Of a stretch of 64,000 nt of DNA, positions 1-64,000 are shown one piece after another; the first letter of the stretch is position 1; every line of letters begins with the position of its first letter. The position numbers and the translations under genes were made by a program. The notes beneath the pieces are model-generated. The model did no database searches. It was not told the origin of the DNA and was given only the letters and a program-made list of their open reading frames with translations. Source of the DNA: Ureibacillus acetophenoni (GTDB lineage Bacteria; Bacillota; Bacilli; Bacillales_A; Planococcaceae); the NCBI RefSeq assembly GCF_900220965.1, contig NZ_OBQC01000003.1, positions 124,001 to 188,000 of the forward strand, read 5' to 3'.

Positions 1-450
1 TTGATAGGTAAAGAAATGCCAGATCCAATTGGCACTGAATTCGAACGAACTGTTCAAGATATTGCCTATGGCGTACCGATAGAAAAAGCTTTTGAAAATA
101 TGGTGACACGATTGCCAGATAAAAATTTAGAGATGGTACTAAGTGCATTGTTAATTCAACGAAAATCAGGTGGAAATTTAGCTGAATTACTTGAAACGAT
201 GCAGGAAACCGTCCTTGGTAGAGTACGGATAAAGGATGAAATTAAGACGTTGACAGCTGAAGGTCGGATTTCGGGAATTATTATTACGTTAATTCCAGTT
301 GCCTTAGGTGTTTATTTATATTTTGTGAATAGAGATTACTTTGGAATACTTTTAGAAGAACCTCTTGGCTTATTAATCTTGGGATTAAGTGTTTTCTTTC
401 TTATAGTTGGCTGGTTCGTAATCCGGAAGATTGTTAGAATTGAGGTGTAA
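1..450 (+). CDS. tadB: TadB-like type II/IV secretion inner-membrane protein, C-terminal part (partial)
   Basis: This is the C-terminal 149 residues of a T2SF-domain protein; the reading frame is open at the window edge, so the true start lies upstream. The segment has the helical T2SF half (about residues 10-85), then two membrane helices (about 90-110 and 120-143). TadB is an inner-membrane platform protein of tight-adherence (Flp) pilus machines. Its stop lies 3 bases before the next T2SF gene, the usual tadB-tadC pairing. The operon identity is inferred from this pairing only, because the ATPase and pilin genes are outside the window. Confidence 0.8.
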   Translation: MIGKEMPDPIGTEFERTVQDIAYGVPIEKAFENMVTRLPDKNLEMVLSALLIQRKSGGNLAELLETMQETVLGRVRIKDEIKTLTAEGRISGIIITLIPVALGVYLYFVNRDYFGILLEEPLGLLILGLSVFFLIVGWFVIRKIVRIEV

Positions 451-453
451 CGG

Positions 454-1386
454 ATGGTCGTATTCTTGTTAGTATTGAGCTGTTTACTGTTTTTAATATT
501 CGTAACTGCTGGGATTTTGTTAACTGTTTTCAGTAGCGAGATTCAGATTGAACGTCGACTAGCTGATCAATTTGGTTCAATCACTAAAATTAATAATACA
601 AGTAAAAACGCTATTAAAAAGGACAATTTTTTAAATCGTGTCCTTCGCCCTTATTTTCTTTACATTCGAAAAAAAGTGATTGAAAAAATGTCTAGAAGTT
701 CAATTAAAGAACTAAATAAAAGGATCCGGGATGCAGGACGTCCATTTAATTTAACCGCGATTGATTTTCGGGTTGCTCAAATAAGTATTGGGTTATCTGT
801 ATTTTTTAGTTTTGGGTTATTTATCTACCTGTTCACGTTAAATTTATCTTCTGCAATCCTATTAGGAATTGCAATTGGGGGAATAGCGTTCATTTTACCA
901 AGTTTCTACTTAGACTCTTTAAAGAAGAAACGCATTCAACTAATTGATAAAAATATGGCAGACTTTTTTGATATGGTGACCTTATCCATTGAGGCAGGAA
1001 TGGGATTAGAACAAGCTATTTCGAATGTATGCCGCCAAATTAGAGGTCCAATTTCAGAAGAGTTTTTAGTTACGCTAGAAGATATGAAATTGGGGAAGTC
1101 TAGAAGAGAAGCGTTATTTAATTTACGCAGTCGTGTTCCATCTGATCATTTCCAAAGTATTATAACATCCATCATTCAAGCAGGGGAATTAGGAATCGGA
1201 CTTGGTAATTTAATGCGTACTTTGACACAACGAATCCGTAATCATCAACGGGAACAAGTACGAGAAAAGGCAATGAAAATGCCTGTTAAAATATTATTTC
1301 CAATGGTTTTCTTTATGTTCCCTTCATTATTTATAGTAATTTTAGGTCCATTTGTCGTAAATCTATTAGTGAATGGATTATTTTAA
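454..1386 (+). CDS. tadC: TadC-like type II secretion F-domain protein
   Basis: This 310-residue protein has an N-terminal membrane helix (about 4-25), a charged cytoplasmic stretch, two membrane helices (about 107-150), a T2SF domain (about 170-290; motif MADFFDMVTLSIEAGMG) and a C-terminal helix. The length fits TadC (about 300). It probably partners the preceding TadB in the inner-membrane platform of a Flp-type pilus or competence-like machine. It is translated almost coupled to tadB (3-base gap) and is the last gene of the operon, because an intrinsic terminator follows at 1407-1455. Confidence 0.82.
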   Translation: MVVFLLVLSCLLFLIFVTAGILLTVFSSEIQIERRLADQFGSITKINNTSKNAIKKDNFLNRVLRPYFLYIRKKVIEKMSRSSIKELNKRIRDAGRPFNLTAIDFRVAQISIGLSVFFSFGLFIYLFTLNLSSAILLGIAIGGIAFILPSFYLDSLKKKRIQLIDKNMADFFDMVTLSIEAGMGLEQAISNVCRQIRGPISEEFLVTLEDMKLGKSRREALFNLRSRVPSDHFQSIITSIIQAGELGIGLGNLMRTLTQRIRNHQREQVREKAMKMPVKILFPMVFFMFPSLFIVILGPFVVNLLVNGLF

Positions 1387-1406
1387 ATGAAAATGGGTAC
1401 TATAAA

Positions 1407-1455
1407 AGATTGTAGGTCCTCTTCAATGAGTTTTCCTACAATCTATTTATTTTGC
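1407..1455 (+). terminator. Intrinsic terminator after tadC
   Basis: A 10-bp inverted repeat, AGATTGTAGG (1407-1416) and CCTACAATCT (1435-1444), is followed by a T-rich tract. It closes the tad operon before the aconitase gene. Confidence 0.7.
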
Positions 1456-1516
1456 TTTCGAAATAACCTTTTCTTAATATTGCAAATAATTTCTCTGTAT
1501 TTCAACATTTTAGGTC

Positions 1517-1531
1517 ATAAATATAACTTAT
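1517..1531 (+). promoter_or_regulatory. CcpC-like operator upstream of aconitase
   Basis: ATAA at 1517-1520 and TTAT at 1528-1531 are separated by exactly 7 bases, which matches the ATAA-N7-TTAT dyad bound by CcpC upstream of Bacillus citB. A TATGAT/GATAAT -10-like element lies at about 1579-1586. Regulation by citrate through CcpC is inferred from the motif; ccpC itself is not in the window. Confidence 0.5.
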
Positions 1532-1644
1532 TACAAAAGATAATTTTAATGTAATTTACTTATGTATTGAATTCGGGTATGATAATCATTGAAGAAAAGA
1601 CACATTTTAAAGCCTTTTCCAATTAGAAATTAGGGGGAGTACAA

Positions 1645-4350
1645 ATGGCAAGCAACTTACACAATAGCCGTTCATCATTTGAAGTAAATGGTAAAACGTA
1701 TAACTACTACCGTTTAACTGCAATTGAAGAAGCTGGTATCGCAAACGTATCACGCCTTCCATACTCAATTAAAGTATTACTTGAATCAGTATTACGTCAA
1801 TATGATAACTATGTAATCAAAGAAGAACATGTTAACAATTTAGCGAAATTCGGTAATGGAGCAGATCCAGAAGGTGAAGTACCATTCAAACCATCTCGTG
1901 TTGTATTACAAGACTTTACTGGGGTTCCAGTAGTAGTTGACTTAGCTTCTTTACGTTCAGCTATGAAAGAGTTAGGTGGAGACCCTAACAAAATCAACCC
2001 AGCTATTCCTGTTGACCTTGTAATTGACCACTCAGTACAAGTTGACAAATACGGTAATGCTTCAGCATTACAAGCAAACATGGATTTAGAATTCGAACGT
2101 AACGCAGAACGTTACAACTTCTTAAAATGGGCTCAAACTGCTTATGATAACTTCCGTGCTGTACCACCTGCAACAGGTATCGTACACCAAGTTAACTTAG
2201 AGTATTTAGCTCCAGTTGTACACGTACAAGAAAACGAAGATGGCACATTTGAAACATTCCCAGATTCAGTAGTAGGTACTGACTCTCATACAACAATGAT
2301 TAACGGTCTTGGTGTACTTGGATGGGGTGTTGGTGGTATCGAAGCAGAAGCAGGAATGTTAGGACAACCGTCTTACTTCACAATTCCTGAAGTTATCGGT
2401 GTTAAATTAACTGGTGAACTTCCAAACGGTGCTACAGCTACTGACCTAGCGTTAAAAGTAACTCAAGTTTTACGTAAACGCGGTGTAGTAGGTAAATTCG
2501 TAGAATTCTTCGGTCCTGGTGTATCTAAATTACCACTTGCTGACCGTGCAACAATCTCAAACATGGCTCCAGAATATGGTGCTACATGTGGTTTCTTCGC
2601 AATCGACGAAGAGTCATTAAACTATATGCGTTTAACAGGCCGTGACGAAGAGCATATCGCTGTAGTAGAAAACTACTTAAAAGCAAATAGCTTATTCTTC
2701 GATCCATCTTTAGAGCCTGTTTACACAGACGTATTAGAAATTAAATTAGAAGATATTGAACCAAACCTTTCTGGTCCAAAACGTCCACAAGACTTAATTC
2801 CACTTTCAGATATGAAAGCTCGTTACCATGAAGCTGTTACAGCTCCAATGGGCGTACAAGGTTTCGGTTTAACTGAAGATGAATTCTCAAAAACATCAAC
2901 AATTAAATTTGCTGATGGTGACGTAGAAATGCCAACAGGTGCTGTAGCAATTGCTGCTATTACATCTTGTACAAATACATCTAACCCATACGTTCTTTTA
3001 GCTGCTGGTTTAGTTGCTAAAAAAGCTGTTGAAAAAGGTATTCAACCACCTGCATGGGTTAAAACTTCTTTAGCACCAGGATCTAAAGTAGTAACTGGTT
3101 ACCTAGAAGATTCAGGTTTACAAGATTACCTAGACCAAATCGGTTTCAACACTGTTGGTTACGGTTGTACAACATGTATCGGTAACTCAGGTCCATTACT
3201 TCCTGAAATCGAAGAAGCTATTAAAGACAAAGACTTATTCGTAACTTCAGTTCTTTCTGGTAACCGTAACTTCGAAGGTCGTGTTCACCCATTAGTAAAA
3301 GCTAACTACTTAGCTTCACCACCATTAGTTGTTGCTTATGCATTAGCTGGTACTGTAGATATCGACCTACAAAAAGATTCTTTAGGTAAAGACAAAGATG
3401 GAAACGATGTATTCTTCGCTGACATCTGGCCTTCAACTGAAGAAGTGAACGAAGTATTAAATAGAGTAGTAACTCGTGAACTATTCATTAAAGAATATGA
3501 AACTGTATTTACTGCTAACGAAAAATGGAATGCAATTGAAACATCAACTGATTCTCTATACACATTTGATGAAAAATCAACTTACATTCAAAACCCACCA
3601 TTCTTCACTGGTCTTTCTAAAGAGCCTGAAGCAATTAAAGGTCTTGAAGGATTACGCGTAATCGCGAAGTTTGGTGACTCTATTACAACTGACCACATTT
3701 CACCAGCTGGTGCAATCGGTAAAGATACACCTGCAGGTAAATACTTACAAGAAAACGGTGTAGCAATCCGTGACTTCAACTCTTATGGTTCTCGTCGTGG
3801 TAACCATGAAGTAATGATGCGTGGTACATTTGCTAACATCCGTATCCGTAACCAAGTAGCTCCTGGTACAGAAGGTGGATTCACTACTTACTGGCCAACT
3901 GGCGATGTTGAGTACATTTACGATGCAGCTATGAAATACCAAGCTAACGGTACTGGTTTAGTAGTATTAGCTGGTAATGATTACGGTATGGGATCTTCTC
4001 GTGACTGGGCTGCTAAAGGTACATTCCTATTAGGAATTAAAACTGTTATCGCTCAAAGTTACGAACGTATCCACCGTTCTAACCTAGTAATGATGGGTGT
4101 ATTACCACTTCAATTCATGCCAGGTGAGTCTGCAGATACATTAGGTTTAACAGGTAAAGAAGAAATCTCTGTTAACTTAACAGACGATGTAAAACCACGT
4201 GATGTATTAACTGTAACTGCTAAAGCTGAAGATGGTACAGTGAAAACATTCCAAGCTCTTGCTCGCTTCGACTCAGAAGTAGAAGTAGACTACTACCGTC
4301 ATGGTGGTATCCTACAAATGGTACTTCGTAACAAAGCAGCAGAAAACTAA
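1645..4350 (+). CDS. acnA: Aconitate hydratase AcnA (CitB)
   Basis: This TCA-cycle enzyme isomerises citrate to isocitrate through a [4Fe-4S] cluster. Its 901 residues match the AcnA/IRP class (B. subtilis CitB is about 909). The cluster ligands are visible as Cys442 (SCTNTSNP), Cys508 and Cys511 ([11 protein letters not shown]), and the VGTDSHTTM substrate motif is present. In Bacillus the apo-protein also binds RNA; that is family knowledge and is not shown here. The start is ATG with an AGGGGGAG ribosome site. Codon use is strongly biased, as expected for a highly expressed enzyme. It is monocistronic: a near-perfect palindromic terminator follows, and a CcpC-like box lies upstream. Confidence 0.98.
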
Positions 4351-4365
4351 TTTACTGCAATAAAT

Positions 4366-4407
4366 AAAAAGGTAAATTTCTCATTATGAGAAATTTACCT
4401 TTTTTTG
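4366..4407 (+). terminator. Intrinsic terminator after acnA
   Basis: A 17-bp near-perfect palindrome (arms 4368-4384 and 4386-4402, core GGTAAATTTCTCAT) is followed by a T run. It may also work in reverse because of the A run at its 5' side, but no minus-strand gene ends here. Confidence 0.85.
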
Positions 4408-4558
4408 TGTTGTAAACCTATGACTCTTACAATAAAATAAGGATATAAAGGATTTTAATAGATTATTTACATATTTTTAACATCCCAAACAAATCTATTA
4501 AACAATCCTTTATTATAGTTAATTCGTACTGTAAATATTAATTCGGAGGTATTACATT

Positions 4559-6661
4559 TTGAAGAAAAAAACAATGTCTAAAGTATTCAATGCAACATTA
4601 GCAACTTCGGTAGTAGTTGGATCTGGGTTGTTAGTAACACCAGCACAAGCTGAATCTATTTCTTTTACTGACGTAAAAGAAGATAGTATTTATTATCAAG
4701 CGATCATCGAACTTGCAAAAATAGGAGCAATTGAAGGTTCTTCTGATAGTACATTTAAACCAGGGGATTCTATTACTCGTGGACAAGTTACAGAAATTCT
4801 TTCAAAAGTTTTAAACTTTCAAACAGTAGAAACATCAAATGAACCAATTACACGTGCAGAAATGGCATCATTACTAGCTAATGCATTTTATCTTACAACT
4901 TCAAATACTGAAGAATTACCATTTAAAGATGTAGATTCTGATGATGCTGAAGCTATTAAGAGTTTATACGATAATGGTGTAACAACTGGTACTTCAAATA
5001 CGACATATTCTCCAGATGGAACAGTAACTAGAGAACAAGCTGCTCTATTTATCTACAGAGCATTAAATGTTAGTCCTCAAACTAAAGCAGCATTTGAATT
5101 AAAAATTATGCATAGTAATGATACACATTCACGAGTAGAACAAGCTGCTAAACGTGCTCAAGCAGTGAAAGATGTACGTGCTAAAAATCCAGATGCATTA
5201 TTACTTGATGCAGGGGATATGACAACAGGTACACTTTATTACAACCTGTTCAATGGACAAGCTGACTTAGAATTCTTTAATTATATGAAATATGATGCTG
5301 TAACTTTTGGTAACCACGAGTTTGATGCTGGATCTTCTGATACTGGTCTTCAAACTTTAGTTGATTATATTAAAGGTGCAGATTTCCCATTTGTTTCTTC
5401 TAACATTGATTTCACACAAGATGAAAAATTCACTGGTTTATTCTCTGACTTAATCTCTAGTGAACCTGAAAATGGAAAAATTTATAACGGTATTGTAAAA
5501 GAAGTGAATGGAGAAAAGGTAGGTATTTTTGGTTTGACTACGGCTGAAACAGCTGATATTTCATCTCCAGGTGCCCTTACTTTCGAAAATTATTTAGAAG
5601 AAGCTGAAAAAGCAGTTAAAGCCTTTGAAGGATTAGGTGTAAATAAAATTATCGTTCTTTCACACCTTGGATACGATGATAATCCTGCAATTGATAATGA
5701 CCAAGAATTAGCTAAACGAATAAATGGAATTGACGTTATCGTTGGTGGTCATAGTCATACTAAACTTGATGCACCTGTTGCAATTACTACAGACGAAAAC
5801 GGTGAAGCAAAAGATACTACTTTAATCGTTCAAGCATATCAGCATAGCGATTTCTTAGGTACATTAGACGTTGGTTTTGACGAAAATGGTGTAGTTGTTG
5901 ACTATAATGGAAAATTAATTGCACTTGGTGATTATGCTGAAGATCCAAAAGCATTAGAAATATTAAAACCATACCAAGAAGAAGTTAAAGCTTTCGGCGA
6001 TACTGAATTAGGTGTATCAACTGAAGTTGAATTATCTAATCCACGTGTATCTGATGAAGGGAATACAGAAGAGCTAAGTGTAAGAAAGAACGAAACTATT
6101 TTGGGTAACTTAATTACTGATGGTATGTTAGCAAAAGCTAAACAATATACAGAAAAAGAAGTTATCATGGCTTTACAAAACGGTGGGGGAATCCGTGCAG
6201 CAATCGATGCAGGTCCAATCACAGTTGGTGAAGTAAATACAGTATTACCATTCGGTAACACACTAGCAATTATGGATGTAACTGGTGCTGAGCTTAAAGC
6301 TGCATTTGAACATAGTTTAGGACAATACCCATCAGAAAATGGCGGATTCCTACATGTAGCAGGCGCTAAAGTAGAATTCGATTCTACTAAACCAGCGGGT
6401 GAAAGAGTAGTGAGTATTGCATATTTAGATGCTTCTGGTAATTATGTAGAATTAGAAGACTCTAAAACTTATACTGTGGCAACAAATGCTTTCACTGCTA
6501 AAGGTGGAGACGGCTTTACAATGTTCGGCAAAGCATATGAAGAAGGTCGCGTAACTGATTTAGGTTTATCAGATTGGGAAAATTTAAGTGAACATTTACA
6601 ATCTTTAGAAGCTCTTCCAACTGAAACAGAAGGTAGAATTGTAGATATTTCAGTAGAATAA
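4559..6661 (+). CDS. SLH-domain surface-anchored 5'-nucleotidase / metallophosphoesterase
   Basis: This 700-residue secreted enzyme has a signal peptide (cleavage after PAQA, about residue 31) and S-layer homology segments (about 33-170) that tether it to the cell wall. A calcineurin-like metallophosphatase domain follows (about 177-395; motifs HSNDTHSR, DAGDMTTG, FGNHEFDAG, GGHSHT). The 5'-nucleotidase C-terminal domain is at about 470-660 (NGGGIRA, LPFGNTL). It resembles UshA/YfkN enzymes that release phosphate from extracellular nucleotides. Exact substrates are unknown. The start chosen is TTG at 4559, 8 bases after GGAGGT (4545-4550); an in-frame ATG at 4574 has no better ribosome site. 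The SLH anchor sits at the N terminus and there is no LPXTG motif. It is monocistronic. Confidence 0.92.
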   Translation: MKKKTMSKVFNATLATSVVVGSGLLVTPAQAESISFTDVKEDSIYYQAIIELAKIGAIEGSSDSTFKPGDSITRGQVTEILSKVLNFQTVETSNEPITRAEMASLLANAFYLTTSNTEELPFKDVDSDDAEAIKSLYDNGVTTGTSNTTYSPDGTVTREQAALFIYRALNVSPQTKAAFELKIMHSNDTHSRVEQAAKRAQAVKDVRAKNPDALLLDAGDMTTGTLYYNLFNGQADLEFFNYMKYDAVTFGNHEFDAGSSDTGLQTLVDYIKGADFPFVSSNIDFTQDEKFTGLFSDLISSEPENGKIYNGIVKEVNGEKVGIFGLTTAETADISSPGALTFENYLEEAEKAVKAFEGLGVNKIIVLSHLGYDDNPAIDNDQELAKRINGIDVIVGGHSHTKLDAPVAITTDENGEAKDTTLIVQAYQHSDFLGTLDVGFDENGVVVDYNGKLIALGDYAEDPKALEILKPYQEEVKAFGDTELGVSTEVELSNPRVSDEGNTEELSVRKNETILGNLITDGMLAKAKQYTEKEVIMALQNGGGIRAAIDAGPITVGEVNTVLPFGNTLAIMDVTGAELKAAFEHSLGQYPSENGGFLHVAGAKVEFDSTKPAGERVVSIAYLDASGNYVELEDSKTYTVATNAFTAKGGDGFTMFGKAYEEGRVTDLGLSDWENLSEHLQSLEALPTETEGRIVDISVE

Positions 6662-6678
6662 TCTATTAAACTATCGAA

Positions 6679-6727
6679 AAAAGATAGAGGATATATGACC
6701 TTTAGTCATATATCCTTATCTTTTTAT
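6679..6727 (+). terminator. Intrinsic terminator after the SLH nucleotidase
   Basis: Arms GGATATATGAC (6689-6699) and GTCATATATCC (6705-6715), extended by AAAGATA/TATCTTT pairing, are followed by a T run. Confidence 0.85.
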
Positions 6728-6841
6728 ATATTTCAATAAATCTCAACTTCAATACATATTATCAAGTTTAGAAAAATAGAATAATAGTAAGAAGTATTTT
6801 AATATTAAGGGAGTCTCTATCTTAAAAAAGGTTGGGAAACT

Positions 6842-7111
6842 ATGAAAAAACGATATTGTATATTTGCAAAAATTCGTGATGGTAGGTTTTATTTATTAAA
6901 TTTTGATAATGAGTCTATCATTGACTGTCTCGAACAAGTTCCTCCACCAGAAGGATTATTAGCAATAGCAAATTGGCCCATTGACAAACATACAGAAGTT
7001 GAGTTTTTTGTGGAGTTGATCAATGGCAATATTCTTTATTACCATCTATTAGATAGGCATTTGAATAGTAAAGAAACTGTAATTTTAGATAAAACAGAAT
7101 TAGACCATTAA
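6842..7111 (+). CDS. Hypothetical protein, 89 aa
   Basis: I do not recognise this small cytosolic protein. It begins MKKRYCIFAKIRDGRFYLLN, has no signal peptide or membrane helix, and alternates short beta-like and charged segments. The ATG at 6842 is preceded only by a weak purine-rich ribosome site (GGTTGGG). A much better AAGGGAG site at about 6808 has no usable in-frame start after it. The gene sits alone between two terminators, and the terminator at its 3' end is shared with the convergent gene. Confidence 0.6.
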   Translation: MKKRYCIFAKIRDGRFYLLNFDNESIIDCLEQVPPPEGLLAIANWPIDKHTEVEFFVELINGNILYYHLLDRHLNSKETVILDKTELDH

Positions 7112-7112
7112 A

Positions 7113-7155
7113 AAAACGTGCACCTCATAAAATGAGATTGCACGTTTATTTTTTT
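7113..7155. terminator. Bidirectional terminator
   Basis: Arms around ACGTGCA-CCTCAT (7114-7128) and ATGAGATTGCACGT (7132-7147) are flanked by an A run on the left and a T run on the right. They can terminate both the 89-aa gene (+) and the convergent pair (-). Confidence 0.8.
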
Positions 7156-7447
7156 ACCATTCAATATTTGCAATTATGCCTTCATCATCATGAAGATCTA
7201 ACAAAATTCGAGCAGACATTGAATCTTTGTTTAACTGCTCATCAATGTAAAGTCGAAGAGCAGCAATAAGATTTGCTGTTTTATAATAATCATTTTGACC
7301 ATGTACAGACGCTTCAGCAGCAAAGCCATTTTCGTCATCATACATTAGTTCAACTTCGACTTCAGCAGGGCTTACTTGTCTAAATTTAGCATGAAATAAA
7401 CAAACAGCATTTACTACATCTTGTTCACTTAATGTTATTTTCTCCAA
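7154..7447 (-). CDS. YxcD-like (DUF2653) protein
   Basis: This 97-residue acidic cytosolic protein resembles the Bacillus YxcD/DUF2653 family, judged from overall pattern (EQDVVNAVCLFHA; EVELMYDDENGF) and not from a search. Function is unknown. Its start overlaps the end of the upstream membrane-protein gene by 13 bases, so the two are probably translationally coupled. Confidence 0.55.
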   Translation of the reverse strand: MEKITLSEQDVVNAVCLFHAKFRQVSPAEVEVELMYDDENGFAAEASVHGQNDYYKTANLIAALRLYIDEQLNKDSMSARILLDLHDDEGIIANIEW

Positions 7448-7896
7448 TTTTCCGTAACCTCTTTATCTTTTCTACGTGTAATCATTTGGAAGATCTTCAC
7501 GCAAAGAGCAAGAACAACAACAATTGCAATTGCATTGATAGCAAATCCTAAAATATTTCCGATTAGGCCCATATCAGAGAATAAGCTACCAAATAATAAT
7601 CCAGCTAATCCACCAACCATTAAGCCTTTCATTAAGCCGCCAGAATTGAAGCCGCCTTTGTTCGTTGTATTTGTATTAGATTTGTTAACATTTGACGTAT
7701 TTGTGTTATTATCTTTGTTTTGAATGTTTGAATTGTTACTTTTTGGTGTGCTTGTGAAACCTTTTTTCCCTGATTTGTAAGATTTCGCTTCAGCAGTTTG
7801 TACGTCATCTCCAAAAAGTAATACGGTACCTACACTAGAAAATACTAAAGTGAAGGCAAGGAAAGTTGCTGATAAAAGTATTGATAGTTTCTTCAT
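7435..7896 (-). CDS. Membrane protein with signal peptide, Asn/Thr-rich linker and Gly-rich helix
   Basis: This 153-residue protein starts at the ATG 7896-7894 (MKKLSILLSATF), which follows a good GGAGGA site; longer frames lack one. It has a signal peptide cleaved near TAEAKS, then an Asn/Thr/Lys-rich low-complexity stretch. A GGLMKGLMVGGLAGLLFGS glycine-rich segment and a C-terminal membrane helix ending in a basic tail follow. The layout recalls small Bacillus proteins annotated as Tim44-like, but I cannot confirm that. It is the first gene of a two-gene unit with the YxcD-like protein. Confidence 0.6.
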   Translation of the reverse strand: MKKLSILLSATFLAFTLVFSSVGTVLLFGDDVQTAEAKSYKSGKKGFTSTPKSNNSNIQNKDNNTNTSNVNKSNTNTTNKGGFNSGGLMKGLMVGGLAGLLFGSLFSDMGLIGNILGFAINAIAIVVVLALCVKIFQMITRRKDKEVTENWRK

Positions 7897-8163
7897 TCTA
7901 ATCCTCCATCCTTTAATTAGCACTATATGCACTAAACTTAAGTATAACAAAGAAAAGTCTCTGAAAAAAAGTAAATACTACTATTTTTCATAGAATTTAA
8001 TTTTCTTATACTTTGTTTACGTTATTATGGATGAAAAGTTTCAAATAAAAACGGCGAATATTTATTTAATTTCACCACTAATTTCTAATACAAATACAAA
8101 ATTAACCCTTTTTTACGATGTTATGGTAGTGTTAAATAGTGAGATCAATCAGGAGGCTTTCAT

Positions 8164-8745
8164 ATGACTAACAATGTAACAGTACAATATAATGGATTAG
8201 TTTTATTAACAGGGTATTTGCAGCGTTTATTCGTAGCAGAAACAATCTATCGTCGAACAAACGAACCATACGATGAAAAACGATTTAATGAGATTAAAAC
8301 TCTAATGGATGAAGTATATACAATTGTTCCAAGTTTTGAACAGACGGGAACATTCACTATGGGGCAAAAAGTTCAATTACAATTGATTGTTCAAAAAACA
8401 GAAAATCTTATGTCTACATATTTTAAACAAATGCCACTATCTTTTAATCAAAAATTAGCTATTGTAGGGTCATCATTATATGCAGAACAACATGTAAATG
8501 AAGGGATTATTCGTTTAGGTGAAGTTTTTAACGTAGAAATTAATGAAGACTTTAAAAAGAGAAGAAAGTATTATGAACAACGTACAAAATTAATTGATTA
8601 CATAGTTTTTGTATTACATCATAACGAGCAGCCAGAAGAGAATGCTACTAAGCAAATTGATCCTTGGTTTCATGATGTCATGAAAAACAAAAGTGGAATT
8701 GAAGAAGACTTTAAACAAATTAATGAATTAATCGAATTAAATTAA
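8164..8745 (+). CDS. Hypothetical helical protein, 193 aa
   Basis: I do not recognise this protein. It is a soluble, probably all-helical protein with no signal peptide and no catalytic motif that I can see (ETIYRRTNEPYDEKRFNEIK; long charged C-terminal helix). The ATG at 8164 follows an AGGAGG site at 8151-8156. It is monocistronic, with a shared terminator at its 3' end. Confidence 0.6.
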   Translation: MTNNVTVQYNGLVLLTGYLQRLFVAETIYRRTNEPYDEKRFNEIKTLMDEVYTIVPSFEQTGTFTMGQKVQLQLIVQKTENLMSTYFKQMPLSFNQKLAIVGSSLYAEQHVNEGIIRLGEVFNVEINEDFKKRRKYYEQRTKLIDYIVFVLHHNEQPEENATKQIDPWFHDVMKNKSGIEEDFKQINELIELN

Positions 8746-8749
8746 AGTT

Positions 8750-8792
8750 GTAAATGGCCGTCACCAATTTGATTGGGACGGCCATTTTTATT
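8750..8792. terminator. Bidirectional terminator
   Basis: A long hairpin has AAATGGCCGTC (8752-8762) pairing with GACGGCCATTT (8777-8787), and an inner CCAAT/ATTGG. It is flanked by A and T tracts and lies between two convergent genes. Confidence 0.85.
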
Positions 8793-9165
8793 ATTTATAA
8801 AATACTTTGTCATTATTATATTTCGCACGAAGGAAATTAATTGCATATGTTTCGTAAATTTCACGTTCCATTGGATCTTCCACTTCATATACTTCAATTT
8901 TGTATACTTCATCGCGATATTTTTTAATTGGAGATACATTATCTTCAAAATGTTTTTTAATGCGTTGGCGTAATTTACGGGCTTTTCCTACAAACAATAC
9001 TTCATTTGCTTTATTGTAAAATAAGAAAAATCCACCATTTTCACGAGTGATTTTATGGAGATCGATAAATCCATTAACCGGTGTAATTGGAGCTTCGCCT
9101 TCTTTTAGCTCTTGTTTTCTTTGATAAATGACTACATCTGGTTTTGGTAATTCTATTTTAATCAA
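8791..9165 (-). CDS. GIY-YIG nuclease-domain protein
   Basis: This small protein (about 124 residues) has a GIY-YIG-type core at about 45-85 (GGFFLFYNK ... VLFVGKARKLRQRI) resembling the N-terminal domain of UvrC-like nucleases, with a short N-terminal extension. Single-domain GIY-YIG proteins are common in Bacillales; whether this one cuts DNA is not known. Start choice: the AGGA box at 9179-9176 sits only one base from a GTG at 9174 but about 10 bases from the TTG at 9165, so TTG is preferred. The GTG would add three residues. Confidence 0.7.
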   Translation of the reverse strand: MIKIELPKPDVVIYQRKQELKEGEAPITPVNGFIDLHKITRENGGFFLFYNKANEVLFVGKARKLRQRIKKHFEDNVSPIKKYRDEVYKIEVYEVEDPMEREIYETYAINFLRAKYNNDKVFYK

Positions 9166-9349
9166 ATTCTTCACATCCTGTTTTGCTTAATATGTTGTAA
9201 TGTTTCCATTTGTGACCATTCCTCATTATATATGAAGTGTCGATGAATAAGAAGCGATATTCTTTTATTTTATTATTTACCTATTGGCACAAATCTATCA
9301 TTTTGACGCTGATTTTTATTACTGTATAATGATTTTAGAGGTGAATAAG

Positions 9350-9772
9350 ATGTTTGTTAGTGAAAAAAACATAGAAATTCGTTATGCAGAAACCGATCAA
9401 ATGGGTGTTGTATACCATGCCAACTATCTCGTTTGGATGGAGATAGGTCGAACACAACTTATTTCTGAGATTGGTTTTAACTACGCGGGACTTGAAGAAC
9501 AAGGATATATTTCTCCAGTATTAGATATATCGATACAATATAAAAAATCAATGCGTTATGGACAAATTGCTACTGTCCGCACATGGGTTAAATCCCACAC
9601 AAAATTACGGACTACATATGGATATGAAATCCTTCATGAGGATGGATCGATTGCTGCAACAGCAACTTCATTACATACCTTAATTAAAAAAGACAATTTT
9701 AGACCTGTATCACTTAGTAAAGTAGATCCAGTATGGGATGCAAAGTATACAGAAATTGCACTTGAGAAGTAA
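9350..9772 (+). CDS. yneP: Hotdog-fold acyl-CoA thioesterase (YneP/YbgC family)
   Basis: This 140-residue protein is of the 4-hydroxybenzoyl-CoA thioesterase family. It carries the diagnostic N-terminal motif YAETDQMGVVYHANYLVW with the catalytic Asp and the Tyr/His/Asn cluster. It hydrolyses acyl-CoA thioesters; the physiological substrate is not known. The start is ATG 9350, 6-9 bases after GAGGTG; an upstream in-frame ATG at 9284 has no ribosome site. In B. subtilis yneP lies between citB and parE-parC; here the same genes are kept but spread over about 60 kb. Confidence 0.85.
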   Translation: MFVSEKNIEIRYAETDQMGVVYHANYLVWMEIGRTQLISEIGFNYAGLEEQGYISPVLDISIQYKKSMRYGQIATVRTWVKSHTKLRTTYGYEILHEDGSIAATATSLHTLIKKDNFRPVSLSKVDPVWDAKYTEIALEK

Positions 9773-9775
9773 ATT

Positions 9776-9806
9776 ATTGACTAGCGAAATGTCGCTAGTC
9801 ATTTTC
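9776..9806 (+). terminator. Intrinsic terminator after yneP
   Basis: Arms TGACTAGCGA (9778-9787) and TCGCTAGTCA (9792-9801) are followed by a short T-rich tract. Confidence 0.65.
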
Positions 9807-9888
9807 ATTGTTTGAAACTTCACTACAAACAGAAACCAAAACTTGATATAATGACGATTGTTAAACAAAAAATTGAGGAGGTATGTTC

Positions 9889-12800
9889 ATGGTACAAAAG
9901 TTAGCAGAAATAGATACTGTTAAATGTTTTATCGTACTAACAAATACAGCACGTGAAGCTATTAAAGAACATTTTTCAGATGAACATGCCTTATTCAAAA
10001 TGCAACAACATTTCCTAGTTTACATAGAGAAACAAACAATCGATCAATCTTCCATTTCGTTATCTATATTTTTTGATAACAAACGAAACAATATGCTATC
10101 CAAAAAATTCGGTGGCCGAGTTGTAATTATGGATTGCGTATTTGATTTAAAAAATGGACTTGTAGCAAAAAGTTTTCGAACTAGAGGTGGAAATACGCCT
10201 GTTGAAACGAATCGCAGGAAACCCCTTCGAATCCATTTCGTTGCATCACGAATTAATGGACATACATATCCGAAAGAATTTATTAAATTATTAGCTGAAT
10301 TACCCGTTGCCCAAGAACGTTTCGATTATGTTAATAAACGAATTACAAGCTGGGAAGGGTATTTAAAAGTTTTAAATAAAAATGCAGATATAGAAGATAT
10401 TGAAGCTAAGTTTCATTCTGTTCAATTTCATCCTGACTATTCCGCTGTTTCATTACAATGCAATGGAATAGATGACAAACAGTGGAAACAGTTAAAAGGC
10501 TTGAGTGCATATGTCAGAGGCTTTAAAAGAGAAATTGGTGAAGTTACAAAAGTTAATCGCGGTAGTCGACAAATTGATATTCAACTAAGTCCGTTCGTTG
10601 CTAAATTAGCGAAAAAGGGCGAATTCGACTTTTCCTCTGAATTTATAACCTTCAGTAATGCTTCAACAAAATCTCAGCTAAATCGATTATTAAAAGGATT
10701 TGAACGACTTAAGGATGGTCTAGCTGCGAATGCAAATCTTGAAAATATCCTCTTTGAAGACAAACCAACCATAGTAGAAAGAAAAAAAGATGTAGAAATC
10801 GAATTTCATAATAATTTAAATGAATATCAACGAGAAGCAGTTATTGGTGCGATGAGTGCTGAAGATTTATATGTCATCCAAGGCCCACCTGGTACTGGTA
10901 AAACGACAGTTATTTCTGAGATTTGTTATCAGAATTCAAAAGCCGGGCTAAAGACTTTGATCGCATCCCAATCAAATCTAGCAGTTGATAATGCATTAGG
11001 ACGTCTTCTTTCTAACAAAGATATTCGAATATTACGCTATGGTCGTACGGAAAGTATTGAAGAAGAGGGTAAAAAATTCATTGAAGAAAATGTAGCAGAA
11101 TATTGGAAACAACAAACATTAGATGCGGTTACCGAGGAAATTACGAATCACCAAAGTAAAGAACAACAACTACAACACGAGATAGAACAATGTAACGAAC
11201 AAATTGAAGCGTTAAATAATAAAAAGGTTGATCTTCAAAAAGCTGTTGAAGCAAAACAAAAAGCTGAAGAAGAGCTTTCAAGGATTTCTGAGGAAATTTC
11301 AGAGTTAAAAAAGAAAATTATCCCTCTAAAAAAAGAGCGGGAAAAAACAGAACAAACGTTAGAAAAGTTAAATGATTCAAAACAAAAAATTGATTCAAAG
11401 ATCTCAGAGCTGAATGAACAATTAGTAGCTATTGGATCAGTTGATGAAATTGAAAAAACAATACAAGAACATAAAGAACAGATTGTGAAGACTGAACAAA
11501 CGATTCAGTTTTTAAAACTTTCTCATCAACTTCGTCAATACGAAGCACAACTTGCAGAAATTACAGCTGAACTTAGTAAATATGATTCTACCTCTTCAAA
11601 TTTAACTAATACGATTGAAGAAATTAATGGGATGAAAAAAATTTATGATATTGAACAGTTCATAGAAAACCATGAAATTCGTAGAGGGTTTGTTTTAAAT
11701 CAGTTGTTTTTCGATTTAGAGAAACTTCAAAAGCAGTTAGAAAATTACTCAACTTTTAGAGATATTTCATCCCGCTTAAAAAAGGCGATTGAATATGCGA
11801 ACAATACTCTTGGAATTCATGTTGATATAGATCAACTTCCGGATAATCATCACTATTCATTGCAAGAAGTAAACGAATTTTTATCAAAGCTAAGTTTAGC
11901 TTTTGCACAAAAGAAAATTAATAAAGAAAATGGTATCCGTTCAGTACAGGGTTTGTATTTACGTAAGTTGTATTTACATCAACTAGGACAAATATATAAC
12001 GAACATATTCAAGAATCTAAAATTGTTTTTTCGAAAATAAAAGAAGAAATAATTCATCAACTGACAAACCAAGCTGGAAACCATCAAAATGTAATTCAGT
12101 CATTAAAAAGTAAAGAAAATCACATTTCTAGTCTTATTGAACAAACAAAAGGGGAATTAGAAACTTTTTCAGAAGTAGAAAAAAGTGATTTATCAATCGA
12201 AGAGTTACAGACGGCTCGAAATAACCTTCGAAATGAGATTGAAAAGCTACAAACAGATATCCAAAAAACGTCCGAACTTCAATCAAAACTTTCTGCTAGA
12301 AAAACTGAAGAAGAACAGGTAACAACTGAAATTACAAATGGGCGAAATGTTCTAGATGAAATGATTCAAGAACTAAAACAACTAAATGCTTCTGGTATAC
12401 AACTAGAAAAGAAATATTCAGAGGTTGAACAAATAACAAAACAAAACCCTGAAGCCGAATTAGAAAAGACAACTGGAAAAATTCACCAGCTGCAGGAACA
12501 AATTAACCAACTCAATAAAAAAATAGAAATTCTACCTGTAACGCAGTCCTTACAAAATGATTGGAAAGCTTTATTAGATCAATCTACCGAACATGACTTA
12601 CAAGAGATCCGTAACCTTTATGTAAAGCATGCCAATGTAATTGGTACAACATGTGTTGCTTCAGCGAATAAAGAATTTATGGATAACTACCCTGTTTTTG
12701 ATGTGGTGATCATAGATGAAGTATCAAAAGCGACTCCTCCAGAGTTGTTACTGCCTATGTTAAAAGGGAAGAAAGTCGTCTTGGTAGGGGACCATCACCA

Positions 12801-13653
12801 GTTACCACCATTAATTGGTGATGAAACTTTTGAAGAAACATTAGAAGAAGTTATTAAAGAAAGTAATACCTTTGAACAAAAAAGAGAGCTCGAAAAACTA
12901 CTAGAGGAATCGTTATTTGAGCGCTTATACAAAAATTTACCACGCTCAAACAAACAAATGCTTGCCATTCAATATCGTATGCATGAAAACATTATGCAAA
13001 CGATCGCACCTTTCTATCAAAATGAAAATGATTCATTACAATGTGGCTTAACTGATTCAGATGCTGTTCGTGATCATAAACTTGAAAGTAAATTAATCGC
13101 AAGGAACGACCATTTACTATGGTTTGACGTTCCAAATGAACCTCAATACTTTGAACAAAGAATGAAAGAAGGTTCGAGTTTATTCAACGAATCAGAATTG
13201 AAGGTCGTTCGTAAATTACTAATTGATATGAACGAAGCAACAGCGAAAGGTAAATTAGAAGGTACTTTTGATAATGACGCACTTAAATCAGTTGGTGTAA
13301 TCAGTTTCTACGCTGAACAAGTAAATCGCATCAATCGTTTAATTGACGAATTAAACCTAGAACATTTACATATCCGTACTGGATCTGTCGATAAATTCCA
13401 AGGGATGGAAATGGATGTTATTTTAGTAAGTATGGTACGTAATCATGACAACAAACATGGTGGTATTGGATTTGCGAAGGATTATCGTCGACTAAATGTA
13501 GCATTATCTCGTGCAAGGGAACTGCTTGTGTTAATTGGTAGTACAGATATGTTTACGAAACGACCAAATAACAAAGAAACTAAAAAGATGTACCAGACTC
13601 TTTTAGACACAGTTCAACATCAAAACGGGTACCGATACTACATTAACAACTAA
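9889..13653 (+). CDS. Large SF1 (Upf1/Dna2-like) helicase with a ~600-residue coiled-coil insertion
   Basis: This protein of about 1254 residues has all main SF1B helicase motifs: Walker A GPPGTGKTT (Lys338), motif Ia SNLAVDNALGRL, Walker B VIIDEVSK (Asp943-Glu944), motif III VGDHHQLPP, QYRMHEN, DKFQGMEMDVI and VALSRARELL. The N-terminal ~320 residues are not recognised. Unusually, motifs Ia and II are separated by roughly 560 residues, mostly Glu/Lys/Gln-rich coiled coil, giving a helicase head on a long arm. The substrate (DNA or RNA) is unknown. Start choice: GAGGAGGT directly abuts an ATG at 9883, so the ATG at 9889 is preferred. The next gene starts 17 bases downstream with no terminator between, so they are probably co-transcribed. 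Confidence 0.88.
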   Translation: MVQKLAEIDTVKCFIVLTNTAREAIKEHFSDEHALFKMQQHFLVYIEKQTIDQSSISLSIFFDNKRNNMLSKKFGGRVVIMDCVFDLKNGLVAKSFRTRGGNTPVETNRRKPLRIHFVASRINGHTYPKEFIKLLAELPVAQERFDYVNKRITSWEGYLKVLNKNADIEDIEAKFHSVQFHPDYSAVSLQCNGIDDKQWKQLKGLSAYVRGFKREIGEVTKVNRGSRQIDIQLSPFVAKLAKKGEFDFSSEFITFSNASTKSQLNRLLKGFERLKDGLAANANLENILFEDKPTIVERKKDVEIEFHNNLNEYQREAVIGAMSAEDLYVIQGPPGTGKTTVISEICYQNSKAGLKTLIASQSNLAVDNALGRLLSNKDIRILRYGRTESIEEEGKKFIEENVAEYWKQQTLDAVTEEITNHQSKEQQLQHEIEQCNEQIEALNNKKVDLQKAVEAKQKAEEELSRISEEISELKKKIIPLKKEREKTEQTLEKLNDSKQKIDSKISELNEQLVAIGSVDEIEKTIQEHKEQIVKTEQTIQFLKLSHQLRQYEAQLAEITAELSKYDSTSSNLTNTIEEINGMKKIYDIEQFIENHEIRRGFVLNQLFFDLEKLQKQLENYSTFRDISSRLKKAIEYANNTLGIHVDIDQLPDNHHYSLQEVNEFLSKLSLAFAQKKINKENGIRSVQGLYLRKLYLHQLGQIYNEHIQESKIVFSKIKEEIIHQLTNQAGNHQNVIQSLKSKENHISSLIEQTKGELETFSEVEKSDLSIEELQTARNNLRNEIEKLQTDIQKTSELQSKLSARKTEEEQVTTEITNGRNVLDEMIQELKQLNASGIQLEKKYSEVEQITKQNPEAELEKTTGKIHQLQEQINQLNKKIEILPVTQSLQNDWKALLDQSTEHDLQEIRNLYVKHANVIGTTCVASANKEFMDNYPVFDVVIIDEVSKATPPELLLPMLKGKKVVLVGDHHQLPPLIGDETFEETLEEVIKESNTFEQKRELEKLLEESLFERLYKNLPRSNKQMLAIQYRMHENIMQTIAPFYQNENDSLQCGLTDSDAVRDHKLESKLIARNDHLLWFDVPNEPQYFEQRMKEGSSLFNESELKVVRKLLIDMNEATAKGKLEGTFDNDALKSVGVISFYAEQVNRINRLIDELNLEHLHIRTGSVDKFQGMEMDVILVSMVRNHDNKHGGIGFAKDYRRLNVALSRARELLVLIGSTDMFTKRPNNKETKKMYQTLLDTVQHQNGYRYYINN

Positions 13654-13670
13654 TTACTGTGGGAGTTATT

Positions 13671-14432
13671 ATGCAACTACAATCATTACTAGAAAAGTTT
13701 AAAGTAGATTTACAATCACATGAAAAGTGTCTCCAATCAAGTTTTTGGTGTTTACCTGTTCATACGATCCAAGTCTCATATAAACCAGTTCTAAAAAGAA
13801 AAATGGATATATTAATGAAAATGATCCTAATCTCTGTTCAAAAAGCACCTTTTTTGAATGGATTACAAATTAGTGAAATATTATTAGTAGAAGAACTTTT
13901 CATTCAAGATTTACTTTCTAAATGCGTAAATATGGGTTTGATTTTGCGAAATGAAAATGGATTTGAAATTACCGAAAAGGGAAAAGTCCAATTAGAAACT
14001 GGAATCTATGAAGAAGATCAGGAAACTTCAACACTCGAACTTTTATACAGTTCGAGCCATATGCGTTTTTTCACGGGAGATTTAGAAGAAGTACTCGAAT
14101 ATGAGGATTTTCCAGAGACGATTTATCGTTATTATGAAAGTCAAGAACAACCCACAATACCAAACGATTTAGTTCTAAAAGAAATTCAATCGTCTAATGA
14201 GGAAAGTGAAGAAGAAGAAACCTCTGATACTATACAAATTACAAGTATTGATGAAATTCAATTCGAACAGATCAATGATATTCCTTGTATCGAACTAATT
14301 ATTTATAATAAAAGCACTGACAAATTTTATTCTAAAGTTTGGAATACATTAATTAATAATTGGGATCATGTAATTGAGCAACAAATTACTGAAAATGAAG
14401 GTTCAACGTGGAAAGAAAAGTTATTAGACTAA
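13671..14432 (+). CDS. Unknown protein co-transcribed with the SF1 helicase; winged-helix-like middle, acidic tail
   Basis: I do not recognise this 253-residue protein. Residues about 35-110 look like a winged-helix fold (LQISEILLVEELFIQDLLSK ... GLILRNENGFEITEKGK). An acidic stretch (SSNEESEEEETSD) follows, then a C-terminal domain of beta and charged helical character. No catalytic motif is visible. The ATG at 13671 follows GGGAG at 13661-13665. The close spacing after the helicase suggests that it is a partner, for example a nucleic-acid adaptor, but that is inference. Confidence 0.65.
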   Translation: MQLQSLLEKFKVDLQSHEKCLQSSFWCLPVHTIQVSYKPVLKRKMDILMKMILISVQKAPFLNGLQISEILLVEELFIQDLLSKCVNMGLILRNENGFEITEKGKVQLETGIYEEDQETSTLELLYSSSHMRFFTGDLEEVLEYEDFPETIYRYYESQEQPTIPNDLVLKEIQSSNEESEEEETSDTIQITSIDEIQFEQINDIPCIELIIYNKSTDKFYSKVWNTLINNWDHVIEQQITENEGSTWKEKLLD

Positions 14433-14448
14433 TAATAATCTTATAATA

Positions 14449-14477
14449 TTGCAAATATTCTATAAGCATGTTACTAT
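14449..14477 (+). promoter_or_regulatory. Sigma-A-type promoter of the metA leader
   Basis: TTGCAA (14449-14454) and TACTAT (14472-14477) are separated by 17 bases. They lie just upstream of the S-box riboswitch, where the metA leader transcript should start. Confidence 0.6.
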
Positions 14478-14497
14478 TACTTTAATTTCATCAAAAT

Positions 14498-14600
14498 CTT
14501 ATCAAGAGAAGCAGAGGGAAATGGCCCTATGAAGCTTCAGCAACCTCTAACATTGTTAGAAAGGTGCTAATTCCAACGAGACTATGTCTTGAGAGATAAG
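14498..14600 (+). promoter_or_regulatory. SAM-I (S-box) riboswitch
   Basis: The S-box core is clear. P1 is CTTATC (14498-14503) pairing with GATAAG (14595-14600). The conserved segments AAGAGAAGCAGAGGG, ATGAAGCTTCAGCAACC, AAGGTGCTAATTCCAACGA and TGAGAGATAAG are in the right order. SAM binding stabilises P1 and frees the downstream terminator, shutting off metA. TGAGAG (14590-14595) in the P1 region is complementary to CTCTCA (14625-14630) in the terminator arm, giving the expected antiterminator switch. Confidence 0.97.
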
Positions 14601-14620
14601 AGAGCGCGAATATAAAAACT

Positions 14621-14660
14621 CACCCTCTCATTCTCTTGCTGGAATGAGAGGGTTTTTTGT
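14621..14660 (+). terminator. Riboswitch-controlled terminator
   Basis: CCCTCTCATTC (14623-14633) pairs with GAATGAGAGGG (14642-14652), followed by six Ts. This is the expression platform of the S-box. Confidence 0.95.
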
Positions 14661-14697
14661 GGATTTGATTGAATTAGGATTTTGGTAATCCACATAA

Positions 14698-14800
14698 GAA
14701 AGAACATCAGCTCGGGCCAACAGGAAATTGTTCACAAAGCCGTTGCCACAGGATGTGGCGCACTTTTGCTTTGTTCATTATTAGTCCGACTGTGTCTTTC
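14698..14800 (+). promoter_or_regulatory. Second, unidentified structured RNA segment in the metA leader
   Basis: After the riboswitch terminator the leader can fold again. GAAAG..CTCGG at 14698-14715 pairs with CCGACTGTGTCTTTC at 14786-14800 over 15 bp, interrupted only by three single-base bulges. Inside are a small hairpin with a GAAA tetraloop (AACAG/TTGTT, 14719-14732) and an arm made of ACAAAGC/GCTTTGT (14734-14740 / 14768-14774) capped by GCCACA/TGTGGC (14745-14750 / 14754-14759). This gives a three-way-junction shape. I do not recognise the family. A smaller hairpin GTGGATT/AATCCAC precedes it (14659-14665 / 14687-14693). Confidence 0.5.
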
Positions 14801-14861
14801 TAATATTCAATTATTTAACCTAAGATGAAATCTGCCACTATTTAAGAATGGAGGAATACAA

Positions 14862-15812
14862 TTGCCAATTAATATTCCGAAAAATTTACCTGCAGGTGAG
14901 GTACTAAGAAAAGAAAAGATTTTCGTTATGGAGGAGGACCGAGCGAGAACACAAGAAATTCGTCCTTTGAACATTCTAGTGTTTAACCTAATGCCTGAAA
15001 AAGAGAAAACAGAGTTACAGCTTTTACGTTTGTTAGGAAACACTCCACTACAAACAAATGTTACATTTTTAAATACGGCTACTTACACATCCAAAAACGT
15101 ATCAAAGTCTCATTTAGAATTGTTTTATAAAACCTTCGATGAAATTAAAAATCGCCGTTTTGACGGAATGATTATTACTGGTGCGCCAGTTGAACGAATG
15201 GAATTTGAAGAGGTAAACTATTGGGATGAAATTACAAGAGTCATGGATTGGGCAAAAACAAATGTTACTTCAAGTATGTACATTTGTTGGGGAGCTCAAG
15301 CTGCGTTATATCATCATTTTGGAATTGGTAAGTTTGAATTACCGAAGAAATGTTCTGGTATTTATGGGCATGTGATTACAGATCTTACAGTTGACTTAGT
15401 GCGCGGATTTAGCGATGAGTTTTTAGCTCCTCATTCCCGTCATACTGATGTATCAATCGATGAAATTCGCAATCACCCTGACTTACGTTTACTTAGTTAT
15501 TCTGAAGATGCTGGGGCCTTTATTATCCAATCGAAAGATACGAAACACATTATGATTACAGGCCATTTAGAATATGATGCTACTACTTTAGCAGATGAGT
15601 ATCATCGTGATGTAGCAAAGGGTGAGCCAGTTGACATTCCTGTAAACTACTTCCCAAATAACGATCCATCAAAAGAACCGAAAAATACATGGAGAGCTCA
15701 TTCTCATCTATTATTCTATAACTGGTTAAACTATTACGTTTACCAAGAAACGCCTTATGACTGGCATTTTGTTGAAGAAAATGAAGAAGATCAAATTGAA
15801 TATCATATTTAA
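14862..15812 (+). CDS. metAA: Homoserine O-acetyltransferase, MetA family
   Basis: This 316-residue enzyme starts methionine synthesis by acylating homoserine. The catalytic nucleophile is Cys142 (YICWGAQAA); HSRHTDV and HLEYD carry the other active-site residues. Residue 111 is Glu (GAPVE). In this family Glu111 (as in B. cereus) gives acetyl-CoA specificity and Gly111 (as in E. coli) gives succinyl-CoA specificity, so this is predicted to be the acetyltransferase despite the common succinyltransferase label. The start is TTG at 14862 after GGAGG (14850-14854). It is monocistronic, under S-box control, and ends in a strong terminator. Confidence 0.96.
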
Positions 15813-15814
15813 TT

Positions 15815-15862
15815 GTACAAGCGAATGTTTTTATTCAATAGAAACATTCGCTTGTTTTTTAT
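15815..15862. terminator. Terminator after metA, probably bidirectional
   Basis: ACAAGCGAATGTTT (15817-15830) and AAACATTCGCTTGT (15842-15855) are followed by a T run. The convergent small membrane-protein gene ends at its edge. Confidence 0.85.
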
Positions 15863-16038
15863 TTCTCAATCGGCTGTCGCTCTTTATGAAATAATATATT
15901 AAGCCCTTTTATGATAAAAACAATCCCAATAACATGGATGACAACATTCCCAATTGTACCTAGTGGATCGTAATTAAATCCGAAAAAGATCAACCCAACG
16001 ATAATCGCTAAAATGCCAGTAACATATTTAAATCTCAA
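15859..16038 (-). CDS. Small membrane protein, 59 aa
   Basis: This short frame begins with TTG at 16038-16036 (MRFKYVTGILAIIVGLIFFG) and ends with the basic tail FHKERQPIEK. It encodes two hydrophobic helices (about 6-21 and 30-50) joined by an Asn-Tyr-Asp-Pro turn. An AGGATGGTGAG purine-rich stretch lies just upstream. The reading is an open 60-codon frame with convincing membrane topology and no overlap with another gene. Function is unknown. Confidence 0.55.
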   Translation of the reverse strand: MRFKYVTGILAIIVGLIFFGFNYDPLGTIGNVVIHVIGIVFIIKGLNILFHKERQPIEK

Positions 16039-16240
16039 ACTCTCACCATCCTGAATTTGTATTCTCGTCCTATAGTTATTATTAGTTTAAACTATTCCTG
16101 TTGGGTTGTGAATTTAAATTGATAGAATATTTAGTTTATTGAAGTGGGATAGATACTTTTCAATAGATGATGATTTTATATAAATGATTACTCGAATCAA
16201 GAAATAATAAAACCGACTAAAAAATCAATTAATATTAATT

Positions 16241-16272
16241 AACTCGACCAAATTCAGTCGAGTTTTCTTTTT
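16241..16272 (+). terminator. Intrinsic terminator with no gene upstream (orphan)
   Basis: AACTCGAC (16241-16248) pairs with GTCGAGTT (16257-16264), followed by TTCTTTTT. No plus-strand reading frame lies between metA and this hairpin, so it ends either a small RNA or a leader transcript of the next gene (attenuator). Confidence 0.6.
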
Positions 16273-16337
16273 CTCTTCCGAATTTGTATAAGAATATTAA
16301 TAATAGAAAAAATACGTTAATAAGGGAGGTCATTTTT

Positions 16338-17177
16338 ATGAAAGAAGAATTAAATTACGGTGATGACTACAAATATATTCCTGTAACTTCGATTTTAAGT
16401 GGTGTTGGTCAACAAGTGACCAATGATATTTATTGCTATACAAACCAGGTGGTAAATCTTTGTTTTGTTGGAAATAGTGATGGCTGGTCTTTAATTGATG
16501 CAGGTATGCCAAGATCTGCTGAAAAAATCATTAAAGAAGCTGAAAGTCGTTTTGGTCCAAATACAAGGCCGGAAGCGATTATTTTAACACATGGTCATTT
16601 TGATCACGTTGGTTCAATCATTGAATTAGTAGAACATTGGAATGTTCCAATATATGCACACGAAATGGAAATCCCTTATTTAACTGGCCAAAAGAGGTAC
16701 GCTGATCCTGATAGTTCTGTGGAAGGTGGCCTTGTTGCTAGAATGTCACCATATTTCCCAAACGAGCCTATTCAATTAGGTACACATGTAAAGCCACTAC
16801 CAGAAAATCGAACAGTTCCAACATTAGATGGCTGGAAATGGATTCATACGCCAGGTCATGCTCCCGGTCATGTTTCTCTCTTTAGAGAAGAAGACAGAGC
16901 TCTCATTGCGGGAGATGCATTTGTAACGGTAAGGCAAGATTCGCTATTTAAAGTATTAGTCCAGGATCGTGAAGTAACTGGTCCACCACGATACTTTACA
17001 ACGGATTGGGATTTGGCAAGGGAATCAGTTACAAAATTAGCTTGTTTAAATCCAACTGTGGCCGTTACTGGACACGGTGTACCTATTAAAGGTGAAGTGT
17101 TAAAGGACAATCTAGAGAAACTCGCTAAAAACTTTGATGACATGGCTAGACCAGATTATGGTAAATATTTGAACTAA
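16338..17177 (+). CDS. Metallo-beta-lactamase-fold hydrolase
   Basis: This 279-residue MBL-superfamily protein has the metal motif THGHFDHVG (His85, His87, Asp89, His90), plus HAPGHVSL, AGDAF and VTGHG downstream. It resembles the large group of cytosolic MBL hydrolases (YybB or glyoxalase II-like); the substrate cannot be assigned. The start is ATG 16338, which follows a strong GGGAGGT site; an in-frame ATG at 16284 lacks one. It has its own terminator and lies downstream of an orphan hairpin that may attenuate it. Confidence 0.88.
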   Translation: MKEELNYGDDYKYIPVTSILSGVGQQVTNDIYCYTNQVVNLCFVGNSDGWSLIDAGMPRSAEKIIKEAESRFGPNTRPEAIILTHGHFDHVGSIIELVEHWNVPIYAHEMEIPYLTGQKRYADPDSSVEGGLVARMSPYFPNEPIQLGTHVKPLPENRTVPTLDGWKWIHTPGHAPGHVSLFREEDRALIAGDAFVTVRQDSLFKVLVQDREVTGPPRYFTTDWDLARESVTKLACLNPTVAVTGHGVPIKGEVLKDNLEKLAKNFDDMARPDYGKYLN

Positions 17178-17188
17178 GAGTTCATTTA

Positions 17189-17219
17189 CAGGTTTCCTAT
17201 TATTGGAGCCTGTTTTTTA
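17189..17219 (+). terminator. Intrinsic terminator after the MBL hydrolase
   Basis: CAGG..TCC (17189-17197) pairs imperfectly with GGA.CCTG (17205-17212), followed by a T run. Confidence 0.6.
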
Positions 17220-17317
17220 TATTTTTTCGACATAAAAAGGAATACATCCAGCCATATAGAATATTTATACATAATAGCGTCATAGTTTCTATTAAGAATT
17301 ACAAAGGGGGAGTTTGG

Positions 17318-18496
17318 ATGGTTTACATAGTAGAAGGGAGCCGTACTGCTTTTGGAAGTTACGGTGGTTCATTTTTACACACAGATGAGGTAGATTTAGG
17401 GGTAGCAGTAACAAAAGAAGCGTTAAAACGAAGTGGAGTAGAGGCATCACAAATTGACGAAATTATATTTGGTAATATTATACAGACAAATAAAACATCT
17501 GCGTATTTATCACGACATATCGGTTTGAGTAGTGGACTTCCTATTACTTCATCGGCATTAACAGTTAACCGATTATGTGGATCTGGGTTGCAAGCGATTG
17601 TGAGTGGGGCACAATCAATCCTATTAGGTGATGCACAATTGATCGTTGCAGGTGGTACTGAAAGTATGTCTCGTGCGCCACACTTACTAAAAGGAACACG
17701 TTTTAGTAATCCAAACAAAGCACCAATTATTGATGATATGTTGTGGGGCACTTTAACCGACGAATATATCGGCTGTGGAATGGGCGTAACTGCTGAAAAT
17801 CTAGCAAAAAAATATGAGATTAGCAGGGAAGAGCAGGATGAATTTTCTGTTCAATCTCATTTAAGAGCAAGTCGTGCCATTGAGTCTGGTCGATTTGCAA
17901 AAGAAATTGTCTCTGTAACAGTTAAAAATGCAAAAGGGCAGGAAATCGTTGTAGAACGAGATGAACACGTTCGTAGCAATGCTAGTCTTGAAAAAATGAG
18001 TACTTTAAAACCAGCGTTTCTAAAAGATGGTACAGTAACAGCGGCAAATGCCAGTGGTATTAATGATGGTGCCGGTGCTGTAGTAGTTGCATCAGAAAAG
18101 GCAGTAAATGAAAATAACTTAAAGCCAATTAGTAGAATAGTAGCTTGGGCAGTAGCTGGGGTAGATCCTAATATTATGGGAATCGGACCTGTACCTGCAA
18201 TCCAAAAAGTATTGCAAAAAGCAAATCTTTCACTACAAGATATTGACTTATTTGAACTAAATGAAGCTTTTGCAGCTCAAAGCTTAGCTTGTATTAAGGA
18301 ACTTCAACTAGATCAAAATAAAGTGAATGTTAATGGTGGAGCTATTGCTCTAGGGCATCCAGTTGGGGCAAGTGGCGCAAGAGTTACCTACACATTAGCA
18401 AAAGAATTGCAGCTTCAAAACAAAAAGTTTGGTATTGCGACTCTGTGCATCGGTGGTGGACAAGGAATCGCTGTTTTATTGGAAAATGTGAATTAA
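17318..18496 (+). CDS. Acetyl-CoA C-acetyltransferase (thiolase)
   Basis: This 392-residue type II thiolase has nucleophile Cys87 (NRLCGSGLQ), His347 (GHPVGASGAR) and Cys377 (LCIGGGQG), plus NEAFAAQ. It condenses or cleaves acetoacetyl-CoA. It could serve fatty-acid or amino-acid breakdown, the mevalonate route or polyhydroxybutyrate synthesis; nothing adjacent decides. It is monocistronic, with ATG after AAAGGGGGAG, and convergent with the transporter gene. Confidence 0.93.
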   Translation: MVYIVEGSRTAFGSYGGSFLHTDEVDLGVAVTKEALKRSGVEASQIDEIIFGNIIQTNKTSAYLSRHIGLSSGLPITSSALTVNRLCGSGLQAIVSGAQSILLGDAQLIVAGGTESMSRAPHLLKGTRFSNPNKAPIIDDMLWGTLTDEYIGCGMGVTAENLAKKYEISREEQDEFSVQSHLRASRAIESGRFAKEIVSVTVKNAKGQEIVVERDEHVRSNASLEKMSTLKPAFLKDGTVTAANASGINDGAGAVVVASEKAVNENNLKPISRIVAWAVAGVDPNIMGIGPVPAIQKVLQKANLSLQDIDLFELNEAFAAQSLACIKELQLDQNKVNVNGGAIALGHPVGASGARVTYTLAKELQLQNKKFGIATLCIGGGQGIAVLLENVN

Positions 18497-18538
18497 TCTC
18501 TAATAAACTAAATGAGAGATAACGTAACTACTAACACG

Positions 18539-18580
18539 AAAAATGCATGGCGAAAATAAATATTCGTCATGCATTTTCTA
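18539..18580. terminator. Bidirectional terminator between thiolase and transporter
   Basis: AAAATGCATG(G)CGA pairs with TCG(T)CATGCATTTT (arms about 18540-18553 and 18564-18577). A tracts on the left and T tracts on the right allow use in both directions. Confidence 0.75.
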
Positions 18581-18583
18581 CTT

Positions 18584-19984
18584 CTAAATTAAGAACATCG
18601 CCACAATGGATGTAACAACAAGACCTACAACAACTGGTATTAAGTTTTTCCGTGCAAGTTCAAATGGACTAACATTACAAATTGCTGCTGCTGGGATAAG
18701 AGCCCATGGTACTAAAGTACCTCCACCAACCCAAATCGCTGCAATTTGCCCCATAGCTGTTAATGTCGCAGTTCCGGCATCAATTGCTGTACCGAATAGG
18801 TTTGCGATTGATCCTGCTAATGTAATACCTGAGAATCCAGAACCATCAAGTCCTGTAATAGCTCCAACAGTCGTTAATGTAACAACTGCAATTTCTTTTG
18901 TTAAAGGAACAACACCTGCTAAAGCAATACCTAAATCATTGACGATCCCTTGAGAGCCATTTGGTAAGTCACCAATAATTGAAAGGTATCCTGAGTCGCC
19001 TAAATAGAAGAACGCTGCAATTGGAATTACTGGTCCAAATACTTTAAACCCAAATTGGAAACCTTCAATTAAATAACTTGTTGTTTTTTCTAATCCTGTA
19101 TTTTTGTGTGCAAACATAGATAGTAACAACAAGATAATAATTGCCGTACCACCAACTATCGCTGTCGCATCTCCACCAGACAATTTAAATACCGCCATTG
19201 CAACAACATTTAGCGCAAAGGCAATTGGAATTAGTATCGCAAAAAATTGCTTTTGACCCTTCGATAATAAACCTAACTCAGGTTCTTCAATTTCTGTTTT
19301 ACCATCAAACGTGCCAACCATTTCAAGGGAGCCACGCTTTATATCTCGACGTAATAAGATAAAGGCAACAATTGTCGTAACAAGCCCCATCGTAATAACT
19401 AATGGTACACTGGCAAATACAACGTCCGAAACTGGTATACCTGCTGCATCAGCTGTTAATTTCGGAGCACCTTGAATAATAAAGTCCCCAGATAAGGCTA
19501 TACCGTGACCAAATAAGTTCATCGCCATCGCAACACCAAGAGCAGGAAGTCCCGCGCGAATCGCAACTGGTAACATAACAGCCCCTAATAATGCGACTGC
19601 TGGTGATGGCCAGAAGAACCAAGAAATCACCATCATTAAAATACCAATCGTCCAATAGGCAAGAGCTGGTGTTTTAATGATTTTTGTAAATGGGGCAACC
19701 ATTACTTCATTTATCCCTGTTTTTTGCAACACTTTACTCATTGCAACGATAATACAGATGATCAATATTGTAGATAATAATTCGGATGTGGCATATACAA
19801 AGCTTTTAAAAACCCCACTAACAGATGCCGTTAAATCCCCAGTTGCTGCTATTGCGATTAAAAAGATACCGAGAATACTAATAAGGGTAGTATCCCGACG
19901 TTTCACCATAAACCCAATGATTAATACAATAAAGACGACATATATCCAATGAAGAGCAGTTAACTCAATACCCATCCCAAGCAA
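18584..19984 (-). CDS. Polytopic membrane transporter (YhfA-like, GntP/IT-superfamily type)
   Basis: This hydrophobic protein of about 466 residues has roughly 11-12 membrane helices, a re-entrant-like segment (MAMNLFGHGIALSGDF) and a central cytoplasmic loop (RRDIKRGSLEMVG..EEPELG). The pattern resembles ion-transporter-superfamily carriers such as B. subtilis YhfA; the substrate is unknown. Start: GAGGTG overlaps the GTG at 19993, so the TTG at 19984 with proper spacing is preferred; an ATG at 19975 is also possible. The gene has no same-strand partner. Confidence 0.75.
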   Translation of the reverse strand: MLGMGIELTALHWIYVVFIVLIIGFMVKRRDTTLISILGIFLIAIAATGDLTASVSGVFKSFVYATSELLSTILIICIIVAMSKVLQKTGINEVMVAPFTKIIKTPALAYWTIGILMMVISWFFWPSPAVALLGAVMLPVAIRAGLPALGVAMAMNLFGHGIALSGDFIIQGAPKLTADAAGIPVSDVVFASVPLVITMGLVTTIVAFILLRRDIKRGSLEMVGTFDGKTEIEEPELGLLSKGQKQFFAILIPIAFALNVVAMAVFKLSGGDATAIVGGTAIIILLLLSMFAHKNTGLEKTTSYLIEGFQFGFKVFGPVIPIAAFFYLGDSGYLSIIGDLPNGSQGIVNDLGIALAGVVPLTKEIAVVTLTTVGAITGLDGSGFSGITLAGSIANLFGTAIDAGTATLTAMGQIAAIWVGGGTLVPWALIPAAAICNVSPFELARKNLIPVVVGLVVTSIVAMFLI

Positions 19985-20158
19985 AGCCTTCACCTCAATT
20001 CTTTTGGTATTAGAATATGAGGCGAATGACCAATGGGTGAGTGCTTAGAAATTTTTATATATTCCCTCTCAATATACTATCGAATATCCTTAATAAATAT
20101 ATTTTTCAATTAATTAAATCTCATGCAGAGAGGCAGTTTAATTAAAAATATATTTGAT

Positions 20159-20187
20159 TTGACAAAATACCTATAGGGGTATAGTAT
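20159..20187 (+). promoter_or_regulatory. Promoter of cstR
   Basis: TTGACA (20159-20164) and TAGTAT (20182-20187) are separated by exactly 17 bases. The CstR operator fills the spacer, so repressor binding should block polymerase. Confidence 0.8.
20167..20182 (+). promoter_or_regulatory. CstR operator 1
   Basis: ATACCTATAGGGGTAT is an ATACC-N-GGTAT dyad of the CsoR/CstR class, inside the cstR promoter spacer. A further half-site (TTGGGGTATG) follows at about 20187-20196. This implies autoregulation. Confidence 0.85.
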
Positions 20188-20232
20188 TGGGGTATGATAA
20201 ATATATTTAATAAGAGCGGAGGTAGCAAAAAA

Positions 20233-20496
20233 ATGAATTCATATGACGATAAAATAAAAAATCGAATAAAACGTGCTGAAGGTCAACTTCGTGGCATATT
20301 GAAAATGATGGAAGAAGGAAAAGATTGTAAAGCTGTCATTACCCAACTTTCTGCAGCTCGTTCAGGTGTGGATCGTGCAATTGGTTTGATTGTAAGTCAA
20401 AATTTAGCAGAGTGCATTCAAGCAGCACAAGGAGATGAGCAAGCTATGAATGAATCAATACAAGAAGCTGTAAATCTTTTCGTTAAAAGTCGATAA
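20233..20496 (+). CDS. cstR: CstR-type persulfide-sensing repressor (CsoR family; YrkD-like)
   Basis: This 87-residue all-helical CsoR-family repressor has Cys32 and Cys61, which correspond to the two reactive cysteines of S. aureus CstR (Cys31/Cys60). The copper-ligand His of true CsoR is replaced by Asn57 (SQNLAECI), so persulfide sensing is predicted instead of Cu(I). Persulfides crosslink the cysteines and release the operator. The start is ATG 20233, 9 bases after GGAGGT. The same operator motif recurs at the sulfur operon beginning at 22477, beyond an inserted IS element. The terminator overlaps the last codons. Confidence 0.92.
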   Translation: MNSYDDKIKNRIKRAEGQLRGILKMMEEGKDCKAVITQLSAARSGVDRAIGLIVSQNLAECIQAAQGDEQAMNESIQEAVNLFVKSR

Positions 20497-20517
20497 CTCC
20501 TTCGACTTTTTATTTTT
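20485..20517 (+). terminator. Terminator overlapping the end of cstR
   Basis: AAAAGTCGA (20485-20493) pairs with TCGACTTTT (20502-20510), followed by a T-rich run. The stop codon is in the loop. Confidence 0.8.
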
Positions 20518-20519
20518 AA
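20512..20519. repeat. 8-bp target-site duplication, left copy
   Basis: ATTTTTAA directly precedes the IS left end and is repeated exactly at 22325-22332. Confidence 0.9.
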
Positions 20520-20584
20520 GGCTCTGTTAAATTTAATTGTTGTTTTTATGAAGACTTACCAAGTTGACTATAAACCAAAATACC

Positions 20585-20626
20585 AAAAAGACGAAAAACC
20601 TCTTTAAAAGTGTTTCTCGTCTTTCT
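20585..20626 (-). terminator. Terminator of the IS passenger gene
   Basis: AAAGACGA (20587-20594) pairs with TCGTCTTT (20617-20624), with further pairing inside. On the minus strand it is followed by a T-rich run, downstream of the passenger gene. Confidence 0.7.
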
Positions 20627-20660
20627 ATATGGCTTTTACAAGATATTTATAGCTGCTATG

Positions 20661-21257
20661 TTAATCATCATTATCTAAAATAGGAACCACAGAAGAAGGT
20701 AAGAAGCTACTTACGTTTTTAAGTGTAGAAAACTTTAAATCATTCGAAAAAATAGCAAGATAAGTTCCAGCATTCGGTAAATAATATACTGTATGCCCTT
20801 CTTGGAGATTAATATCTATAGGAACTTGAGTAAATAATGATTCCTCTCTTAACTCATCGCCAACTAAAAAACAATCTTTTTGAGTTGACCATAAAACGAT
20901 ATCATCCATACAGCTAAGAACTTTTAATAAAGGGAAAATACCGCAGAATTGTTCGCTATTTATAACTTCAATAATAGCTACCAAATAACCGTTTTTAAAT
21001 TGTTTACTCGTACATTGTTTTATTTTATGATGTACACTTGTTTGTTCAAACTTCTCTACAAATGATTCTTCTACTTGTACACAAAAGTATAGAGGGAATG
21101 ATTGGCTTTCTCTCATCCATAAACTTAATACTTCAATAGGCATTCCATCCGACTCTGGAAAATAACAATCATAAACATAGTTAATATTTATATTCATATC
21201 AAATGGAATGGATTCTTTCCAATCTTCCATAGACGATTGATAAATTTGGCATCTCAT
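20661..21257 (-). CDS. IS passenger gene of unknown function, 198 aa
   Basis: I do not recognise this 198-residue protein. It has no signal peptide or membrane helix, several Cys residues, and a beta-rich look (LYFCVQVEESF; YLVAIIEVINSE; HTVYYLPNAGTYLAIF). It lies entirely inside the IS boundaries, downstream of the transposase on the same strand, with its own terminator. It is therefore carried cargo and not a host gene. The start is ATG 21257 with an AGAGTG site 6 bases upstream. Some IS1595 members carry passengers, but this one matches none that I know. Confidence 0.7.
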   Translation of the reverse strand: MRCQIYQSSMEDWKESIPFDMNININYVYDCYFPESDGMPIEVLSLWMRESQSFPLYFCVQVEESFVEKFEQTSVHHKIKQCTSKQFKNGYLVAIIEVINSEQFCGIFPLLKVLSCMDDIVLWSTQKDCFLVGDELREESLFTQVPIDINLQEGHTVYYLPNAGTYLAIFSNDLKFSTLKNVSSFLPSSVVPILDNDD

Positions 21258-21336
21258 TTTATCACTCTTTTCTAAACCCTGCTTTTAAGGGAAAATATCA
21301 ATATTTCCATTAAAGCCCCAATCATTAAAATGAGCA

Positions 21337-22236
21337 TTAAACATTGAATTTTGATAACCTCAAGCTTCGATAGGTTTCTGTCATTTCAAAAACAAAGGAT
21401 GTCAAAAGAAATTCTTTGATATTGTGTTTTGTACTTTCATTACTATGACTATCTACAAATAAGAACCAAGCTAGGTAATTATCAAGATATTTAGATGCTA
21501 CACCTTTAAAACAATGTATCCAATGTTTTAAACGTGAATGGAGTCCGTTTACATTTTGGATATGATACAAACCTTTGATAACGTGTTTTCCATCGTCTGA
21601 TTTAATGCGATAGTGTTCAATCCCTTTTTCATTTGCATACGTTTTATAGGCTCTCCAAGCGTCTGTTACGAGTACATTATTTGATGTTAGTTTAGAGCCT
21701 ATCATACCGTCAACTTTGGTTTTCACAACACGCCCCATTGCCCTTTTTGAGAATACAAAAAATAAGTCTCGTCCACTTCAACGATTCCATCAAATTGTTC
21801 AAAATCCATTTGTTTAAGAGCCGATAACAACTTATGTCTCCAAATAGAATAATGTAACCCAAGTAACTCCTACAATTTCTGCTGATTTTCGCAGAGAATA
21901 GCCTTTAAACATACATTCAACAAAAGTAATCCATTCATTGCCTTTTCTAGTGCGGTAAAGAATTGTATTTATAGTATCCATAAATGTTTTACGACAAGCC
22001 TTGCAGCGATATCGTTGACGACCATTAACTTTACAGAATCGATTAATGTGTTCTGAAGTACAATGAGGGCACTCAAAGCCTTCTTTATAACGCACTTCTC
22101 GCATTTCATCTATTAGGCGACCATCAACAGTTGAGGAAGGTTCAACATAGCGTTTCACCCATTGAAACACTCGTTCTTTATCTGTATGCGATAATTTATC
22201 GATATGTTTTAATAAATTACTAAACGCTTTACTCAT
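21337..22236 (-). pseudogene. IS1595-family transposase, frameshifted and internally deleted
   Basis: The N-terminal part (22236 to about 21844) has a winged-helix-like start and a zinc ribbon (ECPHCTSEHINRFC ... YRCKACRKTF). One extra T near 21843 breaks the frame: the first frame ends at 21832 as FYLET, while the +1 frame continues FYWRHKLLSALKQ through VEVDETYF (catalytic Asp) to SQKG and a stop. The next block (MGRVVKTKVD to 21337) contains DAWRAYKTYANEKG and GLHSRLKHW. Compared with intact family members a segment between SQKG and MGRVVK seems missing, so the enzyme is probably inactive. The deletion size cannot be stated without an alignment. Confidence 0.85.
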
Positions 22237-22324
22237 CGTTGAACCCCCAAATAAGAATATTTGTTCTTATTATAAACAATTATTTGAAAGGTATCAATTT
22301 TCAACATCAACCTTTAACAGAGCC

Positions 22325-22332
22325 ATTTTTAA
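22325..22332. repeat. 8-bp target-site duplication, right copy
   Basis: ATTTTTAA directly follows the IS right end and is identical to 20512-20519. Confidence 0.9.
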
Positions 22333-22339
22333 AACAAAC

Positions 22340-22355
22340 ATACCCCAATAGGTAT
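22340..22355 (+). promoter_or_regulatory. CstR operator 2
   Basis: ATACCCCAATAGGTAT is a CstR-type dyad 8 bases beyond the IS target duplication. It may have served a longer shared region before the insertion. Confidence 0.75.
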
Positions 22356-22399
22356 AGTGTAAGCTATATTTCTATTTTGGTTAGGATTAAAAAATAATA

Positions 22400-22429
22400 T
22401 TGACATATATACCAATAGGGGTATATGAT
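22400..22429 (+). promoter_or_regulatory. Promoter of the cst/yrk sulfur operon
   Basis: TTGACA (22400-22405) and TATGAT (22424-22429) are spaced 18 bases apart, with a CstR operator in the spacer. The arrangement is the same as at cstR. Confidence 0.75.
22409..22424 (+). promoter_or_regulatory. CstR operator 3
   Basis: ATACCAATAGGGGTAT overlaps the -35/-10 spacer of the operon promoter. Confidence 0.85.
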
Positions 22430-22445
22430 ATCCATGTAGACAATA

Positions 22446-22461
22446 ATACCCCCAACGGTAT
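22446..22461 (+). promoter_or_regulatory. CstR operator 4
   Basis: ATACCCCCAACGGTAT lies between the promoter and the first start codon, 15 bases before it. Confidence 0.8.
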
Positions 22462-22476
22462 AAATGGAGTGATCTT

Positions 22477-22824
22477 ATGGAAATATGGTTATTTTTAGGG
22501 ATAGTCATTGTTATTATCATTTGGCGTATTCAGCCTGCCAAAGGAATAAAATCTATGACGACAGAAACATTAAAAGGAATATTAAATGATAAAGATAAAG
22601 TGTTTGTCGATGTTCGAACGACAGGTGAGTATAAATCTCGTAATATTCGACAGTTTAAAAATATTCCTTTAGGATCTAACTTTTCAAATCTTCCAAAAGA
22701 TAAGGAAATAGTGGTCATTTGTCAAAGTGGAATGAGAAGTTCACAAGCATGTAAACAACTTAAAAAATTAGGATATGAAAAGGTTACAAATGTTCGTGGC
22801 GGTATGAGTGCTTGGAGAGACTAA
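22477..22824 (+). CDS. Membrane-anchored rhodanese-domain protein
   Basis: This 115-residue protein has an N-terminal membrane helix (about 3-17) and a single rhodanese domain with active-site Cys82 (CQSGMRSS). Rhodaneses carry sulfane sulfur as a Cys persulfide. It is the first gene of the CstR-controlled operon, placed to handle persulfide at the membrane. ATG follows GGAG. The next gene starts 24 bases downstream. Confidence 0.9.
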   Translation: MEIWLFLGIVIVIIIWRIQPAKGIKSMTTETLKGILNDKDKVFVDVRTTGEYKSRNIRQFKNIPLGSNFSNLPKDKEIVVICQSGMRSSQACKQLKKLGYEKVTNVRGGMSAWRD

Positions 22825-22848
22825 ATATTAAACAAGGAGGAAAATAAA

Positions 22849-23145
22849 ATGAAAGAGATTACTGCAAATGAAGTTCAACAACGCTTAGAAAATGGTGAAC
22901 AACTAAATTTAATTGATGTTCGTGAGGTGGATGAAGTAAAAACAGGACATATTCCTAGTATTACGAATATACCACTTGGATTGCTAGAATTCCGTGCACA
23001 TGAACTTGATAAAAATAAACCTTATATTGTTGTTTGCCGCTCTGGTGGACGTAGTGGTCAAGCAACACAGTATTTAGAAAGCCATGGCTTTAATGTAACA
23101 AATATGACTGGCGGCATGCTTTCCTGGGAAGGGAAAGTAGAATAA
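22849..23145 (+). CDS. Single-domain rhodanese sulfurtransferase
   Basis: This 98-residue cytosolic rhodanese has active-site Cys63 (CRSGGRSG) and ends in the usual GGMLSWEG motif. It lies in the CstR-regulated operon and probably shuttles sulfane sulfur between the neighbouring TusA, DsrE and persulfide dioxygenase proteins. It is preceded by AAGGAGG. A further CstR site and a new ribosome site follow before the next gene. Confidence 0.92.
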   Translation: MKEITANEVQQRLENGEQLNLIDVREVDEVKTGHIPSITNIPLGLLEFRAHELDKNKPYIVVCRSGGRSGQATQYLESHGFNVTNMTGGMLSWEGKVE

Positions 23146-23161
23146 TTTTTTAACAAAAATA

Positions 23162-23177
23162 ATACCCCAAGGGGTAC
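23162..23177 (+). promoter_or_regulatory. CstR operator 5 (internal)
   Basis: ATACCCCAAGGGGTAC is almost a perfect palindrome (TACCCC-AA-GGGGTA). It lies in the 49-base gap before the TusA-rhodanese gene and may mark an internal promoter or a roadblock. Confidence 0.8.
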
Positions 23178-23194
23178 ATGGAGGTTTTAATGAA

Positions 23195-23764
23195 ATGTCA
23201 ATTAAAGCAGATATAAAGATAGATTGTAAAGGTCTTACTTGCCCAATGCCGATTGTAAAAACAAAAAAGGCAATGAATGACGTTGGAAACGGACAAATAT
23301 TAGAAGTTCAGGCAACCGATAAAGGTTCTATTGCAGATTTAAAAGCATGGTCTGAAAGTGTAGGACACCAGTATATAGGTTCTACAGAAGAAGATGGTGT
23401 ATTACTACATTACATTCGTAAAAGTGGCGATGAGCACTACATCGAAGCGGAAAAGAATTTTGAACAGACGATTACTAATGAAGAACTAATTGATCGTGCT
23501 CCAGAAGGTGGAATCATTCTAGATGTTCGTGAAGAAGCAGAATACGCATTTGGCCATATTGAAGGTTCTATATCCATCCCAATGGGAGAGTTAGAAGAGC
23601 GAATAAATGAGCTAAATAAAGATCAAGAAATCTTTGTAATATGTCGTACAGGTACACGAAGTGATTTAGCTGCACAGATAATAGCTGACAAAGGCTTTAC
23701 AAAAGTGTATAACGTCTTACCAGGAATGAACTCTTGGTGTGGCGATTTAACAAAAAAAATATAA
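23195..23764 (+). CDS. TusA-rhodanese fusion protein (YrkF-like)
   Basis: This 189-residue protein joins an N-terminal TusA/SirA domain (about 8-78; CPMP motif, Cys16) to a C-terminal rhodanese domain (about 95-187; Cys150 in CRTGTRSD). The order matches B. subtilis YrkF and the last two domains of staphylococcal CstA. It relays sulfane sulfur between two cysteines in one chain. It lies in the CstR operon, and its ATG is 9 bases after GGAGGT. Confidence 0.92.
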   Translation: MSIKADIKIDCKGLTCPMPIVKTKKAMNDVGNGQILEVQATDKGSIADLKAWSESVGHQYIGSTEEDGVLLHYIRKSGDEHYIEAEKNFEQTITNEELIDRAPEGGIILDVREEAEYAFGHIEGSISIPMGELEERINELNKDQEIFVICRTGTRSDLAAQIIADKGFTKVYNVLPGMNSWCGDLTKKI

Positions 23765-23791
23765 AACTTAAATTAACTGGGGGAATTTATT

Positions 23792-24187
23792 ATGACTAAC
23801 AAAGTAGCAATTATCGCAAGTAACGGTGGGTTATTTGACGCTTATAAAGTATTTAATATCGCAACGGCTGCAGCCGCAACAGAGAAAGAAGTAGCAATTT
23901 TCTTCACATTTGAAGGGTTAAACTTGATTCATAAACAAGGAATGCAACAATTACCAATGCCAGAAGGTCGTGAACACTTTGCAGAAGGATTTGCAAAAGC
24001 AAATGTACCGAGCATTCCAGAATTAGTAGAGATGGCACAAGAGATGAATGTAAAATTCATCGGGTGTCAGATGACAATGGACGTAATGGGTTTAACGAAA
24101 GAGGACTTTATTGATGGAATTGAAGTTGGAGGAGCTGTTACATTCCTTGAGTTCGCAAAAGAAGCAGCGCCAACTTTAACATTCTAA
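23792..24187 (+). CDS. DsrE/F-family sulfur carrier (YrkE-like)
   Basis: This 131-residue DsrE-type protein has one conserved Cys (Cys92, GCQMTMDVMG) and the typical N-terminal ASNGGLFDAYKVF. DsrE proteins pass sulfur with TusA partners, which fits its place between two TusA genes. It follows the TusA-rhodanese gene by 27 bases with a GGGGG ribosome site. A hairpin (about 24240-24266) follows its stop. Confidence 0.9.
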   Translation: MTNKVAIIASNGGLFDAYKVFNIATAAAATEKEVAIFFTFEGLNLIHKQGMQQLPMPEGREHFAEGFAKANVPSIPELVEMAQEMNVKFIGCQMTMDVMGLTKEDFIDGIEVGGAVTFLEFAKEAAPTLTF

Positions 24188-24239
24188 TACCAATATTCTT
24201 ATAACTTAATATTTTAAGTATTAATCATTTTGGAAAAAC

Positions 24240-24268
24240 TAATGGAAGGGATTTACCCTTCCATTTAA
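24240..24268 (+). terminator. Hairpin after the DsrE gene (possible partial terminator)
   Basis: ATGGAAGGG pairs with CCCTTCCAT around a short loop, followed by only a weak TTTAAAAAA tract. It may attenuate or process the transcript ahead of the persulfide dioxygenase gene. Confidence 0.4.
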
Positions 24269-24281
24269 AAAATCAAAAATA

Positions 24282-24297
24282 ATACCTACGGGGGTAA
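24282..24297 (+). promoter_or_regulatory. CstR operator 6, overlapping a ribosome site
   Basis: ATACCTACGGGGGTAA is a CstR-type dyad whose GGGGG half also serves as the ribosome site, 9 bases before the GTG start at 24304. Confidence 0.75.
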
Positions 24298-24303
24298 TAT
24301 AAA

Positions 24304-25431
24304 GTGACAGTATTTAAAATGACAGCAGCACAAGTTGCTCGAAAAGTAATTGAAAATCAATCATTATTTATCTTAGATGTACGTAACAAAGATGCATTTG
24401 AGGATTGGAAGATTGAAGGACATAGCTTTGATTATTTAAATATTCCTTACTTCGATCTATTGGATGGAGTAGATGAAATTATACCGAAGCTTCCAGCTGA
24501 TAAAGATGTCCTTGTGGTGTGTGCAAAAGAAGGGTCTTCACTTATGGTAGCTGAAATGATTTCTGACGCTGGACGTGACGTCTTCTATCTTGAAGGTGGA
24601 ATGAAATCATGGAGTTCATACCTAGAACCAATTAAAGTAGGAGACTTAACTGATGGCGGTGAAATATATCAATTCGTTCGTTTAGGTAAAGGTTGTCTTT
24701 CTTATATGGTTGTTTCAGAAGGTGAAGCTGCGATTATTGATGCGGTTCGTTTCAAAGATGTTTTCACAAATTTTGCAAAAGAAAAGAATGTTGAAATTAA
24801 ACATGTATTTGATACACACTTACATGCCGATCACATCTCTGGTGGACGTCATATCGCAAAAGCTACAGGTGCGACTTATTACTTACCACCAAAAGATGCA
24901 GAAGAGGTTGTATTTGACTACACACCACTTGAAGATGATTTAACAGTGAAAGTAGGTACCTCTCAAATTGAAGTAGGTGCACTTTACTCACCAGGTCATA
25001 CAATTGGTTCAACTTCGTTCATCGTGGATAGCAAGTATTTATTAACAGGGGATATTTTATTCATCGATTCAATCGGCCGTCCTGACTTAGCAGGTCTTGC
25101 AGAAGATTGGGTAGGTGATCTTCGTGAAACATTATATCATCGTTACCGTGAATTAGCAGAGGATTTAATCGTTTTACCAGCTCACTTCATGAACATTGAA
25201 GAGTTAAATGAAGAGGGAACTGTAGCAAAGCGTTTAGGAGATTTAGTTGCAGAAAACCATGGTTTAAATATTGAAAGTGAAGAAGAATTCCGTCATACAG
25301 TGACAGATAACTTACCACCTCAACCAAATGCTTATGAACTAATTCGACAAGTAAATATGGGGAAAATAACTCCAGACAATGATGAACAAACGGAGATGGA
25401 AATCGGTCCAAACCGTTGTGCAGTACGTTAA
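24304..25431 (+). CDS. Rhodanese-persulfide dioxygenase fusion (CstB/YrkH-like)
   Basis: This 375-residue protein has an N-terminal rhodanese domain (about 8-108; Cys73 in VVCAKEGSS). An ETHE1-type metallo-beta-lactamase domain follows (about 120-300; [11 protein letters not shown] with His172, His174, Asp176, His177; TGDILF; LPAHF). Such enzymes oxidise Cys- or CoA-persulfides to sulfite or thiosulfate. Here the rhodanese is N-terminal, as in YrkH, whereas S. aureus CstB carries its rhodanese after the MBL domain. The GTG start at 24304 fits the GGGGG site; an ATG at 24319 is the alternative. Confidence 0.92.
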
Positions 25432-25543
25432 TGAAGTGTAGTAAATGTGGCCTGTATGATATTTACACATCAATTAAGGAGAGGGACGGTATTAATCCGT
25501 TCCTTTGTACTTAAAAATTATTAATTAAAAGGAGAGTATAACA

Positions 25544-25771
25544 ATGAATCCAACAAAAATATTAGATGTTAAAGGGATGTCATGTCCAATGCCGATTGTA
25601 CGTACGAAAAAGGAAATGGATACATTAAATACAGGAGATATTTTGGAAGTACATGTAACAGATAAAGGTGCGTTATCAGATATGCCTGCTTGGGCAAATG
25701 CTGCTGGTCATACAATTATCGACCAAGAAGAAGATGCAGAAGTATTAAAGTTTTTCATTAAAAAAGCGTAA
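25544..25771 (+). CDS. TusA-family sulfur carrier (YrkI-like)
   Basis: This 75-residue single TusA domain has Cys14 in the CPMP motif and closely resembles the TusA half of the upstream fusion protein. It carries sulfane sulfur to a partner. It has a strong AAAAGGAGAG site. A 112-base gap with a small stem-loop (GGGACGG/CCGTTCC, about 25482-25502) separates it from the dioxygenase gene, and a clear terminator follows. Confidence 0.92.
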   Translation: MNPTKILDVKGMSCPMPIVRTKKEMDTLNTGDILEVHVTDKGALSDMPAWANAAGHTIIDQEEDAEVLKFFIKKA

Positions 25772-25803
25772 AAGTGAGTTCTAATTCGACTCACTTTTTT
25801 CCT
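25768..25803 (+). terminator. Intrinsic terminator after tusA
   Basis: AAAGTGAGT (25771-25779) pairs with ACTCACTTT (25789-25797), followed by a T run. It probably limits transcription into the exporter gene. Confidence 0.8.
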
Positions 25804-25869
25804 TAAATAGGGACATCTAATGTATAGGATTTTATTATTTATATACCTAAATAGAAAGAAGGAAACACT

Positions 25870-26646
25870 TTGGACATTAGTTTTGTGATCCTCCTTTTCA
25901 TAACTGGTTTTATCGGGTCATTTCTTTCTGGAATGCTCGGAATCGGTGGGGCTATTGTCAAATACCCGATGCTACTCATGATTCCACCACTGTTCGGATT
26001 TGAAGCCCTAACAGCTCATGAAGTTTCTGGAATTAGTGCACTTGATGTCCTTTTTGTATCCATAGCAGGGGTTATAGGATTTCGTAATGGCGGATATTTA
26101 AATAAATCATTAATTACGGTAATGGGGATATCTATTCTATTTGGCACATTCTTAGGCAGTTTTGGTTCACAATATTTTACTGAAGCACAAGTTAATCTTG
26201 TTTATGGAATATTGGCGTTATTAGCTGCAATTATGATGTTTATTCCGAAAAAGAAGATTGATGATATCCAGTTAGAACAAGTCACTTATAATAAAACACT
26301 TGCAGCCAGTCTAGCTTTTGTTGTTGGTATTGGTTCAGGTATTGTAGGTGCTGGTGGAGGATTCTTATTAATACCTATTATGCTATTAATCTTACGTATA
26401 CCTACAAGAATGGCTATTGCATCTAGTCTTGCAATTACCTTTATTTCTTCCATTGCTGGTTCAATCGGTAAAATTTCAACAGGGCAAGTAGAATATTTTA
26501 CGGCAATTATTGTGATTATGGCAGGATTAATCGCAACTCCTATCGGGGCAAAAGTAAGCAAAAGAATGAATACAAAGATATTACAGTCAATATTGGCGGT
26601 TTTAATTTTAGCTACAGCTATTAAAGTTTGGTTAGATATTCTTTAA
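25870..26646 (+). CDS. TauE/SafE-family sulfite/organosulfonate exporter (YrkJ-like)
   Basis: This 258-residue protein has about eight membrane helices and the paired glycine motifs of the TauE/SafE (DUF81) family (GMLGIGGAIVKYPML; GAGGGFLLIPIML). It probably exports sulfite or a related anion made by the persulfide dioxygenase, as proposed for Cst and Yrk operons. The TTG start at 25870 follows AAGGA. It lies behind a terminator and without a visible CstR box, so it may depend on readthrough or its own promoter. Confidence 0.88.
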   Translation: MDISFVILLFITGFIGSFLSGMLGIGGAIVKYPMLLMIPPLFGFEALTAHEVSGISALDVLFVSIAGVIGFRNGGYLNKSLITVMGISILFGTFLGSFGSQYFTEAQVNLVYGILALLAAIMMFIPKKKIDDIQLEQVTYNKTLAASLAFVVGIGSGIVGAGGGFLLIPIMLLILRIPTRMAIASSLAITFISSIAGSIGKISTGQVEYFTAIIVIMAGLIATPIGAKVSKRMNTKILQSILAVLILATAIKVWLDIL

Positions 26647-26675
26647 TATAGTAATAAAAACGAACTCATATATAT

Positions 26676-26712
26676 AAAAACTCCCCTAGAAAGAAAATAG
26701 GGGAGATTTTAT
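26676..26712. terminator. Bidirectional terminator
   Basis: CTCCCCT (26681-26687) pairs with AGGGGAG (26699-26705), flanked by A and T tracts. It lies between the exporter gene and the convergent secreted-protein gene. Confidence 0.75.
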
Positions 26713-26717
26713 CTTTT

Positions 26718-28661
26718 TTATTTATTAGAAAGAATTGCAGTCTGTGTTTGAGCATCCCATTTCACATTTAAATCAAATAATGTTTCCGAGATGAAACGTA
26801 ATGGTAAATAAGAACGACCGTTTTTGGAGAATGGTGCAGCTTCTAAAGAGACTTGTTTTCCATTAACAGAAGCAATTTTTGAATTAAGTGTTAAAGTAAC
26901 ATTTTTTCCATCTTTATCAATTGAAAATGAATTGTTACTACCGTTCCAAGTCACCGTAGCATTATTTGCTTCGGCCAATTGACGAATAGGTATAAATGTT
27001 CGATTATTTACAGCTAATGGTTGTGCATCAAAGTCTACAAAATCCTGATTCAATTTCACATTTACATCGCCGACTTTAACAGGAATTGTTTTTGTAGCTA
27101 TTAATTTACCATTTGAGTAAGAATCGATTGTTATATTAATAGATTTCCCAGCGTTTTGTACAAAGTTGTGAGAAATCGTCCAAGGTGCTTTTGTAGCTTG
27201 ACCAATTACTTTTCCATTAACTTTATAAGTTACACTAGTCATATTTGGTTCTGCAGTTTTGACAAATGAGTGTAAAGTTTGTTTTCTAGGTGCAATTCCA
27301 TATTCAGCAACGTTAGCATAAAAAATTGGTGAAGTATCACCGATATTTGATAGATAGAATGGATTTCTAATACTATTTTGATAGGAAGTTAGAATCGTTT
27401 GATTTGTTGATAGAGTGAAAGTACCTAAATTACTACTATCAAAGTAGAAGTATGCTTTTACATTTGGGTATAGCATCGGCAAATAAGTATAAAACTCATC
27501 TAACTGTTTTTTAGCCCAACTTGTTACATCTCTACCTGTTTTATAGTCTTTGTAACTAACTGCGCCTTCTGAGATGAAAAACGGTTTCTTATGGGCATAA
27601 AGATTGTAAATTGTTTCAAATTTTTTAACATAACTTTCTCTATCTACACCTAGATTTAAAGGATCCAGTTCCGGATGATAATTTTTGTAAGTACTTACAC
27701 CAACCCAATCAACATAAGCATCTCCAGGATAATAATCTGGAATTGTGTTAGGTGGGAAATCGTTTGGTGCCCAAACAATAGCAACATTTGGAGCTTCTTC
27801 TTTAAACACTTTCGATACGATACGGAATTTCTCTATATATAGAGAAGGGTCTTTTGTATACCAATATTTGTTTGACGGATCATTCATTTCATTTGCAAAA
27901 CGTAAAAATATCGGAATATCTAGTTGAGCAGCTTCTCTTGCTAGTTTTCTCAAATACTCGTTATCTTTTACTTCTTGTAATCCATTTAAGGGTTGTAATG
28001 CAAATTGTAATGCAACACCATTTTCCTTAGCTTTATTAATATGGGATTGATATGTACTAAAGTAATCTTCCCCATACGTAAAATATAGAAGGTATGCCGC
28101 ATGTTTTTTACCAGTCATTTCAGGAAAATCTTCAATATAGAACTTCGAAGGATCAAATGGATCGTGTACAGCATCATCCATTTCTGCGTATGCACCAATA
28201 TAAGCTCCTAAAATAGGCTCATATTTCCCACCATGATAATAGCGTGTACTTGCTGCTTGTCCATCCATTTCTGTAAATAGACGGATATCACTTTGTACAA
28301 AGTCTGCTTTTCTATTAGCAGCAATTACTTCTTGATCGCTGTTTGGAACTTTCGCCCAATAATCTGCTTCAGCTCTCCAACTCTTAGCTGCATCATCATA
28401 TTTTGCACTATGAGCATAAGCGCTTCCTAATCTTCCATACATTAATGCGGCATTTGTATAGTCTTTACTGTTAATAAATTGAGGTATTACCTTATTATAC
28501 TTTTCGATTGCTAGACTATAGTTTTTATTTGCAAGGGCATTATCCGCAGCCTTCATATCATTCCATACATTCGCACTAGCCGTTTGAAAAGGAGTTACGA
28601 GTAAAACTAGAACAATTAAGAATGCAAAAAATTTGTAGGTAGAAAATTTACCTTTTTTCAA
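26718..28661 (-). CDS. Secreted TPR / GH26-like glycosidase / copper-amine-oxidase-N domain protein
   Basis: This protein of about 647 residues has a signal peptide (MKKGKFSTYKFFAFLIVL, cleavage near TASA), then TPR-like helices (about 30-110). The central domain resembles GH26/beta-mannanase folds: RFANEMND supplies a candidate acid/base Glu and FISEGAV a candidate nucleophile Glu. An Ig-like segment (about 430-530) and two copper-amine-oxidase N-terminal (PF07833-type) repeats at the C terminus follow, probably as a wall or ligand-binding module. The substrate is unknown. Start: TTG 28661 lies 9 bases after AGAGGA; the TTG at 28679 has no ribosome site. Confidence 0.8.
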   Translation of the reverse strand: MKKGKFSTYKFFAFLIVLVLLVTPFQTASANVWNDMKAADNALANKNYSLAIEKYNKVIPQFINSKDYTNAALMYGRLGSAYAHSAKYDDAAKSWRAEADYWAKVPNSDQEVIAANRKADFVQSDIRLFTEMDGQAASTRYYHGGKYEPILGAYIGAYAEMDDAVHDPFDPSKFYIEDFPEMTGKKHAAYLLYFTYGEDYFSTYQSHINKAKENGVALQFALQPLNGLQEVKDNEYLRKLAREAAQLDIPIFLRFANEMNDPSNKYWYTKDPSLYIEKFRIVSKVFKEEAPNVAIVWAPNDFPPNTIPDYYPGDAYVDWVGVSTYKNYHPELDPLNLGVDRESYVKKFETIYNLYAHKKPFFISEGAVSYKDYKTGRDVTSWAKKQLDEFYTYLPMLYPNVKAYFYFDSSNLGTFTLSTNQTILTSYQNSIRNPFYLSNIGDTSPIFYANVAEYGIAPRKQTLHSFVKTAEPNMTSVTYKVNGKVIGQATKAPWTISHNFVQNAGKSINITIDSYSNGKLIATKTIPVKVGDVNVKLNQDFVDFDAQPLAVNNRTFIPIRQLAEANNATVTWNGSNNSFSIDKDGKNVTLTLNSKIASVNGKQVSLEAAPFSKNGRSYLPLRFISETLFDLNVKWDAQTQTAILSNK

Positions 28662-28914
28662 ATGATCAAATCCTCTCAAAATTAATATAATTTTCCAATT
28701 TATTATATCAAAAATAATTAATAAGCGACTATGTAATCATATTTATTTGAATTCAAAAGCCGTTTTGCTGCAGTGATACTAACAATATATAAAATTTGAA
28801 ATTAAAATAAAATTTCGATTAAAAAATATTAAAAACTGCAATTTTAATACTATTTAATTAGAAAAATATGTATATTTTATATTATATAGTGTCATAATTT
28901 GTTATAATTAGCGA

Positions 28915-30144
28915 ATGATAATATGCTCTCATATTAAAAGGAGTGATTTAATTATTAAAAAGTTATTAGCAATTATATTCCTTTTTTTACTTGCATCCTG
29001 TAATACTAATGGAACTACTGAAGAAAAAGTAACAGATAGTAAAAATCAAGCGACTGAAATTGAAACTGAAGAAAAAACAGAAATTCCAAAACCTAAAGAA
29101 CCAGAAATTTATTCGGCTTCCGTTTCAGCAATTGGAGATATTCTAATACATAATTCTGTATATGAAGATGCCCAAACTGCGCCAAATCAATATGATTTTT
29201 CCAAGATGTTTGAAGCCGTAAAACCTTATTTAGAAAGTGCAGATATAACAATTGCCAACTCAGAGAGCATTATAGGTGGTCAAGAAATTGGTTTGTCGAG
29301 TTATCCTCAATTTAATAGCCCTTATGAAGTAGGGGATGTATTAAAAGATGTAGGTGTAGACGTCGTCACAATGGCAAATAACCATACTTTGGATCGCGGT
29401 GAACAAGCGATTTTTAATGCGACAAACTACTGGAACGAATTAGGTATTACCTACGTTGGTGCTGCCACAAGTAAGGAAGAAGCAGAAACAATTAAGACAA
29501 TGACTATTAATAACATCGTCTTCTCATTTTTAGGTTACACATATGGAACGAACGGGTTAAAAGTCCCAGAAAGTAAAGAATATTTAGTCAACTATATAAA
29601 TGAAGAGAAAATGATTGAGGATATTCAAAAAGCAAAAAGTATGTCAGACGTAGTGATTCTAAATATCCATCAAGGAAATGAATATGCTCCGATGTTTAAT
29701 GAAGATCAAGAACATATTGTTCAACTTGCTTCTGACTATGGCGCAGATATTATTTTTGGACATCATCCCCACGTATTGCAACCTGCTAAATGGTACACTG
29801 GTGTAAATGGAAATAAGACATTTGTCATCCACTCACTCGGGAATTTTATATCCGGTCAAGATAAACTATATCGCCAAATTGGTGCTATTATGCAATTAGA
29901 TGTCACAAAAACAATCACATATGATACATCTGGAAACGAAACAATTAGTATTGATATTACGAACCCTCAATTATTACCGACATACGTACATTTCACGAAT
30001 TGGAGTAATTACAAAATTATACCAATGTTTCAATTAACTAATAATGAATTAGAAAATTTTGAAGTCATTTATGAAGAAATAAAAACACATATGTCACAAT
30101 TTGTTCCTGAAATGCAATTTATCGAAAACCAATATAATAAGTAA
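28915..30144 (+). CDS. CapA-like metallophosphatase-fold lipoprotein
   Basis: This protein (409 residues from the first ATG) has a lipoprotein signal (LLAIIFLFLLASC), an acidic linker and a CapA/poly-gamma-glutamate-synthesis domain (about 50-350): AIGDILIHN, NSESIIGG, MANNHTLDRG, HQGNEYAP, GHHPHVLQP, HSLGNFISG. The lone gene without capBC may act on wall polymers. Start problem: the strong AAAGGAG box (28937-28943) lies inside the ATG-initiated frame, and no ATG, GTG or TTG follows it before the signal peptide. An ATT at 28951 or 28954, 7-10 bases after the box, would be ideally placed. Confidence 0.85.
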   Translation: MIICSHIKRSDLIIKKLLAIIFLFLLASCNTNGTTEEKVTDSKNQATEIETEEKTEIPKPKEPEIYSASVSAIGDILIHNSVYEDAQTAPNQYDFSKMFEAVKPYLESADITIANSESIIGGQEIGLSSYPQFNSPYEVGDVLKDVGVDVVTMANNHTLDRGEQAIFNATNYWNELGITYVGAATSKEEAETIKTMTINNIVFSFLGYTYGTNGLKVPESKEYLVNYINEEKMIEDIQKAKSMSDVVILNIHQGNEYAPMFNEDQEHIVQLASDYGADIIFGHHPHVLQPAKWYTGVNGNKTFVIHSLGNFISGQDKLYRQIGAIMQLDVTKTITYDTSGNETISIDITNPQLLPTYVHFTNWSNYKIIPMFQLTNNELENFEVIYEEIKTHMSQFVPEMQFIENQYNK

Positions 30145-30157
30145 ATTCGCATTTGAA

Positions 30158-30188
30158 AGCCAAACGTTGATTCGTTTGGTTTTTTATT
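30158..30188 (+). terminator. Intrinsic terminator after capA-like gene
   Basis: CCAAACG (30160-30166) pairs with CGTTTGG (30173-30179), followed by seven Ts. Confidence 0.85.
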
Positions 30189-30279
30189 TGAAATAAAATA
30201 CATTTCGTTAAGGCAAGTACCATTCATAAATCAAACCAATCGTCACAAAATAATATCAAATTCCTTGGAGGGTCAGGCA

Positions 30280-30468
30280 ATGAAACAACAAGATCAAATG
30301 TTTACAGTTGCAGGAACCAATATTGCAGAAGTAAAGAAACTAAATCAAGAATCAGGGCTATCTTATAATGAGGTGTATGCATTACTTGCAAAAACTGGAG
30401 GAAAAGGAACGTCGATTTATAGTGATACTAATCGTGAAAAAATTAGAGCTAAATTAAATCACCAATAA
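30280..30468 (+). CDS. Gamma-type small acid-soluble spore protein-like, 62 aa
   Basis: This small hydrophilic protein has two TN-containing motifs resembling gamma-SASP repeats (AGTNIAEVKKLNQESG and YSDTNREKIRAKLNHQ) around a GLSYNEV helix. Gamma-SASPs are spore amino-acid stores. The ATG at 30280 follows GGAGGG. TCATAA (30224) and CAAAATA (30246), 17 bases apart, loosely resemble a sigma-G promoter. The match to SASP is by pattern only; it could be an unrelated spore or DNA-binding peptide. Confidence 0.5.
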   Translation: MKQQDQMFTVAGTNIAEVKKLNQESGLSYNEVYALLAKTGGKGTSIYSDTNREKIRAKLNHQ

Positions 30469-30489
30469 AACGTTTTCGAATAACTCCTA

Positions 30490-30524
30490 CTGCGCCTCAA
30501 TTGATTTTGAGGTGCAGTTTTTTA
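30490..30524 (+). terminator. Intrinsic terminator
   Basis: CTGCGCCTCAA (30490-30500) pairs with TTGAGGTGCAG (30507-30517), followed by six Ts. Confidence 0.9.
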
Positions 30525-30548
30525 ATCTAAAAAAGAAAGGGGAATTAT

Positions 30549-31442
30549 ATGCCGATTCATTCCTACATTTTGAAATATTTCGATGAACATACTAATGAAA
30601 GAACGGATGGTATTAAGCAAGAAAACCCTCCACAGGAAAGAAGACCAACCATTCATCAAATCGAAGACCAAATTATTAAGTTAAACGGATATCAATTACC
30701 CATTCGAATCTATACCCCAACTCCTCAAGAACATTACTCATTATTAGTATTTTTCCATGAAGGAAGATTTATGAATGGAAATTTAGAGGCATCAGATGTA
30801 GCATGCCGTATGATTGCATCATTTTCTGGACATAAGCTGATTGCAATTGATTATCCAGCTTCTTTAAATAGTGCTGTTGATACTTTTGATAAATGTTACG
30901 AAGCAACGAAGTGGATTTCACAGCAAGCTGACACATTTAATGGCAAGGTATCAGATATATCCATCGCTGGAGGAAGTATTGGGGGAACGATCGCTACGTT
31001 ATTGAGTATTGAAGCAATAAAAAGAAACGATTTTACACTTCAAAAACAAATATTATTTTATCCAATAACTGATTTTAACGAACAAATTGAAGATAGTCAT
31101 TTTCTCTCCAGGAAGATGTACAATGGAAAATATGGAATTGACATCAATAACCTCAAAGGGCTTATGAATTCAAATCTGGAGTCACCTTTAAATGCGGATG
31201 AGAAGATACTTTCAAACATGCCAAATACACTAATCTACACCGCTGAATATGACCCTTTTAGCGATGAAGCTGAAGAATATGCAGAGAAAATACAATCAGC
31301 AGGTGGGGAAGTGAAACTAGTCCGTTTTGATGGAAATATACATGGATTTATGCAAAGTTTCCCTGGATCCCCAGATTATATGAGAGGTTTTGAATTAACA
31401 ACCGAGTTCCTTATTAATGAAGAAAAAGAAGTGCTCACCTAA
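30549..31442 (+). CDS. Alpha/beta-hydrolase, hormone-sensitive-lipase-like esterase
   Basis: This 297-residue alpha/beta-hydrolase-3 protein has nucleophile motif GGSIGG, acid motif AEYDPF and catalytic His in IHGF. The usual HGGG oxyanion motif is altered to HEGRF, which may change or weaken activity. It probably hydrolyses small acyl esters; the substrate is unknown. It is monocistronic, with an AAAGGGG site before the ATG and a terminator overlapping the stop. Confidence 0.85.
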   Translation: MPIHSYILKYFDEHTNERTDGIKQENPPQERRPTIHQIEDQIIKLNGYQLPIRIYTPTPQEHYSLLVFFHEGRFMNGNLEASDVACRMIASFSGHKLIAIDYPASLNSAVDTFDKCYEATKWISQQADTFNGKVSDISIAGGSIGGTIATLLSIEAIKRNDFTLQKQILFYPITDFNEQIEDSHFLSRKMYNGKYGIDINNLKGLMNSNLESPLNADEKILSNMPNTLIYTAEYDPFSDEAEEYAEKIQSAGGEVKLVRFDGNIHGFMQSFPGSPDYMRGFELTTEFLINEEKEVLT

Positions 31443-31470
31443 AAAGGTGAACTTCTTTTTTATTTTTTTT
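31426..31470 (+). terminator. Terminator overlapping the esterase stop codon
   Basis: GAAGTGCTCACC pairs with GGTGAACTTC (about 31428-31456), followed by a long T tract. Confidence 0.8.
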
Positions 31471-31476
31471 TGGGGA

Positions 31477-31492
31477 TAGGAAGGCCTTCCTA
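31477..31492. promoter_or_regulatory. Perfect 16-bp palindrome in the leader of the PAS-GGDEF gene
   Basis: TAGGAAGGCCTTCCTA is followed 18 bases later by GGTGATAT (31511-31518). The same arrangement (TAGGAA-N4-TTCCTA, then GGTGATAT) occurs upstream of the next gene at 34627-34667, so this is probably a shared operator or promoter element. Confidence 0.6.
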
Positions 31493-31621
31493 AGGAAAAT
31501 AAGACATACTGGTGATATCGTTACTTCTGTATTTTGTTAGAATAACTAATACTATTAATTATAGAATTTTTATGCTAATGCTAGATGGAAATACATTTAC
31601 AATATAACATTATTTAACCAG

Positions 31622-31649
31622 TCGAGATATTCGTGTATAAATATCTCGA
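31622..31649. other. Hairpin in the 5' leader of the PAS-GGDEF gene
   Basis: TCGAGATATT (31622-31631) and AATATCTCGA (31640-31649) form a perfect 10-bp stem with an 8-base loop. There is no T run, so it is more likely an RNA element or operator than a terminator. The rest of 31443-31783 is AT-rich with no gene. Confidence 0.45.
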
Positions 31650-31783
31650 AATTTTGATGGAAAAATAAACTTTTTAATATTAAAATTAAGATTTAAAGTA
31701 GTATGAGAATTACTATTAATATATTAATAAGATAGAAGAAGAGTTATTACTACCATTTTCTAATAGAATGGAGGTTTATATAA

Positions 31784-34567
31784 ATGAACCATGACTTAAA
31801 AGAAGATATATCACAATTTGCTAGCATTTTACAAAGTGCTTTCAATACTGTACAAGATATATTTTATATAATGGAAGTTCGTAATGATGAATTCTACTAT
31901 TATTTTGCGAACCAGGTAGGTAGAGGCCATTTAGATTACGAAAAGGAAATGGAAGGAAAAACTTTCTATGAAGTACTTCCTAAAGAAAAAGCAGACTTTC
32001 TAATTAGACAATATAGAAAATGCGTCCGTCAAAAGAAAATTGTAGTCTATAGTGATGAAATAGTAGTAGGTAACCAAAGAATTATTAACGAATCAGTCCT
32101 CACTCCTTTTACTTTTAAAGACAAAATGTTTATAGCAACAGTTGTTCGTGACGTAACGGAGTATAACAGAAAAATTACCGAGTTAAACCATATTAAAAAC
32201 TCACTTGAAATTAATGAAGAAAGATTAAATTCTCTAGTACATAACGATGGAGATGCTATTATTACAGTTGATTCAGAAGGTTATATTTTAGAATCTAATA
32301 ATGCTTGTAAAAAAATCATTGGTTATGATCAGTTAGAAATTGTAGGACTAAATATTTCAAAGTTTTTCCGAAATAATGATTTCGATACCTTAAATAATCA
32401 TTTTAAATTAGCATTAGAAAATCAATCAACACAATTTAATTCCTACGTATTTCATAAAAATGGTTCCTCACTATATGTAAATCTTAAGTTTATTCCTATT
32501 ACGATGAATGGAATAATCCGTGGGGCATATGTAATAGCTAAAGATATTACATATGAAAAAAAGGATTACGAAAATCTGCAGAAATCAGATAGTCAACTTA
32601 AATCGTTTTTAAACCATAATGCTGATCCAATTTATATTACAGATTTAGAGGGTAAAATTGAATTCGTAAATGACTCATTTATTAAAACCTTTGGATTCAA
32701 TAGAGAAGAATTAATTCAACAATTTAACCCAACTATACCCGATTGGTTAAAAGATGAGACAAGCGGATTGTACGAAAAAACGATTAAAGGAAATAGTATC
32801 ACGGATCTTCATGTAATACGACAGAAAAAAAATGGGGAGCTGTTAGAACTAAGTGTGACATTTTCTCCACTTTATGATTCAACTGATGAAATTTCTGGTA
32901 TTGCTAGTATAGCAAGAGATATAACAAATTTTAAAAAAAGAAATTTAGCTTTATATCAAGAAAACCAGGATTTGAATTTAATTTGGAAACATTCTACAGA
33001 TGCTATTTTATTGTTCAATCAAAATGCTGAAATAGTTAAGATTAATCCAACCTTTACTAACTTATTTTTATATAAAAAAGAAGAAATCAATTCACTTTCT
33101 GAACTATATTTAGATCATCAAAAAAATCAAATCCTAGAATTACTACGAATATTAGATGAAGAAAATCCATGCATTCAATTCGAAACAAAACGTAAGCGTA
33201 AAGATGGCTCAGTTATAGATGTACTTGCTACTTATCGAAAAGTTGAAAATGGGAAAACATTTGCGATTGCAACTTATAAAGATATAACAAAAGAAAAGCA
33301 CATACTCCAAGAATTAGCAATAAGCGAAGAAAAATACCGAAAAGTTTTAGACGCTTCGCCAGAGCCATTATTAATTCACAATGGTGAAATTATTACTTAT
33401 CTTAATAAAGCTGCACTCAACTTAGCAAAAGCAAAAAATCTTTGTGTTATGAAAGGTAGACCAATTGCCGATTTTATTCACTCAAGTAATAAAGAGGAAG
33501 TATTAAATCGCATTAAACTTTCAATTAGAAGAGACTTTATATCTGAACCAGTAATTGAAAGGTTCATTACTCTTGATGGTGAATCGATATATGCTGAAAC
33601 TTCAACAGCGGCATTCCAAGAACATGGCCAAGATTACGCCATTGTTATGCTAAGAGATGTGACACAAAAATTAAGAGCTGAAAAATCATTAAAGGAAAGT
33701 GAAGAGCGTTTCCGAATTATTGCTGAAAATACGAATAGTGTAATAAAAATTATAGCTCCAACGGGAAAAGTTACATACTGTTCTCCTTCGATAGAAGATG
33801 TTTTAGGTATACCTATTTGGGATGAGATCGGTAAATCAGTTACAAGTAATATCCATTATGAAGATTTAGAATTATTTGAAATTACAATGGAAGAAAGCTT
33901 AAAAACTAAAAAATCCACTGCTCTCGAAATGCGTTGCATTCATCGAGATGGTTACGCTGTTTGGATTAAAACCCATATCACTCCAATACTTAATGAAAAT
34001 GAAGAAGTAGAAAGAATTATGTTGATTTCCAATGATATTACCGATTTAAAACAAAAGGAAACTACACTTACACAAATGGCGTTTTACGACTATTTAACTA
34101 ATTTACCGAATAGACGATTATTTTATAAACAATTAGAACAAGCAATGTTAACGACCGATAAAACTGGTAAAATCTCAGCTTTAATGATTGTAGATTGCGA
34201 TAAATTCAAATTGATCAATGACACACTAGGACATGATATTGGTGATGAAGTAATTAAAGAATTTGCTAACCGATTGAAATTGTCTCTAAGGCATAAAGAT
34301 ACTATTTCTAGAATTGGCGGGGATGAATTTACTGTCGTAACTCCAGAAATGAAAAGTATTGATGAAGTAATAAGTGTTACAGAACGTTTGTTGAAAAAAA
34401 TGAACGAGCCAATTTATATTTTCGGTCATGAAATTCAACTAACTGCTAGTATTGGCATTGCTATTTACAATTCAAATTCTTATACAATAGAAGAATTATT
34501 CAAAAAAGCAGACCAAAACTTGTATCGTTCAAAAGAATCTGGCGGTAACATATATACACTCGATTAA
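31784..34567 (+). CDS. Cytosolic diguanylate cyclase with about six PAS domains
   Basis: This 927-residue protein has no membrane helix. About six tandem PAS domains (roughly 10-130, 145-262, 270-388, 395-510, 515-632, 640-760) precede a C-terminal GGDEF domain. The active-site motif is intact (RIGGDEF), and RHKD, five residues before it, forms the I-site for product inhibition. It should therefore make c-di-GMP in response to signals sensed by the PAS array. Start is ATG after GGAGG. It leads a run of five signalling genes; an 18-bp stem-loop terminator follows, so it is its own unit, sharing a leader palindrome with the next gene. Confidence 0.92.
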   Translation: MNHDLKEDISQFASILQSAFNTVQDIFYIMEVRNDEFYYYFANQVGRGHLDYEKEMEGKTFYEVLPKEKADFLIRQYRKCVRQKKIVVYSDEIVVGNQRIINESVLTPFTFKDKMFIATVVRDVTEYNRKITELNHIKNSLEINEERLNSLVHNDGDAIITVDSEGYILESNNACKKIIGYDQLEIVGLNISKFFRNNDFDTLNNHFKLALENQSTQFNSYVFHKNGSSLYVNLKFIPITMNGIIRGAYVIAKDITYEKKDYENLQKSDSQLKSFLNHNADPIYITDLEGKIEFVNDSFIKTFGFNREELIQQFNPTIPDWLKDETSGLYEKTIKGNSITDLHVIRQKKNGELLELSVTFSPLYDSTDEISGIASIARDITNFKKRNLALYQENQDLNLIWKHSTDAILLFNQNAEIVKINPTFTNLFLYKKEEINSLSELYLDHQKNQILELLRILDEENPCIQFETKRKRKDGSVIDVLATYRKVENGKTFAIATYKDITKEKHILQELAISEEKYRKVLDASPEPLLIHNGEIITYLNKAALNLAKAKNLCVMKGRPIADFIHSSNKEEVLNRIKLSIRRDFISEPVIERFITLDGESIYAETSTAAFQEHGQDYAIVMLRDVTQKLRAEKSLKESEERFRIIAENTNSVIKIIAPTGKVTYCSPSIEDVLGIPIWDEIGKSVTSNIHYEDLELFEITMEESLKTKKSTALEMRCIHRDGYAVWIKTHITPILNENEEVERIMLISNDITDLKQKETTLTQMAFYDYLTNLPNRRLFYKQLEQAMLTTDKTGKISALMIVDCDKFKLINDTLGHDIGDEVIKEFANRLKLSLRHKDTISRIGGDEFTVVTPEMKSIDEVISVTERLLKKMNEPIYIFGHEIQLTASIGIAIYNSNSYTIEELFKKADQNLYRSKESGGNIYTLD

Positions 34568-34616
34568 AAAAAAGACTAGTAGGAATCAGATGATTCTTAC
34601 TAGTCTTTATTGTTGT
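34566..34616 (+). terminator. Long stem-loop after the PAS-GGDEF gene
   Basis: An 18-bp stem (34571-34588 / 34591-34608; one G-T pair) with a 2-base loop is followed by a broken T tract. Confidence 0.7.
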
Positions 34617-34626
34617 TCTAATTAAA

Positions 34627-34642
34627 TAGGAACCCCTTCCTA
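34627..34642. promoter_or_regulatory. TAGGAA-N4-TTCCTA dyad upstream of the EAL-PilZ gene
   Basis: TAGGAACCCCTTCCTA, followed 17 bases later by GGTGATAT (34660-34667), matches the element at 31477. Confidence 0.6.
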
Positions 34643-34770
34643 GTGAAATAAGAAGTAATGGTGATATATGTTATCAACCTTGCTCTGTAAACTGAGATTA
34701 TCATAAAACTTTCAGAAAATAACATCTGGTACTAGTAATAATCACATTTTTTATAGGGGAGGATAAAAAA

Positions 34771-37746
34771 ATGGTGTTTTCATTATTTCCAAAGTTTCAT
34801 AAAACAGTAGAACCAAAAAGTTATAAGGATAACTTTGATCCTAGCAACAATTTATTGAATAAAAAGATGTTTGACACAATGTTCGAAAGTAGTCCGGATG
34901 CTGTATTTACTATTAGTATAAATAGACAGATACAATTTTTTAATCGAACTCTGAGAATTTTATTTAATAGTAAAGAAGAGAAGCTAAGATTTATCTTCAA
35001 TCAGCAAATATTAAACATTGAAATTGTTAAGGTACATTTAGATCAAGCTTTAAACGGTGAAGCACAATCTTTTCAGTTTGAGTATGTTGATAGAAATAAC
35101 CAGCCAATCAACCTAGATGTTACAATTGTACCTTTATTCAATAATGATTATGAAGTGATCGCAATCTGTGGTATTGCAAAAGATATTACAAATTATGTTT
35201 TATACCACAATGAAATACTTGATGTTAAAAGTAAATTGGAATTAGCTCAAGCAACGGGAAAAATCGGCTCTTGGGACTTAAATATTTTATTAGATGAAAT
35301 CTATTGGTCTGAACAATTTTTTAAGTTAACTGGGCATGAAAAAAATGATACGTTTCGACCGACTTTAGACGAAGGTTTACATTATGTTCATCCTGAAGAT
35401 CGCGAAGATTACCGCAAGGTGTTAAAAGACGCCATTAACAAATCCAAAGGTTACGATATTGAGTATCGTCTTCTTAGAAAAGACAATTCCTTCATCTATG
35501 TTTATGAACATGTAGAAATGTTTTTTGATGAAGTTGGCAATCCAATACGATTAGTAGGAAACACTCAAGATATTACAGAACGAAAGCTCGCAGAAATGAA
35601 ATTAGTAGAATCAAATTTAACTATTGAAACAATCTATGAACATCTATCATTAGGTATAATTTCAATCGACATGGTAAATCAAAGTACGATCATGGTATCG
35701 GCAGGAATTGAAGAGGTAACAGGTTATCCAATAGAATATTTTTATACACCTCAAGGAATTCAATCCATAGTCAATCCTGAGGATCTTCATAAATATATAG
35801 ATGCAATGGCTAAACTGACTTACGGAAAAACGATAACCTTAGAATTTAGAATTGTACACAAAAAAGGTAATCAAATTTGGGTCCATGGTAAATTTTTACC
35901 GATTTTTAATGATATTGGTGCTGTTATTCGTGTTGATGGAATTTTTACGGATATAACAGAACAAAAACAACACCAAGATGAAATTCACCAATTGGCATAT
36001 TATGATAAACTAACTGGTTTAGCAAAAACGGAATTATTTAATGAAAAAATCGAATCATTAATTGAACAAAAAAACCCGTTTTCTATTTTATATTTAGAAG
36101 TTGAACGTCTAAGAACTATTAATAATACACTAGGTCATGCGATCGTAAATGATCTATTAAAAGAAATAACGACTAGAATTCAATCCAATGTGAATCAACC
36201 TTTCTATTTCGCAAGATTAGAAGGAAATGAATTCGGTATTATTCTCTCAGATTATAATCTTTCAAGTTATCCTGAATATTTCGCAGAATCGATCTTAAAA
36301 AGTCTCGAAGTCCCGTTTTTCATTGATGGATTTGAAATCTATGCAACAGCTAGCATTGGTATTAGTAATTATTCCGAAAATGGCGAAACATTAGAAGAAC
36401 TAATAAAAAACGCGGATGCTGCATTACACCGCGCAAAATCTTTAGGCAAAAACAATTATCATATTTTTTCATCCACATTGAACATTTCAACATACAAACA
36501 ATATGAGTTAGAAAGAGATTTAAGAAAAGCATTAAAAAACAATCAATTAATACTATATTTCCAATCAAGAGTAGATACTAAAACACAAAAAATTGTGAGT
36601 GCAGAGGCGCTCATTCGTTGGGAACATCCAATATGGGGGATTGTCTCTCCAGGAGAATTCCTTTCGATCGCAGAAGAAATAGGCTTAATCAATGAAATTG
36701 GTGACTGGGTTTTACAAAAAGTGTGTGATTACTTATCAAAATGGAAAAAAGAGGGTATTAAAATTGTGCCTATTTCTATTAACTTCATTGCTCAACGATT
36801 CTTACGTAGTGATTGTATTCCAATGATCGTTAATACGCTAAAAGAATACGATATAGATTCGTCGCTAATTGAATTAGAGATAACAGAGTCCTCCATTATC
36901 CATCATGAACAAGAAGTGGAACGTATTTTGTTACAGCTAAAAGAACTAGGGATTAAAGTAGCTTTAGATGATTTTGGTACAGGTTATTCCTCATTAGCAC
37001 ATATAAAAGATTTTACGATTAATACGATTAAATTAGATAAATCATTTATTCAACAAATAGCAATTAAACAAGATGTAGAAATCATCATCAAATCTTTAAT
37101 TTTTATGGCTAAAGGGTTAAATATGAATATTGTGGCAGAAGGAGTAGAAACCCTTGAACAATATGAATTTTTGAAGCAACAAGAATGTACAGAAATTCAA
37201 GGATATTTGTTTAGTAAACCAGTTCCAGAGGAGGATTTCAGAAAATTATTGAGTAAAGCAATTCTAAAACCAATTATCCACTCTAAACATTCTGAGATGA
37301 AAGAAAAAAGGAATTTTTATCGAATACAGTTAGTAATGCCATTGAAAGCAACAATGACAATTACATCATTTAAGGGGAATGTTGTTAATTTGGGGAAAAC
37401 AGAGATTACCATTGATAACATTGGTGCTGGTGGTCTAAGGTTCTATTCTACAATTCAGTTACCTGTACGCCCAGATATCGTCTACCAATTTGAAACAGTA
37501 ATAATGGGGAAAGAAGTACAAGTACAGGGTCATATTGTTTGGAAGGATGAATCTTGTGACGGTGTCTATCAATACGGAATATCCTTTAACATTATTGAAA
37601 AAGAACGACAAGATTTATTAAAAGTACTGAATAACTTAACATTAAAACTTAAAAAGAACGTTCTTGTTCATGACACAAATTTTGTACATGATGATCCGAT
37701 TCAATATATAAAAAAAACACAAGTATCAAAATTGAATCTTAAATGA
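34771..37746 (+). CDS. PAS / degenerate GGDEF / EAL / PilZ protein (c-di-GMP phosphodiesterase and receptor)
   Basis: This 991-residue cytosolic protein has three PAS domains (about 30-140, 150-275, 285-400), a degenerate GGDEF domain whose signature reads LEGNEF with no I-site (about 405-575), and a full EAL domain (about 590-835). A C-terminal PilZ-like domain follows (about 855-970; RNFYRIQL, NIGAGGLRF). EAL residues are all present: EALIRW, EITES, LDDFGTGYSS, IKLDK, AEGVET, IQGYL. It should degrade c-di-GMP, with the inactive GGDEF as a possible GTP-sensing regulator and PilZ as its own c-di-GMP sensor. It is paired with the upstream cyclase. Confidence 0.92.
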   Translation: MVFSLFPKFHKTVEPKSYKDNFDPSNNLLNKKMFDTMFESSPDAVFTISINRQIQFFNRTLRILFNSKEEKLRFIFNQQILNIEIVKVHLDQALNGEAQSFQFEYVDRNNQPINLDVTIVPLFNNDYEVIAICGIAKDITNYVLYHNEILDVKSKLELAQATGKIGSWDLNILLDEIYWSEQFFKLTGHEKNDTFRPTLDEGLHYVHPEDREDYRKVLKDAINKSKGYDIEYRLLRKDNSFIYVYEHVEMFFDEVGNPIRLVGNTQDITERKLAEMKLVESNLTIETIYEHLSLGIISIDMVNQSTIMVSAGIEEVTGYPIEYFYTPQGIQSIVNPEDLHKYIDAMAKLTYGKTITLEFRIVHKKGNQIWVHGKFLPIFNDIGAVIRVDGIFTDITEQKQHQDEIHQLAYYDKLTGLAKTELFNEKIESLIEQKNPFSILYLEVERLRTINNTLGHAIVNDLLKEITTRIQSNVNQPFYFARLEGNEFGIILSDYNLSSYPEYFAESILKSLEVPFFIDGFEIYATASIGISNYSENGETLEELIKNADAALHRAKSLGKNNYHIFSSTLNISTYKQYELERDLRKALKNNQLILYFQSRVDTKTQKIVSAEALIRWEHPIWGIVSPGEFLSIAEEIGLINEIGDWVLQKVCDYLSKWKKEGIKIVPISINFIAQRFLRSDCIPMIVNTLKEYDIDSSLIELEITESSIIHHEQEVERILLQLKELGIKVALDDFGTGYSSLAHIKDFTINTIKLDKSFIQQIAIKQDVEIIIKSLIFMAKGLNMNIVAEGVETLEQYEFLKQQECTEIQGYLFSKPVPEEDFRKLLSKAILKPIIHSKHSEMKEKRNFYRIQLVMPLKATMTITSFKGNVVNLGKTEITIDNIGAGGLRFYSTIQLPVRPDIVYQFETVIMGKEVQVQGHIVWKDESCDGVYQYGISFNIIEKERQDLLKVLNNLTLKLKKNVLVHDTNFVHDDPIQYIKKTQVSKLNLK

Positions 37747-37873
37747 AAACACTTTTAGTTGTAGTATAAAAATTACCATCAAGAAATAGTTCACTTATAC
37801 TCCTTACAAATTTGAAAGTATGATATCCTAGTAAAATAGAAGGATTATCTATTTAAGTTGGGGAGTAGTGAGG

Positions 37874-39931
37874 ATGGAAAACGAAAAAATTAATATTTTA
37901 CTAGTAGATGATCGGCCCGAAAACTTATTAACTTTAGAAGCGATACTTGATCATGATGATTATCATTTAATTAAAGTTCAATCAGGTGAGGACGCACTAA
38001 AATATTTATTAAAGCATGATGTTGCTTTAATATTATTAGATGTGCAAATGCCTGGATTGGATGGTTATAGTACAGCCAAAATTATAAAAGCACGAGAAAA
38101 AACAAAACATGTTCCGATTCTATTTATTACAGCAAATTACTTAGATTCAGAACATGTTTTTATGGGTTATACTGTTGGTGCAATAGACTATATCCTCAAG
38201 CCTTTTGACCCAATTATTTTAGCTTCTAAGGTTGAAAGATTTGTTGAATTATATAAATTGAGAAAACAACTCGAACATCAAACTAACACGTTAATTGAAA
38301 AAAATAATGTTATCCAATATTTAGCTAATCATGATAGTTTAACGGAATTACCAAACCGTAGATATTTTTATGAATTATTAATTGCACAAGTAAATGAAGC
38401 AAAATTAAAAAATGAAACTTTTAGTGTAATGATATTGGATTTAGATCGATTTAAATATGTAAATGATTCACTTGGACATGTGATTGGCGATAATTTACTA
38501 ATTGAAGTAGCAAAACGATTATATTCTTCGACGCGAGCTGAAGATTTTATAGCACGTGTTGGTGGTGATGAGTTTTACATCATTTTGCCAAACTCAGATA
38601 GAGATCAATCCATTAAACTAGCTGAGAATATTTTAGATTCATTTAAAAATCCATTTTTAATAGATAAATATGAATTTTACATCACTTCATGTATTGGATT
38701 AGCAATTTTCCCTTATGATGCCGAAGATTCAAATTCATTAATTCAAAAAGCAGATGCCGCTCTTTACAGGGCAAAAGAGCAGGGGAAAAACAAATATAAT
38801 GTTTTTCATTCCGGTATGAATATTCAATCTTACCGTTCTTTTCTTTTACAAAATGATTTGCGTAAAGCAATCGATAATAATGAATTTTTCTTAGTCTATC
38901 AGCCTAAAGTGAATATTCATTCGGGCCAAGTTAAAAGTGCTGAAGCTTTACTACGATGGAAACACCCTGTTTGGGGATTAATTCCGCCAAATGAATTTAT
39001 TCCTTTAGCTGAAGAATCAGGGCTCATTTTCGAGATTGATCAATGGGTATTTAAAAATGTTTGTAAACAAATTCAGACTTGGAATAATAATCAGGTTGAA
39101 TATATAAGAATTGCTGTAAATTTATCAGCAAAACATTTCGTTGAAAAAAACTTCATACAAAATATTATACAAGTAATTGATGAATTTCAGATTGAGACAA
39201 TGCAACTTGAGTTTGAGATTACTGAAACTGCTTTATTAGCAAATGAAGAATCTATAAAACAGACATTAAAACAAATAAAAGAATTAGGAATTCACATAAG
39301 TCTTGATGATTATGGTACAGGGTATTCATCTATTATCTATCTAAGAAACTTCCCATTGGATTCCATTAAAATCGATCAATCCTATATCAATGATTTACCA
39401 AACAACATGAATAATAGTGTAGAAATAGTAGAATCTATCATTAATTTAGCGAAAAAACTTAATATCACAGTTATCGCTGAAGGAGTAGAAACGGTCGAGC
39501 AACTTGAGATTTTAAATGAACTTCAATGTAAAGAGGTTCAGGGATATATCTATAGTCCACCTATATCTTCTGAAAACTTAGTTGAATATGTACAAAATGA
39601 TGATTCGAAAATTCTTACTAAAATAAACGATCCAAAACCACTATCAATCGAACAAAAGAATAAAATTAAACCATTTGAAAGTGGAACGAACAGTCATGTA
39701 CTTCAAAACGCTATAAGCGAACTGAAAGGTACTTACTCACTTTCTAGTCGAGAATTAGATGTTTTGACACTAATTGTTGAAGGTCTTACAAACAAAGAAA
39801 TCTCCGAACGTCTATTTATTAGTGAACATACTGTAAAAAACCATATTACAAACATACTTCATAAATTCGATGCTACAGATCGTGTACAAGTAATTTCAAG
39901 AGTGTATGAAGCATGCATTAATGTAGTATAA
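37874..39931 (+). CDS. Response regulator REC-GGDEF-EAL-LuxR HTH fusion
   Basis: This 685-residue protein carries a receiver domain (about 4-125; phospho-Asp in LILLDVQMPG, Lys in ILKPFD), GGDEF (about 145-310; RVGGDEF intact with I-site RAED) and EAL (about 320-560; EALLRW, EITET, LDDYGTGYSS, IKID, AEGVET, VQGY). A C-terminal LuxR-type helix-turn-helix completes it (about 620-685; SSRELDVLTLIVEGLTNKEI, EHTVKNHI). Both catalytic domains look competent. Ending a REC-GGDEF-EAL protein in a DNA-binding domain is unusual and suggests direct coupling of phosphorylation, c-di-GMP and transcription. Start ATG 37874 is 8 bases after GGGGAG. The histidine kinase gene follows by 36 bases. Confidence 0.92.
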   Translation: MENEKINILLVDDRPENLLTLEAILDHDDYHLIKVQSGEDALKYLLKHDVALILLDVQMPGLDGYSTAKIIKAREKTKHVPILFITANYLDSEHVFMGYTVGAIDYILKPFDPIILASKVERFVELYKLRKQLEHQTNTLIEKNNVIQYLANHDSLTELPNRRYFYELLIAQVNEAKLKNETFSVMILDLDRFKYVNDSLGHVIGDNLLIEVAKRLYSSTRAEDFIARVGGDEFYIILPNSDRDQSIKLAENILDSFKNPFLIDKYEFYITSCIGLAIFPYDAEDSNSLIQKADAALYRAKEQGKNKYNVFHSGMNIQSYRSFLLQNDLRKAIDNNEFFLVYQPKVNIHSGQVKSAEALLRWKHPVWGLIPPNEFIPLAEESGLIFEIDQWVFKNVCKQIQTWNNNQVEYIRIAVNLSAKHFVEKNFIQNIIQVIDEFQIETMQLEFEITETALLANEESIKQTLKQIKELGIHISLDDYGTGYSSIIYLRNFPLDSIKIDQSYINDLPNNMNNSVEIVESIINLAKKLNITVIAEGVETVEQLEILNELQCKEVQGYIYSPPISSENLVEYVQNDDSKILTKINDPKPLSIEQKNKIKPFESGTNSHVLQNAISELKGTYSLSSRELDVLTLIVEGLTNKEISERLFISEHTVKNHITNILHKFDATDRVQVISRVYEACINVV

Positions 39932-39967
39932 ACTAAGATAAATTGTAGACTTCATTGGAGTGAAAAT

Positions 39968-42900
39968 ATGAAACTTAAAACTAAATTCTTAATATCATTG
40001 AGTGTTTTACCTTTATTATTGATTGCAATCATTATATTAGGATTTATCCAACATAATCAGCTTAATCGAATAAGTAATACAGTGAATCATAATGCTGATT
40101 TAACTTTAACAGCGCAGCAAATTAGAGCAGATCTAAAAGATGCGAGCATACTTCTTCGAGATTTAGTCATTACAGAAGATCAAGAAAATATTAAACTGTT
40201 AACTGAACAATCAAAAGCAGAATTAGCAAATATCTCACAAGGGATTAAAGATTTAGAAACAAAAACATCTAATCTTCAAGAGAACAATTTAATTGAGAGG
40301 TTATATTCTATTAATTCCGAATTTGTTCTTTATGCAAACGAGGTATTATCTTACGTTGAGGAAGGTAACAACGAAACTGCAGCTAGAATTATTGAGGAAA
40401 ACGCAGGAAATACTAGAGCACTTTTTACACAGGCCGTTCGTGAAATAACAAATGAATATGATACACACTTACAAAATACTCTGGTAACGTCTATTGACAG
40501 TTTTGAAAAGGGCACTGTTATTTCATTAATAATTTTAGGAACTGGAATTATCCTTATCATTGTTACGACAGGGAGCACGATCATACATGCCGTACAAAGA
40601 CTAGGTAAGATGTCATCTTTAATGACAAGCATCACTAATGGTGAACAAGACTTAAACACGAAAGTTCCAGTATTAAATAATGACGAAATTGATACTGTTG
40701 CCATTTCCTTTAATAAATTATCTGATTCTCTGTCAGAACAAATGGTTAAAGAACAACAGCTTACATGGATGAAAACAAATATAGCTGACATTACAACAAG
40801 CTTAAGTGGATCGGGCGAATTAGAATCTTTAGGAAGTACGTTATTATCAAGAGTAGTGCCATTAGTTGAATCGAGCCACGCAGTATTATATGTTCAAGAT
40901 TTAAATAATAACGGACAAAGCTATAAGTTAATTTCTACATATGGTACTCAAAAAGATAGCAAACAGCTATTTTCAATAATCCATCCCGGTGAAGGGTTAA
41001 TTGGACAATCAATTGTTGAAAAAAGTCCGATTATCTTAACAGATATACCAAAAGACTATATTAAAATTTCATCTGGTATAGGTGAAACTTCACCAACAAA
41101 CGTTTATATTTTTCCGATAATTTTCGAAAATGAAGTAAAGGCTGTTTTAGAGCTTGCTTCACTTAAACCATTTACTGAAATTCAAACGAACTTTTTACAA
41201 GAGTTGATTCAAAATATCGGAATTGTAATCGAAAGTGTTATGAGCCGAATTCAATTAGCTCAATTACTAGAAGAGTCTCAAACATTAATGGAAGAAATTC
41301 AAGCACAATCTGAAGAATTACAAAACCAACAAGAAGAGTTAAAAGCAACAAATGAAGAGTTGGAAGCTCAAACATTAATTCTCCGACAGTCTGAAGAAAA
41401 ACTTCAAAGACAACAAGAAGAATTAGAAGAAACAAATACAGAATTAGAAGAAAAAGCGAAACGTTTAGAAGAACAAAATATTAAATTCGAAGAGACAAAT
41501 AGACAAGTAGAAAATGCAAAGGCTGAACTTGAGATAAAAGCAGAACAATTAGCCCTAAGCTCTAAATATAAATCTGAATTCTTAGCGAATATGTCTCATG
41601 AATTACGTACTCCTTTAAATAGTCTAATTATTTTATCGAAATTATTAGCTGATAATCCAAATCAAAACCTTACAACGAAACAGATTGAATTCGCTAAGAC
41701 AATACATTCTTCAGGAAATGATCTATTAAAACTGATTAATAATATTTTAGATTTAGCTAAAATTGAGTCTGGTAAAACTGAAGTGATTCCAACAAACTTG
41801 AACATTTCATCCATTGTCGAATCACTTCAATATAGCTTTAGACCATTAGCTGAAAGTAAAAACTTATCATTTGACGTAGTCGTTCAAGCAGGAACACCAA
41901 AAACTCTTTTTAGTGATATTGACCGAATTCAACAAATACTTAATAATTTACTATCGAATGCTTACAAGTTCACTAAAAAAGGTGGAGTAAAGCTTGAGAT
42001 ATCATATGATAATGTTCAAAAACAATTTGCTTTCTCAGTAGTTGACACAGGTATTGGAATACCTCTAGAAAAACAACAATTAATCTTTGAGGCATTCCAA
42101 CAAGCTGACGGTACAACAAGTCGAAAGTTTGGCGGAACAGGATTAGGGTTATCTATTTCAAAAGAACTAGCTACTATCTTAGGTGGAGAAATAGTTGTTG
42201 AAAGTGAAGAAGGGAAGGGAAGTCGATTTACTTTCTTCGTAAGTAACTATAACAATGTTCAACAAACTATTAATTCAATACATGAAGTAGCAGCCACAGC
42301 GGAAATAAACACAACACCTATAGAAATCGATCAAAAACCAGTCCTTAACACTGTCAAGGACAATAAAGTATCAGTCAATAATCAAATTAAACGGCTATTA
42401 ATTATTGATGATGATTTAAATCAAAGAAATAGTTTAATGGAATTAATCGGGAATATGGATTTTATCATAAGTGCAGTTCCTTCTGGTCATCAGGCAATTG
42501 AATTGTTAAAAGTAAATCATTTTGATTGCATTATTTTAGATTTAGGATTGGGAGATACTAACGGATTCGAATTATTGAAAAGAATCAAGGATATCGATAT
42601 TCAAAGTGAGTTAAAAGTTATTGTCTACACAGGACGACATTTAATAAGTAAAGAAGAACTTTATATAGGGAAATTTACACATACAATCATTATCAAAAAC
42701 GAATATTCTCCAGAACGATTAAAAAGTGAACTTGAACTATTTTTAATTGAAAGTAAAAATAAACATAATTCAATCTCACAAAACGACAACTATTCTAGTG
42801 ACAATTCAAATCTTTCTGGTAAAAAAATCTTATTAGTAGATGATGATGTACGAAATGTATTCTCACTCACTAGCGTATTAGAAATGACTGGATGTGAAGT

Positions 42901-43183
42901 TCTATTTGCAGAAAATGGTTTAGAGAGCTTAAAAATGTTAGATGAAAACGATGATATCGACCTTGTATTAATGGACATTATGATGCCGGAAATGGATGGT
43001 TATGAAGCAATCCAACATATAAGAGAGAAATCACAGTTTAAAGATTTACCAATCATAGCTTTAACAGCAAAAGCCATGAAAGAAGACCGCGAAAAATGTT
43101 TAATGATCGGTGCTTCTGATTATATTGCAAAACCAGTAGAGCCAGATCAACTAATTTCTTTAATTAAAGTTTGGGTATATTAG
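39968..43183 (+). CDS. Membrane hybrid sensor histidine kinase (HAMP-GAF-HisKA-HATPase-REC-REC)
   Basis: This 1071-residue kinase has TM1 (about 8-28), an extracellular helical sensor (about 29-185), TM2 (about 187-210), HAMP, GAF (about 275-430), and a long Glu/Gln-rich coiled coil (about 430-540). Then come HisKA (phospho-His in NMSHELRTPLNSL), HATPase (NNLLSNAYKF, DTGIGI, GGTGLGLSI) and two receivers: REC1 about 810-925 (ILDLGLG) and REC2 about 945-1070 (LVLMDIMMPEMDG). It probably phosphorylates the adjacent REC-GGDEF-EAL-LuxR regulator, directly or through its own receivers. The CheR gene follows by 19 bases. The layout recalls kinases linked to CheB/CheR-type stress modules. Confidence 0.93.
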   Translation: MKLKTKFLISLSVLPLLLIAIIILGFIQHNQLNRISNTVNHNADLTLTAQQIRADLKDASILLRDLVITEDQENIKLLTEQSKAELANISQGIKDLETKTSNLQENNLIERLYSINSEFVLYANEVLSYVEEGNNETAARIIEENAGNTRALFTQAVREITNEYDTHLQNTLVTSIDSFEKGTVISLIILGTGIILIIVTTGSTIIHAVQRLGKMSSLMTSITNGEQDLNTKVPVLNNDEIDTVAISFNKLSDSLSEQMVKEQQLTWMKTNIADITTSLSGSGELESLGSTLLSRVVPLVESSHAVLYVQDLNNNGQSYKLISTYGTQKDSKQLFSIIHPGEGLIGQSIVEKSPIILTDIPKDYIKISSGIGETSPTNVYIFPIIFENEVKAVLELASLKPFTEIQTNFLQELIQNIGIVIESVMSRIQLAQLLEESQTLMEEIQAQSEELQNQQEELKATNEELEAQTLILRQSEEKLQRQQEELEETNTELEEKAKRLEEQNIKFEETNRQVENAKAELEIKAEQLALSSKYKSEFLANMSHELRTPLNSLIILSKLLADNPNQNLTTKQIEFAKTIHSSGNDLLKLINNILDLAKIESGKTEVIPTNLNISSIVESLQYSFRPLAESKNLSFDVVVQAGTPKTLFSDIDRIQQILNNLLSNAYKFTKKGGVKLEISYDNVQKQFAFSVVDTGIGIPLEKQQLIFEAFQQADGTTSRKFGGTGLGLSISKELATILGGEIVVESEEGKGSRFTFFVSNYNNVQQTINSIHEVAATAEINTTPIEIDQKPVLNTVKDNKVSVNNQIKRLLIIDDDLNQRNSLMELIGNMDFIISAVPSGHQAIELLKVNHFDCIILDLGLGDTNGFELLKRIKDIDIQSELKVIVYTGRHLISKEELYIGKFTHTIIIKNEYSPERLKSELELFLIESKNKHNSISQNDNYSSDNSNLSGKKILLVDDDVRNVFSLTSVLEMTGCEVLFAENGLESLKMLDENDDIDLVLMDIMMPEMDGYEAIQHIREKSQFKDLPIIALTAKAMKEDREKCLMIGASDYIAKPVEPDQLISLIKVWVY

Positions 43184-43202
43184 TATTTAAGGAATGAAAT
43201 AT

Positions 43203-44054
43203 ATGGAATTAAACACTATTGATAAGCATGAATCCTTTGATGAATTAGAAAAACTGGAAATAAAATTGTTAGTGAACGGTCTTTATGAATGGTGTGGCTA
43301 TGATTTTCGTGATTATGCATTTCCATCGCTTCGAAGACGTATTTTGCACCGTCTACAAGCAGAAAAACTTTCAACAATTACCCAATTATTGAACAAGGCA
43401 CTGCATGAAGCTGACTGTTTAAACCGGTTACTTGATGATCTATCAATTAATGTGACAGAGATGTTTCGAGATCCGTTGTTTTGGAAAGAATTCCGAGAGA
43501 AAATCGTACCATACTTACGTACTTACCCTTCTATACGTATTTGGCTTGCAGGGTGTGCTTCTGGTGAGGAAGTCTATTCAATGGCCATACTTTTAGAAGA
43601 AGAAGGACTTTATGAGAAAACAAAAATTTACGCTACAGATTTTAATCAAGAAGTATTAAAAGTAGCTAAGAACGGTTATTACCCTTTAGAAAAAATGAAA
43701 AAGTATACACAAAACTACTTACAATCTGGTGGGGAAAATGAGTTCTCCCATTATTACAAAGTTACTAATTCTGGGGTTAAATTTGATTCTACATTAATGA
43801 GAAATGTCATTTTTGCTCAACATAATTTAGCAACAGACCGATCATTTAATGAGTTTCAAGTGATTTTATGTCGTAATGTGATGATTTACTTTAACAAGAC
43901 ACTACAACAAAAAGTTCATGGATTGTTTTTTGAAAGCTTAAATTCGTTCGGTTTTCTTGGACTAGGAGATAAAGAAACTATTAGTTTTACAGAGTATGAA
44001 GATCACTACGATATAATTAGTGCAAAACAAAAAATATACCAAAAAAATAAATAG
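43203..44054 (+). CDS. CheR-type protein-glutamate methyltransferase
   Basis: This 283-residue CheR-family enzyme has the SAM-binding motif IWLAGCASGEEVYSMA and ILCRNVMIYFN. It could methylate the chemoreceptor at 49981 or, more likely from its position, a signalling component of this cluster such as the kinase sensor region. Neither is shown. Start ATG 43203 is 9 bases after AAGGA; the ATG at 43194 abuts that box. No CheB partner is adjacent. It closes the REC-DGC/kinase operon, with a terminator following. Confidence 0.9.
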   Translation: MELNTIDKHESFDELEKLEIKLLVNGLYEWCGYDFRDYAFPSLRRRILHRLQAEKLSTITQLLNKALHEADCLNRLLDDLSINVTEMFRDPLFWKEFREKIVPYLRTYPSIRIWLAGCASGEEVYSMAILLEEEGLYEKTKIYATDFNQEVLKVAKNGYYPLEKMKKYTQNYLQSGGENEFSHYYKVTNSGVKFDSTLMRNVIFAQHNLATDRSFNEFQVILCRNVMIYFNKTLQQKVHGLFFESLNSFGFLGLGDKETISFTEYEDHYDIISAKQKIYQKNK

Positions 44055-44064
44055 ATATAATTTT

Positions 44065-44097
44065 TAAACACCACCTAATTTTAGGTGGTGTTTTTTA
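44065..44097 (+). terminator. Intrinsic terminator of the signalling operon
   Basis: AACACCACCTAA (44067-44078) pairs with TTAGGTGGTGTT (44081-44092), followed by Ts. Confidence 0.9.
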
Positions 44098-44130
44098 CGT
44101 GATTTTTGTTAGTAGTACCTATTGTTTACT

Positions 44131-44160
44131 TGAATAGATAACATTTCAAATGTCAATTAT
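44131..44160 (+). promoter_or_regulatory. Sigma-G-like forespore promoter of the ger operon
   Basis: TGAATA (44131-44136) and CAATTAT (44154-44160) are 17 bases apart, resembling sigma-G sites (TGAATA / CATACTA). Forespore expression is known for gerA operons. Confidence 0.5.
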
Positions 44161-44189
44161 ATAGTTAACAGTGGAAACGGGGAGTTGTC

Positions 44190-45743
44190 ATGTTTAACAA
44201 AAAGAAGAAAAATAATAAAGAACAAATAACAAATGAACAGACTGAAATGCAAGAGCCAACTAAGCACTATTCTAAAAATGAATTAAAACAAACTTTAGAA
44301 ATATTATCAAAAGAAGAATTCATTAATTTAATTAAAGAGAAAATTAATAGTCCATCTGATTTTATTATAAAGAATGTAACTGATGAAATTACAATCGTTT
44401 ATATAGATAATCTAATAGAAGTTAAATCATTAACTGATCTAACTATTCCAACGTTACAAAATATTTCAGACCCAACACCTCAAACAATTAAAGAAAAATT
44501 ACCACTTGCTCAAATTGATATTTCGAATAAATTAGACATTTTGATTTATGAATTACTTGAGGGTGCTGCGTTAATCCATACTAAAGAAAATGCAGAAATT
44601 ATCATTGCCAAAATCTCTTCCTATCAATCAAGAGGTTTATCTGCACCTGAAAATGAATCTCAAGTTATAGGTTCGCAAGTAGGATTTAATGAAAGTTTAG
44701 CGACAAACATTTCACTTATTCGACGTTTTGTTACGAGCCCTAATTTATGTAACGAAAAGTTTGAAGTCGGAGAAGATACAATCACTTCTATTTCACTCAT
44801 ATACATAAAGGGTGTTGCTTCTGAAGAACAAGTGAATACAATTCGACAAAGAATTGAGAGTTTAGACGTATCTGGATTAATTGACAGCGCTATATTAGCT
44901 GAATTAATAGATGATAGTTCAAAAACAGTTTTTCCGCAAATGTTGCTAACTGAAAGACCTGATCGATTTTGCGACGGATTATTATCTGGGAAAATTGGCA
45001 TTATGATGAATGGTAGTTCAATGGGAATCGTGACACCCGTTGCATTTATAGAGTTTTTCCATAGTAAAGAAGATCAAAATTTACGTTGGCAAATTGGCAC
45101 GATGTTAAGGTTATTAAGACTCTTTGCGATGATTTTCTCTATTTTTTTAACACCTATTTATGTAGCTGCTTTAACATATCACTATGAAATAATTTCACAA
45201 ACACTTATAGTTCCTTTAAGTGAAAGTAGAGCAATTGTACCATTTCCACCTATATTAGAGGCTCTATTGCTGGAACTTATTATCGAATTACTAAGAGAAG
45301 CAGGTTCACGTTTACCTACAAAAGTTGGACAAACTGTCGGGATTGTTGGAGGTATCGTAATCGGTACAGCTGCAGTTGAAGCTGGGATCACAAGTAATAT
45401 TTTAATAATCTTTGTTGCATTAAGTGCTCTAGCTTCATTTACTACTCCTAATTATGTAATGGCTAACATCATACGTTTCTTAAGATTTCCAATTATTATT
45501 TTAGCAGGAATTTGGGGATTTTTAGGCATCATGCTTGCTGTATGCTTTTTACTAATTCACCTATTAAGATTAACTAGTTTAGGAGCTCCTTATCTTGCCC
45601 CTTTATATCCAACAAGACTAAAGGATTTACCTAACAGCTTAATCAGACTCCCTTTGTCTATTATAAGTCGACAAGCTGTTAACACAAGAAAAGGCGATGA
45701 GGAATCTACAAAACAAAAGGACAGTAAGAAGGTGAGTGAATGA
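44190..45743 (+). CDS. gerAA: Spore germinant receptor subunit A (GerA family)
   Basis: This 517-residue GerAA-type protein has a long hydrophilic N-terminal domain (about 1-290) containing the family motif around GFNESLATNISLIRR and LTERPDRFCDGLLSGKIGI. About five membrane helices (about 300-490) and a charged tail follow. It forms the inner-membrane germinant receptor with the B and C subunits. The stop overlaps the next start by 4 bases. The symbol denotes the family; the germinant is unknown. Confidence 0.93.
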   Translation: MFNKKKKNNKEQITNEQTEMQEPTKHYSKNELKQTLEILSKEEFINLIKEKINSPSDFIIKNVTDEITIVYIDNLIEVKSLTDLTIPTLQNISDPTPQTIKEKLPLAQIDISNKLDILIYELLEGAALIHTKENAEIIIAKISSYQSRGLSAPENESQVIGSQVGFNESLATNISLIRRFVTSPNLCNEKFEVGEDTITSISLIYIKGVASEEQVNTIRQRIESLDVSGLIDSAILAELIDDSSKTVFPQMLLTERPDRFCDGLLSGKIGIMMNGSSMGIVTPVAFIEFFHSKEDQNLRWQIGTMLRLLRLFAMIFSIFLTPIYVAALTYHYEIISQTLIVPLSESRAIVPFPPILEALLLELIIELLREAGSRLPTKVGQTVGIVGGIVIGTAAVEAGITSNILIIFVALSALASFTTPNYVMANIIRFLRFPIIILAGIWGFLGIMLAVCFLLIHLLRLTSLGAPYLAPLYPTRLKDLPNSLIRLPLSIISRQAVNTRKGDEESTKQKDSKKVSE

Positions 45744-46855
45744 AACAAGCTACACAATCCAAACAGTACGAAAAGATTAATGCGTTTTTAATATTTTTTG
45801 TAATTGTTAGCTGTCAAATCGGAGTAGGTATTCATGGTTTTCAACGAGTAATTTATGAAGAAGCAAAACAAGATGCTTGGATATCAGTTGTATTGAGTTT
45901 CATTCTTGCGCATATTGTTGTTTTTATTATGTTTAAAACATTAGAGAAGTTTGACGGCCTTGATATTTATGGAATACAGAAGGAAGTTTTCGGTAAAATT
46001 CTTGGTAAATTTTTAAACCTATTATATGTAATTTATTGTACTTTTGCATTTTTTGCAGTTTTAAAAAACTATATCGAAGTAGTAAATACATGGGTATTTC
46101 CATATGTAAATGCTCGTTTTATAGCGATTGCTATACTGCTCATTGTAATATACGCTGTTACCGGAGGATTAAGAGTTATTGTTGGAATCAGTTTTTTTAG
46201 TTTCTTTTTCTTATTATGGATTCCACCTGTATTAATTTTTCCCTTATATTACTCAAACCCTAATTTTCTTTTGCCGATCATGGAGGATTGGGCTGGAATT
46301 TTAAGAGGGGTATATTTAATGAGTTTTACAATTGTTGGATTTGAAATTTTGAATATAATATATCCATATATAAAAGAAAAAGAAAGAAAAAATGCCAATA
46401 AATACGCTCAGATTGGATTATTAGCTACCTTTTTTTTATACATCACAATTATGTTAATTACAATAATGTACTTTAGTGGTCCTCAATTAGAAAGAGTTAT
46501 TTGGGCAACATTAACGATATTTAATATAATTGAATTTCCCTTTGTTGAGAGAATTGAAATTATTACGATATGTTTATGGCTGCTGATTGTTTTACCGAAT
46601 CTCTGCTTATATTTATGGGCTGCATATCGTGGAGTGTCTTCCATATTCAAAATAGAGCTTAAAAAATTTATTTGGATATTCGCAAGTATCATCTTTATTT
46701 TTACTTTTATTATAAGGTCAAGAACTGAAATCAACACTATGAATAATTACTTTGGACAAATTTCATTTTATGTTGTATTTGTCTATCCATTTTTGTTATA
46801 TTTATTTGCTTCCATAAAAAAAAGACGAAGAAAAGGGACAGGTGACTCATCATGA
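45740..46855 (+). CDS. gerAB: Spore germinant receptor subunit B (GerAB-type permease)
   Basis: This 371-residue APC-like permease has about ten membrane helices and belongs to the endospore germination permease family (QIGVGIHGFQRVIYEEAKQD near the N terminus). The B subunit binds the germinant in this receptor class. ATGA overlap with gerAA upstream and gerAC downstream shows tight translational coupling. It ends in a basic KKRRRKG tail. Confidence 0.92.
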   Translation: MKQATQSKQYEKINAFLIFFVIVSCQIGVGIHGFQRVIYEEAKQDAWISVVLSFILAHIVVFIMFKTLEKFDGLDIYGIQKEVFGKILGKFLNLLYVIYCTFAFFAVLKNYIEVVNTWVFPYVNARFIAIAILLIVIYAVTGGLRVIVGISFFSFFFLLWIPPVLIFPLYYSNPNFLLPIMEDWAGILRGVYLMSFTIVGFEILNIIYPYIKEKERKNANKYAQIGLLATFFLYITIMLITIMYFSGPQLERVIWATLTIFNIIEFPFVERIEIITICLWLLIVLPNLCLYLWAAYRGVSSIFKIELKKFIWIFASIIFIFTFIIRSRTEINTMNNYFGQISFYVVFVYPFLLYLFASIKKRRRKGTGDSS

Positions 46856-47973
46856 TCAAACGACAAGTCCTTTTATATTATTTATGTATATCCCTCTTGC
46901 TCTTCGGTTGTGCTGATCCTAAAATTCTTGAAAGAGTTAGTCTAGCTATTCTAGTCGGTTATGATGTTGAAGAAGAAGATAAAGTAACAGCAACAGTTGC
47001 GCTTAGAACCGTCAATCAGGAATTACAAAGTGTTGTAAGTATTGCATCACAAACAGAGAAAACTAGTAAAGGAACCCGAATTAAAGCAAGTCTTGATAGT
47101 ACAAAACAAATAGTGGCTGGACAGCTCCGTGTAATACTGTTAGGAAAAAAACTTGCTGAATCGGGAATAAATGAGGCTCTTCATACAACAAAGATGAATT
47201 CAGAAATGAGCAGTGGACTTTACTTTGCTATAGTAGATGGAGAGACAAAACCATTAATAGAAAAAAAATACGAAAACATCTCAGACATTGGTCAACATAT
47301 TTTTTATTTGTTGGATCATAATATCGAAGAACAAACAATCCTATCCTCTACTTTACACGAAACTGTCCGTGATAGTTATTCACCCTACATTGATATGGCA
47401 TTACCATTACTCGTTCAAGATGAGGATGATGTTCATATAAGTGGTCTTGCGATTTTTAATGGTGATAAAATGGTCGGAAAACTAGTTGGAAGTGACCCAT
47501 TTTACGTCGTATTAGTACGAGAAAAATATAATGCAGGGTCCATTCAACTATCAATACCAGGTGAACCGTTTAAAAATTTATCCGATGAAATACCAGATGA
47601 AATAGCGATGGCTATTGATTCAATTTTTTCAAAAAGAAAGATCGAATTACTAAATAAAGATACTCCTGAATTTGAAATAGATGTAAAAGTCGAAGGACGT
47701 ATACTTGAAATTCCTCCAAGTATTACTACAGAAGATCCTGAAGTAATAAAAAAATTAGAAACAGAAGTGGAAAAAAAATTTGAGAGAGAAATATCCCGTA
47801 TTATTAAGAAAACTCAAGAGTTAAATTCGGATGTGTTTGGCTTTGGAGAAGTTTATAAAGCGCACGTTGGTACTAAAAACGTTGATAAAAAGAAGTGGAA
47901 AGAACTATATCCTACAATCAAAGTTAATGCAAATGTAACAGTTAAATTGTTACGTAATGGCGTCTTTGACTAA
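46852..47973 (+). CDS. gerAC: Spore germinant receptor lipoprotein subunit C (Ger(x)C)
   Basis: This 373-residue lipoprotein has signal ICISLLLFGC (lipidated Cys about residue 21) followed by the three-part GerAC fold: ERVSLAILVGYD near the start, LRVILLGKKLAESG, and a C-terminal domain rich in Glu/Lys helix. It completes the ABC germinant receptor. It overlaps gerAB by 4 bases, and a terminator follows. Confidence 0.92.
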   Translation: MIKRQVLLYYLCISLLLFGCADPKILERVSLAILVGYDVEEEDKVTATVALRTVNQELQSVVSIASQTEKTSKGTRIKASLDSTKQIVAGQLRVILLGKKLAESGINEALHTTKMNSEMSSGLYFAIVDGETKPLIEKKYENISDIGQHIFYLLDHNIEEQTILSSTLHETVRDSYSPYIDMALPLLVQDEDDVHISGLAIFNGDKMVGKLVGSDPFYVVLVREKYNAGSIQLSIPGEPFKNLSDEIPDEIAMAIDSIFSKRKIELLNKDTPEFEIDVKVEGRILEIPPSITTEDPEVIKKLETEVEKKFEREISRIIKKTQELNSDVFGFGEVYKAHVGTKNVDKKKWKELYPTIKVNANVTVKLLRNGVFD

Positions 47974-48024
47974 TTATTACTCCAATTATATTTCAGAACA
48001 ATATTAGATATACGATTTCCTTTA

Positions 48025-48060
48025 CCAGAATGGTTCATTCGTGAATCATTCTTTTTTTGT
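48025..48060 (+). terminator. Intrinsic terminator of the ger operon
   Basis: AGAATGGTTCA (48027-48037) pairs with TGAATCATTCT (48042-48052), followed by a T run. Confidence 0.9.
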
Positions 48061-48137
48061 ACATTTATATCCACACATAAATTTCCTAATTCAAAGAAGA
48101 CTAAGCGTATATTAGTTTTTAAGATTGAGGTAATACG

Positions 48138-49076
48138 ATGAATAAATACTTCTTAAAACATAGCTTAATCACTATCTTTATTATCATCAGTGTATTTAAT
48201 GTTAACACTGTGGATGCGAATAATGATACTAAAGATAATGTCAATGCCACACATATCATTGATCCTAAAACAGATGAAGTTGTAACTACAATCATTCCGC
48301 AGGCATATCATCTTGAACTTGATTTTTTATATTTTAGAAAACAAATTCAATGGATTGTTCAAAATATAGCAAATGGTTCTTATACAAAGAGTGGATATAA
48401 TCAGAAAATGATACTAGATCGTCTTGATCCAATTACTAAGAAAATCATAAAGGGTAGGCCAAGTGTGGAATTAAATCAAGAAGAACTAATTGAGAAAATA
48501 TTAGAACATTCAATGACCGGTGGTAGAGTATATGTACCGCTTAAAGTAACGGAAAGTGGATACGATGAGGAAGAAGCATCTTCTTTAAACGAAGTATTAT
48601 TAGCATCATATACTACCCGTTTTAACCCAACTCGAATTGGCAGAAGTAAAAATATCGAACTTTCAGCTGCATCAATCAATAATGTCATTGTTGGAAGTGG
48701 GGACATTTTTTCTTTTAATGATACAGTAGGTCCCCGTGATGTCGCTTCAGGTTATCAAGAAGCACCCGAGTATTTACAAGGCAAGCTTGTAATTGGCATT
48801 GGCGGTGGTATTTGTCAAACTTCTTCCACCCTCTTTAATGCAGTCGACCATCTTGGCATGGAAATAATAGAAAGACACCGGCATACAGGTGATGTTGGAT
48901 ATGTACCAAAAGGTAGAGATGCAACAGTATCCTTCGGTGGGTTAGATTTTATTTTCCAAAATACAATAGGTATACCCGTAATAATTAAATCTTATTATGG
49001 TAACGGCGTTATTACTGTACAAATTAAAACATCAAAAGAGAATAAATTCATTTTGAATAATCTTGAAGATGATTAA
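48138..49076 (+). CDS. VanW-family protein
   Basis: This 312-residue protein has a signal peptide (cleavage near VDA, about residue 28), a less conserved N-terminal region, and a C-terminal VanW domain (about 165-300; FNDTVGPRDVASGYQEAP, GGGICQTSSTLFNA, GRDATVSFGG). VanW proteins occur in spore-formers and in some vancomycin clusters, but their biochemical role is unsettled. It follows the ger operon but has its own ribosome site (GAGGTAATACG) and a separate leader. No resistance genes are nearby. Confidence 0.88.
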   Translation: MNKYFLKHSLITIFIIISVFNVNTVDANNDTKDNVNATHIIDPKTDEVVTTIIPQAYHLELDFLYFRKQIQWIVQNIANGSYTKSGYNQKMILDRLDPITKKIIKGRPSVELNQEELIEKILEHSMTGGRVYVPLKVTESGYDEEEASSLNEVLLASYTTRFNPTRIGRSKNIELSAASINNVIVGSGDIFSFNDTVGPRDVASGYQEAPEYLQGKLVIGIGGGICQTSSTLFNAVDHLGMEIIERHRHTGDVGYVPKGRDATVSFGGLDFIFQNTIGIPVIIKSYYGNGVITVQIKTSKENKFILNNLEDD

Positions 49077-49149
49077 AATTCACTCCACTTTCAACATTTC
49101 AGCACCCTTGTGGTAATATATGGGTAAACAATGCCATTGGAGGTTCTTT

Positions 49150-49872
49150 ATGAATCAACAGGATCAGATTAAACAATTAGCGGAATGGATATCAAATTCA
49201 AGTAGTACAATTGTCTTAACAGGTGCTGGCATGTCAACGGAAAGTGGAATACCTGATTTTAGGTCTCGATCAGGGTGGTGGAACAAAATAGATCCGCGCA
49301 CTGTAGCGACCGTAGATGCATTAGAAAATTATTATGATCTATTTCACGAATTCTACAGTTATCGAATAAAGTCTTTAGAGAAATATTCACCTCATGAGGG
49401 ACATGAAATTCTTGCCGGGTGGGAGAGTAAAGGCTTATTAGATTGTGTCGCAACTCAAAACGTCGACGGTTTTCACCAAATTGCTGGAAATAAGAAGGTT
49501 TATGAATTACACGGAACTATTACAACAGTAAGATGTCATTCATGCAATCGCCCATCACAGCTAAACGATTTTTTAAATAAAGAAAATTGTAAACATTGTA
49601 AAGGGAAACTTCGACCAAATGTCGTCTTATTTGGTGAAAACTTGCCTGAAAAAAGCTGGATGTCTTCTTTGAACCATATACGAAATGCTGATTTAACAAT
49701 TGTTATTGGTACAAGCTTAGAAGTATATCCAGTAAATCAGTTACCTACAATGACTTCCGGTAAAAAAGTTTTTATTAATTTAGATATTTCTGGTCCTACA
49801 AAATTTGATTTAACCATCAAGGGAAAAGCAAAAGAAACATTACAATTAGTTCATTCTGTATTAAATCAGTAA
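49150..49872 (+). CDS. Sirtuin-type NAD-dependent protein deacylase (SIR2 family)
   Basis: This 240-residue sirtuin has the NAD motif GAGMSTESGIPDFRS, QNVDGFHQ, catalytic His121 (ELHGT), four zinc Cys (129, 132, 147, 150) and VVLFGE. It removes acyl groups from Lys using NAD. The substrate class (acetyl or succinyl) is not decided here. Start ATG 49150 follows GGAGGT; an upstream in-frame ATG at 49120 has no site. A terminator overlaps the stop. Confidence 0.93.
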   Translation: MNQQDQIKQLAEWISNSSSTIVLTGAGMSTESGIPDFRSRSGWWNKIDPRTVATVDALENYYDLFHEFYSYRIKSLEKYSPHEGHEILAGWESKGLLDCVATQNVDGFHQIAGNKKVYELHGTITTVRCHSCNRPSQLNDFLNKENCKHCKGKLRPNVVLFGENLPEKSWMSSLNHIRNADLTIVIGTSLEVYPVNQLPTMTSGKKVFINLDISGPTKFDLTIKGKAKETLQLVHSVLNQ

Positions 49873-49899
49873 TCATAATTTGATTGCTGATTTTTTATA
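49863..49899 (+). terminator. Terminator overlapping the sirtuin stop codon
   Basis: AATCAGTAATCA (49864-49875) pairs with TGATTGCTGATT (49881-49892), followed by a T run. Confidence 0.75.
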
Positions 49900-49980
49900 T
49901 CTATAGCTATTAAAGATACTATGCTATAATATTTTTCGAATTCTACAAATTAATAGTAAATTTTATAGGGGGGATATAAA

Positions 49981-51987
49981 ATGGGGGGGAAATCACAAGG
50001 ATCTAAGTCGAAGCGGAGTATCCGCACTCGTTTCATGGCCTGGTTTCTAATCGTAGCCATTCTACCATTACTTATCGTATCTTTCGTTATTCAAAAGATT
50101 AATAGCAACATTATCATTGAAAAAGAACAGCAATCGATGGAAAGTTTAGTAGAATCAAAGGCACAATCTGTCGATCAATGGTTTATTGCACAAATGTCAG
50201 AAATGGAAATAGCTTCAAAAAGTGACATTATGAAATCAATGGACGTCGAACGGATCATTCCATATTTACAAATGTTAGAAGTACGTTCTGATGTTTTCGA
50301 AACAATGTTTGCTATTGATAGGAATGGGATTGTTGTAGCACATTCAAAGCCTGAAAGTATAGGGTCGGATTACAGCGACAGAACATATGTTCCAACTGCA
50401 CTTGATGGAGTTTCAAATTATTCTGATGTTTTAGTTTCTAAAGCAACAGGAAATCGAATTGTAGTTGCCGCAACTCCGATTGAAGATGAAAATGGAAAAA
50501 TCATTGGTGTACTTGCAGGCTCAGCGAATTTTGAAATTTTAGTAGATTCTTTATTAACAGACGATAGTGAAAGTGCCATTCAATTGTCTTTAGTAGATGG
50601 ACAAGGAATAATTCAAGTATCTCCGGATGAACAACTCGTTGGTATGAATGTAAATGAATCGCAAGCTACAGAACAATTTAAAACAATTTTAAGTAATAGT
50701 GTTTCTCAAAGCGGGATATATAACGTGAGTCATAATAATGAGAAGTATTTATTGGCTTCAACGCCAATTACTACTGTTGGATTTGGATTAAACATCCAAG
50801 TTCCTGAAAGTGTTATTCTTTCAGAAACAAATTCTATTCAATTTACTACATACATTATTATCGCAATAACGGCAGTACTTATTATTTTCATATCGTTATT
50901 AATTGTACAAAGTATTACAAAACCCATTCTTTCTGTCGCATATCGGATGAATATGATAGCTAACGGAGATCTATCTATAAGACCATTAGCAGTAAAATCG
51001 AAAGATGAACTAGGTCAGTTAGCATCTAACTTTAATGTTATGATCGAAAATATAAAGCATCTCGTTACTGAAATTCGAACAGCTTCAGAACATGTTGCAA
51101 GCGCTTCTGAAGAACTAACAGCGAGTTCAGAAGAAACTGCTCAATCAGCAGAACAAATAGCGGCTTCTATTCAAACAATTGCTTCTAGCTCGGAGTCACA
51201 AGCAATGATTACGGAGGATACGAAAGAAGTAGTTACAAATATATCGCAAGGCATCTCTAAAATCTCAAAAAATATTGAAGAGACGAATACAATTACTGAA
51301 AATGCAGTACTTGCTGCTAAAACAGGTTCCGATGTTATTGATACATCTATTCATCAAATGAAATTAGCCGATGAAAAAACAACTATTGCTTCACAAACAA
51401 TTAATGATCTTGGGAAAAAATCAAACGAAATTGGAAATATTATTTCAGTTATTACAAACATTGCAGATCAGACTAACTTACTTGCATTAAACGCTGCGAT
51501 TGAAGCAGCTCGTGCTGGAGAATACGGAAAAGGTTTTGCAGTTGTTGCAGAAGAAGTTAGGAAGCTTGCTGAACAATCTAGCAAAGCATCTAGCCAAATT
51601 AGCGAATTAATCAAACAAATACAATTAGAAATTACAGCTTCTATTAATGCTATTAACGAAGGAAGCTATGCTGTAAATGACGGAAAATCATTAGTTGAAC
51701 GAGCTGGTTTAGAATTTGAAAAAATTGCAAATTCAATTAGCAATGTTTCAATTCAAATGCAAAGTATATTTGAAGAAAGTACAAAAATTGATGAACATTC
51801 AACTAAAATGGTTAATGATATGCTTCATTTAACTTCTATCACAAATGAAGCAAAACTAAATACACACGAAATCGCATACGCATCTGCTGAACAAAATGGT
51901 ACGATGGAAGAGATTGCAGCTTCTGCTAATACGCTTGCAGTAATGGCAGATGAACTAAAACAAGCTGCACAGGCATTCAAACTTTAA
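49981..51987 (+). CDS. Methyl-accepting chemotaxis protein with Cache sensor
   Basis: This 668-residue receptor has a basic N terminus, TM1 (about 19-38) and a periplasm-facing Cache-type sensor (about 40-290; [25 protein letters not shown]). TM2 (about 300-322), HAMP (about 323-375) and a C-terminal signalling domain (about 395-660; tip motif [18 protein letters not shown]) follow. The ligand is unknown. An extended -10 (TGC-TATAAT, 49922-49930) precedes it. It is monocistronic and the only receptor in the window; the CheR at 43203 is a candidate modifier. Confidence 0.95.
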
Positions 51988-51997
51988 AAAACTAGTA

Positions 51998-52047
51998 GAA
52001 ATAAGGGCATTCTTGAGACAAGTTTTCATGAATGTTCTTATTTTTTA
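51998..52047 (+). terminator. Intrinsic terminator after the chemoreceptor gene
   Basis: AATAAGGGCATTC pairs with GAATGTTCTTATT (about 52000-52012 / 52030-52042, two G-T pairs), followed by Ts. Confidence 0.75.
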
Positions 52048-52137
52048 TTAATGTATAAATCTATTAATCATTTAATGATTAGAGTATTTTCATTTATAAT
52101 AGATTTGAGTTAATAATTCATTTAAAGGGGTTAAGGT

Positions 52138-53718
52138 ATGAAAGAACTTTGGTATGGTGGGAAGATTTACACAATGGAAAGAGAAAATGAATTAGTAGAG
52201 TCAGTACTAGTTTTAGATGGGAAAATAATTGCAACAGGAAATTTAAATGATTTAGAGAGTCAAGCAGACAAAAAAATAAATTTACACGGTGCTACTATGT
52301 ATCCTGGATTTGTAGATAGTCATCTCCACATAATATGGCATGGGGAAAAACTCATTCGTTTAGACTTATCAAAAACTACTTCTTGTGAGGAAATGCTTGA
52401 AATGATTACTGAGGCTGCAAAACAAACACCTAGCGATCAGTGGCTTTTCGGAGAAGGATGGAATGAAAACAACTTTCCCGATCGTCGAATACCGACCATA
52501 CAAGAACTTGATACTATTCGTAAAGAACCAATTATTTTAAATCGAATATGTCTTCATCAATCATTAGTGAACAGTAGTGCACTTGAAGCTGCTGGTATTA
52601 CGGAACAAACTGAAAGTCCCTTTGGTGGTGAAATTGGTAAAGACCAAGACGGAAACCTTAACGGGAGACTATTTGAAAAAGCGAAGGAACTTGTTGATGC
52701 TTCTATACCAAAAGAGGGGGAAGCATATATTGATTACTTGGAAAACGCAATGGAACTAGCAATAAAGGATATGCACTCCAAAGGGTTAACGGGAGGGCAT
52801 TCTGATGATATGAGTTATTTCGGCCATTATACAAATCCTCTTACTGCATATCGCCGTGTTATTGGAAGTAAACGTCACTTCCGCGCACATTTACTACGCC
52901 ATGTAAAGTCATTCGAAGAAATGATGACTGATGGTGTTCAATTCGATGAACCATATATCGAACCTGGAGCGTTGAAAATGTTTGCTGATGGAGCATTAGG
53001 TGGCTCTACAGCAGCATTATCGAAACCATATACAGATAACCCAACGAATAAAGGTATGTTTATACATACTGATGTTCGATTAGAGGAATATGTCCAACTT
53101 GCGCGGAAATATAATTCTGCAGTTGCTATACATGCAATTGGTGATGCCGCCGCAGAACAAATGATCCAAGCAATAGAAAAATATCCTGCACCTGAAGGAA
53201 AACGAGATCGACTCATCCATGCATGTGTACTTAGAGAAGATTTAGTTGAACGTTTAAAGAGACTTCCAATTATAATAGATATTCAACCAGCCTTTGTACC
53301 ATCTGATTTTCCATGGGTAACCGAACGTTTAGGGGAAGAACGGTTGGAATGGGCATATGCTTGGCGAAAACTAATTGATCATGGATTAATTTGTGCCAAT
53401 GGAACAGATACACCCATTGAGGATGTAGATCCAATAAAAACCATTTATGCTGCGGTTGAACGTAAAAAAGCGAATGATGAACATAATGGCTATTTACCTG
53501 AAGAAAAACTAACTCGATTTGAAGCAATCCAACTTTATACTTTAGGTAGTGCCAAAGCAATTTGTAAAGAGCATGAAAGAGGTCTCATTAAACCGGGTTA
53601 TGACGCTGATTTTTCAATCTTTGACCTAGACCTATTTGAAGGCTCACCTGAAGATATGTTACATGTAAAAGCAGTTAAAACAGTCGTAGGTGGAAAAATT
53701 GTATATAGTATCGATTAA
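52138..53718 (+). CDS. Amidohydrolase (YtcJ-like)
   Basis: This 526-residue amidohydrolase-superfamily protein has metal motif GFVDSHLHIIWHG, then MFADGALGGSTAAL, AIHAIGDAA and ANGTDTPIEDVDP. The family removes amide or formyl groups from small molecules; the substrate is unknown. Start ATG follows AAAGGGG. It is monocistronic, and a shared terminator separates it from the convergent SDR gene. Confidence 0.9.
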   Translation: MKELWYGGKIYTMERENELVESVLVLDGKIIATGNLNDLESQADKKINLHGATMYPGFVDSHLHIIWHGEKLIRLDLSKTTSCEEMLEMITEAAKQTPSDQWLFGEGWNENNFPDRRIPTIQELDTIRKEPIILNRICLHQSLVNSSALEAAGITEQTESPFGGEIGKDQDGNLNGRLFEKAKELVDASIPKEGEAYIDYLENAMELAIKDMHSKGLTGGHSDDMSYFGHYTNPLTAYRRVIGSKRHFRAHLLRHVKSFEEMMTDGVQFDEPYIEPGALKMFADGALGGSTAALSKPYTDNPTNKGMFIHTDVRLEEYVQLARKYNSAVAIHAIGDAAAEQMIQAIEKYPAPEGKRDRLIHACVLREDLVERLKRLPIIIDIQPAFVPSDFPWVTERLGEERLEWAYAWRKLIDHGLICANGTDTPIEDVDPIKTIYAAVERKKANDEHNGYLPEEKLTRFEAIQLYTLGSAKAICKEHERGLIKPGYDADFSIFDLDLFEGSPEDMLHVKAVKTVVGGKIVYSID

Positions 53719-53764
53719 ATAAAACTAACCCGAGAAAAACAAACTTTTCTCGGGTTAGTTGTTA
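53719..53764. terminator. Bidirectional terminator
   Basis: A perfect 16-bp stem (53723-53738 / 53745-53760, core AACTAACCCGAGAAAA) lies between two convergent genes. Confidence 0.9.
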
Positions 53765-53792
53765 TATTGACATGTAATTGTTAACAAGTTAA

Positions 53793-54704
53793 TTAAAACT
53801 TATATGTCACTCCACACAATTTCTCAGATAGTTGCCATAAATTATGTGCAACGTTTTCATCGTACATATAAATAAATGAACTTGATTCGGCAGGTGTTTC
53901 TAATTTATTCTTAGATTTCTTAGATAGACTGATATATTCTCCTCCAGAAAATCCTCGATAACTTGCTGCATATAAAATTGGTAATACACCTTTTTTCTTA
54001 TCGATTTTTAAATCCTTTCCTTTAGATTTTAATTTTGCCAATCTACTCATACTTCTTTTAGAATCTTCTGTTTTACTAGACATTAACGGCTTACAACATA
54101 TACTCAATGATTGTATATTATACTGTTTAAACTTTTCGTCTAAATGTTTTGCAAAAAGCATATTTGCTAACTTACTTTGAATATAAAATTTGTCACGATT
54201 ATATTTATTCGATCCTTTAAAGTGGCCGAAAGCTAACTTTGTTTTTTTAGGTATATCGTTTCCTATTGAAATGACTCTTGAATTTGGTGTCACTTTCAGT
54301 AAATCAAGTAATAAACCAGTTAACGCAAAATGGCCTAAGTAATTTACCCCAAATTGAGATTCAAACCCTTCCTTTGTCTTTTCAAATTGCGGAGACTGGA
54401 TTGTTTCATTTAGGATTAATATTGATAATGTTTTATAATTATCTTTATATTCCTTAACAAATGATTTAATGGATGATAGGTCTTGTAAATCTAAATACAT
54501 GAGTTCCAACTTAGCATCTGGAATAATTGTGGTGATTTTTTCTTGGACACTTCTTCCTCTAGACAAATCAGGTACTGCAAGAACGACGTTGGCCCCTTTT
54601 TCTGCAAACGCCAATGAAGCATAATAACCATAACCTTGGTGTGCCCCTGTAATAACTACTGTTTTCCCTGTTTGCTGATCCATATCGTCAATAGTCCAAG
54701 CCAA
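53793..54704 (-). CDS. Short-chain dehydrogenase/reductase
   Basis: This 303-residue SDR resembles retinol-dehydrogenase-type members. The cofactor motif is TGAHQGYG (Gly-rich turn), with NYLGHFALTG and the catalytic pair YIQSK (Tyr, Lys+4). The C terminus has an extra Lys/Ser-rich stretch. The substrate is unknown. Start is TTG at 54704, 8 bases after AAGGAG. It is a lone gene. Confidence 0.85.
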   Translation of the reverse strand: MAWTIDDMDQQTGKTVVITGAHQGYGYYASLAFAEKGANVVLAVPDLSRGRSVQEKITTIIPDAKLELMYLDLQDLSSIKSFVKEYKDNYKTLSILILNETIQSPQFEKTKEGFESQFGVNYLGHFALTGLLLDLLKVTPNSRVISIGNDIPKKTKLAFGHFKGSNKYNRDKFYIQSKLANMLFAKHLDEKFKQYNIQSLSICCKPLMSSKTEDSKRSMSRLAKLKSKGKDLKIDKKKGVLPILYAASYRGFSGGEYISLSKKSKNKLETPAESSSFIYMYDENVAHNLWQLSEKLCGVTYKF

Positions 54705-54928
54705 ACACTACACTCCTTTATAAGTATAGATTGATCCTCTGAAGTAATGGTTTATCAACATATCTATAAAATTATATGCGTCGAATTAAAAAGAATTATT
54801 AAATTTTGAATTAAATTTTGAAAGTTTTATTCGATAATCGTCGGAAATTCACTTTTTATGTCGTCGATTTCAATTCATGATAAACTTAAATGAGTGTATT
54901 ATTTTAGTTTTTTGAAAGGGTGTTTTTT

Positions 54929-55309
54929 ATGTCTGCTACAAACGAATTTCTTGAAATGTTAATTAAACAAGCACGAACTATTCTTAATTCAATGAAGGAA
55001 TTAAAGAAAATTGCAGGCAAGAAGGGGAAAAACCGTGGTGCATTAATCGAACGGTTCACTGCAAATTCACATTCATTTAATGTGTATACATATGCCAACG
55101 AAGAAATAAAACAAAGTCCCGAAGTACAATCATTTAAAGAAAACATACTACTGTTTTCCAATGAATTTAATGTAGCTCGATTTGATTTTGATGGGAAAGT
55201 AAATGAAAATCGTGTAGAAGAAATTTATGAGGATGTATTAGTTTCTTATAATGAAATGGTTACTTCACTCGGCTTTGATAAAGAAACCGTTAACGTAAAA
55301 CGTTTTTAA
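54929..55309 (+). CDS. Hypothetical protein, 126 aa
   Basis: I do not recognise this protein. It is soluble: a basic helical N-terminal half (EFLEMLIKQARTILNSMKEL, KKIAGKKGKNRG), then a beta segment and an acidic helical end. No catalytic motif is seen. ATG 54929 is 8 bases after GAAAGGG; a GTG at 54920 overlaps that box. It converges with the HesB-like gene and shares its terminator. Confidence 0.65.
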   Translation: MSATNEFLEMLIKQARTILNSMKELKKIAGKKGKNRGALIERFTANSHSFNVYTYANEEIKQSPEVQSFKENILLFSNEFNVARFDFDGKVNENRVEEIYEDVLVSYNEMVTSLGFDKETVNVKRF

Positions 55310-55322
55310 ATGATTGATGAAT

Positions 55323-55362
55323 ATTAAAAGAGACCAATATAAATGCTTGGTCTCTTTTAAAT
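55323..55362. terminator. Bidirectional terminator
   Basis: AAAAGAGACCAA (55326-55337) pairs with TTGGTCTCTTTT (55347-55358). It lies between convergent genes. Confidence 0.9.
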
Positions 55363-55658
55363 TATTTAGATAATTTATATTCATAGACAAGTTCGTCAAG
55401 TTTGTTATCTACTTTTACATAAAGATCATGGTTATTAAAAAACCATTCATCGTCTTTTTCAATATAGAAATGGACCCCATCTCTAGTTGTTTCTACTCCA
55501 ATGTCTAGAGGTGTTTCACGATTCATCCCAAGGGAAAATCCTTCATGAAAAGGAGAAGACCCACCATATCTTGCGTAAAAGCGTATAAAGTCGCCATGTT
55601 CAATATCCATTTCTTTTTTAAACCAATTAAAGGCATCATCAGTGATAATAATGTTCAT
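55362..55658 (-). CDS. yneR: HesB-like (YneR family) protein
   Basis: This 98-residue protein resembles B. subtilis YneR, a small HesB/IscA-fold protein (ITDDAFNWFKKEM; FIRFYARYGGSSPFHEGFSLG). It lacks the usual three Cys of A-type Fe-S carriers, so an Fe-S role is doubtful. Start ATG 55658 is 9 bases after AAAGGA; an ATG at 55676 lies upstream of that box. Beside plsY and parE it keeps the Bacillus yneR-yneS-parE-parC order. Confidence 0.82.
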   Translation of the reverse strand: MNIIITDDAFNWFKKEMDIEHGDFIRFYARYGGSSPFHEGFSLGMNRETPLDIGVETTRDGVHFYIEKDDEWFFNNHDLYVKVDNKLDELVYEYKLSK

Positions 55659-55691
55659 TTTGACCATTCCTTTCATGAAGTAAAAGCAAAA

Positions 55692-56294
55692 CTAAATCCA
55701 TTTCACCTTTGGTTCTGTACCTTCTCTAATACGTTTAATATTTGCGCGGTGACGATAAAAAATGAATGCTGCTAATATAGCGACAACAATGAATAATGCG
55801 TAGTCACCTGTAACAATCCAGTAAACTATACTGTATACTAAACCAACTACAGCTACAGCCATTGATGAAAAGCTAACCATTTTAGAAAGTTTTAAAGCGA
55901 TAAAAAAGCCAACAATTAATACAATAAAGAACGGCCATGTATAACCTAGCAGCACGCCACCTGATGTAGCTACAGCTTTTCCACCTCTGAAGCCTGCAAA
56001 AATTGGGAACATATGTCCAAACACCGCAATTCCACCTAGAATAAGTGGGTGAATAGATGTATCCGCAAAATAAGGAATCAGTGGTAATAATACAGCCGCA
56101 GTTCCTTTTAAAATATCTAATGCTGTAACAATGAGTCCAGCTTTTTTTCCTAATACTCGAAATGAATTTGTACCACCTAAATTTCCACTACCATGTTCTC
56201 TAATGTCCGTTTTGAAAAAGATCTTTCCTATCCATAAACCAGACGGGATTGACCCAAGTAAATAAGCACAAATTAATATAATTGCAGTAACCAT
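55692..56294 (-). CDS. plsY: Acyl-phosphate:glycerol-3-phosphate acyltransferase PlsY
   Basis: This 200-residue membrane enzyme has about five helices and the PlsY motifs [24 protein letters not shown] and [13 protein letters not shown]. It makes lysophosphatidic acid from acyl-phosphate, the first step of phospholipid synthesis. It is divergent from parE; ATG follows GAAAGGAAC. yneR lies 33 bases downstream on the same strand, likely as one unit. Confidence 0.96.
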
Positions 56295-56609
56295 AGATTG
56301 TTCCTTTCATGAATATTTATTAGTTGGTACTAGTATGTAGCATTAACTATTTTACACCTTTGCATTAAGTACGCCAAGTCCAATTTTCCGGTAGTTTGTA
56401 ATCTATTATATTTATCACATACAATTAATTTTTCACTTATTGATGAATGAAAAAGAAGGAAAAAGATAAAATTATCGTGAATAACTCAATAATCGAATAT
56501 ATTATTTACTATTTTGTAGTATTAGGTACAATTATAGCTTAGAATAAAGTTCTGTTTGTGCAATCTAATTTATGTTTGATACAATTAATATACTTTGGTG
56601 TGCTAAATA

Positions 56610-56638
56610 TTGACAGTCAAATTATCTGTCAGTATGAT
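56610..56638 (+). promoter_or_regulatory. parE-parC promoter with internal dyad
   Basis: TTGACA (56610-56615) and TATGAT (56633-56638) are exactly 17 bases apart. Inside, TGACAG (56611-56616) and CTGTCA (56626-56631) form a 9-base-spaced inverted repeat, a possible operator. The rest of the 390-base plsY-parE gap is AT-rich with no gene seen. Confidence 0.75.
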
Positions 56639-56642
56639 TTAA

Positions 56643-61090
<4,448 letters not shown>

Positions 61091-61120
61091 TAGAGTGTTA
61101 CTTATCGACAATCAGTAAAG

Positions 61121-61164
61121 AAGAACTGCCTTGGAATCTACATTTCAAGGCAGTTCATTTTTTA
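61121..61164 (+). terminator. Intrinsic terminator of parE-parC
   Basis: GAACTGCCTTG (61123-61133) pairs with CAAGGCAGTTC (61146-61156), followed by a T run. Confidence 0.9.
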
Positions 61165-61243
61165 GTTTAAAATTAGGTTGATAAATATTGGAAATCATAC
61201 TAACATAGTATCATTCAACGGTAAAATGGAGGATTATAAGGTA

Positions 61244-62155
61244 ATGTTGAAAGACCGCAGCAAAGGTATATTTTTAGTCTTAACCGCAGCTATATTTTGG
61301 GGAGTATCAGGGACAGTTTCTCAGTACTTATTCCAAACATTACGTATTAATACAGAATGGCTAACATCTGTTCGATTACTTTCAGCAGGGGTATTATTGA
61401 TTGCAGTTGCTTATAAAATAGAAGGAAAACGTATTTTTGATATATGGCGTCAAAAAGCGGATATTATATCAATCATTATTTTTGGAATCTTTGGAATGAT
61501 TGGTGCACAATATACATACTTAGCTGCTATTACATATTCAAACGCGGCAACAGCTACAATTCTTCAATATTTAGGACCAGTTATGGTTACAAGTTATTAC
61601 ATACTAATTGCAAAAAGATGGCCGACAATAAAAGAGACTTTTGCAGTATTATTCGCAATGCTAGGAACATTTTTACTTGTAACTCATGGAAATCTCGAGA
61701 GTTTAGCAATTTCAGTCGAGGGATTTGCTTGGGGAATTCTTTCAGCTTTCGGTCTTGCTTTCTATACAATTCAACCTATTAAACTATTACAAAGATGGGG
61801 CTCTTTAATCGTAGTAGGGTGGGGAATGTTAATAGGTGGACTTGCATTTAGCTTTGTTCGTCCACCTTGGTTATTTGAAGGTGAATGGTATTTTTCAACA
61901 AATTTCGCCTTTTTATTTATCGTAGTATGTGGAACTGTTATTGCTTTTTATTGTTATTTACAGAGCCTAAAATATTTAACAGCATCAGAAACGAGTTTGC
62001 TAGCGTGTGCAGAACCATTGTCAGCTGTATTAACAACAGTAATCTTTTTAAGTGTATCCTTTGGATGGATTGATTGGATAGGCACACTTTGTATTTTAAC
62101 GACGATCTTAATATTATCTAATAAGAAAAAACAGCAAATGCAAACCAACAATTAA
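61244..62155 (+). CDS. EamA/DMT-family transporter
   Basis: This protein of about 303 residues has ten predicted membrane helices in two EamA halves (AAIFWGVSGTVSQYLF; FAWGILSAFGLAFYTIQP). The family exports metabolites; the substrate is unknown. Start ATG 61244 follows GGAGG by 11 bases; longer frames upstream have no site. It is monocistronic. Confidence 0.88.
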   Translation: MLKDRSKGIFLVLTAAIFWGVSGTVSQYLFQTLRINTEWLTSVRLLSAGVLLIAVAYKIEGKRIFDIWRQKADIISIIIFGIFGMIGAQYTYLAAITYSNAATATILQYLGPVMVTSYYILIAKRWPTIKETFAVLFAMLGTFLLVTHGNLESLAISVEGFAWGILSAFGLAFYTIQPIKLLQRWGSLIVVGWGMLIGGLAFSFVRPPWLFEGEWYFSTNFAFLFIVVCGTVIAFYCYLQSLKYLTASETSLLACAEPLSAVLTTVIFLSVSFGWIDWIGTLCILTTILILSNKKKQQMQTNN

Positions 62156-62180
62156 TCAATAGTAAGTAGGGAAGTATAAG

Positions 62181-62216
62181 CAAAAAACCTCGAGTAAGAA
62201 ACTCGAGGTTTTTGTT
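62181..62216. terminator. Bidirectional terminator
   Basis: AAAAACCTCGAGT (62183-62195) pairs with ACTCGAGGTTTTT (62201-62213). It lies between convergent genes. Confidence 0.9.
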
Positions 62217-62217
62217 A

Positions 62218-63762
62218 TTAGTGAGAAACATCTTGTACTGAAATACCAGTTTGAGCTTTAACTTCAACTTCACGGTATTTTGCTTCGTCAACTTCTTTAG
62301 AAAGCAATGTTCCAATGAAACCACCTAAGAATCCAAGTGGTACAGAAATGATAGCTGGGTTTGTTAAGAACACTAATGGATCCCCAACAAAGATTGCTTT
62401 ACCTTCAACTGGATTCCAAACGTTTGGAGAAAGTGCCACAAGGATTAATGCTGAGATTAAACCTGTTAGAGTAGCAGTTACCGCACCATTTGAATTGAAA
62501 CGTTTCCAGTAAATTGTATAGATAATAACTGGTAAGTTTGCAGAAGCTGCAATACAGAATGCAAGTGATACTAAGAATGCAACGTTTAATGTTTGAGCTC
62601 CTAATGCTAATAAAATTGAAACTACAGAAATGATTAAAGATCCTACACGAGCAGCAACAACTTGCTCTCTTTCAGAAACTTTACCTTTTTTAATAATTTG
62701 ACCATAAATGTCATGAGATAATGCAGAAGCACCAGAAAGTACTAAACCTGCCACTACTGCTAGGATAGTCGCAAATGCAACCGCAGATACGAATGAGAAT
62801 AATAAATCTCCACCTAATGCTTCAGCTAAAAGTGGGGCAGCCATGTTACCAGCAGGGTTTGCTGCAACAATTTCAGAAGCACCAACGAATGCAGCAGCTC
62901 CGAAACCTAAGAAAATTGTTAATACATAGAATAAACCTACAATCCAAGTTGCCCAAATTACAGATGAACGTGCTGTTTTTGCATCTTTAACAGTGAAGAA
63001 ACGCATTAAAATATGCGGAAGACCAGCTGTTCCTAATACTAATGCTAATAACATAGAAATAGTATCAATACCGTCTGTATAACGTAATCCCGGATTTAAA
63101 TATGCTTGTCCGTGTTCAGTAGCTGTTGTCATTGTTTCAAACATAAATAAAATATTGAAATTGAATTTTGCTAAAACTAAGAATGAAATAACGATTGTAC
63201 CGAACATAAGAAGAACGGCTTTAATAATTTGTACCCAAGATGTAGCTGTCATACCTCCGAATAATACGTAGACTGTCATCATAACACCTACGATTAAAAC
63301 AGAAACCCAATATTCAAGACCGAATAATAATTGAATAAGTGCACCTGCACCAACAAGTTGTGCAATCATGTAGAATAAAACGATAACGATAGAACTTAAT
63401 GCAGCAGCTCCGCGAACTTTCGGTACATTAAAGCGAGCTGTAATCATATCGGCTAATGTAAATTTACCAAGGTTACGTAATGGTTCAGCCACAATGTATA
63501 ATACGACTAAATATGCTGTTAAGTAACCAAGAGAGAAGTAGAAACCATCAAATCCAGTTAATGCAACTGCTCCAGCGATCCCTAAGAAAGACGCAGCAGA
63601 TAGATAGTCTCCACCGATAGCTAGTCCGTTTTGCCAGCCTTTTAAACCTCCGCCAGCAGTATAGAAGTCCTTAGCTGTACTCGTTCTTTTTGATGCCCAC
63701 CAAGTAATGTATAATGTAATACCTACAATTCCTAAAAACATTGTTATTGCTATTGGACTCAT
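62218..63762 (-). CDS. Sodium:solute symporter, acetate/monocarboxylate type (ActP-like)
   Basis: This 514-residue SSS-family carrier has about 13 membrane helices. It carries GGDYLSAASFLGIAGA, the TLADMITARF segment, and the AGLPHILMRFFTV motif typical of ActP acetate permeases. It probably takes up acetate or another short carboxylate with Na+. It overlaps the upstream DUF485 gene by 4 bases, the standard yjcH-actP pairing. Confidence 0.92.
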   Translation of the reverse strand: MSPIAITMFLGIVGITLYITWWASKRTSTAKDFYTAGGGLKGWQNGLAIGGDYLSAASFLGIAGAVALTGFDGFYFSLGYLTAYLVVLYIVAEPLRNLGKFTLADMITARFNVPKVRGAAALSSIVIVLFYMIAQLVGAGALIQLLFGLEYWVSVLIVGVMMTVYVLFGGMTATSWVQIIKAVLLMFGTIVISFLVLAKFNFNILFMFETMTTATEHGQAYLNPGLRYTDGIDTISMLLALVLGTAGLPHILMRFFTVKDAKTARSSVIWATWIVGLFYVLTIFLGFGAAAFVGASEIVAANPAGNMAAPLLAEALGGDLLFSFVSAVAFATILAVVAGLVLSGASALSHDIYGQIIKKGKVSEREQVVAARVGSLIISVVSILLALGAQTLNVAFLVSLAFCIAASANLPVIIYTIYWKRFNSNGAVTATLTGLISALILVALSPNVWNPVEGKAIFVGDPLVFLTNPAIISVPLGFLGGFIGTLLSKEVDEAKYREVEVKAQTGISVQDVSH

Positions 63763-64000
63763 TTGCTAGCACCTCTTTCGTACTCATCTATAACTTCTTG
63801 CGCATCTCTATCAAAGCCGTTAGCTCTCGATACGTAGAAGTGAGCAAGACCCCATACCATAATGAATAATCCTGCTGAATACAACCATACCCACGTAATT
63901 TCTCCAATTGCTTTTTGGTGTAGCAGGTTAGTGTATGAAGTTAGAATAGGTAACATCATATAAACTACAAAGAAAATAACTGCTACCGTCCAAAGAAATT
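63759..64000 (-). CDS. DUF485 membrane protein (YjcH-like), partial at the window edge
   Basis: This is the C-terminal part of a small DUF485 protein. The frame stays open past the internal Met at 63959 to the window end (FLWTVAVIFFVVYMMLPILTSY), so the true start lies outside. It has two membrane helices and ends in a charged tail (DAQEVIDEYERGASK). DUF485 proteins accompany ActP-type symporters; the ATGA overlap with the symporter confirms an operon. Confidence 0.88.
   Translation of the reverse strand, partial: FLWTVAVIFFVVYMMLPILTSYTNLLHQKAIGEITWVWLYSAGLFIMVWGLAHFYVSRANGFDRDAQEVIDEYERGASK

Follow-up and report, generated by a model that had tools for sequence, protein, structure and literature searches.

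The described systems that come closest to the locus reported here, all of them drawn from excerpts of the papers cited, are VieA of Vibrio cholerae, in which a phosphodiesterase domain lies between a receiver and a helix-turn-helix (REC-PDE-HTH; PMC4352251), PdeL (YahA) of Escherichia coli, in which a LuxR-type HTH is joined to an active EAL domain (PMC5052742), and the RsbK-RsbM pair of Bacillus cereus, where the CheR-type protein RsbM methylates the signalling helix of RsbK and the REC-PP2C protein RsbY is the output (PMC4574943). In the excerpts concerned, the phosphodiesterase of VieA is reported to be independent of phosphorylation and both VieA and BsmR are said to act through c-di-GMP (PMC5498567), while for PdeL, regarded as a trigger phosphodiesterase, a feedback of c-di-GMP on DNA binding has been proposed (PMC5052742). 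Among the open-licence papers searched, none names a REC-GGDEF-EAL-HTH architecture. The typical NarL/LuxR-type response regulator consists of REC and HTH only and is about 220 aa long, regulators of the VieA type are not known to have a GGDEF domain in their chain, and RsbK-like kinases were reportedly surveyed in a paper of 2012. The presence of a c-di-GMP enzyme in a DNA-binding response regulator, set against the usual architectures in a first-pass annotation of this DNA, is preceded by VieA and PdeL as these are described in the excerpts (PMC4352251; PMC5052742). Compared with the known systems, RGEH, the protein described below, is new in having a GGDEF domain where VieA has only its phosphodiesterase, partner genes of the RsbK/RsbM type, and a candidate operator.

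In the window, that is, the whole stretch of 64,000 nucleotides of Ureibacillus acetophenoni DNA that was analysed, the protein named RGEH (Table 1) carries four domains, all scoring far above the Pfam cut-offs, and the first-pass description of a REC-GGDEF-EAL protein with a C-terminal LuxR HTH and intact motifs holds good. The receiver has D12, D13, D56, T86 and K109; the GGDEF motif is intact (D189, D191) and accompanied by an RxxD I-site (R221, D224); the EAL domain has the full catalytic set of a trigger phosphodiesterase, with 11 of 11 residues (Q343, E357, N416, E448, E451, D478, D479, K499, E536, E539, Q556), the roles of these residues being those described for PleD and RocR. The open reading frame list starts the frame with a GTG at 37868; relative to GGGGAG, however, the spacing favours the ATG at 37874.

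Table 1. Features of the RGEH locus, in window coordinates
Feature	Position	Strand	Basis or remark
Element copy 1, upstream of the PAS-GGDEF gene	31477..31518	+	
PAS(x5)-GGDEF protein, likely diguanylate cyclase, candidate target	31784..34567	+	Pfam
Element copy 2, upstream of the PAS-GGDEF-EAL-PilZ gene	34627..34667	+	
PAS-GGDEF-EAL-PilZ protein, candidate target	34771..37746	+	Pfam
Conserved RGEH promoter, TACTCCT-N16-TGATATCCT, extended -10, no -35	37798..37829	+	
REC-GGDEF-EAL-HTH protein, RGEH	37874..39931	+	685 aa, one open frame
Receiver domain REC, aa 8-120, phospho-acceptor D56	37895..38233	+	Pfam PF00072, 81 bits
GGDEF domain, aa 151-307, I-site R221/D224	38324..38794	+	Pfam PF00990, 163 bits
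EAL domain, aa 327-563, full catalytic set	38852..39562	+	Pfam PF00563, 267 bits
LuxR/GerE helix-turn-helix, aa 622-675	39737..39898	+	Pfam PF00196, 73 bits
Hybrid histidine kinase, 4HB-HAMP-GAF-(E/Q-rich helix)-HisKA-HATPase-REC-REC, presumed RGEH partner	39968..43183	+	Pfam
CheR-type methyltransferase, RsbM-like by position	43194..44054	+	Pfam

RGEH shares with NarL/LuxR-type regulators the N-terminal REC with its acceptor Asp and the C-terminal GerE/LuxR HTH, and departs from their two-domain build by its 685 aa, with GGDEF and EAL in between. Like VieA as described in excerpt (REC-EAL-HTH, with the kinase VieS), it has a c-di-GMP phosphodiesterase domain between REC and a C-terminal HTH; unlike VieA, it has a GGDEF domain (151-307) ahead of the EAL, a kinase with two RECs in which Pfam finds no Hpt match, a CheR gene behind the kinase, and an origin in Bacillales. 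A LuxR-type HTH and an EAL domain in one chain are also found in PdeL, according to the excerpt of its source, whereas in PdeL the HTH is N-terminal and both REC and GGDEF are absent. The closest solved structure to the EAL region is the GGDEF-EAL unit of MorA (PDB sequence search), and the GGDEF-EAL unit as a whole best matches chains of MorA, PA0575 and DosP (PDB searches by sequence and by fold, among the matches listed); the tandem enzymes MorA, PA0575 and PA0861 are its best matches by sequence and fold together among the matches listed, the solved chains having, unlike RGEH, neither REC nor HTH. The RGEH HTH matches NarL-family DNA-binding domains in the PDB, and a full-length counterpart is absent among the 50 listed matches of the fold search, which gave GGDEF-EAL matches. 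In an AlphaFold2 model built on a 21-sequence alignment (mean pLDDT 78.6), a single helix (113-152) joins REC to GGDEF and a disordered linker is predicted at 577-605, ahead of the HTH; given a pTM of 0.50, the relative arrangement of the domains cannot be taken from the model.

The distribution of RGEH is patchy. Within the genus, 16 of the 25 genomes, that of the window included, have full-length relatives (58-78% identity), one of them (G001) in two copies. In the family, 20 of 261 genomes match, belonging to 2 of 19 genera (E up to 1e-150); in the second genus, represented by four genomes, a PAS domain lies between REC and GGDEF (Pfam on two of the four). In a sample of the class, 4 of 398 genomes match RGEH (E up to 1e-130), the match reaching the HTH in 2. 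A locus scan, neither complete nor a census, was made with the EAL-to-HTH part as query and ISEHTVKN and DR[VA][QH].. as seeds, the best 80 of 382 matches being retained; REC, GGDEF, EAL and HTH follow one another in one frame and in the same order in 57 of the 79 loci so obtained (26 short and 31 long forms), which come from 18 genera named in the record titles, including Ureibacillus, Lysinibacillus, Bacillus, Neobacillus, Oceanobacillus, Sporosarcina, Paenibacillus and Cohnella. The rarity for which the first-pass annotation proposed a search is thus real, though RGEH is not a single case: the architecture is an uncommon yet conserved family and no chance fusion. On a quick tree no fewer than 4-5 changes are required to account for the 690-aa form and the 840-aa form, which bears PAS, and this suggests that PAS was gained or lost repeatedly.

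The two genes behind RGEH recur with it. Among the 57 RGEH loci (from the best 80 of 382 matches), a homologue of the kinase follows RGEH in 56 and both kinase and CheR follow in 54, the exceptions being two loci that end at a contig end (L069, L082) and one with neither gene (L092). The kinase residues H544, D858 and D1003 are kept in 55 of 55 homologues, and an E/Q-rich helix is conserved ahead of HisKA. The pair resembles RsbK-RsbM, as far as the excerpt of its source describes it, in that a CheR-type methyltransferase adjoins a hybrid kinase in which GAF, a signalling helix and HisKA/HATPase are followed by REC at the C-terminus; it differs in the sensor part (4HB_MCP instead of CHASE3), in its two RECs and in the output, which is REC-GGDEF-EAL-HTH in the window and, again per excerpt, a REC-PP2C protein acting on sigma B in the case of RsbY. 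In the class sample the kinase matches 9 of 398 genomes (E up to 1e-150), namely the window's, G438, which also has RGEH, and seven that all belong to a single other family; in the four of these seven that were fetched, the kinase has a REC-PP2C (RsbY-like) gene immediately in front of it and CheR immediately behind. Since REC-PP2C here occupies the slot of RGEH beside a homologous kinase and CheR, the slot appears to hold the output regulator, and the sensing unit to serve different outputs. In the window's own genome neither a REC-PP2C protein as a single frame nor a second kinase carrying the full sensor part was found. We strongly infer that RGEH, the hybrid kinase and CheR form a module of three genes with RGEH as its response regulator, the kinase very probably pairing with RGEH. 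Distance correlations among RGEH, kinase and CheR (r 0.66, 0.66 and 0.75) were dropped as evidence of pairing, co-evolution estimated in this way being too unspecific. In the REC-PP2C version of the module (L158-L161), CheR is followed by a REC-HisKA-HATPase-REC protein (Pfam in L158 only), and one locus (L036, G001 contig C10) has two RGEH genes a few kb apart, each with its own hybrid kinase behind it. After CheR in the window (44190-46855) lie two genes that by eye resemble germinant-receptor A and B subunits, a pair kept behind CheR in several congeners.

RGEH has a conserved promoter of its own. The extended -10, T[AG]TGNTA[TA]N[CA]T, is found at the same place in 36 of 61 RGEH upstream regions (61 of the 63 members, two with D12 not aligned being left out) against 5 of 1580 random windows, in 27 of 30 short and 9 of 31 long forms, and by a simple rule a TCCC-like box stands at the -35 position in 23 of 38 (shuffles: mean 2.4, maximum 8; kinship uncontrolled). 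The exact motif, TACTCCY-N16-TGNTATNCT, occurs once in the genome; as a regulon motif it was rejected, since with up to 2 mismatches it has 47 matches, fewer than the 59 of the reversed control. The promoter motif is distinct from the element described below, with the exception of three loci (L073, L076, L084) in which a core match lies before RGEH, so that, outside these three, a simple self-activation of the PdeL kind is not suggested; PdeL activates its own gene, whereas the candidate sites of RGEH are mostly at neighbouring genes. Complementarity between the promoter box and the ribosome-binding region (37798-37870) is slightly higher within a species than across species (5 of 5000 permuted pairs, 30 of 5000 minus five near-copies; kinship uncontrolled); a pairing of the two was considered and not adopted.

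The promoters at 31477 and 34627, which the first-pass annotation had associated with RGEH, proved to be the exact starts of two copies of an element that occupies the same place in relatives. Both read TAGGAA-N4-TTCCTA-N3/4-AAATRAGA-N6-GGTGATAY (also written TAGGAA-N4-TTCCTA-N3/4-AAATRAGA-N6-GGTGATAT) and lie immediately upstream of a -10; in the genome, the strict and core forms of the element are found only at these two positions. In the protein behind the second copy, the GGDEF motif is degenerate (EGNEF) and the EAL residues are intact; in two loci (L031, L032) its place is taken by a short EAL-bearing relative of about 277 aa. Over 20 elements, the left arm, which was outside the search pattern, completes a perfect 6-bp dyad in 14, and a -10-like TANNNT follows at offset 20-22 with 16 counts, 11 of them at one offset. 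A SigD-like promoter, whose form is TAAA-N15-GCCGATAT, was rejected as an identity for the element: by eye no TAAA is conserved at that spacing, and TANNNT lies downstream.

The co-occurrence of element and protein suggests that the HTH of RGEH probably binds this element. An alternative is that some other regulator binds the element, or that the element constitutes a separate type of promoter, and that RGEH is merely clustered with it and regulates something else. The strict form leaves this alternative some room: it has 19 matches in 14 of 25 congeneric genomes (reversed control, 0), distributed as 14 of 16 congeners with RGEH against 0 of 9 without, with 17 of the 19 beside RGEH and the other two (G004, G005) before a Spo0E-like gene, and since it was built from congeneric loci beside RGEH it is partly circular, only its absence elsewhere being informative, a comparison limited in turn by the fact that RGEH-free genomes may lack the whole gene cluster. 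In the same direction point a congener without RGEH (G013) that has the core element before a Spo0E-like gene, and several RGEH loci without the element: with the core pattern, AATAAGA-N6-GGTGATA with one mismatch allowed, it was not found in 22 of 45 RGEH loci outside the genus (best 80 of 382 matches), and it is missing in the Sporosarcina loci L081 and L088. Against it stands the intergenic presence of the core element in the other 23 of these 45 loci, where 100 shuffled motifs give 0.08 on average and never more than 1; the frame that comes first after the core mostly encodes a GGDEF or EAL protein, and the genes that the element precedes near RGEH in other genera (GGDEF, EAL and PAS-only proteins) are non-homologous. 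The element also accompanies a second kind of protein that shares the HTH helix of RGEH, the core occurring in 5 of 22 RGEH-free loci (best 80 of 382 matches; shuffled mean 0.06, maximum 3). These 22 loci were drawn by the same HTH seed words as the RGEH loci, and proteins of five of the 22 were scanned for domains, all five having a C-terminal GerE HTH preceded by GAF-type or PocR domains; that HTH and element are both shared would fit binding. Across the 261 family genomes, moreover, the core element is present in 14 of 20 with RGEH against only 7 of 241 without, although EAL matches occur in 215 of the 261; its occurrences total 30, those of the reversed control 15. On this evidence the alternative is the less likely of the two. 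The PocR/GAF proteins of the RGEH-free loci (L103-L127, for example L107:2665-4794) are about 700 aa long with the same C-terminal LuxR-type HTH, and their genes often adjoin a GGDEF-EAL gene. Among the seven HTH domains of the window's genome that are nearest to that of RGEH and were aligned, none has ISEHTVKNHIT.

Away from RGEH, the core element lies about 100 nt before Spo0E-like genes (Pfam) in five congeners (G003, G004, G005, G012, G013; loci L211, L212, L223, L229, L230), and in single congeners before a PAS protein (G022), at 464 nt before a 4HB-HAMP receptor-like protein (G007) and at 354 nt before an ArsR-type gene (G023). Distal non-coding matches occur in 7 of 16 congeners with RGEH and 1 of 9 without, a difference that is not significant (p 0.18).

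It has also to be considered that the HTH only dimerises or anchors the protein, RGEH working simply as a c-di-GMP phosphodiesterase under the control of phosphorylation, in the way proposed for VieA as an enzyme. The action of VieA and BsmR through c-di-GMP, cited above from an excerpt, and the completeness of the 11-residue EAL set in 55 of 63 family members agree with this. The conservation of the chain makes it improbable, however: within the genus (21 orthologues) the HTH, at 77% mean identity, is the second most conserved domain after REC (86%; 81% between the two genera), ahead of GGDEF (65%), EAL (60%) and the linker before the HTH (23%), and the recognition helix is invariant in these 21 orthologues, which were found by a whole-protein search. 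Its identity in 63 of 63 members (S650-H657) is partly by construction, ISEHTVKN having been a scan seed. Conservation of REC and HTH above the enzymes within the genus fits a regulator whose phosphorylation and DNA binding matter. REC residues and the ten tabulated EAL residues are kept in 21 of 21 orthologues, while D189 is replaced by N in 4 and the I-site Arg is missing in 3; among the 63 members, D12/D13/D56/K109 are complete in 60, D189 with GGDEF in 50 and the RxxD I-site in 53, the full EAL set being absent in 8 and the full cyclase motif in 13. REC and HTH are thus the best kept by sequence, and the phosphodiesterase is retained more widely than the cyclase, a pattern from which net phosphodiesterase activity would be expected. 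More improbable still is that the TAGGAA-N4-TTCCTA dyad is a hairpin of a structured leader RNA, the element being a riboswitch and not a DNA operator, for although the dyad would form a stem and the element precedes c-di-GMP genes, the -10-like TANNNT at a fixed place downstream should leave it outside the transcript, and Rfam gave no match at this place that reached or approached the gathering score of its family (four sub-threshold, chance-like matches over 28000-47000).

The reading that we prefer, with a probability of roughly 0.55, is that RGEH is a phosphorylation-gated activator with a built-in phosphodiesterase, in short "VieA plus GGDEF". Points that speak against it, besides those raised above on the element, are the phosphorylation-independent phosphodiesterase reported for VieA (PMC5498567), the members with an incomplete EAL set (8 of 63) or cyclase motif (13 of 63), and the different motif at the RGEH promoter. 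Methylation of the E/Q-rich signalling helix by CheR would tune the membrane kinase, as RsbM tunes RsbK; the kinase would phosphorylate D56 of the RGEH receiver, and phosphorylated RGEH would dimerise via the long REC-GGDEF helix (113-152), bringing two HTH domains together. The HTH would then activate promoters with the element just upstream of the -10, the targets in the window's genome being presumably the two neighbouring c-di-GMP genes, while the GGDEF-EAL unit would read and remove c-di-GMP, mainly as a phosphodiesterase, with the GGDEF domain acting as a cyclase or as a GTP-sensing partner. By analogy with the trigger phosphodiesterase PdeL, c-di-GMP might also feed back on DNA binding by RGEH; such tuning is conceivable, at somewhat less than even odds.

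More tentatively, the locus may represent a self-contained switch of Bacillales, in which an RsbK/RsbM-type pair drives the regulator, phosphorylation and c-di-GMP jointly gate one dedicated operator, and the genes under this operator are the adjacent c-di-GMP genes together with, in part of the relatives, Spo0E-like, chemoreceptor and PAS genes, so that c-di-GMP would be linked to the decision to sporulate. If the preferred reading is true, a c-di-GMP circuit would have its input (REC), its two enzymes and its output (HTH) united in one chain, and with a predicted operator a few kb from RGEH the coupling of phosphorylation, messenger and transcription would become testable with purified parts. 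The RsbK-RsbM sensing unit would then be modular, serving either a sigma-factor phosphatase or a c-di-GMP transcription factor, and the distal sites, where they lie ahead of Spo0E-like genes, point to a possible connection of c-di-GMP with sporulation that could be tested.
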